In this document: positions 1 to 43,339 of the stretch, in pieces
How the letters are laid out: each line of letters starts with the position of its first letter
Position numbering within the stretch: the first letter of the stretch is position 1
Virus record (IMG/VR): IMGVR_UViG_3300030098_003284
Location: 9,945-53,283 of that record
Source: a virus
Length of the DNA stretch: 43,339 bases
Direction: 5' to 3' (one strand)
Position numbers and translations under genes: made by a program
Notes under the pieces: model-generated
The model's database searches: none
Told to the model about the DNA's origin: nothing
What the model saw: the letters and a program-made list of their open reading frames with translations, nothing else

Positions 1-183
1 CCTAATGAAGGTCTTACACCATTTGATATTGAAGATTTTGCACATGATCAAGAGGTTAGCTGGCCTATAACAAGTATTAGAAGAGCTATTACAGACTTAA
101 CTAATGCTGGTAAACTAACTAAAACTAATACTATGAAACTAGGTAGATACGGTAAAAACGTACATACTTGGAAATTAGCGTAA
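1..183 (+). CDS. C-terminal end of a winged-helix-like protein (5' partial)
   Basis: Frame 1 is open from the window edge to a TAA stop, giving 60 visible residues. The visible part reads as a helix-turn-helix with a wing: a helical segment with FDIEDFAHDQ, then WPITSIRRAITDLTNAGK as a recognition-helix-like stretch, then a basic beta-hairpin ending YGKNVHTWKLA. This is the usual pattern of small winged-helix DNA-binding domains in phage early proteins. The N-terminus is outside the window, so it could be a stand-alone regulator or the last domain of a larger replication or regulatory protein. It lies at the upstream end of the small early-type + strand genes. The fold is inferred from pattern only. 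Confidence 0.6.
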   Translation, partial: PNEGLTPFDIEDFAHDQEVSWPITSIRRAITDLTNAGKLTKTNTMKLGRYGKNVHTWKLA

Positions 184-189
184 ATAATT

Positions 190-272
190 AGGGTGTAGTG
201 TATGTCGAGGTCAAGATGTAGTAATAAGCAAATTAACATATTGGCAGGTGATACTAGGTTACATTGCACCCT
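190..272 (+). other. Long-stem RNA hairpin or leader element between early genes
   Basis: Bases 190-202 pair with 260-272 to form a 13-bp helix with two G-U wobbles, enclosing 57 nt. The element lies between the stop at 183 and the AGGAGG ribosome binding site of the gene at 292, so it would fold in the early mRNA. It resembles a tRNA in size, and a 7-bp acceptor-like stem can be drawn, but there is no T-loop TTCRA motif and no good anticodon arm. It could be a leader regulating the next gene, an RNA processing site or a small RNA. A 24-codon ATG frame also runs through it (202-276) without a clear ribosome binding site. Confidence 0.45.
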
Positions 273-291
273 ATAAATTAAGGAGGCTATA

Positions 292-510
292 ATGGCTAAA
301 AAGAAAGAAACTAAACAAGATCCAATAGAAATGGTCTTAGATTTAATAGATACTGTAAATGAAAGTATTAAAAATATCCATAGCAGAATAGATGAATGTG
401 TTAAAAGGATAGATAGTATTTCTGAACTTAAATCTAATGCTGAAAGCAATATAAGTGATGAAATGAGGAAAATGGTTAATAGAATGGCCAAAAGGATGGG
501 AATGGAATAA
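292..510 (+). CDS. Small charged coiled-coil-like protein, unknown
   Basis: This encodes a 72-residue protein. The ATG is preceded by AAGGAGG with good spacing, and the stop overlaps the next start as TAATG. After a Lys-rich start (MAKKKETK) the protein is almost entirely predicted amphipathic helix, with regular I/L/M spacing between residues 12 and 65, and it ends in a basic Met-rich helix. There is no signal peptide, membrane segment or recognised motif. It is the first of a run of tightly coupled tiny genes, typical of phage early regions whose products modify or bind host proteins. I do not recognise the family. Confidence 0.8.
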   Translation: MAKKKETKQDPIEMVLDLIDTVNESIKNIHSRIDECVKRIDSISELKSNAESNISDEMRKMVNRMAKRMGME

Positions 511-704
511 TGGCTAAAAATAAAAAACCTACTATGATGGAGATGAGAAATGTTGTAACTAATCTCATACAACAATCAGAAAACTTAAAACAACATGTAA
601 CTATGATCGATAATATTCTAATGGGATATTTAAAGTTTAAGAAAGATGAAAATGACTTTAAAGAATGGTTACAGAACTCTAAGGAGAAACCTAAAGATGA
701 GTGA
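510..704 (+). CDS. Small helical protein, unknown
   Basis: This encodes a 64-residue protein translationally coupled to the previous gene by a TAATG overlap. It has the same general look as its upstream neighbour: a basic start (MAKNKK), a Met-rich amphipathic helix with LIQQSENLKQHV, and a charged Lys/Glu-rich tail. The similarity in size, charge and helical pattern suggests the two could be partners or distant paralogues, but I see no clear residue-level alignment. The 3' end overlaps the start of the next gene by 8 nt. Function unknown. Confidence 0.75.
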   Translation: MAKNKKPTMMEMRNVVTNLIQQSENLKQHVTMIDNILMGYLKFKKDENDFKEWLQNSKEKPKDE

Positions 705-1086
705 AACAAACTATGTAATATACCATAGAAATAATAGAACTCTACAATTAACAAATCATTTTGATTTAGATGGCGATTTAGATCCTAATTATATTAGATT
801 AAGAAACTTAGCTTTAACTGGTCAATTTGTTGATGGTAAATTTATTTCAAAATATCCCAAAAAGTTTAATTGGGTTATTGAATGTGCTAAAACTGAATTA
901 TCAACGTATTCTAAGTATGATAAAAGAAGATGTGGTATATGTAGTGGTATATTTAAAGATGTAATGAACGACGATTACACAATAACTGATTTTTATGCTA
1001 AAAACGTAGTAGAAATAGATGATGGAGAAGTTCACCCATTGTTTTATAAGATAATAAAGAAGTTTAATGGTGTTAAAATTAGTTAA
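697..1086 (+). CDS. Hypothetical early protein with a cysteine pair
   Basis: This encodes a 129-residue protein. The frame is open from 646, but the ATG at 697 is preferred because AAGGAG lies 8 nt upstream and the product then starts MSETNYVIYHRNN. A CGICSG motif at about residues 92-97 in the C-terminal half may bind metal or form part of a small knuckle. There is no partner pair close by in the same chain, so a zinc site is not certain. The rest is a mixed alpha/beta protein with many aromatic and charged residues. It overlaps both neighbours, consistent with one polycistronic early message. Function unknown. Confidence 0.75.
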   Translation: MSETNYVIYHRNNRTLQLTNHFDLDGDLDPNYIRLRNLALTGQFVDGKFISKYPKKFNWVIECAKTELSTYSKYDKRRCGICSGIFKDVMNDDYTITDFYAKNVVEIDDGEVHPLFYKIIKKFNGVKIS

Positions 1087-1228
1087 TTGTATTAAATGTA
1101 AATGTAAGTGCTTTCCTGTGTATGAGTTGAGTACGCTACGTAGTCAATTCGTATGCAAGGATTGCGCTTTATCAATAATGGAGAAGTATTATGATAGAAG
1201 ACCTGATGAAATTAAAGAAACAGATTGA
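1067..1228 (+). CDS. Tiny zinc-ribbon-like protein with cysteine pairs
   Basis: This encodes a 53-residue protein that starts inside the end of the previous gene and ends inside the next one. It carries C8-x2-C11, further cysteines at 13 and 15, and C30-x2-C33, which is a two-knuckle arrangement as in minimal zinc ribbons. The rest is basic (RRPDEIKETD at the end). The frame fills the otherwise empty stretch 1087-1190, and four cysteines in CxxC pairs are hard to explain as chance. The ribosome binding site is weak (AAGAAG). It may bind nucleic acid or a host protein. Metal binding is inferred from spacing only. Confidence 0.6.
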   Translation: MVLKLVNCIKCKCKCFPVYELSTLRSQFVCKDCALSIMEKYYDRRPDEIKETD

Positions 1229-1445
1229 TACTATGATAGAAACATATAAAGATTTACATCCTGATGAAGATGAAAATTACTTTCTAGGTAGAGGTGTTTG
1301 GGATAGTGAAGAAGTTAAAAAAGAAAGAGCTTTAAAAAAATTAAGGGAGGGAGAATATGAAATCGCGTTCCGCAAAAAACAAAGGGAGAAAACTGCAAAA
1401 CCTAGTGAGGGATCGCCTTCGCTCTGTGTTTACGGAGACTCTTGA
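1191..1445 (+). CDS. Small charged protein, unknown
   Basis: This encodes an 84-residue protein with a good ribosome binding site (GGAGAAG, 4-5 nt before ATG). Residues 1-25 form an amphipathic helix (MIEDLMKLKKQIDTM). The middle is acidic (DEDENY) and residues 40-65 are a charged helix. The last 30 residues lie within an 89-nt overlap with the nuclease gene, in another frame, and look less protein-like. The overlap is unusually long for this tightly packed phage. The functional part may be the first 60 residues. No family is recognised. Confidence 0.6.
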   Translation: MIEDLMKLKKQIDTMIETYKDLHPDEDENYFLGRGVWDSEEVKKERALKKLREGEYEIAFRKKQREKTAKPSEGSPSLCVYGDS

Positions 1446-1710
1446 GACGAATGATATTGAATCCCAAGTTATGGGAATGAGTGGTGAGGATATAGTATTA
1501 TCACCAGCAGCTAAAAAAGTTATACGTTATAGTTTTGAATGTAAGAACAAAGAAAGGCTTGATCTATGGAAGTCATTAGAGCAAGCTGAAAATAATTCAC
1601 AGGATAGAGTCCCTGTCCTTGTGTTTAAGAGAAACAGAACAAAAGTCTATGTAGCTTTTGAGTTTGACCACTTTATAGAGATGATAGACGAAAAACAAAA
1701 GGAGATTTGA
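1357..1710 (+). CDS. PD-(D/E)XK-family phage nuclease or Holliday-junction resolvase-like
   Basis: This encodes a 117-residue protein with a strong GGAGGGAG site before the ATG. The N-terminus is basic (KSRSAKNKGRKLQN). The core shows D45 in GEDIVLSP, then E61-x-K63 in YSFECKNK, then a helix with W71 and Q76, and a final strand-rich part (VPVLVFKRNRTKVYVAFEF). This D...ExK...Q layout is that of small phage PD-(D/E)XK nucleases, often annotated as resolvase-like. It probably acts on branched DNA or degrades DNA during replication or packaging. It ends coupled to the next small gene (TGATG). Catalytic residues are assigned by pattern; the substrate is not known. Confidence 0.75.
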   Translation: MKSRSAKNKGRKLQNLVRDRLRSVFTETLETNDIESQVMGMSGEDIVLSPAAKKVIRYSFECKNKERLDLWKSLEQAENNSQDRVPVLVFKRNRTKVYVAFEFDHFIEMIDEKQKEI

Positions 1711-1835
1711 TGAAATATATAGTAAAGAGAAGAAGGCCTGATAAAAATGTAAAACAATTATCTTATTTAAGTAAACAAATAGAATATTTACAAAGGCAAA
1801 TAAACTCTTTAATCAAATCTAAGTATAAAAGATAA
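1710..1835 (+). CDS. Tiny basic coiled-coil protein, unknown
   Basis: This encodes a 41-residue protein starting on the TGATG overlap with the nuclease stop, with AAAGGAG upstream. It is very basic (KRRRPDKN at the start, KSKYKR at the end), with one short amphipathic helix between residues 16 and 35 (LSYLSKQIEYLQRQINSL) compatible with a two-stranded coiled coil. It is the last gene of the + strand group, and the transcript would then meet the hairpin at 1840. Possible DNA-binding accessory protein, but nothing specific can be claimed. Confidence 0.65.
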   Translation: MKYIVKRRRPDKNVKQLSYLSKQIEYLQRQINSLIKSKYKR

Positions 1836-1839
1836 GTTT

Positions 1840-1856
1840 AGGGGGGTTGACCCCCT
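1840..1856. terminator. GC hairpin between convergent operons, probable bidirectional terminator
   Basis: AGGGGG (1840-1845) and CCCCCT (1851-1856) form a 6-bp stem with a 5-nt loop, directly between the end of the + strand early genes and the end of the - strand virion operon. Only three T follow on the + side, and the - side has a mixed T-rich tract, so it is a weak intrinsic terminator by composition. The position between two converging stops is the main support. Confidence 0.65.
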
Positions 1857-1860
1857 TTAC

Positions 1861-4800
1861 TTAATTTCCGAATTTAGAAAGAGCTTCTATAGCTCTTCTT
1901 CTTTCCCAAACTCCCATGTTTTTCTTAACTTTCTTTCTTCTACTTTTCTTTTTCTTTCTTAGTCCAGTCATTTCATAGAAAGAATTAGCTAATTTTCTTT
2001 GTTCTTTAGAAGGAAATAGTCCTAGTTCTAACCTAAGCCAATCAATAAAACCTCCAGCTTCTGTCCACATATCACCACCATAAGATAATTGTCTTGCAAG
2101 CATAGAATTTATCCAATACCACTTTTCATAAGTTTCTTGATTTTTGCTTGTTCTTACAGCTTGTTCAGCAGCTTTATCAAATACTTGCATTTTTGTAGGA
2201 TCTTCGTGTGATCCATAAAATTCTGCAATTTCATTAGCACCTACAGCTGTAAATATAGCATCCATAGCTTTCTTACCTATTTGATAGTTAGGTCCAGCAA
2301 AATAACCTAAACCCTGATCATAAGTAATGTCCATAAATCTTTCTTCTATATCTGATGAATCACCACTAAATAATTTTTGTCTATTCATTTCAAGCCATGT
2401 ACCAGCAATTTCAAGGTCTTGCAATACATCATTAGAAAATAATTTAGCAAGATTTGTTCTTGCGGGTATTGATACACCTAGAATCATAGATTGTATCAAA
2501 CCAAATCTCATCATTCTAATCATTTCTTCACTTCTAAAATCTCTAGCCGATACAGATATACCTGCATCCCTAATCCATTTATACATCATATTCATCATAC
2601 TAAACTTATAATGAGAAAACTGACCTAATCCAGCTTTAGCAAACTTAACTATAGCTGTATCAGTATCTTTTGGATTTATAATTCTTGCTTTATTCCATTT
2701 AGCATATTCAAAATGCAAATCCATAGTAGCATTATAAGCTGTTTGTGCTGCTGTTGACTCTATATATTCATTAATTACTTTTCTAGTTTTATCTCCATGA
2801 ATACTTCTTAAATCTTCAATAGTTACCTCATAACCATCACCCTTCTGTTTCTTTATTTCAGCAACTTTTTCATAACCTAATACTTTCCTTGCTAAATAAT
2901 TATCAGGAGTTTGTTCTAAATTCATATGTGCTAAAGCAAACGCTGTTTTAAAAGTTCTTCCTCTATTCCAATCTTCAACTACCCTGTGTGCAAAACCTGT
3001 TTTTTTAGCAACAGCACTAGAAACATCAGCAACTTTACCTACTATACTTTTGTCTCCAATAATAGTTAATTCACCTTTAGCATTTACATAAAGACTACCA
3101 TCAGTTGAATAAGCATCTTCTAAAGCACCTCTTGATTGTTCACTTAATTGCTCATTAGCATACTGCTTTGATTTTTTCCTACTAAATGGATTCATATCTT
3201 TTATACCATCAAGCGCTCCACCTATTATAGATTTACCATTATGCCATTGTAGACCATAATGCTCCAACCATTTATTTAGTTTAGTTTTATTTTGTTCAGC
3301 TAAAGCTGATTTGCTGTAAAAAGCTCTACCTTCAAAGTAGGCTTTTATACCAAATTCCTTTAACTCATAAAGTCTTTGCGAACCATTTCTAGCAGCAGAC
3401 CTTAGATTTCCGCCCATCAATCTAAAATAAGTATAAGATGTCATAGCTCTCATCATATCTTGAGCAAATCTATCTTTAGTAGGGTCTTTAGTGTTTATTT
3501 CCTGATAAACATCCTTTAAAATTTCCATCATATCCATAGCAGAATCTTCTAATTGTTTATCTTTAGAGGCTCTTGCTGGCTTTAAATGGAAGTCATTTAA
3601 ATCATTTAATGCTTTACTAAATGATGCTTTTAAATGAGTCTTATAGTTAAACATACCTACATCATTAGAATATTTTCTTAAAAAGAAATAAGGGTCTTTT
3701 GAATATACTTTATTTAAAGTAACAGATTTATTTTTTATTTCACCAATTATTCTATCCCAGCCATCTACTTCTGCTTTTAGTTCTTTATCTATACTCAGTT
3801 TACTAGATTCAACATGCTCTCTAAGCCTATTAATAGTTGGTAAAAGTTCTAATGTAAATTGAGTCATATATTGGGGTGAAAAAGCCATCTTTGCATCTTT
3901 TCCTATAGTACCTACCATAAGGCTTTCTTCTGGCTTAAAACCTAGTTTAAATAAAGTCTTTTCTGAAGTCCAAAATTTTTGATCAATCGTCTTATTGTTT
4001 TTATCTATAACACTTTGAAACTCTATTTGTTTTATATAACTTTTAATCTTATCTACATACTCATTAGCCCAAACTAAATTCTTACCTTTTGCCATAGTTT
4101 CTATTTTTTCTAGACCCCTAACCAAAGTAACAACACTTTCTGCACGTACAACTTGATTTAATTTTGCCATATTTTTTAATTTACTTTTTTGAGCACGATT
4201 AAGAGGGACTCTGACACCATTTGACTCAACAGTCATAGTCTCAGGATCAACTCCTTGAAACAATTGATTTATTAATTCAAAAGCTCTGCCTGAATTACTT
4301 TCAAATAGTTTAATAATTTGACCATCTATATCTTTCATATTTTTCTTTAATTTAGAAAGCTTTACAGGGTCTGAAGTAAGAACCATTTGTTGAAACACTG
4401 ATTGCCAATTGTTTTGTAGTTCACTTAAATCTTTTGATTTAGAAGTTAACCCTAATTTTGTTGAAACTTTTTTAGCTACATTTGTTTCTAAAGAACCAGC
4501 AAGATCTTGAAAATCAACTAAAATTTCATTTATAGCTTTGTTTGTTTTAACATTATATCTTCTAAAAAATGAAGACTGATTTGTTAAATCACGCTCAAAC
4601 TTAGATAACTCAGGAATATTTCTCATCATTTCTTTAGGTATGTGCCATCTTTTTGCAAAATCTGAACGAGGTTTACCTATTCTTTCTGCCCAAGCACTAA
4701 CACCTATTTTAAATTTTCTAATTTCTCTATTTGTAATTGCAAATGTACCTGGATCAAAATCTGGTTGTTTTGTATATTTTTTCCACAACTCTACAAATGT

Positions 4801-5013
4801 TCCCTGATCATTAAAGCCTAACTTTTTTAAGTTAGTAAAGTTTATTCCTAAGCTAGGTATACTTTCACCTCTTTCAAAAGCTCTTGATACAACAGATAAA
4901 TCATTATAAATTTTAGCTTTTTGTTCTTTTGTTAAATTTTTAGGACGCTCAAAGATCCTTCTTCCAGACATTTTCCTTTCAAAAGCTCTTACACTGCATA
5001 ACAAATTACTCAT
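1861..5013 (-). CDS. Large internal virion (putative ejection) protein, 1050 aa
   Basis: This is the last gene of the virion operon. The start has AAGGAG six nucleotides upstream and lies 8 nt after the giant protein gene. The protein is mostly helical and Lys-rich, with no signal peptide. Residues about 820-880 contain hydrophobic stretches (FGLIQSMILGVSIPA), preceded by an aromatic segment with FSHYKFSMMNMMYKW, and the C-terminus is strongly basic (LRKKKKSRRKKVKKN). Size, position beside the putative virion RNA polymerase and lack of enzyme motifs fit a protein stored in the capsid and ejected with DNA, possibly forming or lining the channel through the cell envelope. This is inference from context; I recognise no named domain. 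Confidence 0.7.
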   Translation of the reverse strand: MSNLLCSVRAFERKMSGRRIFERPKNLTKEQKAKIYNDLSVVSRAFERGESIPSLGINFTNLKKLGFNDQGTFVELWKKYTKQPDFDPGTFAITNREIRKFKIGVSAWAERIGKPRSDFAKRWHIPKEMMRNIPELSKFERDLTNQSSFFRRYNVKTNKAINEILVDFQDLAGSLETNVAKKVSTKLGLTSKSKDLSELQNNWQSVFQQMVLTSDPVKLSKLKKNMKDIDGQIIKLFESNSGRAFELINQLFQGVDPETMTVESNGVRVPLNRAQKSKLKNMAKLNQVVRAESVVTLVRGLEKIETMAKGKNLVWANEYVDKIKSYIKQIEFQSVIDKNNKTIDQKFWTSEKTLFKLGFKPEESLMVGTIGKDAKMAFSPQYMTQFTLELLPTINRLREHVESSKLSIDKELKAEVDGWDRIIGEIKNKSVTLNKVYSKDPYFFLRKYSNDVGMFNYKTHLKASFSKALNDLNDFHLKPARASKDKQLEDSAMDMMEILKDVYQEINTKDPTKDRFAQDMMRAMTSYTYFRLMGGNLRSAARNGSQRLYELKEFGIKAYFEGRAFYSKSALAEQNKTKLNKWLEHYGLQWHNGKSIIGGALDGIKDMNPFSRKKSKQYANEQLSEQSRGALEDAYSTDGSLYVNAKGELTIIGDKSIVGKVADVSSAVAKKTGFAHRVVEDWNRGRTFKTAFALAHMNLEQTPDNYLARKVLGYEKVAEIKKQKGDGYEVTIEDLRSIHGDKTRKVINEYIESTAAQTAYNATMDLHFEYAKWNKARIINPKDTDTAIVKFAKAGLGQFSHYKFSMMNMMYKWIRDAGISVSARDFRSEEMIRMMRFGLIQSMILGVSIPARTNLAKLFSNDVLQDLEIAGTWLEMNRQKLFSGDSSDIEERFMDITYDQGLGYFAGPNYQIGKKAMDAIFTAVGANEIAEFYGSHEDPTKMQVFDKAAEQAVRTSKNQETYEKWYWINSMLARQLSYGGDMWTEAGGFIDWLRLELGLFPSKEQRKLANSFYEMTGLRKKKKSRRKKVKKNMGVWERRRAIEALSKFGN

Positions 5014-5021
5014 ATATCTCC

Positions 5022-8000
5022 TTAATCTTTATAACAATTCAACATTTGTTTAACCCATTCACTAGTAGATATTTTAGAACCTCCATGCTCACCCAAATTC
5101 TTTCTAGTTAATTTATCAAACTCAGTAAATCTTAACTTTGTTGCACCAAATCTTTTTAAAGTGCCATCAGATAATGTTAAATTTTCCATTCTACCAAATT
5201 GCTCATTAATAGAAATACCTGCTTTTTCCATTACTTTGCTAGCTCTATACAATCTAACAGGATCAATCTGACCTTTTCCTTGAGCGAAATCAAGCATTAA
5301 TTTTGCAGCATTTCTAGTATTAGCATTTGTAGCCTCTAATTGTTCAAATATCCTAGGGCTTAATATAACATCTTTTATAATAGGATTGTTAGTTAAATCT
5401 ATTGATGTTTGTCCTAAATCAGCAGTATACATTGCATCTTTAGTTAATTTATAATCAAGATTAGGATTTTTCTTCATAGCATATCCTATTCTTTTATTCA
5501 TTTCAATATCACGCAACATTACTTCTGCAAAACCTTTGTCACCAACTCTATCGCCATTTAATATTTTTGTTAGTAAAGACATTGTTGCTTCAGAGTTTTT
5601 ATTTTCAAAATAATAATATCCTTTTTCACCTCTATGTAATCCTATTGATGTATAGCTTATCATTTTTTGACTAACACCAGGTGTAAGTAGCCCATAGATT
5701 AAAGCTTTTCTGTATGTCTCAACTTCTGCAGCATCACCTATTTCAAACAAATGTTTATTCAAAATCCTTTCAACTTCTAAATAATAGTTATCTTTTTCTC
5801 TTTTAGTTTGCTTAGGCATTTTTTCTAGAGATGCAATTTCAGCATTTATTTTACGTATATCTTGACTAACAGATTCTTTAATAGAACTATAATGCATTTC
5901 ACGATGATTACCATTCTTATCTATAATAATAGGTGGATTAGCAAAAGCATTGTGTAATATTTCCATACCTAATTGTTCTTGAGGATCAGTTATTTTAAAA
6001 TACCTTCCATTTTCTATCTGTTTATCACCTTTATTTAAGTATTTTGTGTTTTTTTGACCAGCTAAAATAACTTCTTTTATATTACCACTAGCATCTATTA
6101 TAACTCTGTGTGTATTAGAAGTGTTTGTCCATGTATCTGGTTTAAAACTACCTTTGATTTTATTTTCTTTTATATCTTTAGGTGCATATTTATAAGCTAA
6201 AGATTCTTCTACTATAGCAAGAATTTCTCTAGCCCTATTTAACTTACCTTGTATTTGATTAGCTTTTGCATTAGTAGTAGGGTCTCCTCTATAAAAGTTT
6301 TTCGAATCTTGAAGTTCTATTTCTAGTTGTTGAATTGTTTTCTTTAAACTAATAGCTTTTAAAGCATCAGCTTCAGATCTTACATATTCTGTTAAAGCTT
6401 TATCAATTATTTTACTTTTATATACTTTTCTATCTAAACCTGGATCAGCTTTAGAAAAATTATTCATAATATAATCGTTTATTAACTCATACTCCGATTG
6501 ACTTCTACCTATATTACCAGCTTTCCTAAACTCATTAGAGCTATAATAAGTTTGATACAAACCTTTCATAGCAACATCATATGGAGCAGAACTTTCTGCA
6601 AAATACCTAGCAATATGATTAAAAGAAGAACTCATGTCAACATTTTTATCAACAGCATATTTAGAACCATAAGAACCATTAACAGCTAAGTTTAATATAT
6701 TACTATAAGCATCATGATAAGCTTTTAAACTAGCTTTACTGGTTATTCCTGAAGGATCTTCCATTAAGCCTTGATTAAACTTTAAATACCTATTTATAGG
6801 ATCTATGACAAGGTTTCTAATAGTACTTTGCACATTAGCAAATTTGGGATTATTCAAACCTCCTGAATAACTGCTAAAATCTACAGGCTTTATATCAGTT
6901 GGATTGTTTTTATTAACCCAAGTTAATTCAAATATACCATTTTCACCAAACCAGATTTCATTTTGATACCTTTTTATATTAGCAAACTCAGACTGTTCTT
7001 TGCTTGGAGGGTTTTTATACATGTCAATAAACAATTTAGCTGCTTCACTTATATTATTAACTGTTGAATGATATTTCCCTTTAGTGTTTAATCTAACTTG
7101 AAATATTTGGTTTCCAATATTTTGCTCTGCAACAACTCCATCATGTCGATATACATTTGCTAAATAAGTTGATGTTTGATGCATTTTAATAAATTGACCT
7201 CTAGCTAAACCAGCTTCATTCCTAATAATATCTTCAGAAATATTCGTACCTAAAAGGTCACTTAATTTATGAGAAATAAAACCTTCTTTACCATAAGGGT
7301 TGAATATGTCATTTATTTTATCCATACTTTGTGTAGTAACAAAACCAGCAACTTTATTTGTTTGAGTCCAATATCTACCTGGAGCTGCAGTATAATTAAA
7401 TGATTTATCAAAATCGAAGTCTGCATCTTGAGGAGTAATGGCATCTAGGTAATTCATCCTACTTAAATTACCAGAATTTTTATCTGTATGCCAATCGCCA
7501 GTAGTTACATCTTTTGCTATTTTACTTATAACAACATCACCCATCATATTTCTTGGTTGTCTAACATTTAGAGTACCTAATGCATAAGAAATTCCTGTAT
7601 CCTTTATTTTAATATTGTCAAGCATTTCAGCAACTTCAGATAGTTTATATTTATTACTTAAGAAATAATCACCGTTTGCATCTTTTAAATCAAACATCTC
7701 CTTATCTTTGCCTACAGCCTTATCATAAACAGCTTTATTTATTTTTTCACCACCTTTAACTTCTATAATAGACCTTAATTTTTGACCACCTGTATAAGCA
7801 TCAATATCTATTATTCTACCCTTACTATCTATCATTCTACCTTCTACTTGAACAAACTTTTCTCCTCCAGCTAATTCAATTACAAACATATCAGCTTCTC
7901 TAATTACACCATCTTCAGCTTTATATCTTCTTCTTTGAATAATTACATTTTGAACTTCACTTGAAGATCCGTTTGATACATCACCATATCTTTTAAAAGG

Positions 8001-11000
8001 TTTTTGAGATGCGTAATAAGAAGGAGTAAATTCACCAAACAACCTAACAACATCTCTATCACCTACCCTAGACCTTACTGTAGGTTTTAGAGTTCCAAAA
8101 TCAGCACTCATAACATCCAAAGAACCATCAGGTACAATACCACCAGAAATAGCCCCATTATTCATATTATAACTTATTAAGTCTCTTTCTAATTTTCTTA
8201 ATAGGTGAGGTTCTAAAATTAAACCATTTCTTAATAAAACATTACTCATAACACTATTAATTTGAGAAGGGTCTCCAGTTTTTGCATTACTTCCTAATAC
8301 TTTTTGAGCTATAGCTGTTCTTTCTATAACATCTCCATGAACTTTATGATACATATCTTTAAAGTTATCAAGTTTTAAATCTACACCAATCCATTCTCTT
8401 ATACCTATATCATGACTCATATGAACACCAGCATTTTGACCAACCATAGGATCATGTTCTCTTGATACTGTCCTTATATTGAATGCTTCAAAAGGCACAT
8501 CAACAAAACTTTCACCAGCATTTCTACCACCTTGTTGCATATCTTTACCATCAATAGTCTTAACTTTTCTCATTAAACTTATATGGTCAAGCCAACTCGC
8601 TCCTCCAGAAAAGGCTCCAGGGTCAGTTTCTTGTGGTTCTAAATACAATTCTCTTTGCTCTTTATTTACTCCTTCTTTTAGAGTATTTATTTTATTAGAG
8701 CTTTTAAATACAAGAGCATCTACACCCCATTGTTTTAAAAGAGCCTCAACTCTGGGATCATATTTCATAGCTGTTTTTACATAATATTGCTGTATTCTAC
8801 CATAATTTTTTTGTCCTGTTTCAACATTGGCCCAGCTAATAGTAGGTTTTATTCCACCTGATTTAAAACCTATAATATCCCCAGTAACTTCATGAACCCT
8901 AACCATGTCTGGATTTAAACCATAATGCATCATCATAGCTAATTGAGCTTCAAATGTATTATACATTTCTCCATCAACTATAGATTTTCCAACATTTTCA
9001 GCAGCTTCCATGTTAATTTTATATTCTTTTTCATATATTTCTAACTCTTTATTTGTAATTTGTTTTTTATTATATAAGTCTCTTTTTGCATCTAACTCTT
9101 TTTTGAAGTCATGTTTTGCTCTATCTGTAGCTGAAAAAATATTATCAACTTTTCTACCATTAACTATTATATCACCTTCATCATTTACAGATGCAATTTT
9201 CATACCTTTTTTCTTTTTAGGGTCAAACCAATCAGACATTTTACCTATAACATTACCGTTACGATCTAATATATCTCTGTTCCAAGCCTTTTGATGTAGT
9301 GGAGATTCAGATTTAGAATACATTATACCTGATTTGATTCTATTTTCAACAGTTGGAATTATACCAGATTTAGGTTCATTCATCTTATCATACTTAGCAA
9401 CCTTTTTAATAACATCAGCATCTAAATTTACACCTTCACCAGATAATATTTGTTTGATATAACCTGGATGATTAAGTAAAGCTCTAGTTAGCTTTATAGC
9501 TTCCATCTGATCATTAGGTGTCATAAGGTCTTTATTAGCTAACCTTTTAACTAACTCGTAGGCTGCTCTATGTTCAGGTGTATTTTTATTTAAATCACCA
9601 TCATACACAGCCTTTAACATCTTATAAAGTTGTCCACCTTGAGTAACTCCGCTCTCAGGTCTAAAGTTTAAAGCTATAGACTCAGCAAGACCTCCAGCTT
9701 TATCTACTCTTATAATTAAATTAGTGCTCTCATTTAAAGGAACAGCCATATATTTTCTGTCTTGTAAAGAACCAAGTTTTGTATTTTGATTTTGTATTAA
9801 GGTAGTATTGTTATTTCTATATGCCTCTGCTTTACCTTTTTCATGAACTATTTCCATATTACCTTTAGATAAAGCATTATTTAACATAGGTAAATCTTTA
9901 CCTGTAATATCTCTTATAACCTTACCATCTGTACCTGTTCCACTTTTTTCTAATAAAAAGATATTTTGTTGGTTTGGATCTAAATATTCTAAAATACCTG
10001 TAAATCCCCTATTTTTTGCTAAACCCACAGTCTTGTCTACCATAATCATTTTGTTGCTTTTTAGCTCCATTTTTAAGCCTTTTACAACTGTTTTAGAGAA
10101 ATGAGCCTGTGCTATTGAATGAGCATCTTCGAATATGACTGAATTACGAGGCCTTTCAGATGCAGGCATTTCTTTTACAGCTTTTTTCATAGCCAAAACT
10201 AATGGTTCTCTTACTAATTTGTTAAAATTATTAACACCTTCAGGAGTTGTAACATCTAAATCAACATATTTAGGCAAAGATTTTAAGCTATTTTCTAAAG
10301 TTTCAAACTCTCTTACCCATGCTCTATTTTGACTTTTCCACGCACTCATTTCAGCTGAATCATCTAAGTACATATCTTTTAAGACTTCTTGAACCCAACC
10401 TTTTATTTCTTTTGCTTCAATTCTATTACTTTTATCAAGTTCAAATAACTGCTCTAAACCTCTATTGCTAAATTTATATTTAGCTTTAAATTGGTTTGTG
10501 CTAAGTTTAATAGCTACATCTTGAACATCTTTTTCAGTTACATCTCTTGAAAACTTTTCTATTTCAGCAGCAATTTCATGCTTTAGAGAGCTTTCTGTAA
10601 ATGCTCTTGATTGCCTGTTTTGTTCAACTTTTTTCTGAATTAAATTTAATGCTTGTGTATAAAGTTTTATACTTGCATCATTTACATCTTGCATTTCAAG
10701 AGCAACCATAGACGTTCTTATATCTTCAGAATATTTTTCTAAAGCTCTTAACATATAAGGATCTCTTTCCTCAACAGCATTTTTAACTAACCTTTTTAGG
10801 TCTCTAACTTGATCTCTAGACACAACTAATTCTTTAATTAAATTATCATTCTTAACTAAAACTTTCTTATCTGGATCTAGTGTTCCATGTTTAATTGATT
10901 CTATTAATGACTCTATTCTATCTTGTTCTCTTGCTAAAGATTTATGAACTAACCATTGAGAATCACCTAAGAAGGAATCCATTCTAATTTTACCTATAGT

Positions 11001-14000
11001 ATGAGCTTTTCTTAATGAACCAACAAAATCACCTTTAGTTAATTCAACCATACCATCAGCTTCTGATTTAAACTCTAAAGGAAAATTAGATTTTTCTATT
11101 TTTTGAGTAAAGGTATCATAAAACTCTAAAAGTTCTTTTGCGTACTCTTTACTTATCTGTCTATTAGCTCTTAATGCAGTAATTTCTTTACTAATTATAT
11201 CATATTGAGGTATCTCTATTTTACCTAACTCCCCTTTGTTAAACTTAGGGTCTAATATTAGTTCAGCTGCAGAAGCTTTATAATCTAATTTTAAATTAAT
11301 ATTATCTAAACCTAACTTATCTATAGCTCTTTCTACTGCATAAGTTTTAAAGTTTACTATATTTTGACTCTCAACAAATAAATCCCCTGTTAAACTTACA
11401 CTAGCATCATATAGTTCTTTAGCTTCTCTTAAAGATAAAGTAGGTGCTTTTTTGTTTTTGGTTACAGCCTCTGGATTAGTAAGCCTTGCAACTTCATGTA
11501 AGTTTTTTAAATAAGATTGATACACACCAAAATTAGGGTCTGCTTCGGCCTTTTTGTCTATTTCTGGAGCTTTTTCATAAAGTATCCAGTCTCTCATTCT
11601 GGTATTAAAATCTTCAGCCATAACTGGATCGTAGTTATGCTCCTTACCATTTGTTATTAATTCATAACCATCAAACTGTTGCTTTAATCTTACAGCCCTA
11701 TCATAAGCAAGTGCCCAAGTTTTATTACTCATAATATTTACATGTTCACCACCAATCTCTCCAAAATCACCATCTACTAAAGGATTTTTAGCCCATTCCT
11801 TACCATATGTTAACTCCATTAATTTTGCAGAATGATCTAGAAATGATTGATGTATTTTAGATGCCTGTTCAGGAGTGACGTCAATTTTACCACCCTTACC
11901 TTGAACAAGCCAATTATTTTTAACAGCCATATCTTGAACATCAATAAGAGATAACTTAATATCTTGACCAAGTTTAGGAAAAGAATTTGAATCTACTATA
12001 ATTTTTGGTCCAGTAATTTTACCTGTTGCTTGATCCATTGGTTCATAATTTAACTCTAATATTCTATATACATCCTGAATATAATCTTGTTGTATTTTTT
12101 GAGGCCTTAAAGCAGCCTCTGCAACAGTTTTATCTTTCCATAAATTTAATGCTTGGGTATCACCTAATATTACTTTTTTGCCACCAAATTCAATATTTGA
12201 AACTCTACTAACAAAATCAAAAGCAGCTTCAGGTGTAAATAATAAATCTTGAGAATATTTTCCAGAATAGTTTTTATAAAGGTCCATAATTTCTTCTGCA
12301 ACAAAACCTTTATTTAAAAATTCACGAGCTGAACTTTCTGTAATTTCTCCAGATTTAACTTTTTCTGCTATAGCTTTATTGTAAGCAACTCTCATAGGTA
12401 CACCAGTTTGATTTTTGTGTGCACCAGAATTTTCTATACTACTTTTTATCTCATTAAATTCAAAAGTTGTATCAAACTCTTCATGGGTTAATCTTTGATT
12501 AAAAGTCTTTCTAGGACTACCCATATTCCAAGCAGCAGTAATTCCTTCTAATTGCTTAGCATCTTTTGCACTTATAGTTTTAACAGCAGCCATAGTCTTT
12601 TCAAATTGTCTAGCTTTAAAATTAACTAAGCCCATTAATGCATTGCCTGATTTATATTGTTTAATATTTCCTGATTCAAAGATTCTATTAAAAACCTTAC
12701 TATTAACAGGAGCATGAAAACTGTGAGGTTTTCTAGTAAACCACATAGCAGTCCATACATTAGCAGCAATTTCAGGAGCAGTTTCACCTAGAGAACCTTT
12801 TAAGTTTTCCCAATTCCACCCCATTTCATTTCCTCTTTGTATAATACTAGGAGCATTCATAGCCATTACACCTGCAGCCATTCTAGGTAATGAATGAAAT
12901 ACATCTACACCAAATTCTTTTGCCCAACCTAAATAAGCATCCCTTGTAAAAGATGTTCTTATTTCCTTTAGAAATCCTTGCATTTCCTTTAAAGATGCAC
13001 TTTCTTTTAACCACCATTCACTTCCACGATCATCCCATTTTTTAAATGCTTTTGATAATTTTTTATCAGAAATAGTATTCAAGGCATCTAAATGTTGTCT
13101 AATTTCCTTTTTGCTATAACTACTTGGTCTTTTCCAATATTTTTGTGTGTGTCCACTTAAAATTGTTCTTAATTGTTTTGAGTGACTTAAGCCTGTACCA
13201 CCTCTTACAAACTTTGCTGGTCCAATAAAAGCAAAATGATATGCATCTGTCATAGCATGATGCCACATACTCTCCATTACATCCCATCTGTCTACACTAT
13301 AATCACCTTCATATACATACTCACCATAATCGTCTCTTTTTACACCATAATATGATTGTTGCATTGAATGAGTTGCACCCTTTAAAATACCCATACCTAC
13401 ACCAATTAAAGCATCATAAGCTGCAGCAGATATAAGTGAATTAGTTTTATGACCTAATACTTTTGGAGCCATACCGCCAGTTAATTGTTTTAATCCAGGT
13501 ATCATATCTGTTAGATGACTACTTACTAAATATAGTTGTTTTTGAGCGTCTATAGGGTGATTTCTAGTAGCTATATTATAAACCTCTTTTGATAATGGTT
13601 TTAATATATTTTCATCACTAATTTTTAAAATATCACCTAAGTTTTGTGATAGTTTACCAGTAACAATTTCTTCAAAAGCTTCTCTTTGAAAACCAGCTTC
13701 TAAATTAAACCTTAAAGAATTTTCAGCAAATATATCATAAGAATCATCAGCTATATTTCTAGCAACAGTATCATCTATTTTTGCCCCAGCTTTATCTAAA
13801 CTTTCCTTTATAGTCTTTTCACCAAAAGCTTCACTAACTTCCTTGGCAGATTTTCTAACACCAAATTTAACACTATTACCATAACCTCCATGTCTTGCTA
13901 AAGGTGAAGTTTTTAATGCCTTACCTAAAACAGCACTTCCACCCTTTGTTACTCCTTTAGCAAACAGGCCACCGTAAAAGAAAGAAGGGATACTACCAAT

Positions 14001-14351
14001 AGCTTGTCCTCCTATATATCCTGCTCTACCCCATCCAGTTAATTGGTCCCAGTCACCTTCAACACCACCAACGCTTTCTGCTATAGATGCTTCCCAAGTA
14101 TCTACTTGATCTGGGTCATCAGCAAGAGCTTTACTAAACGTATCAGCAACACCAAAAGTTTCTAAAGACACAGCCTCAGCTCCACCCCATAAAAACTGAC
14201 CTAAAAAGTCTAAAGCACCATACCCTGAAGTTTTTACAGCCGCTCTAATTTCTTCTTGATCTGCTCCTAGATCTACATCTAAACCATATTGTTGGTCGTA
14301 TTGACTTTCATAAGTGTCGTATAAACTTTGTCTAAAATCTCCGTTTGCCAT
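5022..14351 (-). CDS. Giant virion protein, putative two-barrel DNA-directed RNA polymerase, 3109 aa
   Basis: This gene takes up about 21% of the window and starts at an ATG with AGGAG. Residues 2309-2318 read DADFDFDKSF, matching the position of the metal-binding DxDxD loop of the large beta-prime-type double-psi barrel (NADFDGD in bacterial RNAP, DFDID in the crAss-like virion RNAP). R2264-Q-P2266 lies 45-47 residues upstream, like the R-x-P of that barrel. A block with K1883 and K1887 (LVFKSSNKIN) and a later REHD at about 1964-1967 could belong to the beta-type barrel. The N-terminal 330 residues contain Gly/Ala-rich hydrophobic stretches (about 43-61, 105-146, 305-325) suitable for membrane contact. 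The gene sits among putative ejection proteins, which suggests packaging and injection for early transcription. No single-subunit (T7/N4) polymerase motif was found. The role is inferred from motifs. Confidence 0.75.
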   Translation of the reverse strand: MANGDFRQSLYDTYESQYDQQYGLDVDLGADQEEIRAAVKTSGYGALDFLGQFLWGGAEAVSLETFGVADTFSKALADDPDQVDTWEASIAESVGGVEGDWDQLTGWGRAGYIGGQAIGSIPSFFYGGLFAKGVTKGGSAVLGKALKTSPLARHGGYGNSVKFGVRKSAKEVSEAFGEKTIKESLDKAGAKIDDTVARNIADDSYDIFAENSLRFNLEAGFQREAFEEIVTGKLSQNLGDILKISDENILKPLSKEVYNIATRNHPIDAQKQLYLVSSHLTDMIPGLKQLTGGMAPKVLGHKTNSLISAAAYDALIGVGMGILKGATHSMQQSYYGVKRDDYGEYVYEGDYSVDRWDVMESMWHHAMTDAYHFAFIGPAKFVRGGTGLSHSKQLRTILSGHTQKYWKRPSSYSKKEIRQHLDALNTISDKKLSKAFKKWDDRGSEWWLKESASLKEMQGFLKEIRTSFTRDAYLGWAKEFGVDVFHSLPRMAAGVMAMNAPSIIQRGNEMGWNWENLKGSLGETAPEIAANVWTAMWFTRKPHSFHAPVNSKVFNRIFESGNIKQYKSGNALMGLVNFKARQFEKTMAAVKTISAKDAKQLEGITAAWNMGSPRKTFNQRLTHEEFDTTFEFNEIKSSIENSGAHKNQTGVPMRVAYNKAIAEKVKSGEITESSAREFLNKGFVAEEIMDLYKNYSGKYSQDLLFTPEAAFDFVSRVSNIEFGGKKVILGDTQALNLWKDKTVAEAALRPQKIQQDYIQDVYRILELNYEPMDQATGKITGPKIIVDSNSFPKLGQDIKLSLIDVQDMAVKNNWLVQGKGGKIDVTPEQASKIHQSFLDHSAKLMELTYGKEWAKNPLVDGDFGEIGGEHVNIMSNKTWALAYDRAVRLKQQFDGYELITNGKEHNYDPVMAEDFNTRMRDWILYEKAPEIDKKAEADPNFGVYQSYLKNLHEVARLTNPEAVTKNKKAPTLSLREAKELYDASVSLTGDLFVESQNIVNFKTYAVERAIDKLGLDNINLKLDYKASAAELILDPKFNKGELGKIEIPQYDIISKEITALRANRQISKEYAKELLEFYDTFTQKIEKSNFPLEFKSEADGMVELTKGDFVGSLRKAHTIGKIRMDSFLGDSQWLVHKSLAREQDRIESLIESIKHGTLDPDKKVLVKNDNLIKELVVSRDQVRDLKRLVKNAVEERDPYMLRALEKYSEDIRTSMVALEMQDVNDASIKLYTQALNLIQKKVEQNRQSRAFTESSLKHEIAAEIEKFSRDVTEKDVQDVAIKLSTNQFKAKYKFSNRGLEQLFELDKSNRIEAKEIKGWVQEVLKDMYLDDSAEMSAWKSQNRAWVREFETLENSLKSLPKYVDLDVTTPEGVNNFNKLVREPLVLAMKKAVKEMPASERPRNSVIFEDAHSIAQAHFSKTVVKGLKMELKSNKMIMVDKTVGLAKNRGFTGILEYLDPNQQNIFLLEKSGTGTDGKVIRDITGKDLPMLNNALSKGNMEIVHEKGKAEAYRNNNTTLIQNQNTKLGSLQDRKYMAVPLNESTNLIIRVDKAGGLAESIALNFRPESGVTQGGQLYKMLKAVYDGDLNKNTPEHRAAYELVKRLANKDLMTPNDQMEAIKLTRALLNHPGYIKQILSGEGVNLDADVIKKVAKYDKMNEPKSGIIPTVENRIKSGIMYSKSESPLHQKAWNRDILDRNGNVIGKMSDWFDPKKKKGMKIASVNDEGDIIVNGRKVDNIFSATDRAKHDFKKELDAKRDLYNKKQITNKELEIYEKEYKINMEAAENVGKSIVDGEMYNTFEAQLAMMMHYGLNPDMVRVHEVTGDIIGFKSGGIKPTISWANVETGQKNYGRIQQYYVKTAMKYDPRVEALLKQWGVDALVFKSSNKINTLKEGVNKEQRELYLEPQETDPGAFSGGASWLDHISLMRKVKTIDGKDMQQGGRNAGESFVDVPFEAFNIRTVSREHDPMVGQNAGVHMSHDIGIREWIGVDLKLDNFKDMYHKVHGDVIERTAIAQKVLGSNAKTGDPSQINSVMSNVLLRNGLILEPHLLRKLERDLISYNMNNGAISGGIVPDGSLDVMSADFGTLKPTVRSRVGDRDVVRLFGEFTPSYYASQKPFKRYGDVSNGSSSEVQNVIIQRRRYKAEDGVIREADMFVIELAGGEKFVQVEGRMIDSKGRIIDIDAYTGGQKLRSIIEVKGGEKINKAVYDKAVGKDKEMFDLKDANGDYFLSNKYKLSEVAEMLDNIKIKDTGISYALGTLNVRQPRNMMGDVVISKIAKDVTTGDWHTDKNSGNLSRMNYLDAITPQDADFDFDKSFNYTAAPGRYWTQTNKVAGFVTTQSMDKINDIFNPYGKEGFISHKLSDLLGTNISEDIIRNEAGLARGQFIKMHQTSTYLANVYRHDGVVAEQNIGNQIFQVRLNTKGKYHSTVNNISEAAKLFIDMYKNPPSKEQSEFANIKRYQNEIWFGENGIFELTWVNKNNPTDIKPVDFSSYSGGLNNPKFANVQSTIRNLVIDPINRYLKFNQGLMEDPSGITSKASLKAYHDAYSNILNLAVNGSYGSKYAVDKNVDMSSSFNHIARYFAESSAPYDVAMKGLYQTYYSSNEFRKAGNIGRSQSEYELINDYIMNNFSKADPGLDRKVYKSKIIDKALTEYVRSEADALKAISLKKTIQQLEIELQDSKNFYRGDPTTNAKANQIQGKLNRAREILAIVEESLAYKYAPKDIKENKIKGSFKPDTWTNTSNTHRVIIDASGNIKEVILAGQKNTKYLNKGDKQIENGRYFKITDPQEQLGMEILHNAFANPPIIIDKNGNHREMHYSSIKESVSQDIRKINAEIASLEKMPKQTKREKDNYYLEVERILNKHLFEIGDAAEVETYRKALIYGLLTPGVSQKMISYTSIGLHRGEKGYYYFENKNSEATMSLLTKILNGDRVGDKGFAEVMLRDIEMNKRIGYAMKKNPNLDYKLTKDAMYTADLGQTSIDLTNNPIIKDVILSPRIFEQLEATNANTRNAAKLMLDFAQGKGQIDPVRLYRASKVMEKAGISINEQFGRMENLTLSDGTLKRFGATKLRFTEFDKLTRKNLGEHGGSKISTSEWVKQMLNCYKD

Positions 14352-14358
14352 AAAACTC

Positions 14359-15519
14359 CTATTTTATTGGTCTTTTTTTATTTAATATATTCATAATTTC
14401 TTCAGTATCCATATACTCTAATAATTCATCATAGCCACTATCTTCTATTATCCCTCTTAAATCATCATACCTTTTTGATTTATCTAAAACTTCTTTGCCC
14501 GATATAGCAATCGCTTCATAATTATCTTGGTAATGTTGTTGATAATTTCTTAAAGAATCTTCAGCCTTTTTCTTGTATTCCTCCAATGGTTTTGAAGGTC
14601 CAAAATCATTTGTTAATGGATTGTATTGCCACATATCTGAATTGTACAAATCCTCACCTCCCCAAATCTCCTCAACAGCATCAAATATATGCATTGGTGA
14701 TGCAAAAACAGAAGCAAAATCATACATTACACCTTTTAATTTATCATAACCAGAAAGCTTTTCATCACCCCAAAAACTAGGTTTCAAAAAATTTGCAAGC
14801 GAACTTTGATGTATGCCATCAAGTGGTAAATTTGTTGCCTCATCAAACACTGCTAAATGTTGATCGTATAACTTTTTGTTCTCTATATATTCTTCATGCA
14901 AAGCTTCACTTTCGGTTTTTAAACTTTTGTAGTTATGAATAGTTTCGTGGTAAGCACTTTTTGGAGCTTGTAATAAATATCCATCAGGATGCATTACTTT
15001 TTCTTGTAACTCTCCTTTAGAATTAGGGGTGCTCATTAATTCAGTAAGCTCTGCTTGTAAGCTATCTAATTCGGTTATCATACCTACCATTTCTTGATCA
15101 CTATAATCCCTACTTATAGTATAACTATCCACATTTTCTTTCCCAAAGTTTTTTATTACAACCTTACCCATAAAATCTTCGTAATAATCTTGCAAATAAG
15201 ACCCCACATCAGGATGGTTAACAGAAACATCACTTATTACTGAATTTACAAGCTGTAAATTAGTCATATCCATACCTTTAAAATCTGAAAATTGTTTGTT
15301 AGTTTTAGAGTTAAGCCATTTAGAAATAGATTCATAACTACTATTCCCTTCAACAATAGGATTTATAATAAAATTATCTAAAAGTTTTTTATGGTACAAA
15401 TAAACTTCTTGCTTATTGCCATCTAAAACATCTTCGATTAAGCCACCTTTTACACCAGGATATTTTTCTTTATCAATATCAACTTCCAATAAAGAATCTT
15501 TAGGCATTTCTATGCTCAC
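14359..15519 (-). CDS. Internal virion or ejection-type protein, 386 aa
   Basis: The start is a GTG overlapping the previous stop as GTGA, with a GGGGG site upstream. The protein is acidic and mainly helical. Residues 130-225 are rich in Glu, Leu and Lys with coiled-coil character (SLQAELTELMS, then TESEALHEEYIENKKLYDQ). There are no membrane segments or catalytic motifs. The gene lies directly upstream of the giant protein in the transcript and is coupled to the 557-aa gene, so the three are made together. I infer a structural or ejected role from position. The family is not recognised. Confidence 0.7.
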   Translation of the reverse strand: MSIEMPKDSLLEVDIDKEKYPGVKGGLIEDVLDGNKQEVYLYHKKLLDNFIINPIVEGNSSYESISKWLNSKTNKQFSDFKGMDMTNLQLVNSVISDVSVNHPDVGSYLQDYYEDFMGKVVIKNFGKENVDSYTISRDYSDQEMVGMITELDSLQAELTELMSTPNSKGELQEKVMHPDGYLLQAPKSAYHETIHNYKSLKTESEALHEEYIENKKLYDQHLAVFDEATNLPLDGIHQSSLANFLKPSFWGDEKLSGYDKLKGVMYDFASVFASPMHIFDAVEEIWGGEDLYNSDMWQYNPLTNDFGPSKPLEEYKKKAEDSLRNYQQHYQDNYEAIAISGKEVLDKSKRYDDLRGIIEDSGYDELLEYMDTEEIMNILNKKRPIK

Positions 15520-17189
15520 TTAGTACCCCCATATCCACTAAAGTCAAAATCATCATCTTCATCCTCATCATCATCTAAAGTGAAAACTTTTGTTATGGTA
15601 GGATTATTACTTACAGGACTTCCAATTGTTAATCCATAGTCATTTACAAATTCATTATACCAATTTATAAAATCTTCTTCAGTATTAACAGTTGATGGAA
15701 CTCCAAATATATTCATAATAGACATCATAACGTCCATTTTAGCTGTACCTGAAGCTTCTTCATAATTTTCCATAGATTGTTTAAGATAAGCATACATTTC
15801 TCTAAAATTCATATCACTTAACTGACCATAACGAACTTGTGTTTTAGGATCTGTTAACTGCAATATTTTTTCATATTCATCAAACCATTGTTCTACTATT
15901 TCTTCCTTTTTGTCAGCTTCTGGTGTATTTACCCACCTACTAAAAGCATCATAATCTGTTGCTTTCATTAGATCAGTAGCTATTTTTGTTTTTATTTCTA
16001 AAATATTACTTGAATGTTGATTAATCTGATCATCAGATAAGTCTTCTACTCCACCCTCTTTAGTTAAACTAAGCATACTATTATAATAGTCGTCTAATTT
16101 TGTATTAACTTCACTTGTTCTTCTATAATTATACAACCTATTTCTTGCTTTATCAGCCTCTTTCTCATTAAAAAAGTGTTCATATTTTTCTATTTTTAAA
16201 TCTGTAAGCTCAGTTGTTTTTTGTTGATATTGTGAAGTAACATCACTTTTCTGAAGTTTTTCTAAAGATATATTAATAGTTCCAGACTTTTCATCAAAGT
16301 ATTCTTTTACAATCCTATCTTTAATTTCTTCCGCAGTACCTTTACCTTCTTCATAATCAGCATCAAATTTAGTATAACCAATCATATCTTTTAATGAGTC
16401 TATTGCGTTTACTGATGGAATTTGGTCTATATTTACTTTTAATATATCAGATAATACAGTTTCCATATCTGTACCTCCAACTTTAACTTCATTACCAAGT
16501 GAGTCTACATATGTTGCATCTGGGTTATTGGCTATAGCGTAAGCCCTTGTAACTTCATTTACCTGCTCATCTGTAACATCTTTACCATAAACTTCCATAC
16601 CTAATGCTATTCCAAAATCCTCAGTAAATTCTTCAGGAGTTTTCATTTCATATTTATCAATATATGATGCTAACCCTAAATCAGTAGCATCCCAACCTTC
16701 TGTATCAGTACCAAAACCTTTACCCCTATCACCTCTACCACCAGCCATAATTTGGTCAGCTCTAGCAATATCGTTATAAATAACTTCATTTAATATGTTT
16801 AATTTTTCTTTATGTTGCTCAGCTTTATCTCTATAGTAATCAGTTAAATCCGAAAGATTTTCCATTTCAGGAATAACTAAATCATTAACAACTTTATCAT
16901 TATTACTAGTTGTATAAAGATCTTGTATAAGGTCCATATTTACACCTAATTCAACAGCTTTTTGTTCAGTCTGATCTAAAAGCTTAAGAGCTTCAGTTTC
17001 TTTTTCCTTAGAAACAACATATTCTCCATGCTCAAGATTATATTGCCTTGTTTCTTTAGTAAGCTTTTCTTGGAATTGTTGATTTTCTCTAATCTTCCAC
17101 ATATCATAAGCTTTATCTTTCTTATCTTTCTCTTCAGCTCTTCTGTGTCGCATCATTTCTATAACTAATGCTGTTAATTCATTCGACAT
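15516..17189 (-). CDS. Internal virion or ejection-type protein, 557 aa
   Basis: The start ATG has AAGGAGAA before it. The first 55 residues are a charged helix (MMRHRRAEEKDKKDKAYDMW). The middle is Asp/Glu-rich and helical. The extreme C-terminus is strongly acidic (about residues 538-550, alternating D and E, then FDFSGYGGTK). There is no signal peptide or enzyme motif. It lies between a 467-aa protein with a hydrophobic patch and the GTGA-coupled 386-aa protein, in the block that leads to the giant polymerase-like protein. The acidic tail could interact with basic tails of neighbours, such as that of the 1050-aa protein. This is speculation; the family is unknown. Confidence 0.7.
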   Translation of the reverse strand: MSNELTALVIEMMRHRRAEEKDKKDKAYDMWKIRENQQFQEKLTKETRQYNLEHGEYVVSKEKETEALKLLDQTEQKAVELGVNMDLIQDLYTTSNNDKVVNDLVIPEMENLSDLTDYYRDKAEQHKEKLNILNEVIYNDIARADQIMAGGRGDRGKGFGTDTEGWDATDLGLASYIDKYEMKTPEEFTEDFGIALGMEVYGKDVTDEQVNEVTRAYAIANNPDATYVDSLGNEVKVGGTDMETVLSDILKVNIDQIPSVNAIDSLKDMIGYTKFDADYEEGKGTAEEIKDRIVKEYFDEKSGTINISLEKLQKSDVTSQYQQKTTELTDLKIEKYEHFFNEKEADKARNRLYNYRRTSEVNTKLDDYYNSMLSLTKEGGVEDLSDDQINQHSSNILEIKTKIATDLMKATDYDAFSRWVNTPEADKKEEIVEQWFDEYEKILQLTDPKTQVRYGQLSDMNFREMYAYLKQSMENYEEASGTAKMDVMMSIMNIFGVPSTVNTEEDFINWYNEFVNDYGLTIGSPVSNNPTITKVFTLDDDEDEDDDFDFSGYGGTK

Positions 17190-17197
17190 AATTCTCC

Positions 17198-18601
17198 TTA
17201 AAAAATGTTTTTAGTCCAGTGGTCCTGTTTGCTTAAAGCGTCATGTTGAGCATGTAGGTCTTCTATATTCATTTGAACATCGGACATTTGCGTATCATAG
17301 TTATCAGCAAGTGTGTCAACTTGTTTTTCTGTTGCACCCATAATAGCTGTTTTTTGCCTATCAGCAGCTTCAGCTGTATCTAATTTCAAATTTTCTTTTT
17401 TAGTTTCAATACCACCAACATTTAAACCACCAGATCTTTTTTCTACTTGAGCTAAGTTATCTAAACCAGCCTCTAAACTAGTTGATGTTTGCATTGCTAA
17501 ATCTTCTACAGCTGTGTGACCTTGGGCTATTACGTCTTGGGTTTCTTCAACTTTATTATCACCCATTTTTATTAAGCCTTTACCTAATTGAGTAATACTA
17601 TCTTTTATTTGGCCCATTTTTTCTCTAGCTGCTTCAGCTGCTTTAGCCCCACCTATAATAGCATCAGCACCCATCATTGCTATATTTAATGGCGGTGGTG
17701 CCATACTGCCAAGAGATCCTAATATTCCATATTGAGGTAATCCTGTTGTTTTATTTATTTCTGGAACTTTTTTACCTACCATCTCCCACATCATATCAGC
17801 ATATTCAGGATGTAATGCTATTAACATAGCTTCACCTTTAGTTACATGAGATAATTTACCACCTATTACAGCTAATTGTGTATCTTTTCTTTTACCCCAT
17901 TTGTCAAATTCTCCCAAACTAGCTAAATCTATCTCTTCTCCTGAGTCTATTTGCGATTGAATATCTGCAAAATATTCTTCTAGATTACCATAATTTTTTC
18001 CTAGTTTTTCATTTATTTTTTGTAAACCACCATCTTTTGATAAGTTTATTTGATCTAATTTTTTATCAGGATTATAAGACATCCTTACTTTTTCAAAATC
18101 TTTACCGTAAAGTTTATTTAACACATCAGAAGAATGTTCATGCTTTTTATTCCAAAAACCATCCTTTTTATTAACTTGCTCAATATGTTTCATTATATCA
18201 TTATAAGTCATTTGGTGACTAGCATCATTACTATAATCTACATTACCATCTATATCTGTCCCATGTATAATCTGTTTCAAGCTATCGCCTGATTGTAATG
18301 AACTTTCATTCATTATTTGCATATCACTATAACTAATTTTTAAAGGAGTTCCATCATTGCTTGTTTTATAAAAAGAATTACTTCTTTTATCATAATGGAA
18401 GCCCAACATATCTGTTTTATTCTTAATATTTCTAAACTCTTTTCTTTCTTTTATTGCAGTATCTAGAGAATCAACAGCTATTAAAGCATTAGTAAACAGA
18501 GCTTGCCTTTGTTCATTTTCTCTTTCTAATTCATCATCAATTAAATTTAACCGCCTGTTTAAACTAGACATTATTTGTTGTGTACTAGGTTGAAACGACA
18601 T
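17198..18601 (-). CDS. Internal virion or ejection-type protein with central hydrophobic patch, 467 aa
   Basis: The start overlaps the preceding stop as TAATG, with GGAGGTG upstream. The N-terminal 60 residues are a charged amphipathic helix. Around residues 292-325 there is a Gly/Ala/Met-rich hydrophobic stretch (GILGSLGSMAPPPLNIAMMG, then GAKAAEAA), which could insert into or contact a membrane. The C-terminal 120 residues are coiled-coil-like, with repeated Thr/Gln/Asp helices. This architecture (helix, small hydrophobic patch, coiled coil) is common in podoviral ejection proteins. It stands immediately downstream of two tiny tail-associated genes in the transcript. Assignment is by context. 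Confidence 0.65.
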   Translation of the reverse strand: MSFQPSTQQIMSSLNRRLNLIDDELERENEQRQALFTNALIAVDSLDTAIKERKEFRNIKNKTDMLGFHYDKRSNSFYKTSNDGTPLKISYSDMQIMNESSLQSGDSLKQIIHGTDIDGNVDYSNDASHQMTYNDIMKHIEQVNKKDGFWNKKHEHSSDVLNKLYGKDFEKVRMSYNPDKKLDQINLSKDGGLQKINEKLGKNYGNLEEYFADIQSQIDSGEEIDLASLGEFDKWGKRKDTQLAVIGGKLSHVTKGEAMLIALHPEYADMMWEMVGKKVPEINKTTGLPQYGILGSLGSMAPPPLNIAMMGADAIIGGAKAAEAAREKMGQIKDSITQLGKGLIKMGDNKVEETQDVIAQGHTAVEDLAMQTSTSLEAGLDNLAQVEKRSGGLNVGGIETKKENLKLDTAEAADRQKTAIMGATEKQVDTLADNYDTQMSDVQMNIEDLHAQHDALSKQDHWTKNIF

Positions 18602-18798
18602 TATTCACCTCCCACTATTTGTTTCTCGCTTTTGGTTTCAGTATAGTATCTTTGTCCATTAATTTTATCAACCCTATATGTTTTTTCCCCAACCCTATTA
18701 TAAGGTTCAGAACCATTAGGTCTTCTTGATTTTTTGTTAATTCTAGCATCCCTTAAAGGGTGTGTATGTAATGCTCTTCTTTCCGCTTTAGTTCTCAT
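18601..18798 (-). CDS. Small basic protein, unknown
   Basis: This encodes a 65-residue, strongly basic protein (MRTKAERRALHTHPLRDARI then KKSRRPNGSEPYNRVGEK). The start overlaps the previous stop as ATGA, and its own stop overlaps the next start as TAATG. There are no cysteines or membrane segment. A small basic polypeptide in the middle of tail and ejection genes could bind DNA inside the virion or neutralise acidic partners, but there is no direct evidence. Family not recognised. Confidence 0.7.
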   Translation of the reverse strand: MRTKAERRALHTHPLRDARINKKSRRPNGSEPYNRVGEKTYRVDKINGQRYYTETKSEKQIVGGE

Positions 18799-19031
18799 TT
18801 TAAATTTTTCTTTCTATATATTATATTTATATCACTTATTTCACAATAAGGGTCTTGTCCTCCCATAGTTGCTTCTGTAGCTAGTCTAAACATTATATGC
18901 TTACTAGTAGTATTTATTTTAAGCTCATTTTCACCTAATTGTAAACGATCATTATGAGTATTACCTTCAGGTGTAACCCTTGTCCAGTTTTGCCCTTTAT
19001 CTGTTGAATATTCAAATACTAACATTATCAT
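18795..19031 (-). CDS. Small beta-rich protein beside the large tail protein
   Basis: This encodes a 78-residue protein with alternating hydrophobic strands and a typical beta-sandwich look (LVFEYSTDKGQNWTRVTP, then HIMFRLATEAT, ending SDINIIYRKK). The ATG follows the AGGAG of the preceding gene end, and the stop forms ATGA with the next gene. It directly follows the 934-aa tail protein. It may be a small tail-tip or decoration subunit, or a detached domain of that protein. Not recognised by name. Confidence 0.7.
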   Translation of the reverse strand: MIMLVFEYSTDKGQNWTRVTPEGNTHNDRLQLGENELKINTTSKHIMFRLATEATMGGQDPYCEISDINIIYRKKNLK

Positions 19032-19034
19032 ATA

Positions 19035-21839
19035 TTATTCTCCTATAGGATCTCCAGTTATACCATCATCAAAATCACCCGACACTTCATCATCAGGTAT
19101 TCCAATTATACCATCTCCACCAAGCAAATCGTCATGATTATCTTCTGGAATATGATGATCCCAGTCCCCACCTTGTTCATCGTCACCAAGTTCACCATTA
19201 TATCCCATCGGTTCTGCTATGTTTATATAAACTTTATAAAACTTTTTTCGTTGAGCTATATTACCACAATCAATAACTCCAGTTCTTAAACTTCTATATT
19301 TGCCTGTACCAAATTCAGTTTGACTAATAACTTTGTAACCTTGATAATTTAAGAAATTAAATTTAGCAAAACCTCCATAATAATTAGACGAATATACACA
19401 ATACATAGCTGGGACTCGACTATTATTAGTTGCATTATATCTTGAAACTATAACACCATTACTTGTTGGCCAACCATCAGCATAAGCAGAGCCTAAACCA
19501 TCGTGAGAATAGTAAACCCAACTCTTTAACTCTACATTATATAATAACACAGGGTTAGCAAAAGGAAAAAAGAATAAGTTTCTCCTAATTGGCTCCCAAA
19601 CAACTCTAGCACTATTTGGATTCCAATAAGTTTGACTTTGAAGATTTTGTCCTATGTATTCAAAACCTGTTCTATCAGTAAATATATGAGGTCCTTGACC
19701 ATTTATGAATGCAAAACCATTATCCATTTCAGCTACTTGACCTGGACCAGAAACACCGTACCCTTTAAATTCATCTTCTAAAAATTCTGTTTCTTGAGCA
19801 ACATTTATAACTACTAATTTTTTTCTAGTAAAAATAAACAACCTATCACCTTGAGAAAGCATGTGTGTAATATAATCTCCTCCAAGCTCTAAATCTATAT
19901 ACATATTATCAGCAAATCCAGCAGGCTTACCTATAACAGTTTTTAAAATTTTCCCATTATTCCATTCACTCATAGCCAAATTTGTGTCTATAGGTTGTTG
20001 AATATTGCCAATATAAGTCTGGCTTCCGCAAGTAGCTGAAAATTTCCATCTAGCATTAATATGTTCTACTCCATCTGAATATCCACTTTCAATCCAATAA
20101 TTAGAATATATAGGTGGAGAGTCAATTTTTAATGTAACTTTATCTGACTCCCATTCTGTAAACTCTTCATCTCCAGCCAGTTTAACACCATCATCTCTAT
20201 TTAATTCAGCCAAAAGATAAGGGTCACCAATTGCACTTCCATCCTTATTTAATTTTTCATAATAGATTTTACTCTCATAATCTACTGTATTGCATAGCCC
20301 AAATGTAAGATTTAATGCATGAGAAGATCCCTGCCAATTATCTGCATAAACTTTTCTTAATGACTCAACACCATTTTTTATTTTGGTTTGACTAAATCTC
20401 CAATCATATGTTTGAAAACTAGTTGAACCTTCACGATCTAATTCAAAAGTAAGTTCTCTTAATAATACTTGAGAACCATCTCTAGTTTGACCAGAACCTC
20501 CTGCTGGGTCTATAGCTCCTGACATAGCTTTATCACCAGACCACATAGGAATAACATATACACCTTTTATTCTAGCTGAATTGTAATTACTACCAGTAAA
20601 ACTAGCTAAATTACTAGCAAGTGTAATTCTAGCATAATTACCAAGACCTCCTGCTGACTCAATCATAGCTCTTGTAAAAGTCCATTGTTTTACATATGAA
20701 TCTGTTGATCCACTATCAGGCTGATAATGAACTTGGTTATCATTAGAATCAGAATCTAGACCAACAATAATCCTATCAAACCCTGTCCCATTTTGAAGAT
20801 TAACATCTAAAGATACTCCATAATCCCCAGATAAATCAAAGTATTCTCCATAAAACCCCCATTTGTGGGTATAAGGCCACCCACTATCATCCCAATCTCC
20901 TTCTTTTTTACCTACCCTAAAATACAGAGCACTTGTATCTCTTGTATCGCCACTAACACTTGTGTTATGATGAAATCCAAAATCTGAAAACTCTGTAAAA
21001 TCTACTTCTGCATCAGCACCACTTAAATCAAAATCAACTGTACTGCCTGATTGATATTTATATGCGTGCCAAGAAGGAAAATTAGTATAGTAATATTGGC
21101 TTAAAAGATTTGTACCTGTTTGAAAATCATCATCATCACTAGGATTACCAAGACCACTATTGTTAGCTGCAATATTTGTATTTTCAAACCAATAATCATT
21201 TTCATATCCAAATTTACCATCATTACCATCAACAGCACTGTCACCAAAATGAGCAAATAAACTTCTAGCATCTTTACCATTATCAGCAGTACTATCTCCA
21301 CAAACTTTATTATCTATACCTTCACTACTTGGGTCAGTAAAGATAAGCCCATGATCATAAGGGTTAAAAGGAGATTCTTTTCCACAAAAAATAGTATAAT
21401 CACCAACTTTGCTAATTTCTATAGATAGATCATGTCCGTCAGTTCGTGTAGCCACATTACTTTGACTATCATATAAAGTACCTTGAGTAGGTTTGTTAAC
21501 TTGATACTCACTGTTATTACTCCAATTAACATCTTCTCCAGAAGAAAAAACACCTTGATGGTTATATAGTACATTGTCTTTTACTAATATAGTATTAGGT
21601 ATAACGTTTTCTTCATTATCATTACCTGTACCATCACTACTATCTATAGTAAGCCCAGTTTGATCCATTCCTGTCATTACAGGCGTAATTGTTGTTACTT
21701 TTCCAGGTTGGTCTAATAAAAATCTATTAGCTTCATATAACTCATCTTTACCTCTACCATCAGAATTAATATCAGTTAAATCTTTATTAGTATTAATTCC
21801 ACCAGCAAATCCATTTAATGTTAAACTTTCTTTTGGCAT
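19035..21839 (-). CDS. Large tail protein with beta-propeller-like region (nozzle-like), 934 aa
   Basis: The protein starts MPKESLTLNGFAGGINTN, a common opening in phage tail nozzle or stabilisation proteins. The first 500 residues are Ser/Gly/Asp-rich beta structure. Residues about 650-800 show repeated blade-like segments (GDRLFIFTRKKLVVINV, GFAFINGQGPHIFTD, RNLFFFPFANPVLLYNV, then LKSWVYY), typical of the propeller of P22 gp10/T7 gp12-type proteins. The last 60 residues are very acidic (repeated D and G with HH). No good ribosome binding site precedes the ATG; instead a terminator-like hairpin and T-run lie there, so its expression level may be set separately. Probably the distal tail tube. 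Exact homology is unverified. Confidence 0.7.
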   Translation of the reverse strand: MPKESLTLNGFAGGINTNKDLTDINSDGRGKDELYEANRFLLDQPGKVTTITPVMTGMDQTGLTIDSSDGTGNDNEENVIPNTILVKDNVLYNHQGVFSSGEDVNWSNNSEYQVNKPTQGTLYDSQSNVATRTDGHDLSIEISKVGDYTIFCGKESPFNPYDHGLIFTDPSSEGIDNKVCGDSTADNGKDARSLFAHFGDSAVDGNDGKFGYENDYWFENTNIAANNSGLGNPSDDDDFQTGTNLLSQYYYTNFPSWHAYKYQSGSTVDFDLSGADAEVDFTEFSDFGFHHNTSVSGDTRDTSALYFRVGKKEGDWDDSGWPYTHKWGFYGEYFDLSGDYGVSLDVNLQNGTGFDRIIVGLDSDSNDNQVHYQPDSGSTDSYVKQWTFTRAMIESAGGLGNYARITLASNLASFTGSNYNSARIKGVYVIPMWSGDKAMSGAIDPAGGSGQTRDGSQVLLRELTFELDREGSTSFQTYDWRFSQTKIKNGVESLRKVYADNWQGSSHALNLTFGLCNTVDYESKIYYEKLNKDGSAIGDPYLLAELNRDDGVKLAGDEEFTEWESDKVTLKIDSPPIYSNYWIESGYSDGVEHINARWKFSATCGSQTYIGNIQQPIDTNLAMSEWNNGKILKTVIGKPAGFADNMYIDLELGGDYITHMLSQGDRLFIFTRKKLVVINVAQETEFLEDEFKGYGVSGPGQVAEMDNGFAFINGQGPHIFTDRTGFEYIGQNLQSQTYWNPNSARVVWEPIRRNLFFFPFANPVLLYNVELKSWVYYSHDGLGSAYADGWPTSNGVIVSRYNATNNSRVPAMYCVYSSNYYGGFAKFNFLNYQGYKVISQTEFGTGKYRSLRTGVIDCGNIAQRKKFYKVYINIAEPMGYNGELGDDEQGGDWDHHIPEDNHDDLLGGDGIIGIPDDEVSGDFDDGITGDPIGE

Positions 21840-21853
21840 AAATTATTTTGTAT

Positions 21854-21902
21854 AAAAAGGAGCACATCCGCACCAATAATGTCGCACCAGAATTAGTGCT
21901 CC
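21854..21902 (-). terminator. Internal hairpin with U-run in the virion operon
   Basis: On the - strand GGAGCAC pairs with GTGCTCC (21896-21902 with 21859-21865), a 7-bp stem closing a 30-nt loop, followed by five T (21858-21854). The loop contains a direct repeat of TGGTGCG (7 nt, twice, 14 nt apart). It lies between the 61-aa gene and the large tail gene. It looks like a partial intrinsic terminator or RNA processing site that lowers transcription of the downstream tail and ejection genes. Confidence 0.6.
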
Positions 21903-21910
21903 AGTTTATA

Positions 21911-22096
21911 CTAGTCCTCTATTAAAGCTTCTTTAACTACATCTTCAACACTATCCCAAATAGCATCTAAGATTTTAGCTTCTGTTTTCTCTGAAATAAA
22001 TGGAATATCTACATTCTCATTCATTTTGATTATCATTTTTTGTTTCATTTCGTCATTGAATATATATCCAGCAACTATTTTACCAAATCCAGACAT
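21911..22096 (-). CDS. Small acidic helical protein, unknown
   Basis: This encodes a 61-residue protein starting at the TAATG overlap with the preceding tiny basic peptide, with AGGAG 8 nt upstream. The N-terminus is slightly hydrophobic (MSGFGKIVAGYIF); the rest is helical and acidic (KILDAIWDSVEDVVKEALIED). It is the last gene before the hairpin at 21859-21902. It could be a small virion or lysis accessory factor; no family is recognised. Confidence 0.7.
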   Translation of the reverse strand: MSGFGKIVAGYIFNDEMKQKMIIKMNENVDIPFISEKTEAKILDAIWDSVEDVVKEALIED

Positions 22097-22164
22097 TATT
22101 TTTTTCTCCTTTTAGTCGTTTTTTTCTTTTTACTTTTAGTTTTTACGGGATATTTATAAGCCAT
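22096..22164 (-). CDS. 22-residue, extremely basic peptide
   Basis: A 22-codon frame with 13 Lys or Arg among its last 16 residues (KTKSKKKKTTKRRKK). It is bounded on both sides by TAATG stop/start overlaps, the same coupling used by surrounding real genes, and it exactly fills an otherwise empty gap. Part of it also serves as the ribosome binding site for the next gene. It may be a translated DNA-binding or capsid-interior peptide, or simply a leader that couples translation. Confidence 0.45.
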   Translation of the reverse strand: MAYKYPVKTKSKKKKTTKRRKK

Positions 22165-22670
22165 TATATCATAGCCATATAAATTTCCATATCACAAGAT
22201 CCTGTATTAGCTATTGCATGAATGCTTACTAAATCAGCCAAAGTACCACCATCTGAATCTAAAGCATTAACATCTGCATCAAACATAGTTTTAAAACCAC
22301 CTGACGATCCTGTATCTCCTATATCACCAAACAAAGACAATGAACATCCTGCATCTACTTTTACAGCAAACTCATGAGTCCCATCCATTGCAAATGTCAA
22401 TGTTATAAAATTTGTATCATCAATATTAGTAAATCTCATATACTTTACTTTATCATCATTATATGCACCAGCTGAAACAGTATCACCAAAAGTTGCAATT
22501 GACGCCTCAGTTGTTGTGATAGTGTCTATTCTTCTAACTACATTCTTTACATTAGCTATAGTTTGTGATGCACCACCTCCGTAGTCTTTACCGTTAATAG
22601 TTAAAGCCTCTGTTGTGGTTACAGTTAATGTAGATCCAGTAGCTCCTCCATACTTGGATAGTCTACCCAT
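22164..22670 (-). CDS. Beta-rich small structural protein (decoration or tail type)
   Basis: This encodes a 168-residue protein rich in Thr, Gly and Asp with alternating beta strands (STLTVTTTEALTINGKDY, then VKYMRFTNIDDTNFITLTF, then MEIYMAMI at the end). There is no helix-rich or catalytic motif. The start overlaps the previous stop as TAATG, with AAAGGAG upstream. It resembles in composition the other small beta proteins of this operon (26636-27127, 29558-29902, 29910-30419, 39548-39910). Probably a minor head or tail decoration subunit. Name and partner are not known. Confidence 0.7.
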   Translation of the reverse strand: MGRLSKYGGATGSTLTVTTTEALTINGKDYGGGASQTIANVKNVVRRIDTITTTEASIATFGDTVSAGAYNDDKVKYMRFTNIDDTNFITLTFAMDGTHEFAVKVDAGCSLSLFGDIGDTGSSGGFKTMFDADVNALDSDGGTLADLVSIHAIANTGSCDMEIYMAMI

Positions 22671-22852
22671 TATTTCTCCTTTTTATTATTAACTACTATT
22701 ATACTTTCAATTATTTTAATTCTGTTCTCTAATTCCTTTGTCTTCTCATCTAGCTCATTATCTTCAAATACATAAGACATAATTTTATCTAATTTAAAAT
22801 GTTTTGCTAGCTTACTAGCTACAGTATTTACTACCATTTTAGTTAATATCAC
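22670..22852 (-). CDS. Small protein with amphipathic helices, unknown
   Basis: The 5' end is uncertain. A GTG at 22852 overlaps the previous stop as GTGA and has GGGGA upstream, giving 60 residues. A TTG at 22867 and an ATG at 22837 are alternatives. The protein has a mildly hydrophobic N-terminal half (VVNTVASKLAKHFKLDKI) and a coiled-coil-like C-terminal half (DEKTKELENRIKIIESIIVV) with a Lys-rich tail. It is adjacent to two small membrane proteins, so it may join a lysis or membrane cluster. Function unknown. Confidence 0.6.
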   Translation of the reverse strand: MILTKMVVNTVASKLAKHFKLDKIMSYVFEDNELDEKTKELENRIKIIESIIVVNNKKEK

Positions 22853-22998
22853 AACTTCATTCCCCAAATCTTTTTAAACATTAATACACATATAATAATA
22901 AGCATAACACTAGCGATATCAACAAAATGATTTCCACTATCTGATTCAATAGATCCTATAGGAGTCTCTATCTTTACTCTTTGAGGACTATTATTCAT
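22849..22998 (-). CDS. Small single-pass membrane protein
   Basis: This 49-residue protein starts 8 nt inside the end of the previous gene. It has a polar N-terminus (MNNSPQRVKIETPIGSIES) and one clear membrane segment near the C-terminus (about residues 27-41, VDIASVMLIIICVLMF), ending in a basic KKIWGMKL. The type (polar N-terminus, one anchor, basic tail) fits a small holin, antiholin or spanin-like component. It is downstream of a BhlA-like protein and may work with it in lysis. The family is not identified. Confidence 0.6.
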   Translation of the reverse strand: MNNSPQRVKIETPIGSIESDSGNHFVDIASVMLIIICVLMFKKIWGMKL

Positions 22999-23299
22999 TA
23001 GTCATACCACCTTTTTCCATCATTCTAAGAAACTTATCTTTAAGCCCATTTCCACTTAATCTAGCAATAATTTCTACTTGTGCTTTAAATATACCATTTA
23101 ATTTCTTTTGTTCCATTTGCACTAATTTCTGCTGATCTATCAGCTTAATAATAATACCTTCCAACCTCTTGAAGTCTTGGTCTAGTTCTGTCATCAGAGT
23201 TTGTTGAATGAACCTGTTTTGCTTCCATATAAAAAAGCCAAACGCTATTGTCATTGCCACTGGTATTCCAAATTGTTCCAGTATCTGTAAAATATCCAT
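22991..23299 (-). CDS. Putative holin: N-terminal membrane segment plus coiled coil (BhlA/UviB-like layout)
   Basis: This encodes a 102-residue protein. Residues 8-26 form a membrane segment (EQFGIPVAMTIAFGFFIW) followed by a basic KQNR and a long charged coiled coil to about residue 80 (DFKRLEGIIIKLIDQQ, then QMEQKKLNGIF). This matches the layout of BhlA/UviB-type phage holins, which have one N-terminal transmembrane helix and a coiled coil. It follows the metallophosphatase gene and precedes a second small membrane protein. It may permeabilise the membrane for the M15 endolysin at 35266. Assignment is by layout only. Confidence 0.55.
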   Translation of the reverse strand: MDILQILEQFGIPVAMTIAFGFFIWKQNRFIQQTLMTELDQDFKRLEGIIIKLIDQQKLVQMEQKKLNGIFKAQVEIIARLSGNGLKDKFLRMMEKGGMTNE

Positions 23300-23302
23300 C
23301 CA

Positions 23303-24082
23303 TTATCCTTCTATTAACTCTCCCCATAAAGAGGTTTTACCATTGATTATTTGTATAATATGAACAGTAAATAATCCTCCTCTGTAAAAATCTACTATGG
23401 CAAAAGCATGAGCCCAATTTATCGGTCTTCCACCAAGCCAGGAATTAGCCTCTTCTTTCATATCCTTTAAACATCCAATACTCCAGGCAGACTTAGGTCC
23501 ATCCATGTGAGTAGCAGACATTTGCTGAAGATCATGCCAATGCCCATACATTATATTACACCCAAGTTTTCTAAGATGATTAGCAGTATGGTATTGCCCT
23601 CCATATTGATGTCCATGATAAAAATAAAGTTTACCAATTTTAAGTTTTTTACCCATAGGATAAAATTTATACCCTCTTTCTTTAAGTCTTACTGCATTTG
23701 CAAACTTATACTGAGGTATATAAGGATATTTTTCTACTGCAAAATTAAGCCAATTATCATGATTACCTTCTGTAAGATATTTGTCTTTACATCCTGCTTT
23801 ATCCAAACTCTCATCAATTTGATCCATTCCTGCATTTACATCTTTTACATCCTGGTCAAAATCACTTATCAAAAATTCTAGTGGGGGAGCTTTTCTTCTT
23901 TTAAATCTCCACGCACTAAAAGCGTGCCATTCTCCAACATCACCTAAATCCACATACGCATCAGGTTTTACTATCTCAATCGTCTTCTTAAGGCAGTTAA
24001 TTGCCTTTTGGTCATGTAAGGGAAAGTGTTTATCTGGTGTTACTATTACTCTTTTAACAACTCCAGTATCCACTTTTTTCAT
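23303..24082 (-). CDS. Calcineurin-like metallophosphoesterase
   Basis: This encodes a 259-residue protein with AAGGAG before the ATG. All metal-binding motifs of the family are present in order: D17-x-H19 (TPDKHF), G47-D48 (DLGDVGEW), G106-N-H-D109 (EGNHDNW), H156-G-H158 (FYHGHQ) and G180-H-W-H183 (YGHWHD). These bind two metal ions and hydrolyse phosphodiesters or monoesters. It sits in the virion operon between two small membrane proteins, so it is made late. The substrate is unknown: it could be DNA, a nucleotide or a cell-surface phosphate polymer. Its length is normal for the family. Confidence 0.9.
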   Translation of the reverse strand: MKKVDTGVVKRVIVTPDKHFPLHDQKAINCLKKTIEIVKPDAYVDLGDVGEWHAFSAWRFKRRKAPPLEFLISDFDQDVKDVNAGMDQIDESLDKAGCKDKYLTEGNHDNWLNFAVEKYPYIPQYKFANAVRLKERGYKFYPMGKKLKIGKLYFYHGHQYGGQYHTANHLRKLGCNIMYGHWHDLQQMSATHMDGPKSAWSIGCLKDMKEEANSWLGGRPINWAHAFAIVDFYRGGLFTVHIIQIINGKTSLWGELIEG

Positions 24083-24085
24083 ACA

Positions 24086-24247
24086 TTACTCCTTTAGTTG
24101 TTTACGAATCAATGCTGTTTTGTATCCAAAATAAACTATAGTAGCTATTCCAACGCCTATTTTAACGATTTCAGGCAAGAAATCTAAATATTGGATACCA
24201 AACCCGCCTGAGCCAATAACTACCGATTTTAAGCTATCTAAGTCCAT
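24086..24247 (-). CDS. Small single-pass membrane protein, 53 aa
   Basis: The ATG directly abuts the previous stop. Residues 26-47 (EIVKIGVGIATIVYFGYKTALI) are a probable membrane helix, preceded by a Gly-rich amphipathic segment (VVIGSGGFGIQYLDF) and followed by a basic end (RKQLKE). Its stop region provides the AAGGAG site for the phosphatase gene. Together with 22849-22998 and 22991-23299 it forms a group of small membrane proteins around the phosphatase. Holin or envelope-associated role possible; family unknown. Confidence 0.65.
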   Translation of the reverse strand: MDLDSLKSVVIGSGGFGIQYLDFLPEIVKIGVGIATIVYFGYKTALIRKQLKE

Positions 24248-24517
24248 TTAAGGCCTTCTTGGTGGTGGTGAAGGACTACTAGATCTTCTAGTTTTGCTTG
24301 ACTTTTTCTTACCTTTGGAAGCACGATAACCTTTTACAGCTAAACCCATATTTCCACCTTTAGGATTAACACCTCTTTCTCTTCCTTTACGACTTTTTGT
24401 AACGCCAGATCCGATAGATGATGTTGTTATACCATCACCACCTTCTCCTCCGCTACCACCACTAGCTTTAATTAAACCATCTTTACCTAGTTGTATTGTT
24501 TTACTTGAGTCACCCAT
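24248..24517 (-). CDS. Gly- and Lys/Arg-rich, probably disordered protein
   Basis: This encodes an 89-residue protein with an AAAGGAG start. It is low in hydrophobics, with Gly-rich residues 19-40 (ASGGSGGEGGDGITTSSIG), and a basic C-terminus ending in an RRSSSPSPPPRRP tail. It is expected to be largely unstructured. A disordered basic protein expressed with virion genes could bind DNA or the capsid interior. No family is recognised. Confidence 0.65.
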   Translation of the reverse strand: MGDSSKTIQLGKDGLIKASGGSGGEGGDGITTSSIGSGVTKSRKGRERGVNPKGGNMGLAVKGYRASKGKKKSSKTRRSSSPSPPPRRP

Positions 24518-24529
24518 GACTTCTCCTTT

Positions 24530-24871
24530 TTATTTACCTATGTATGCAATAATGTAATCATTACTTGCAACTGTAATTTTATCAAAAACTCCATATACTA
24601 TATCACCATTACCTATTGTTAATGCACTCCCTGTTGAATAATCTCCATCAGTAGCCAAATCATCTCCATCAACTCCAGCAAAAACTCTCGCTTTAACTTC
24701 AGCATCAACATCAACAGCTTTTAATGCTACAAAATATTTTATATCTGTATATCCTGATGTAACTCCACATTCTACAGTAGCATCTGTTATAATTTTAAAT
24801 CCTGTTTGTCCTGTGGCAAGATTTCCCATTTCCTCGCCAGTAAATTCTCTTATCCCTCTATGTCTTGCCAT
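24530..24871 (-). CDS. Small beta-rich structural protein, paralogue of the upstream gene
   Basis: This encodes a 113-residue protein coupled to its neighbour by TAATG. Its core aligns with the protein of 24871-25245: both have GFKI near residues 22-30, then after a beta segment a V-x-G-D-D-L-x-T-x-G-x-Y stretch (here FAGVDGDDLATDGDYSTG), then a D-I-x-Y-G-x-F strand. The two are therefore tandem paralogues. Likely a structural subunit, such as a decoration or tail-completion protein, since it lies in the head/tail gene block. No enzyme motifs. Confidence 0.75.
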   Translation of the reverse strand: MARHRGIREFTGEEMGNLATGQTGFKIITDATVECGVTSGYTDIKYFVALKAVDVDAEVKARVFAGVDGDDLATDGDYSTGSALTIGNGDIVYGVFDKITVASNDYIIAYIGK

Positions 24872-25245
24872 TACCTAACTCCTTTTATTAATTTAACATA
24901 ATCTATAGCACCACTTAATGTTGGTTTTTTTAGAGATATAGTTTCAAAATGTCCATATATAATATCTTCTGGATAAATAGTTAACCATCTTAATGCAGCC
25001 ACATTATAAACGCCAGTTGTAGATAAATCGTCACCTCTTACACCTGCGAGACTTTTTGCTTGAATTTCAATATTATGTGTGTTTATATTTTGTATAGCCA
25101 TTATAACTTCATCTTCATTTACAGTATATGCTGTAGTAGCTGCGACTTGGCTTTGACTTGCTGACATAATTTTAAATCCAATTTGCGCGTTCATAAAAGT
25201 TGCGTTTTCAAGAGGAAACCAATTTCTAAAACCTATTGAAGCCAT
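24871..25245 (-). CDS. Small beta-rich structural protein, paralogue of the downstream gene
   Basis: This encodes a 124-residue protein. The ATG at 25245 is chosen because it forms TAATG with the preceding stop; an upstream in-frame TTG is less likely. It shares with its neighbour the G-F-K-I motif (IGFKIMS), the A-G-V-R-G-D-D-L-S-T-T-G-V-Y motif and I-I-Y-G-H-F-E-T-I. It differs by a longer N-terminus (MASIGFRNWFPLENATF). A pair of tandem paralogues suggests a heteromeric ring or two-layer decoration. Function inferred only from context. Confidence 0.75.
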   Translation of the reverse strand: MASIGFRNWFPLENATFMNAQIGFKIMSASQSQVAATTAYTVNEDEVIMAIQNINTHNIEIQAKSLAGVRGDDLSTTGVYNVAALRWLTIYPEDIIYGHFETISLKKPTLSGAIDYVKLIKGVR

Positions 25246-26363
25246 TATCTCATACCCCAAAATCCCTGAACTTTATATATGCCTTTTTTTGTAGCGCTAG
25301 CACCTTTTTCCATTTGTTTTCTAAACAACCTCATAAAAAATTCTCTACCTTCCATATCTCTTAAATCTTCATTCATTTTTGCCTTTATATAGTAAACAAC
25401 GGCTTGTGCTTGATAATCTGTTAAATCAAGTTCAAATGATTCATCTATCATAGCTTCTACATCTATATAAATCTTTATATCTTCTTGAAAAGCTTTATAA
25501 ATATCATAATCTGTAACACCCGATTCTGTAACAACGACTGCAGCAACAGGATCTTGATGCAATCCTGAAGTTGAATTAAACCCATATTTATCTATAATTT
25601 TAAATGAAAGATATTGATAATCTTCTCCAACACCTGGCTCTACTGAAAAAAGACCTTTATTTGCATTGTCACCGCTATGAGACAAAAAGAAATAATTAGA
25701 TCCTGAATCCCAAGTAGGGATATTTTTTGTAAAAGTTGTCATCTCATCTATACTACCTATGCCCGCTAAAAAATTATAAATGTAATTACTAGTAGGATCA
25801 ACAACAGTTGATCCAGCTATATTTTGTAGATGCGCTGAATATATATTACATTTAGTATGCAATGTCAGTATACCTGTACTACTTGCACTTTTTACTTTAT
25901 GTAGTCCTGACCATCGTCCTGTTCCTTCTATATAAACATAAGTATCAGCAGTGTATGAACTTGAAATATCAGGCACTCCACCACCACCACCCATTCTACT
26001 ATGAAAAATTAATAAATGTTCTCCATCAGATCCCCATCCACTAGCATTATAATATGATGTACCAAAAACATGTCCGACACTACTGCTTTGTTTTACATGA
26101 TAAGTAGGTGCATAACTGTATTCTATTTCTAAGCCTTTAGTAACACTTTCTTTAGGACTAATATACTTTTCAAAATGCTCAGTACTTATATTAGAAGAAC
26201 TAGGTATCCATTGTCCTCCTGCAGCCTCGCAAGTATCTTTAGTAGTGTATCCACCTAAAGTACAATGTGCTACAGCTAAATTCCCTCCAGAAGAACCTGT
26301 TTCTGATTCTACTACAGCTATTTTATTACCTTTATTATAATATGAATATTTTTTAAATGCCAT
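25245..26363 (-). CDS. Putative head-tail or tail adaptor-region protein, 372 aa
   Basis: The frame is open from 26420, but the ATG at 26363 (MAFKKYSYYNKGNKIAV) has AAAGGA 5-6 nt upstream and is preferred. An HCTLGGYTTKDTCEAAGGQW stretch around residues 33-52 has two cysteines and looks like a recurring small module. The middle is beta-rich. The last 60 residues form a basic helical tail (YQAQAVVYYIKAKMNED, then GREFFMRLFRKQM) that resembles the C-terminal helix of adaptor proteins. It overlaps the 93-aa gene by 11 nt, suggesting joint function. No precise family is recognised. Confidence 0.65.
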   Translation of the reverse strand: MAFKKYSYYNKGNKIAVVESETGSSGGNLAVAHCTLGGYTTKDTCEAAGGQWIPSSSNISTEHFEKYISPKESVTKGLEIEYSYAPTYHVKQSSSVGHVFGTSYYNASGWGSDGEHLLIFHSRMGGGGGVPDISSSYTADTYVYIEGTGRWSGLHKVKSASSTGILTLHTKCNIYSAHLQNIAGSTVVDPTSNYIYNFLAGIGSIDEMTTFTKNIPTWDSGSNYFFLSHSGDNANKGLFSVEPGVGEDYQYLSFKIIDKYGFNSTSGLHQDPVAAVVVTESGVTDYDIYKAFQEDIKIYIDVEAMIDESFELDLTDYQAQAVVYYIKAKMNEDLRDMEGREFFMRLFRKQMEKGASATKKGIYKVQGFWGMR

Positions 26364-26634
26364 CTGAATCCTTTGTGTACGGTTCATGTATAGATCTAGG
26401 TATACTTCTATACTCCCCACTTGAATTATTATGATTTTTACACCTTATATCTAAAACTTTAACACAGTCGTTAGGTAGTTCATAAAAACGCTTATCTTTA
26501 TCTATATCTATACGCGCAGTTTTAGTATGAGTTTCATGCTCTATTGCTATTTCAGTTAAAGCCTCTTTTATATAAGTTATAGCCCTACCAGTCTGGTTAA
26601 TGCCAGCTCTTTCCATTATTTCTTGAACTGTCAT
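26353..26634 (-). CDS. Small helical head-tail adaptor-like protein
   Basis: This encodes a 93-residue protein with AGGA before the start. It opens with a helix-rich part (MTVQEIMERAGINQTGRAIT, then YIKEALTEIAIEHETHTK), followed by RIDIDKDKRFYELPNDCVKV. The pattern of helices followed by an 'xYxLPxDxxxV' strand is the usual look of podoviral head-tail adaptors (T7 gp8 or P22 gp4-like). Its gene position, after capsid and decoration genes and near the tail genes, agrees. It ends inside the next gene. Assignment rests on sequence pattern and place. Confidence 0.6.
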   Translation of the reverse strand: MTVQEIMERAGINQTGRAITYIKEALTEIAIEHETHTKTARIDIDKDKRFYELPNDCVKVLDIRCKNHNNSSGEYRSIPRSIHEPYTKDSDGI

Positions 26635-26635
26635 A

Positions 26636-27127
26636 TTATGTTCCTGCTACAAATACTTCGACATTAACATGATTGGAACTTGTTCCACCAGCACCATCAC
26701 CAGTAGCTAATACTAAAGCTGAGTTTGCACCAGGTCTTGGTAACACTATAGCTTCTCCATTAAGTAATTCTGCTATTACATCAGTATCATGTTTAATTAG
26801 CAATGATGTTGTACTATTATCTGATGGAGTTCCATCTGCAACTAATGTTCCTAAATGTTTAATAAATACTAAATCAGAAGAAGCATCATTTGAAATTGCT
26901 CCAGCATTAGATGAATTAGTTAATTGTGTATATGTACCACCTGCCCATGAGCCACCAGTTCCACCTTCTGCCTCTACGCCTGTTCCTGTTACAGTTCCAC
27001 TTCCACCTAATGTTTTTCTTACGTCTTCATGTAAAACATCCATTGCCTGGAATACACCCGCTTCTGCATCTACAGAAACTTTTGGTACTACCGACACTGC
27101 AAATGTTGGTGTATTTTTATCTGCCAT
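26636..27127 (-). CDS. Small beta-rich structural protein
   Basis: This encodes a 163-residue protein, Ala/Gly/Thr-rich, with long beta strands (FAVSVVPKVSVDAEAGVF, then SLLIKHDTDVIAELLNGEAI, then HVNVEVFVAGT). It has no cysteine or catalytic motif. The start overlaps the previous stop (AGATAATGG) with GGAGAAAG upstream. A large antisense frame covers the same bases but has no start signal. Probably a head or tail subunit similar in type to the other small beta proteins of this operon. Family unknown. Confidence 0.7.
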   Translation of the reverse strand: MADKNTPTFAVSVVPKVSVDAEAGVFQAMDVLHEDVRKTLGGSGTVTGTGVEAEGGTGGSWAGGTYTQLTNSSNAGAISNDASSDLVFIKHLGTLVADGTPSDNSTTSLLIKHDTDVIAELLNGEAIVLPRPGANSALVLATGDGAGGTSSNHVNVEVFVAGT

Positions 27128-29481
27128 TATCTTTCTCCTTGTTGGTTTTGTTGTCTAGGTGCCATAACTAAGAAAGCCTCAGTATATTGTTTTTCTAATT
27201 TCATAGCTCTTTGTTGATACAAGTCAACATCCATTTTTACTTTAGCTAATTGATTAGCGTAATTCTGAACTTCAGCACCGTATTTTGTTATTTTATTTTG
27301 ATTAGCAGTTGTTACTTTTTGTACATCTGCATTATATTTTGCTAAATTGTTTTGAAAATCTGTAGTATTTAATGATAAATCACTTTGAAATTTTGCAGTT
27401 GAAGATTGAACTTCTGCTTGATATTTTGACATATCATAACCAGTTTCTGCTTGATATTTTTGTAAAGCTTTAGATACCTTAGCTTGATAATCTTGAAGAG
27501 ATGCTGCAACTCTACCGCTTTCTTTTTGTATATCTGCATTGTATTCTTGCAATCTCCCATTAAACCTATCTTTCCATTCCATAAATATTTTATTAAATTC
27601 TTCATTTTGCCATCTTTGAATCTCTGTGTTTACAGAAGCTTGATATTTTGATAATTCTTGTGTGTATATTTTTATATCTCTTTCTTCTTTTGTATCTTTT
27701 AATTGTGTGTTCTGTATATCCATCTGTAATTGAGCTTGGTAAGATGTACTAGCTTCATTAAACTTATTCATTTCATTTTGAACGTCAGCTTGATATTTTT
27801 GAATCTCTGTTGTTCTTTTTGCTTGAAATAATTGTAGAGTTAAATTGTTTTCTACTTGATATTCTTGAACAGCTTTATTTATTTCATTAGTATAATTAGC
27901 TAAATCTTGTTGATACAAAGATATTTTTTGCTGATCATCAGCAGAACTTAATTGTGCATTTTGTACAGATTTCTGAAATTCTATTTGATAAGCTGCATTT
28001 TCTTTATTAAAAACATTTAAACTATCTGTAACATCAACTTGATATTTCTGTATTTCTGTAGATCTATTATTCTGCCATAACTGAAGTTCTTTTTGAAAGT
28101 TTTGTGTAAATTGCTGAACTTGTGTATTTACACTATTAACATAACTTTGAAGTTCTGCTTGATATTTCTGTACATCAGTTTGAGTTTTTTGATTTTTAAA
28201 TGTAGTATCTTGAGTTGCTCTTTGAAACTCCATCTGATACTCAGTATTTTCTTTATTAAAATTATTTAAACTATCTTGTATTTTGTTTTGATATTCTTGC
28301 AATTGAGCATTTATAACTTCTACCCTAGCTCTTGACATTTCACTATCTTCATCAGCTATCCAAGTATTTGCATCATCAAAATCTAATGAAACTACTGGAG
28401 GCGTATAAGTTGGAGCAGAGGTTGTAAAATCTAAAGTCTGCTCTATTATTACAGGCACAATAGGTAAAGAATCAGTTATGCTTAAATCTGTTATACTAGG
28501 TTTGGCCTCTAAAACAAGAGATGGAGCAGTATAAGTTGGAGCAGTAAAAGAAAAACTTACCGAATTATCTGATAATGAAGGAGCTGTTGGTGGAACTGCA
28601 TTTATAGAAAAAGAACTTATAGTTATATTCGGTGTTAAATCTAACACTGGTTGAACATATACTGGAGCTGTTCCAGTTATTGTTCCACTATTTAAAGATA
28701 TACTTGGAGCATTTGGAGTTACTGGTAATACCATATCTGGTATAGTTCCTAACTCTATTTCTGAGTATATTGGTGGAATAAATGTTTCTACAGTTCCTAC
28801 ATCTGAAAAATCTACATCAACGCCAGAAGGAGGAACGGGTTGAATAAAAGCTCCTGGAGCTGTATAAGAAGGTAAACTTTCATTTACTTCTTCTAATACA
28901 ACAACTCCTAAATCAGAAGGTAAATTGTCATGAGCTGCTTTTACATAATAATCTATTACTTTTGCAGAAGCATATAATACTACTAAATAAACTTTATCTT
29001 TTGGGAAAAATCTTATATCTGAATCTCCATATGCTATGTCTGCAGCATCACTATCTCTTTTAGGATCAGTGTTTATATAATAAACTTTAAATGAATCCTT
29101 ACCAGTAACGCCAGATGGCGAAGGGAATACGTTTATTTTCCCATTATCAAGAAGAGTATAAGCTGGATTAAATTTAGATGCATAATGAATGCTATTTATA
29201 TCAGTTACTCTAGATTGTAAACTAGGAGAAATTGCTCTAGCATCCCTCCAATCATTATTAGTTCCAGCTTCTCTAACAACAGATAATATTTCACCTTTAA
29301 CAGTTTCAGAATCATTAGAAGTTATCTCACTTGTAACTCTTTGAAAATGAAACTTATCTTCAGGTTTAAGTGCAATAATTTTATTCTGAACATCAATAAC
29401 TGCATCTTTAAGATATTGAGTTAATCTTGTTGTTTCTGTTAAACCTGTTAAAGCTTCTACTTGTGTTTGAAAATCTGCCAT
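27127..29481 (-). CDS. Adaptor-like N-terminus plus long repetitive coiled-coil virion protein, 784 aa
   Basis: The protein has three parts. Residues 1-200 are a mixed domain with adaptor-like opening (MADFQTQVEALTGL). Residues 205-370 are a Pro/Thr/Ser-rich beta region with repeated A-P-T-Y-T-P/A-P motifs. Residues 385-770 are an almost uninterrupted coiled coil rich in Gln, Tyr and Asn. The coiled coil contains four internal repeats about 83 residues apart, beginning at E396, K479, K562 and E646 (pattern [EK]YQ-x-x-[IV]-x-[DN]-x-[LM]-N-x-F-N). No membrane segment is seen. A fibrous subunit at the portal or tail is likely (connector with whiskers or fibres). The N-terminal adaptor idea is weaker. 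Confidence 0.7.
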   Translation of the reverse strand: MADFQTQVEALTGLTETTRLTQYLKDAVIDVQNKIIALKPEDKFHFQRVTSEITSNDSETVKGEILSVVREAGTNNDWRDARAISPSLQSRVTDINSIHYASKFNPAYTLLDNGKINVFPSPSGVTGKDSFKVYYINTDPKRDSDAADIAYGDSDIRFFPKDKVYLVVLYASAKVIDYYVKAAHDNLPSDLGVVVLEEVNESLPSYTAPGAFIQPVPPSGVDVDFSDVGTVETFIPPIYSEIELGTIPDMVLPVTPNAPSISLNSGTITGTAPVYVQPVLDLTPNITISSFSINAVPPTAPSLSDNSVSFSFTAPTYTAPSLVLEAKPSITDLSITDSLPIVPVIIEQTLDFTTSAPTYTPPVVSLDFDDANTWIADEDSEMSRARVEVINAQLQEYQNKIQDSLNNFNKENTEYQMEFQRATQDTTFKNQKTQTDVQKYQAELQSYVNSVNTQVQQFTQNFQKELQLWQNNRSTEIQKYQVDVTDSLNVFNKENAAYQIEFQKSVQNAQLSSADDQQKISLYQQDLANYTNEINKAVQEYQVENNLTLQLFQAKRTTEIQKYQADVQNEMNKFNEASTSYQAQLQMDIQNTQLKDTKEERDIKIYTQELSKYQASVNTEIQRWQNEEFNKIFMEWKDRFNGRLQEYNADIQKESGRVAASLQDYQAKVSKALQKYQAETGYDMSKYQAEVQSSTAKFQSDLSLNTTDFQNNLAKYNADVQKVTTANQNKITKYGAEVQNYANQLAKVKMDVDLYQQRAMKLEKQYTEAFLVMAPRQQNQQGER
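27298..28296 (-). repeat. Four ~83-residue coding repeats in the 784-aa protein
   Basis: Within the coiled coil, repeat units start at residues 396, 479, 562 and about 646. The first two spacings are exactly 83. Units 1 and 2 share DSLNxFNKENxxYQxEFQ; unit 3 is diverged (KFNEASTSYQAQLQ) and unit 4 more so (EYNADIQKESG). Each unit is a coiled-coil segment, so the fibre length would be set by copy number. Confidence 0.75.
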
Positions 29482-29501
29482 TTAATCCTTTTTATTTAAG
29501 T

Positions 29502-29541
29502 GATCCACCCCCTGAGAGAACACACTATCAAGGGGCAGATC
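29502..29541 (-). other. Stable intergenic hairpin in the virion operon
   Basis: The 76-nt gap between a small head gene and the 784-aa gene holds a long hairpin on the - strand: GATC with GATC, CCCC with GGGG and TGA with TCA as nested pairs, around a 12-nt loop with one bulged base. There is no T-run after it, so it is not a standard intrinsic terminator. It may stabilise the 3' end of upstream capsid mRNA or be a processing site. Confidence 0.55.
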
Positions 29542-29557
29542 TATTATTGCTTATTTA

Positions 29558-29902
29558 TTAAGCTGCACCAGCTAGTCCGTACCAGTATCCATTTGTTCCG
29601 TCATGAAACCATTTGCATAAAACAACAGTTTCGTTACTAACGTCCCAAGATGAATAACCTTTTATTACAGCATCATTAGCAGCGTTCTTGATAGTTAAAT
29701 CATTACTTCCTGAATCTAGAACTAATAAACATTCCTGTCCATTCCATTCTCCATCAGAAAGTAATAATAAACCACTAGAGGCTGTTGTGACTTTTACAAG
29801 CCCTTTTGCTGTAACGTCAGCGCCAGTAGTAGCAACAGCAGTAACTGAAGATACTTCTTGGTCATCTACGTGTTTAGCAGGTTTTTGTACTTTAGCCATC
29901 AT
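29558..29902 (-). CDS. Small beta-rich head protein (decoration-like)
   Basis: This encodes a 114-residue protein (113 if the second ATG is used; two ATG in tandem follow a GGGGG site). After a basic linker (MMAKVQKPAKHVDDQE) it is a beta-rich Thr/Val/Ala domain with LLLLSDGEWNGQECLLVLDS and LCKWFHDGTNGYWYGLAG near the end. That pattern is common in phage capsid decoration or head-fibre base domains. It directly follows the 169-aa protein of the same type, both behind the major capsid gene. Function inferred from place and composition. Confidence 0.7.
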   Translation of the reverse strand: MMAKVQKPAKHVDDQEVSSVTAVATTGADVTAKGLVKVTTASSGLLLLSDGEWNGQECLLVLDSGSNDLTIKNAANDAVIKGYSSWDVSNETVVLCKWFHDGTNGYWYGLAGAA

Positions 29903-29909
29903 TTACCCC

Positions 29910-30419
29910 CTAGTCTACGTCACTTGCGATAGCACTTCCAACACCATCAGCGTCAGAATCACCTTCAACAATACCATTAACAAACCAGTTGGACTTTGAT
30001 ACACAAGTAATTTCTATCCATGTACCTGGTCCACCACCAGTATTTGCAACGTTATCATCAAAAGTTAGCTTGCAATGATCAGCTGCAAATTGAGCTAATG
30101 TGTTAACAGCAGCAGCATTACAAGATAAAACACCACCAACAAACATATCACCAGTGGTATCTGTTGTATCAGCTGATGTTATTGTAATTGCATCAGTTTC
30201 AGCAGCTGTCCAAACGAACTTAAACGTAACGCCTATATTTTCTACAGAAGCTGCAGGAAGTACAAAATCAGCAGCACTTCCACCTCCGCAAACAAATATA
30301 GTACCACTGTCAGCAGCTGTAAGAGTTCTAGAAGAAGCTTGTACGCATCTTACTCCAGAAGGAGCTAATTGGTCAAGATTTCCACCAGCTCCATTTTGTC
30401 CATATAAAGGTATACCCAT
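29910..30419 (-). CDS. Small beta-rich head protein (decoration or head-fibre-like)
   Basis: This encodes a 169-residue protein with AGGAGG upstream. It opens MGIPLYGQNGAGGNLDQL, followed by a beta domain (SRTLTAADSGTIFVCGGGSA, then GVTFKFVWTAAETDAITIT), Asp- and Thr-rich loops, and TWIEITCVSKSNWFVNG near the end. It is immediately downstream of the major capsid gene, where phages often encode a decoration protein. It shares its general fold pattern with the 114-aa gene next to it. The assignment to decoration is inference. Confidence 0.7.
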   Translation of the reverse strand: MGIPLYGQNGAGGNLDQLAPSGVRCVQASSRTLTAADSGTIFVCGGGSAADFVLPAASVENIGVTFKFVWTAAETDAITITSADTTDTTGDMFVGGVLSCNAAAVNTLAQFAADHCKLTFDDNVANTGGGPGTWIEITCVSKSNWFVNGIVEGDSDADGVGSAIASDVD

Positions 30420-30432
30420 TTATATATCCTCC

Positions 30433-31989
30433 TTAAGTCCATAGAGCGTGAGTCTCAGGACAACACCACTCCATGCCAGCTTCAGTTAAGATTTGATCTA
30501 CTCTACGATCGACTCCTGAGTTCTCTAAAGTTTGAACCCCTACGTAGACTGAAGTATCTCTGTTAATTCCATTACCAACTAATGGTCTATATGCAGCATA
30601 TTTCATATTGATACCAATCATTTTAACATTAGTACCATCTAAGTGAACATTTCTTGCTACATTCATATCACCATAAACAGTTGATATAGTTGTAATATCA
30701 ATACCAAACACTTTTTTCTTACCTGATATAGAGAAATCTGCTCTATAGTTAGGTGAAACTTCAATGTTATTAGCAAAGTATCCAGATAATTTATGTAACC
30801 AATTGTAAACTGCTGTAGAACAGAAGAATACAGTTGAACCTGCATTATTGTATCTTGGATCTAGCATTGCTGATAAATCATCTAAGAAATCATCTTGTGT
30901 TTTAGTAGCTGTATTTAAACTAAATGCATTACCATATGTTGAAATAAAGTTTACTGCACCTTCTGTTGTATTATAAGTTGAGTTTTGAGACCCAAACAAC
31001 AATGCATTTTCAATATCCCATTTATGTTCAATTAGTTTTTCTTTCCAGATACGAGCCCATTCATTACCTTCATATTTTAAAACTGTAGCTCTATCAGTAT
31101 TATTCATAACTGCTGAAGTTTTGAAAATCTGAGTTTGACCATAGTTTGTAGAATATGGTTGGTCTGCCCAAGTTTCTGGATAACCAGAACCAGCAGCATG
31201 TGCTGAACCTACTACATAACATTTAAACGGCTCAAGAAATTCTTGAGATTTAGTTGTTGATGTAATTGAACCATCATATGCTAATCCAGCACCAGATTCG
31301 TCAGTAACATCAGAACCAGCAGTTGCATCTGTAAAGAATACAGCTGATCCAGAACCTTTAACACAAGTTGCATTAACGATTGCTTTGTTTACTGTTGCAC
31401 TAGCTGTTGAATTTACACCTTGACTATCAAGATCTACACTATTAACTTTCCATAATGTGTATCCAGAAGTTGTACCAGCATCTGCATTTGCTTCACTAGA
31501 AGCGTGAGGTATTTTAATGATTTGCCCAGGTATAAAGAACTTTGGTTGAGTTCCTTCAACACCTTCTGCATAATCAACTACTTGGCCATATATATTTGAC
31601 ATATTACCATCACTATTGTAATCAGTAAAGAATCCAAAGCTGTAAACATTTCCTTCAGCAGGTGTTCCAGTTGTTGCTGGATCTGTTGCAGGAATTGCTG
31701 CGCCTGAACTACTAAAATCAGCCATATATGCATATCTTTTTGTATAAGACGATCTTTTTTCAGTAAACTTGAAAGAAGGATCATCAGTTGGTTTTTTGGA
31801 AACCATGCTTAAAAATCTAAAGAATGGATCCTGCGCTAAAGCTAACTCTGATACATAATTACCAAAGTTATACTTTCTACGTAACGCACCAGTATCTAAA
31901 CTGGCGTTACCCGACGCAGAAGGATTCAAAGAATTAAGACCGCCTCCACTATATAGACTATTACCGCCTATAGTATTACTATCTGCCAT
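30433..31989 (-). CDS. Putative major capsid protein (HK97-fold type)
   Basis: Two tandem ATG (31992 and 31989) follow AAGGAG; the second has better spacing and gives 518 residues. The protein lacks enzyme motifs. It has a central region with EWARIWKEKLIEHKWDIENA, typical of a helix following an E-loop-like part, and C-terminal beta strands ending with a REF-like layout (YVGVQTLENSGVDRRVDQIL). Gene order portal, scaffold, this gene, then decoration-like genes is the classic capsid order, and the length is normal for a phage capsid protein. No exact family assignment is made. Confidence 0.8.
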   Translation of the reverse strand: MADSNTIGGNSLYSGGGLNSLNPSASGNASLDTGALRRKYNFGNYVSELALAQDPFFRFLSMVSKKPTDDPSFKFTEKRSSYTKRYAYMADFSSSGAAIPATDPATTGTPAEGNVYSFGFFTDYNSDGNMSNIYGQVVDYAEGVEGTQPKFFIPGQIIKIPHASSEANADAGTTSGYTLWKVNSVDLDSQGVNSTASATVNKAIVNATCVKGSGSAVFFTDATAGSDVTDESGAGLAYDGSITSTTKSQEFLEPFKCYVVGSAHAAGSGYPETWADQPYSTNYGQTQIFKTSAVMNNTDRATVLKYEGNEWARIWKEKLIEHKWDIENALLFGSQNSTYNTTEGAVNFISTYGNAFSLNTATKTQDDFLDDLSAMLDPRYNNAGSTVFFCSTAVYNWLHKLSGYFANNIEVSPNYRADFSISGKKKVFGIDITTISTVYGDMNVARNVHLDGTNVKMIGINMKYAAYRPLVGNGINRDTSVYVGVQTLENSGVDRRVDQILTEAGMEWCCPETHALWT

Positions 31990-32035
31990 CATTTCTCCTT
32001 AAAGGTTAATTTAAGTCTGGACAGATATAAAATAT

Positions 32036-32932
32036 CTACCCAAACAAGTTATCTACGCTATTGTCATTGCCTAGTATAGAATTGAAAACATCTCTCTCTT
32101 CTGATACTGTTTCGCCTTGACTATTAGCTCCACTAGCAGATGTAGGCATTTGTCGTACGTTCTTCATTTGGTTTAGCATCTCATTTTTAGTATTTTGAGC
32201 AACATTAGCTTGAGCTTGATCTTTATTAATAATCAAGTGAATATCTTCTAAAGTCATTTTGTGACTTTTTGCCTTTTCTTTAAAAGCAAGAAAATCTTCT
32301 TCAGACATATTCATTTTTGCTTTAAATTCAGATTCTTGACCCTCTAAAGATTTTTTTCTCTGTATTTCTACAGCTCTTTTTTGCTCTTCTTTTACCATTG
32401 AATTAACTCTTTGTTGAACTAATCCATCTACATGAGCATTCATTACTTTAGCGCTGTCAGATTCTGGATCTGTCATTGCTTCTTGTTGATCAAAAACAAA
32501 GTCTTCATCAAGATCTAATTTTTCTTGAATCGTCTTTGCAGGTGCACCACCATTTTGAAGATATTCACGCACATGTTCTACAAGTCCGCTATCTTTCTTC
32601 ATGGCATCTAAAACAGGTACAAATTGTTCAACCTCTTTGTATCTGTCTCGCCATTTAACAGCCTCTCTGCTACTATCAGCATATCGTTTTTCCCAGTCTG
32701 TGCTGTTATTCGACTGATTTGCCACTCTCTTGGAGCCTTCATCTTTATTAGCGTGGGTTACCTGTTCAGGGGCCACTTCTTGATTCGGGGTTACCTCAGT
32801 GTCTACTATTCCACCATTAACTTGGTTTTCAAGATCACTAAAGAATTTATCGGAGCCTGTATCGGGTGCTTCAGCAGTATCAAAATTATCTGCTTGCATA
32901 CCAATTTCAGGGTTGCCTTGAGATTCTTCCAT
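32036..32932 (-). CDS. Putative scaffolding protein
   Basis: This encodes a 298-residue protein lying between portal and major capsid genes, with AAAGGAG upstream. It is acidic and disordered in the first 80 residues (QADNFDTAEAPDTGSDKFF). It is then helical and charged, with DWEKRYADSSREAVKWRDRY, and has a coiled-coil-like middle part (VQQRVNSMVKEEQKRAVEIQ). The C-terminal third is polar. This layout and its position match the scaffold of tailed phages. No protease motif is present, so it is not fused to a protease. Confidence 0.75.
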   Translation of the reverse strand: MEESQGNPEIGMQADNFDTAEAPDTGSDKFFSDLENQVNGGIVDTEVTPNQEVAPEQVTHANKDEGSKRVANQSNNSTDWEKRYADSSREAVKWRDRYKEVEQFVPVLDAMKKDSGLVEHVREYLQNGGAPAKTIQEKLDLDEDFVFDQQEAMTDPESDSAKVMNAHVDGLVQQRVNSMVKEEQKRAVEIQRKKSLEGQESEFKAKMNMSEEDFLAFKEKAKSHKMTLEDIHLIINKDQAQANVAQNTKNEMLNQMKNVRQMPTSASGANSQGETVSEERDVFNSILGNDNSVDNLFG

Positions 32933-32959
32933 GATTTCTCCTTTATTCTAGTTTATAGT

Positions 32960-35263
32960 TTATTCATTTTTGGATGAATTATCCAAATCTTTTTTAAAAT
33001 TTTGTAAAATATCTCCAGCTCTAGCTTTTGAAAGACTAGCATCATTCTTCATAGTATTACGTAATAACTTCTGCTGCCCTTCAGTTTCAATAAGCTCTTT
33101 TTCAAGACCAGACTTGACCTGTTCTTTCTTTTTGGTAATCTCCATTTCAGCATCTTGAACCTTACCTTTAATACCAGCTTGGACAAGTTGTCTTTCAAGA
33201 GTTTCAATTGTTCCGTCTTTATCTTTAACAGCTTCTTGTAGTGAAGATAATTGTCCTTGAAGTTGAGAATATAAAGATTTTCTTTGTACAATCTTTTCTT
33301 TATTTTTAATATCTGTTTCAGCAAGAACAGCTATATCATCAACAACTCCCATTTGTAATAATTGTTTTAATTCTTCTAAATATGCCCATCTATTAACAGG
33401 TAATGTAGAGCCTGATATAATTTTTGTATCAAATTTTACTGCTGTTATATCCATTGACTTGCCTATTGCTTCACCCATATCATTATAGATAGGAATATTT
33501 ATTTCTTGATCTTTACCTTCTTGTATAGCACTAGGTTGTATAATTCTAAACCTTTTGTTTGCAGTATAAGTTGCTTGAGAATAATTTAAAATCAAATTAC
33601 CCAATTGCCTTAAAGCAGGTTCAATAGATGTGTTCATCCATTGTTTAATTCTTCTTGTCCCATATTCATCTAACGCAAGCATACCTCTATAAGTTTCACT
33701 AGCACCAGCAGTATCTCCCATCATAGAACTATATATACCTGCTAAATACTCCATATCACCTTTACTTTCTTGAACTATAGAATAAAAAGCATTTGATAAT
33801 GGAGCAGGTTGAACTGGTGTTGGGGGTGTTACTCCTGGTCTTATAGGTAATAAAGCTCCTGGACTAGAAGAATATCTTTCCCAAGTTTCAGAATCTATAG
33901 CCCCTTCTTCATACATCCATCTTAAACTACTACCTAAAGATGCATTATGAACCATAATTTGATGTGCTTTATTTATTTCTTGTTGTTTTCCAATTAATGG
34001 AGCAACTGCACTTAAAGGATATGGAGTTCCTGTCCATTTATAGTGAAAAGGTACAAGAGGATATTCTGTTACGGTTTCTGGCAAAATTACCTCAGCTAAA
34101 ACTTTATCGCCTACAACTAAAGTTTGTTTAACTCTAGTATTATAAAACTTTATTGCCTCAATAACATTTTCAGCAATTGTTGGATTTTTCAACATAACTT
34201 TATATTCTTTTTCAGATATAATTGCGTTTTCTGTTTTAGAGGCTTCTGCTTGCAATTTAGCCATACATTCTTGTTGATAAACTTGTAATTGTTGTTGCAT
34301 CATTTCTTGTGCTTTTTGAATTTCAAGTTCATATCTTTCAGGCAACATTTGACCTTGTTGTAAAGCCATATCCATTTGTTGTTTTTGTTCTAAGAACTGA
34401 ACTTCTAATTCTTGAGCCATTTTTTGAACTTCAATTTGACATTGTTCTTCTAATTGTTTCATGACTTTAGGGTCAGGAGGTATTCTATAAAATAAGTTTA
34501 TGTAAGCAACTTTAATTTTTTCATATACTTCAAAGTATTCACACAACATATCTACACTTCCGTCAGCATTTACTGCTTGAGAATTTTGCTCTGTTGTGTC
34601 ATTATACATAAATAACTTTTGGTCTTCATCTCCTAAAGCTCTTACACTAAATGATTTTTGTGCTGATTCATCACTATTTGATTTAGATATTTTATTTTTA
34701 TATTGAGGGAATAATTTCATTAAATGATTCTTAGGAAGTATTTTCCTTATCATTATATATGCAGCATCTTTAAATAACATATCTCTAGATTTAGGATCTA
34801 CATATATATCAAAAGGTTCTGGATTTTGTATAACAACTTCTCCCATACCATTATCAGCATCTTGATCTACAGATACTAATAAATAACCTATACCTTTTGT
34901 AACGCAATCATTAACAGCATTTGTATATAATGTAGCCCCTTCTGAGTTGCCCCATACATAATCTGATAAATCAGACATAACCGCAGCTAAATCAGTATCA
35001 CTACCTTCAATACCTACTGCTTGCCATCTAGGGTTGTTAGCTGTAGCATAAAAATTTAACATTTCAACAACAGGAAGAATCCTATTAATTGTAAAAGTAG
35101 GCATACCTTGTTCTTCTAGAGCGTCTTTTTCTTGTTGACTCATTTGTTCATCATGAGCAAACTCATAACCTTTTTGATTTATGATTTCCCATTGTTTTCT
35201 TGTCCAATTATTTGACAAATTAAACAATTGTCTTACTTCATCAGCTCTATTTTTTTTAGCCAT
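32960..35263 (-). CDS. Portal protein (P22/N4-like size), 767 aa
   Basis: The start has AAGGAG upstream. The N-terminus shows the usual portal pattern of helices and then GMPTFTINRILPVVEMLNFY with a following NNPRWQAVG, as in P22- and N4-type portals. Residues 160-190 have NPEPFDIYVDPKSRDMLFKD, a clear portal core feature. A coiled-coil region at residues about 265-343 (Gln/Glu-rich) and a second at about 658-738 may form the crown and barrel. The length is in the range of N4-type portals. It is upstream of scaffold and capsid in the transcript, as expected. Confidence 0.85.
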   Translation of the reverse strand: MAKKNRADEVRQLFNLSNNWTRKQWEIINQKGYEFAHDEQMSQQEKDALEEQGMPTFTINRILPVVEMLNFYATANNPRWQAVGIEGSDTDLAAVMSDLSDYVWGNSEGATLYTNAVNDCVTKGIGYLLVSVDQDADNGMGEVVIQNPEPFDIYVDPKSRDMLFKDAAYIMIRKILPKNHLMKLFPQYKNKISKSNSDESAQKSFSVRALGDEDQKLFMYNDTTEQNSQAVNADGSVDMLCEYFEVYEKIKVAYINLFYRIPPDPKVMKQLEEQCQIEVQKMAQELEVQFLEQKQQMDMALQQGQMLPERYELEIQKAQEMMQQQLQVYQQECMAKLQAEASKTENAIISEKEYKVMLKNPTIAENVIEAIKFYNTRVKQTLVVGDKVLAEVILPETVTEYPLVPFHYKWTGTPYPLSAVAPLIGKQQEINKAHQIMVHNASLGSSLRWMYEEGAIDSETWERYSSSPGALLPIRPGVTPPTPVQPAPLSNAFYSIVQESKGDMEYLAGIYSSMMGDTAGASETYRGMLALDEYGTRRIKQWMNTSIEPALRQLGNLILNYSQATYTANKRFRIIQPSAIQEGKDQEINIPIYNDMGEAIGKSMDITAVKFDTKIISGSTLPVNRWAYLEELKQLLQMGVVDDIAVLAETDIKNKEKIVQRKSLYSQLQGQLSSLQEAVKDKDGTIETLERQLVQAGIKGKVQDAEMEITKKKEQVKSGLEKELIETEGQQKLLRNTMKNDASLSKARAGDILQNFKKDLDNSSKNE

Positions 35264-35265
35264 TA

Positions 35266-35658
35266 TTACTCCTTAATTTCAAAGTGAGGGAAATCATCAA
35301 ACTTATTATCCATTACAGTCCAATCTTGATCCCAATCTCCACCCCATCTTAATGTTATACCCATAGATTTTGCTATCCCAATAACAAATCCAGCAAATAA
35401 ATGAAAGCGTTCCCTATCATCCCAATCAATAGGATAAGGAACAACATCAACAGCTTTAGACGGATTAGCATTGTGCCGTCCATTTGGCCAATAGACTTTT
35501 GTTCTTCCTTCTTCATATAATTTATTTTGCCTTTCTTCGCTTCTGTGTCCTTCTATAACTGCGCAATCAACATGCTTGATAACTTCTTTTAAAACTTTTT
35601 GAAGCCTTTCATCACAAGTTGCTAAATGTTTTTTACTTCTTCTTCCAAAATATGGCAT
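35266..35658 (-). CDS. Endolysin, M15-type L-alanyl-D-glutamate peptidase
   Basis: This encodes a 130-residue zinc peptidase. The family pattern is complete: RSKKHLATCDERLQKVLKEV at the start, EGHRSEERQNKLYEEGRTKV, then H62 and D71 in the RHNANPSKAVDVVPYPIDW segment, and D122 and H125 in FDDFPHFEIKE. H62, D71 and H125 are the expected zinc ligands and D122 a likely catalytic acid. It cuts peptide cross-links of the cell wall and would cause lysis. The start has AAGGAG. Placement between portal and a second M15-like gene is unusual but common in some marine phages. Confidence 0.9.
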   Translation of the reverse strand: MPYFGRRSKKHLATCDERLQKVLKEVIKHVDCAVIEGHRSEERQNKLYEEGRTKVYWPNGRHNANPSKAVDVVPYPIDWDDRERFHLFAGFVIGIAKSMGITLRWGGDWDQDWTVMDNKFDDFPHFEIKE

Positions 35659-35669
35659 GTGTTCTCCTT

Positions 35670-36272
35670 TTATTTAATATATTCAAATACTTGCTTATTA
35701 CTAGGGTTATACGGTGCTAACAATGGATCTATTGTTCTTTCTTTACCGTAATATTTTCTATTTGGATTGGGTGATTGATACAAACTATCTAACAATTCTA
35801 AAGTTTGTTTATATCCTAATTTACTTTCATCCCTATTCATCTCATACCAATCTTTTAAGTAAGGATCATTTGCAATCTCTGGATACTTTCTTACAAACTG
35901 ATCAACAAATCTAGTTTCACCTACATGTCCAGAATCCCAGTCCCAACCCCAAAACTTATCATACTTATTTGCAACATGCCCTAAAACTTTATATGGTTGT
36001 AACGTTCTTGCAGTTCTACCATCCATTATTTTACCATCAATAAATATAGCATAATCTACAGCTGCCCCAAAATTGTGTAAGCTTATAGTTGATTTACTTG
36101 CACCTTTTTTAACATTTTCTCTTTGAGTTTCAGGGTGTCTATGATGAGATGTAATTTTAACTTGAACTTTTGAATTAGGATACAAGTTTCTTAAGATAGC
36201 TTCTGTTTCTTTACCTATCTGTTTTCCTTCTTTTAAAAAAGATTCAGAACTAAATGTTTTATTTTCACTCAT
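35670..36272 (-). CDS. Second M15-like peptidase, distinct from the endolysin
   Basis: The ATG at 36272 is preferred, forming ATGA with the terminase stop; a TTG at 36284 is an in-frame alternative. The protein (200 aa) holds SLHNFGAAVDYAIF, i.e. H-x6-D (H66 and D73 from this start) of the M15 fold, and WGWDWDSGH with a late histidine (H116). The middle contains HHRHPETQRENVKKG, reminiscent of M15 peptidases. It resembles D-Ala-D-Ala carboxypeptidase-like enzymes more than the small endolysin. It may be a virion-associated cell-wall enzyme used on entry, or a second lysis enzyme. Confidence 0.65.
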   Translation of the reverse strand: MSENKTFSSESFLKEGKQIGKETEAILRNLYPNSKVQVKITSHHRHPETQRENVKKGASKSTISLHNFGAAVDYAIFIDGKIMDGRTARTLQPYKVLGHVANKYDKFWGWDWDSGHVGETRFVDQFVRKYPEIANDPYLKDWYEMNRDESKLGYKQTLELLDSLYQSPNPNRKYYGKERTIDPLLAPYNPSNKQVFEYIK

Positions 36273-37822
36273 GCTACTACCCAATTTTTAGCTTTTGGTT
36301 TATGTTTATACCATCCATCTTTGTTTTTATTCATTCCTTGAGGAGGGAATGCATACTTACATGCATAAGCAAGAGCATCTATAGTATCATCATGAGCCAT
36401 ACGAGGACCAAATGTTGCAATCTCTCTATGTAAATCATAATGCTCTTTTTTAATATGTATTTGCCCTACAGAAAATCTTTGAGCAAGTATTTCTTGTATT
36501 CTATCCCTTTTAGACATACGAGTTCCTGGCTTCTCCTCTTTAAAAGGAACATTAAATTGATTCCTTCTTCTCATTTCAGCACGAATAGCTTGAAACACTG
36601 GTTTACTCATAGTCGTATCCTCGATAGTAAATAAGGTAGGTTTATAAAAATTTGCATAATCAAATATGTAATCTACTATACCTTTTCTATCCATACCTGG
36701 TATACCAAGCACAGGTAATGAACGGTTCCTTATATAATCTAAAATATAAATATTATTATCTGGTGTTACTGCAACAGCCAGTATAACACTAAAATCGGAA
36801 TCGCGCCTAGCACTATCAGTAGCGGGATCAACACCCACATAGATTGAACACGGCTTCGGATCATCTCCATTGGGTATAACATAAGTGACACCACTTTCTT
36901 CATCTTTTGTAAACTGCCCTTCCCAAAATTTAATATGATCTCTTGTAAATATTGCATCTTCTTCACTTTGTACCTCCATCATGTATTCTTGATAAAATTT
37001 TTGCGGAGTTCCACTATCTGCGTAGAACTTCTTTTTTCTTTCCATTTCTTTATGACCAAACCATGAAGGCCATAAAGGTGTGCCATCTTCTTGTAAAGCT
37101 TTATATGTTATTACTCTCCAACTAAAATCTTCTCCAGTTTTCTTAGCTTGTTCATGTCCTACTAAAATCTTTTGTATAAATGCATCATAATGCACTGGTG
37201 TTCCATTAATTCTCAATCTACCTGTCTTTGGTTCGAGCGCAGGAAAGACGACAGCAGTAACGAGGTTGGATATTTTACTCCTGCTTTCTGGTGTAATCGT
37301 ATTATTCTCATCCTCAAAATCATCGAGAACAATAAGATCATAACGTTTATGAAGCTTAGCACCACCACGAATACCAGATAGATTGGACTTAGAAATAAGT
37401 TTACAATTGTTTTTAAGTTCAATATCATCTTCTGTCCATTTCCTTCCTTTTAAATCACCAAAATAATATTTAATTCTTTCATTAAATTCTAAATGATATT
37501 TTATATAATCTAAGTTAGGTACTGATATTTTACTTGAAGCAGCTACCCATCCATAAAATAAAGGTTCATCAGCAAAAACAAAATCATGAAGTATATTACA
37601 TTTAGTCAAAACAGTCTTACCATGACCCCTAGGTAATATAACAGCAAGTTGCCTACAAGATAAATCATTTAAAGAATCAGCAACTTCATAATGGAAAAAT
37701 GGAGATTCACTCCTCATAAAATCTTCATGTAAAAATAACTTCCCAAATGCAATTAAATCCTTATGAGCTAACTGCAGTTCTTCTTCTGCTTGACTTACAT
37801 TTCTTGAATTTATATTAGCCAT
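36269..37822 (-). CDS. terL: Terminase large subunit (packaging ATPase and nuclease)
   Basis: This encodes a 517-residue protein. Walker A is at residues 63-70 (LPRGHGKT), Walker B at 163-168 (LIVLDD) with an acidic E170, and the INGTPVH motif at about 206-212 is the coupling motif. The C-terminal RNase H-like nuclease has D332 in VGVDPATD, E401 in IEDTTMS and the D478-D479...D482 group (HDDTIDAL). All expected motifs are present and the length is typical. It cuts concatemers and drives DNA into the prohead with the portal. The start overlaps the stop of the LamG gene as TAATG. Confidence 0.93.
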   Translation of the reverse strand: MANINSRNVSQAEEELQLAHKDLIAFGKLFLHEDFMRSESPFFHYEVADSLNDLSCRQLAVILPRGHGKTVLTKCNILHDFVFADEPLFYGWVAASSKISVPNLDYIKYHLEFNERIKYYFGDLKGRKWTEDDIELKNNCKLISKSNLSGIRGGAKLHKRYDLIVLDDFEDENNTITPESRSKISNLVTAVVFPALEPKTGRLRINGTPVHYDAFIQKILVGHEQAKKTGEDFSWRVITYKALQEDGTPLWPSWFGHKEMERKKKFYADSGTPQKFYQEYMMEVQSEEDAIFTRDHIKFWEGQFTKDEESGVTYVIPNGDDPKPCSIYVGVDPATDSARRDSDFSVILAVAVTPDNNIYILDYIRNRSLPVLGIPGMDRKGIVDYIFDYANFYKPTLFTIEDTTMSKPVFQAIRAEMRRRNQFNVPFKEEKPGTRMSKRDRIQEILAQRFSVGQIHIKKEHYDLHREIATFGPRMAHDDTIDALAYACKYAFPPQGMNKNKDGWYKHKPKAKNWVVA

Positions 37823-39546
37823 TAATATACAGGTCCCAGCTCAGTGTAATCTTGAGCAGTAATCTCATATTCATTAGTATCATCTGTCATATTTGGTGAT
37901 GAACCAGTTAAATATCCATGCGCTAAAAAAGAATTACCGTCTTGATTTTCAAAATTAACTAAATCAGTTATTTTGTTTCTGTAACTACCAAAGTAAAAAT
38001 TTTTACTCCACTCTTCATCTAACATATGTTCAGCTATATATGTATTACCTGGTGATAAATACATTGCCAAATCACTAGTTGGTGTACTAGCTAATGTAGT
38101 ATAGTCTGGATAAATAGTTCCACTATTATACATAGTAGTATGTTCTGCATTTGTTAATTTGTGTTCATGTAAAAGCACTGGACCTAAAACTCCTATAAAG
38201 GGGCTATCCCCAGCATAGTTATTTATTAAAGTAGGTGATTTAAATCCATCACCAACATCTGCACCTAAACTGCTATAAAAGTTTCCAGTTCCTGAGCCAG
38301 TTCCAACAGAACTTCCATCTAAAAAAACTTCAAAAGCAATTGAAGTTGTACCTCTATCACAAACAACTGTAATAAAATGCCAATCTTCATTATCTATATC
38401 AGTAGATGATGTAACCGTATCAGAAGAGAGACCTTGCCATCTAATTTTTAAACTTTCACTATCAAGCCATATTTTACTGGAATATACGTTACTTTTATGT
38501 TGTTCTTCAAATAAAGTTCCACTAGTAGATACGCTATTGTTTGATTTAAACCACATACTAAAGCTATAATCATTTCCAAATGCTGTTTGTATTTTTCCTT
38601 GCTGCCAACCTGCTGCATTTGTGTAAACCATAGGACAACTAAGCTTAATACTTTGACTATGCCCATCTAAAAAGTTTAAAGTATTTGGAGTCCATGCAGT
38701 AGGGTCTAAATCTAAGATTCCATTTGGAGCATCTTCTACAAAATCAGCATTTGTTATTTCTGTAGAATGCCCCGTTCCTGCACTATAAACTGGAGTTAAA
38801 TGTAAACCATTGGAACTACTGTCTAAAACTCCTTCTGTACCATCTTCTTTAAAGTTTATTCTATCAAATCTGTAATTGAATTTTAAATATTGACTGAAGA
38901 ATTTGTAAAATGGATATTGTTTTGGTTTTGCAACATTAAAATAGTTAAGAATATTCGGGCTCCTGTAGTTATAAAACACTACATTGCATATACGCCAGTT
39001 ATTACCTCTGGATTGATTACCATTTCCAACATAGTAATAAGACCTTGTTCCATCTGGATCATCATCTGGAGGATTATCAGGTCGAATATAACTAGTACTA
39101 CTAATTGTTGTTTTTAATACATTATTTACATAAATTTTAATATCAGTAGTAGCATCATGTACAACAGTAATATTGTACCACTTATCTGCAACAAAAACAT
39201 CATTAATATTCCTTGTTTTCTGATTACCGTCATTTGCATAGTCAAACCTAAGAGTACTTCCATATTGGAGTAATTCTATCCCACAAGCATCAGCATAACC
39301 GCCACCTGACCCCGCACCTAAAGAATGCCCTAAATCTACAAACCCAGTAGTAGACGTTGAAACTGAACCAACACATTTAATCCATAGACTTAAACTAAAG
39401 TCAGCACTTAAATCAAAATCACTAGATTGATAAGGTCTTCGAAGTCTAAACCAATCAGCTTCTAATATCTCTAAAGAATACTTTGGATTAAGTTCAACTG
39501 AGTTATGAGGTGTTTCATTTGATATACTATGAGCTACAGATAACAT
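37822..39546 (-). CDS. Two-domain LamG/concanavalin A-like lectin protein
   Basis: This encodes a 574-residue protein. It shows two jelly-roll domains: residues about 40-205 (SADFSLSLWIKCVG, then WYNITVVHDATTDIKIYVNN) and about 290-505 (YSFSMWFKSNNSVSTSG, then DWHFITVVCDRGTTSIAFEV). Each has the W-x-x-x-x-V-x-D-G/A-T-x-x-I strand pattern of LamG domains. Such domains bind sugars; on phages they occur in tail spikes, fibres or capsid attachments. It lies between terminase and a set of small structural genes, not with the tail genes. The start is weakly supported (GGGTTAAT before ATG). Confidence 0.8.
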   Translation of the reverse strand: MLSVAHSISNETPHNSVELNPKYSLEILEADWFRLRRPYQSSDFDLSADFSLSLWIKCVGSVSTSTTGFVDLGHSLGAGSGGGYADACGIELLQYGSTLRFDYANDGNQKTRNINDVFVADKWYNITVVHDATTDIKIYVNNVLKTTISSTSYIRPDNPPDDDPDGTRSYYYVGNGNQSRGNNWRICNVVFYNYRSPNILNYFNVAKPKQYPFYKFFSQYLKFNYRFDRINFKEDGTEGVLDSSSNGLHLTPVYSAGTGHSTEITNADFVEDAPNGILDLDPTAWTPNTLNFLDGHSQSIKLSCPMVYTNAAGWQQGKIQTAFGNDYSFSMWFKSNNSVSTSGTLFEEQHKSNVYSSKIWLDSESLKIRWQGLSSDTVTSSTDIDNEDWHFITVVCDRGTTSIAFEVFLDGSSVGTGSGTGNFYSSLGADVGDGFKSPTLINNYAGDSPFIGVLGPVLLHEHKLTNAEHTTMYNSGTIYPDYTTLASTPTSDLAMYLSPGNTYIAEHMLDEEWSKNFYFGSYRNKITDLVNFENQDGNSFLAHGYLTGSSPNMTDDTNEYEITAQDYTELGPVY

Positions 39547-39547
39547 A

Positions 39548-39910
39548 TTAACCCATATAACATATACATCGCATATTTGCCGAATTTAACTGGGCCACAT
39601 TCCATCTTCCATAAATAGTAACCCCTCTTGGAATTTCTACAGTAGAAACAAGAGCGCCCCCAAGATCTCCCCATCCAGCTTCTCCAGTACCAACCCAATT
39701 AGTTCCCCCATCATATTTATCTTTTACAGAAACTAGCTGTGCAAATTGACAGTCAGTTAACGCAGTTATTGCTACTATACATCTTTCTCCACCAGGAAGA
39801 GTGACAGTGCTAGCATTTTGTATAATAAAGCTTCCTAATTGACCTAAAGCAGCATTTTGTGCTTCTTGAACTGTATATGTTTGTAAACCTTTTTGTACTC
39901 TTTGTGCCAT
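39548..39910 (-). CDS. Small beta-rich structural protein
   Basis: This encodes a 120-residue protein with AAGGAG upstream. The pattern has a helical start (MAQRVQKGLQTYTVQEAQNA), then strands with VTLPGGERCIVAITALTDCQ and a repeated T/V-rich strand ending in IYGRW. Composition and strand pattern resemble small head or tail decoration proteins. It sits between the LamG protein and the 185-aa disordered gene. No exact family is recognised. Confidence 0.7.
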   Translation of the reverse strand: MAQRVQKGLQTYTVQEAQNAALGQLGSFIIQNASTVTLPGGERCIVAITALTDCQFAQLVSVKDKYDGGTNWVGTGEAGWGDLGGALVSTVEIPRGVTIYGRWNVAQLNSANMRCICYMG

Positions 39911-39918
39911 TATTCTCC

Positions 39919-40476
39919 TTAATAATCTATAACTTGTTTATATTTTTTAGGTTTTTCAAAATCTTCTATTGTATTTATATCTGTAGACTTAAGTTCGTCC
40001 ATAACACCTCTAGCATTTAAATCAGATTCCGTTTGTATTTCGTCTTCTCCATAAAATTGAAACTCGTCTGGATTATTTACATTAGTTTCTCTACTATCAA
40101 CATCTAACTTTTCTTCAGGAGCAACCTTTAGTATTTCAGGACTCCCTTTTGATATATCTGATGGAGCATCTGGAGTTGGGCTAGGCTGACTAACATTGTA
40201 AAGTTTATTTGACATTCCTGGATGATTAGGCACATCACTTTTAAGATATGTTTTCATAGGCTTTGCTTCATAATCCACACCAGGTTTAAAAGGCTTAAAA
40301 TTTCTTTCTTCAAAAAACTCATAAGCATTTTTAGCTACATTTACAGCTAAAGGACCCATTCCCATTTTAAGTCCCATTTTAACCAAATCAAAAAAACCAG
40401 CCAAACTAGACCGATCACCTCTTTGTGGTCCTGGTTTTGGCACTTGAGGAAACTGTTGTTTTTTTCTGCCCGCCAT
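39919..40476 (-). CDS. Proline- and lysine-rich protein, unknown
   Basis: The ATG at 40476 is preferred; it overlaps the previous stop as TGATG, and an in-frame TTG one codon upstream (40479) is an alternative. The protein is 185 residues, basic and Pro-rich at the N-terminus (MAGRKKQQFPQVPKPGPQRG). A hydrophobic or Met-rich helix follows (LVKMGLKMGMGPLAVNVA), and a long acidic disordered C-terminus with EEKLDVDSRETNVNNPDEF. The layout fits a minor head or assembly protein. No domain is recognised. Confidence 0.65.
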   Translation of the reverse strand: MAGRKKQQFPQVPKPGPQRGDRSSLAGFFDLVKMGLKMGMGPLAVNVAKNAYEFFEERNFKPFKPGVDYEAKPMKTYLKSDVPNHPGMSNKLYNVSQPSPTPDAPSDISKGSPEILKVAPEEKLDVDSRETNVNNPDEFQFYGEDEIQTESDLNARGVMDELKSTDINTIEDFEKPKKYKQVIDY

Positions 40477-40874
40477 CAATAAGTCCTTCCTATAATTTCT
40501 TTTAATGTTTGTTGAAAATTTCCTGAATAACCAGGAGCTCTTATAGCTTGAATTACCTGCCTTTTTTGACTTAAATCTAAATGGCCCAAAACATCAGTTT
40601 GATTAAAACCAGTAAACTTATCTGTATCAATACCTTTTTCTTTTAACCATTCATTAGCTTTTTCATTTACATCTAAACCTTTTTCAACAAGATCTTGAGC
40701 CCTACCGAATACTCTGCCCTCTCCAGTATCTGGATCACCTTTTCCACCTTGAAATAAACCTTTATCATCAGTCATGTTTTCCTTTACTGCTGAAAACATA
40801 TCTCCAGCTTTTGACACAGCATCAGATTGTGCGATAGCACTAAATAAGTTTTTCATTCCTTCTGAAAAAGACAT
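40476..40874 (-). CDS. Small protein with MTDDKGLFQGG motif
   Basis: This encodes a 132-residue protein coupled by TAATG to the previous gene. Residues 34-44 read MTDDKGLFQGG, identical to residues 24-34 of the 335-aa protein next to it, followed in both by a G-R-x-F-G-R motif. The N-terminus is an amphipathic helix. The rest is charged and helical with no catalytic residues. The shared motif suggests either a duplicated domain or a common interaction handle. Function unknown. Confidence 0.7.
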   Translation of the reverse strand: MSFSEGMKNLFSAIAQSDAVSKAGDMFSAVKENMTDDKGLFQGGKGDPDTGEGRVFGRAQDLVEKGLDVNEKANEWLKEKGIDTDKFTGFNQTDVLGHLDLSQKRQVIQAIRAPGYSGNFQQTLKEIIGRTY

Positions 40875-41881
40875 TAATATCCCACATCTTCTATTCTAGG
40901 TTCTAATTTAGCTCTACGCAATCTATTCCTCATATTTTCTTCACTATAGTCACCTAGCTCATCATAGGTGCCCATACCTTCACCTTCAACAGTTGTTTCA
41001 AACCCCTCTTTAGCTATATCTGAATAGTCTGTACCGTAAATAGAACCTTCAGGTATTACACCTGTTCTATTTACAATATCTCCAATATCAAAATCATCAC
41101 CACCAGATAAAATCTCAGCACCCATATCACCCATATCATATCCTAGACGTTTTGTTACTGCTTCAGGATTATCGCTATAATGATCATAATCTCCAAATTT
41201 ATCTGGATGATTTAAAGTAGCATACCTCATTTTATGCGCATGTTCTTCTTCTTTAGCTAACTTTTGGTTATGTATTATTGGAGCTGCAACTGTATTCCAA
41301 TTTTTTGAATAATTTTCAGGATCATGTTGTTGTAAATATTTTTGAAATCTACTTGTAGACCATCCTTGGTCATCATAGGCATGCAATTGACCCATAATTT
41401 TCTCCCAGTTTTTTGGATCAAGAAGTTCTTCTTGGCTCATACCAATATCTTGAAGATTTAATGCTCTTGTTTCTCCTCCAGAATGTATATTGTAAAAATT
41501 TTTATTTTGACCTCCTGTTCCACCTAGTTCGTTTGATAGAGCCATATTTAAAAACTGACCGTAGTCTTTATCTTCTAAATCGCCCTGAGCAAATTTACCA
41601 AGACCAACCATATCCATCCCCATACTATATTTTTTGCCTTTTTGATACTGATCAAGCTCTCTTGTTAGGCTATGAGCGTGCAAATCGTCGGAAGCTTTAT
41701 CACTTGTACCAGTTGTAAGCGCCCCTGGAAGTGTGTGCTGTGTTGCATCTTTAAGACGGCCAAACGTCCTACCACCTCTACCACCCTGGAAAAGACCCTT
41801 ATCATCAGTCATTTTTTCATGTATGTTTGAGCCAGTCTTTTTTAGAGCGCCCATTATCTTATTCATTAAATTATCTGCCAT
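40874..41881 (-). CDS. 335-aa protein sharing the MTDDKGLFQGG motif, unknown
   Basis: The ATG follows ATAGGAG. Residues 24-34 (MTDDKGLFQGG) and 38-42 (RTFGR) repeat the start of the 132-aa protein. The rest is a polar, Asp/Gly/Tyr-rich helical protein (HAHSLTRELDQYQKGKKY, then QHDPENYSKNWNTVAAPI) with an acidic C-terminus. No transmembrane, catalytic or nucleic-acid-binding motif is visible. It follows the terminase small subunit gene and precedes small proteins of the packaging block. Function unknown. Confidence 0.7.
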   Translation of the reverse strand: MADNLMNKIMGALKKTGSNIHEKMTDDKGLFQGGRGGRTFGRLKDATQHTLPGALTTGTSDKASDDLHAHSLTRELDQYQKGKKYSMGMDMVGLGKFAQGDLEDKDYGQFLNMALSNELGGTGGQNKNFYNIHSGGETRALNLQDIGMSQEELLDPKNWEKIMGQLHAYDDQGWSTSRFQKYLQQHDPENYSKNWNTVAAPIIHNQKLAKEEEHAHKMRYATLNHPDKFGDYDHYSDNPEAVTKRLGYDMGDMGAEILSGGDDFDIGDIVNRTGVIPEGSIYGTDYSDIAKEGFETTVEGEGMGTYDELGDYSEENMRNRLRRAKLEPRIEDVGY

Positions 41882-41882
41882 T

Positions 41883-42614
41883 TTACTCTCCTATTTGTTT
41901 TGGTCTTTCTGCCTCAGCTAGTTTATCTTTACTGAAGCCCTGAAATACCGCACCAGTAAGCTGTGTGACCTGTGTTTTATTTTTATCTTCTAAGTCCATT
42001 ATATCTGCAAGTTTAAATAAAGCTTTTAATCTTGTTTCATCCTTTTCAGATGATAATGCAATTGTATTAATGTTTTTTAGTATACTATTCTCATCAATAC
42101 CAAGTTCTTCTAATACGGGTTTTAACTCTTCTTTCATAGCCGTTTTTATCCTCGTAGTTTTAATTAATTGTCCAGCACGCAATCCTGCATAGTGCGGGTC
42201 ATTCGTAGGGAACGCCTTTAGATACGCCTTGCGAGCATCCATACCAGATGCAATATACTGGACAAACTGGTGTTCCCTACTAGATAGATCTTCTCTATCT
42301 TCAATTCTTTGGTTTCTCTCTATGTGGCCACCTATACTATAGATGTTTACTCTTTTGGAAGTATCCATCTTAGTCTTGTCAGAAACTATAAAAGTGCCTG
42401 TACATGTGCCTATATATCTTTGTTCTCTGTTGGTACCATAAGGTTTCATCATAGTACCTTCTCGTAAAATCTGGATAATGCAGCCATCATCTGCTTTTAC
42501 CCAATCCCCTATAGAGCCTTTCTTCCAGTTATATAAATAGTCTATATTAGAGGGTACTTCTTCATTATCCTCAAATACTGTATGCTCTATTTTATTTATC
42601 TTATAATGTCTCAT
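41883..42614 (-). CDS. terS: Terminase small subunit (DNA-recognition subunit), extended form
   Basis: This encodes a 243-residue protein. Residues 110-165 carry the usual small-terminase helix-turn-helix pattern (SREHQFVQYIASGMDARKAY, then AGQLIKTTRIKTAMKEEL), as in Terminase_2 type proteins. The C-terminus is helical and forms the oligomer part. Residues about 30-80 form an extra beta-rich N-terminal domain (IGDWVKADDGCIIQILREGT, then YIGTCTGTF) not present in simple TerS. The start is poorly defined: a hairpin covers the ribosome binding region and the only possible site is AGGG. An ATG further in (around residue 55) has GAAGGT upstream but would cut the N-terminal domain. Confidence 0.75.
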   Translation of the reverse strand: MRHYKINKIEHTVFEDNEEVPSNIDYLYNWKKGSIGDWVKADDGCIIQILREGTMMKPYGTNREQRYIGTCTGTFIVSDKTKMDTSKRVNIYSIGGHIERNQRIEDREDLSSREHQFVQYIASGMDARKAYLKAFPTNDPHYAGLRAGQLIKTTRIKTAMKEELKPVLEELGIDENSILKNINTIALSSEKDETRLKALFKLADIMDLEDKNKTQVTQLTGAVFQGFSKDKLAEAERPKQIGE

Positions 42615-42620
42615 ATAACC

Positions 42621-42640
42621 CTAAACCCGCCAGGGTTTAG
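42621..42640 (-). other. Perfect 8-bp hairpin just before the terminase small subunit start
   Basis: CTAAACCC and GGGTTTAG form an 8-bp stem with a 4-nt loop between the stop of the 62-aa gene and the ATG of the terminase small subunit. No T-run follows it, and the only ribosome-binding bases (AGGG) lie at and just after its 3' arm. It may control translation of the small subunit or stabilise the mRNA end. Confidence 0.55.
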
Positions 42641-42641
42641 A

Positions 42642-42830
42642 TTAGCTAATTCCAAGTTCACCACCATCAACATATTTCATCATATATTCTCCCATCTCAT
42701 TTGTAATGGGTATATCTTGTCCATTTACCTCAATTACAAAATCAATATTATCTTCAATAGCTTCTGATAGATGGTCAATTTCATCGTTAGTTGGATCATA
42801 AACAATCTTCAGTGTATATTCCTTTTTCAT
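42642..42830 (-). CDS. First gene of the virion operon, small mixed protein
   Basis: This encodes a 62-residue protein starting at an ATG with AGGAG 8 nt upstream (MKKEYTLKIVYDPTNDEI). The open frame extends further up to a TTG at 42893, but the extension has no ribosome binding site and would be Lys/Phe-rich, so it is rejected. The protein is acidic with beta-alpha pattern (IDHLSEAIEDNIDFVIEVNG, then YMMKYVDGGELG). It is the first gene after the divergent control region. Possible small regulator or packaging accessory factor; family unknown. Confidence 0.65.
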   Translation of the reverse strand: MKKEYTLKIVYDPTNDEIDHLSEAIEDNIDFVIEVNGQDIPITNEMGEYMMKYVDGGELGIS

Positions 42831-42843
42831 ATTAGATACTCCT

Positions 42844-42866
42844 AACCCCTGATATATAGTGAAAAA
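42844..42866 (-). promoter_or_regulatory. Candidate control element, copy facing the virion operon
   Basis: Read on the - strand it contains TTTTTCACTAT followed by TATCAGGGGTT, 14-36 nt upstream of the ATG at 42830. The same two 11-mers occur, in the other order, on the + strand at 43170-43189. Two exact 11-bp matches in one short region are unlikely by chance. Confidence 0.45.
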
Positions 42867-43067
42867 TTTTTTTAAAATTTTATTTAACTCCAAATTTCGC
42901 CTTGAGCCAGTAATATTCTCCCATACTCAAACTTATATTAAAGCAATTTCTACCAGTTATCGGGGACAAACCAGATCTCTATATGAGGAGGCAACCCAAC
43001 GTCTGACCCTTTACTTGCTTGTTAGGCCTTCAAGGGTGATAATCGAATTTCTTCAATTACTGATGGC

Positions 43068-43073
43068 TATAAT
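43068..43073 (+). promoter_or_regulatory. Possible -10 box (TATAAT)
   Basis: A perfect TATAAT with a nearby upstream TG lies in the divergent region, about 185 nt before the ATG at 43257 and about 95 nt before the + strand terminator. No good -35 box is visible at 16-18 nt upstream. In such AT-rich DNA this match alone is weak. Confidence 0.3.
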
Positions 43074-43162
43074 ATAAAACATTAAATATTATAAAAACAA
43101 TAGAAAAAAAGGAAGGTTTTAAAAATTGTGGCATTTTGGTATGCGGTCTTTATAAAAAGAGT

Positions 43163-43183
43163 ACCCCCTTATCAGGGGTTTTT
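43163..43183 (+). terminator. Intrinsic terminator in the divergent region, + strand
   Basis: ACCCC (43163-43167) and GGGGT (43175-43179) form a short stem with a 7-nt loop, followed by a run of T (43179-43183). As it lies before the first + strand gene, it would end a short transcript started within the divergent region or act as an attenuator. Confidence 0.6.
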
Positions 43184-43189
43184 CACTAT
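43170..43189 (+). promoter_or_regulatory. Candidate control element, copy facing the + strand operon
   Basis: TATCAGGGGTT (43170-43180) overlaps TTTTTCACTAT (43179-43189), 68 nt before the ATG at 43257. The same two words stand upstream of the virion operon on the - strand. The first word is part of the terminator hairpin here. Confidence 0.45.
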
Positions 43190-43256
43190 CGTGATTTCGT
43201 TATTTTCTATTTAGATTATTTTATTACTTTTTGGTCAAACTTAAAAGGAGAAACAA

Positions 43257-43339
43257 ATGGCTGAAAGAATAAGAAAGCAGAGAGAATATACCTCTACTGT
43301 TAGGATGGACAATGAGTATAAACTGGATCCAACGAATCC
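43257..43339 (+). CDS. Start of a + strand gene (3' partial)
   Basis: The ATG has AAAAGGAG seven nucleotides upstream, then 27 codons are visible before the window ends (MAERIRKQREYTSTVRMDNE then YKLDPTN). It is basic at the start. It is the first gene of the operon that diverges from the virion operon, so it is a candidate first early gene. Too short to classify. Confidence 0.7.
   Translation, partial: MAERIRKQREYTSTVRMDNEYKLDPTN

Follow-up and report, generated by a model that had tools for sequence, protein, structure and literature searches.

To our knowledge, virion RNA polymerases of the two-barrel kind are known experimentally in very few phages: the crAss-like phage phi14:2, the Thermus phage P23-45 and the jumbo phages of the PhiKZ type. 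The public record of the phi14:2 polymerase gp66, confirmed to be the protein of structure 6vr4, reads R1322-I-P...D1361-F-D-I-D-K, that of P23-45 gp96 reads R-N-P...DFDGD at 779, and eleven other crAss-like polymerases read R-[IVT]-P...D[FYL]D[IV]D. According to the summary given in PMC7886860, gp66 is delivered together with the DNA and begins the transcription of the early genes. The same is described for gp96 of P23-45, a virion polymerase fused to the tail tape measure protein (TMP), in a Thermus phage which also has the non-virion polymerase gp64 (PMC10770324).

The window, that is the whole stretch of DNA analysed here (43,339 nucleotides), corresponds to bases 9945-53283 of the 54,116-base IMG/VR virus record IMGVR_UViG_3300030098_003284. 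Its largest ORF is uninterrupted and encodes a protein of 3109 aa, in the following called the giant. With a probability of about 0.85 we regard this protein of an uncultured phage as a DNA-dependent RNA polymerase of the two-barrel (double-psi beta-barrel) type, formed by one polypeptide, belonging to the crAss-like/QDE-1 branch and contained within a virion protein. Its features are listed below, with conservation counted over 76 aligned giants of the classes F, Y and N, which are described further on.

5022..14351, minus strand: ORF of the giant (3109 aa), a predicted two-barrel RNA polymerase of the virion with long N- and C-terminal parts fused to it
6552..8984, minus strand: predicted RNA polymerase core, residues ~1790-2600, with both predicted barrels and the bridge-helix region (F-Y and F-crAss profile matches, AlphaFold model, BFVD matches)
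8847..8849, minus strand: K1835 (in GGIKPT), conserved in 76/76 across F, Y and N
8775..8777, minus strand: K1859 (in VKTAMKY), candidate catalytic lysine of the beta-like barrel, conserved in 75/76
8691..8693, minus strand: K1887 (in FKSSNKIN), candidate catalytic lysine of the beta-like barrel, conserved in 75/76, aligning with GVKVG of gp66
7554..7562, minus strand: R2264-Q2265-P2266, the R-x-P preceding the predicted metal loop; proline in 76/76, arginine invariant in the F and Y classes only
7407..7421, minus strand: DFDFD, residues 2311-2315, predicted magnesium-binding loop of the beta-prime-like barrel; Asp triad in 76/76 giants
7152..7235, minus strand: candidate bridge helix of 28 residues, 2373-2400 (...ARGQFIKMHQTSTYLANV), assigned by DSSP as helix 954-981 of the modelled fragment
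7023..7025, minus strand: D2443, in the bridge/trigger region by position, conserved in 76/76

Read on the minus strand, positions 7407-7562 give RQPRNMMGDVVISKIAKDVTTGDWHTDKNSGNLSRMNYLDAITPQDADFDFD; the plus strand of the same segment is interrupted by stops. The numbering and spacing of R2264-Q-P2266 and DFDFD 2311-2315, which a previous sequence-only reading had taken, without naming the strand, as the likely active site of a two-barrel polymerase, were found to be as stated there. The position of helix 2373-2400 in the model suggests that it is the bridge helix.

Among the described enzymes, gp66 of phi14:2 (6vr4) gives the group its closest match both in profile and in fold. Gp66 and the group are alike in being single polypeptides encoded among structural genes, in the beta-like lysine segment lying upstream and in an R-x-P that precedes D[FY]D[IV]DK by 39-40 residues. 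They differ in length (3109 aa for the giant of the window, 2180 for gp66), in the fourth loop residue (F, L or M in the F class, I or V in the gp66 type) and in the distance between the barrels, which is larger in the giant (424 residues from K1887 to D2311 against ~300 in gp66), and the relation between them escapes BLAST and HMMER. The P23-45 gp96 polymerase is also a two-barrel enzyme inside a giant virion protein, with R-N-P 38 residues before DFDGD, but it is N-terminal and fused to the tape measure, whereas here the polymerase lies in the C-terminal half. The RNAi polymerases of the QDE-1/RDR type carry two barrels in one chain and are the second-best fold match of a Y-class model; unlike the giant they are eukaryotic, RNA- or DNA-templated, without virion context and without a sequence match. 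The bacterial beta-prime subunit (NADFDGD, with RAP upstream) has the same order of R-x-P, DxDxD and strand, but gives no profile match and belongs to an enzyme of several subunits, while the giant is one polypeptide.

The arrangement of the genome resembles that of another group. Rightward genes occupy positions 1-11.6 kb of the record and encode a DnaB-like helicase, an ERF recombinase and JAB- and ThiF-like proteins. The leftward late module comes next, with the partner protein and the giant physically first, followed by the SU10-type capsid protein, the portal and the terminase.

1861..5013, minus strand: 1050-aa partner protein, encoded immediately downstream of the giant (its homologues measure 722-1055 aa)
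30433..31992, minus strand: major capsid protein, SU10-type (PF17236, E 7e-24; phrog_1328)
32960..35263, minus strand: portal protein (phrog_156, a family also matching the N4 portal)
36269..37822, minus strand: terminase large subunit (phrog_38, as N4 gp68)

As in N4 (Schitoviridae), where the virion polymerase gp50 is a giant at the early/late junction, the giant sits at the left end of a leftward late module, and terminase (TerL) and portal fall in the same PHROGs (phrog_38 and phrog_156). The N4 virion polymerase is a T7-like single-subunit enzyme with a different fold; the giant of the window carries the two-barrel signature instead, with no PHROGs or Pfam match. TerL shares 23.5% identity with that of N4 (E 1.5e-15), and the portal, which has phrog_156 in common with the N4 portal, is not alignable with it pairwise. 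The best portal and TerL matches are to Paenibacillus, Aeromonas and N4-like phages, with no crAss record among the matches listed, and the record of ~54 kb compares with 90-100 kb in Crassvirales. The statement that the phage lacks crAss-like hallmarks therefore stands, given the PHROGs shared with N4 and nearest named relatives that are not crAss-like.

Several other genes of this genome were noted. A protein with a concanavalin/laminin-G-like domain (E 2e-22), adjoining the terminase at 37822-39546 of the window, is likely to bind a receptor or glycan, and a metallo-phosphoesterase (phrog_221, E 8e-24) lies within the late module at 23303-24082. In the record before the window (L002, 5126-6741) a Prok-JAB protein (weak, E 5e-4) adjoins a ThiF/E1-like one (E 2e-18), possibly a ubiquitin-like or counter-defence pair of the phage. 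No early promoter motif was found. Sigma-70-like sites in the early region number 50, against 60.5 in shuffles, a comparison that speaks neither way, and a repeated 14-mer (L002, 1793 and 3153) was rejected as a candidate as it sits in apparent small hydrophobic ORFs.

The partner protein has no database match. Its homologues lie directly after the giant in 69 of the 70 relatives in which this could be tested, in all three classes, and are related across classes by hhalign (F-Y, P 1.7e-85; F-N, P 1.5e-46). The contig IMGVR_UViG_3300030333_004008 (L016, L113, L131) has a TerL 95%, a portal 81% and a major capsid protein 75% identical to those of the window, whereas in their aligned parts the giant shows no more than 24% identity and the partner 22%. 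Going by these identities, change in the polymerase pair, through divergence or through exchange, is far quicker than in the head.

From the analysis as a whole we infer metal binding, RNA synthesis, packaging, injection and the choice of the transcribed genes, as follows. The polymerase, embedded at about residues 1790-2600 of the 3109-aa virion protein, would hold the catalytic magnesium by D2311, D2313 and D2315; P2266 with R2264 would have the same role as in other two-barrel enzymes, shaping the loop and touching the nucleotide that comes in, and K1859 and K1887, perhaps also K1835, would touch the substrate from the second, beta-like barrel. The giant would most likely be packaged in the capsid, be injected with the DNA or ahead of it, and transcribe the rightward early genes before the host RNA polymerase is redirected or joins in. 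The adjoining ~1050-aa protein is probably injected along with it as a partner. What suggests packaging in the virion is the late structural module, the position at the early/late junction as for the N4 virion polymerase, the PHROGs that TerL and portal share with N4 and the size of the giant.

An active two-barrel polymerase could also be made in the infected cell and transcribe middle or late genes. We consider this unlikely: the giant is encoded in the leftward module together with portal, capsid and terminase, and its ~3000 aa with large non-polymerase parts are like those of the virion proteins N4 vRNAP, the crAss RNAPs and the TMP-RNAP of P23-45. The late-operon position speaks only indirectly for packaging, and P23-45 is an example of a phage with both a virion and a non-virion two-barrel polymerase (PMC10770324). 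In the record of the window no other RNA polymerase was found, the search for a T7-type enzyme (PF00940) being negative but run without a positive control, and beta-prime (PF04997) being absent from the 54,116 bases.

The reading of the giant as a two-barrel polymerase was examined in its relatives. The giant has no family match in PHROGs or Pfam and no match among PDB sequences, and residues 1600-2599 gave no convincing match in named phages; the giant of phiA008 (2051 aa) was set aside, being without DxDxD. A whole-protein scan of viral contigs returned no relatives because the peptides chosen were poorly conserved. A scan with the 75-residue active-site segment gave 11 viral contigs and one with an active-site profile gave 35, from which 34 distinct giants of 2654-3213 aa, the F class, were obtained. 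Their loops are DFDFD (12), DYDFD (1), DFDMD (5) and DFDLD (16), the Asp triad is invariant in all 34, and all 34 carry R-x-P as RQP, RTP or RVP, at a spacing of 40-50 residues from the loop in 33. In the remaining F-class giant, in IMGVR_UViG_3300025151_000039 (L112), an insertion of ~150 aa within the predicted barrel separates R-x-P from DFDFD. No other part of the whole giant is as well conserved as the stretch around 2247-2350.

The terminase of the window phage has at least 600 relatives among viral contigs. From this terminase-sharing set 12 contigs of 33-55 kb were drawn for inspection, and a giant with a DxDxD loop was found in all 12; two belong to the F class and the rest read DYDVD (Y class), DNDGD or DHDGD (N class), or DFDTD. 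Scans for the N and Y classes returned 34 and 18 loci, respectively. The N class reads A/S-[IV]-P...QRDNDGD, with the arginine of R-x-P gone and the proline kept. A further divergent giant, at L151 3377-12325, reads PAPR...QRDFDTDK and falls outside the three classes. Altogether about 75 related giants in three divergent classes, absent from the libraries searched, occur in marine-type phage contigs. The F active-site profile found no relative in 84,980 prokaryote genomes, and therefore no host or prophage was found.

The N-terminal part of the giant behaves differently from the core. Residues 1-500 (~12850-14351, minus strand) can be traced by hmmsearch as far as the N-class giants (E 1e-12 to 3e-18), unlike the N-class core, which escapes HMMER recognition. 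One hydrophobic segment is present in this part, at residues 304-325. The N-terminal ~500 residues are possibly an ejection or pore part common to the classes.

Non-conservation of DFDFD among homologues, which the sequence-only reading had named as evidence against itself, was not found: D2311, D2313 and D2315 are each present in 76 of the 76 aligned giants. Columns at least 90% conserved also include D1878, G2294, N2300 and D2303, and the second and third lysines are 27-28 residues apart in F, Y and N. Two details of that reading had to be modified. The phenylalanine in the fourth position, thought to be a new variant of the loop, does differ from the I/V of the gp66 type and from the G of P23-45, but it alternates with L and M in close relatives, and the Y and N classes have V and G there, respectively; therefore this is a tolerated position and not a unique invention. 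The conserved R-x-P is true of all F and Y members, but not of the N class with its A/S-[IV]-P. This loss, together with the extreme sequence divergence between the classes, would be in line with a vestigial polymerase, i.e. an ejection or structural protein which keeps the fold without catalysis. That seems very improbable, since across the same highly divergent classes not only the Asp triad (76/76) but also the three lysines (75-76/76) are kept, and therefore the expected catalytic residues are under strong purifying selection.

The relation to known polymerases, and with it the case for a polymerase of the two-barrel class, was measured by profile-profile comparison with hhalign, whose P-values refer to single comparisons and for which reversed-profile controls gave 0.18 to 0.87. 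The classes match one another (F-Y, P 8.8e-24 over 666 columns; F-N, P 1.1e-15; N-Y, P 5.6e-25) and Y matches the crAss gp66 family (P 4.4e-8 over 424 columns) in an alignment where the two R-x-P motifs coincide and DYDVDK is paired with DFDIDK. The direct comparison of F with crAss gave two colinear matches, weaker than those via Y, one in the lysine segment (P 0.0016) and one in the R-x-P/DxDxD segment compared alone (P 0.0009). The F lysine segment (VKTAMKY...DALVFKSSNKIN) pairs with ...LKYSQA...ESIVLDGVKVG of gp66. A beta-like barrel with conserved lysines is thereby predicted in the same chain, K1835, K1859 and K1887 being kept and their segment aligned to gp66. A joint F+Y+N profile did no better against crAss (P 0.002) than Y alone, probably due to misalignment. 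The N-class profile alone had no match to the crAss profile, a profile comparison with the single sequence of P23-45 gp96 was not significant, and HMMER with the F and Y profiles against PDB sequences found no RNA polymerase, only chance matches such as Wza.

AlphaFold2 modelling of residues 1420-2600 with 36 relatives gave a pLDDT of 81.7 and a pTM of 0.82, with the active-site loop among the lower-confidence parts (blocks of pLDDT 62-73). In this model DSSP shows the order strand, RQP, strand, strand, short helix, DFDFD loop, strand, which we take to be that of the beta-prime barrel. A Foldseek search of BFVD returned 14 matches below 1e-3, some of which are segments of crAss-like giant proteins: piece 3 of cr118_1 (E 2.8e-9), which by its coordinates should contain the DxDxD of that protein, cr130_1 (E 1.7e-6) and cr111_1, annotated as 'Putative RNA polymerase' (E 5.6e-4). 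Against PDB the same model found no solved RNA polymerase (best E 0.29, unrelated), and because of this the Y-class core was folded as an intermediate (pLDDT 70). Its top PDB match is 6vr4, the phi14:2 virion polymerase (E 4.1e-11), followed by QDE-1 (1e-5), RNA polymerase II and the PhiKZ non-virion polymerase (1.9e-3). Y bridges the gap, and therefore the protein of the window is linked to a solved polymerase from F to Y by profile and from Y to 6vr4 by fold and profile. The proposed assignment to the two-barrel class is thus supported by the conserved catalytic residues, the F-Y-gp66 profiles, the BFVD matches and the Y model on 6vr4.

QDE-1 and RDR2 are among the solved structures whose folds come closest to the Y-class model, which raises the question of an RNA-acting enzyme or a primase, as is possible for QDE-1/RDR enzymes, in place of a DNA-dependent transcriptase; with a DNA-dependent phage virion polymerase as the nearest match, and in a dsDNA phage with its own DnaB-like helicase, there is very little room for it. 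A coincidental occurrence of DFDFD and R-x-P in some unrelated protein is refuted for practical purposes, for although D[FY]D.D alone arises in 5.8% of 5000 composition shuffles of the 3109-aa protein, and with R.P 25-60 residues upstream in 0.42%, odds which are weak if taken alone, the conservation in all relatives is far stronger evidence and is joined by the colinear gp66 profile match and the Foldseek matches.

What is described here is a new family within an already known type of enzyme, carried by phages outside the crAss-like group. It brings in ~75 distinct giants of three classes, which Pfam and PHROGs do not contain and which go with a terminase group of 600 or more viral contigs. 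With the Y class as an intermediate, the link to gp66 becomes measurable by profile comparison, and the family can therefore be given a position in the tree of polymerases. The loops DFDFD, DFDLD, DFDMD, DYDVD, DNDGD, DFDTD and DHDGD are natural variation of the metal site in which residue roles can be probed, and the natural loss of the R-x-P arginine in the N class allows the same for this residue. We lean towards a broader picture of a large marine lineage of short-tailed type, with packaging genes and layout like those of N4, which has a two-barrel virion polymerase of crAss/QDE-1 ancestry in the slot of the T7-like enzyme of N4, in at least three classes that outpace the head genes, one of them without the R-x-P arginine, and with a conserved co-injected partner of ~1000 aa. 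If the role of an injected polymerase is the same in these phages as in the N4-like ones but is filled by unrelated enzymes, this would be a clear case of replacement of the transcription machine within one virion architecture.
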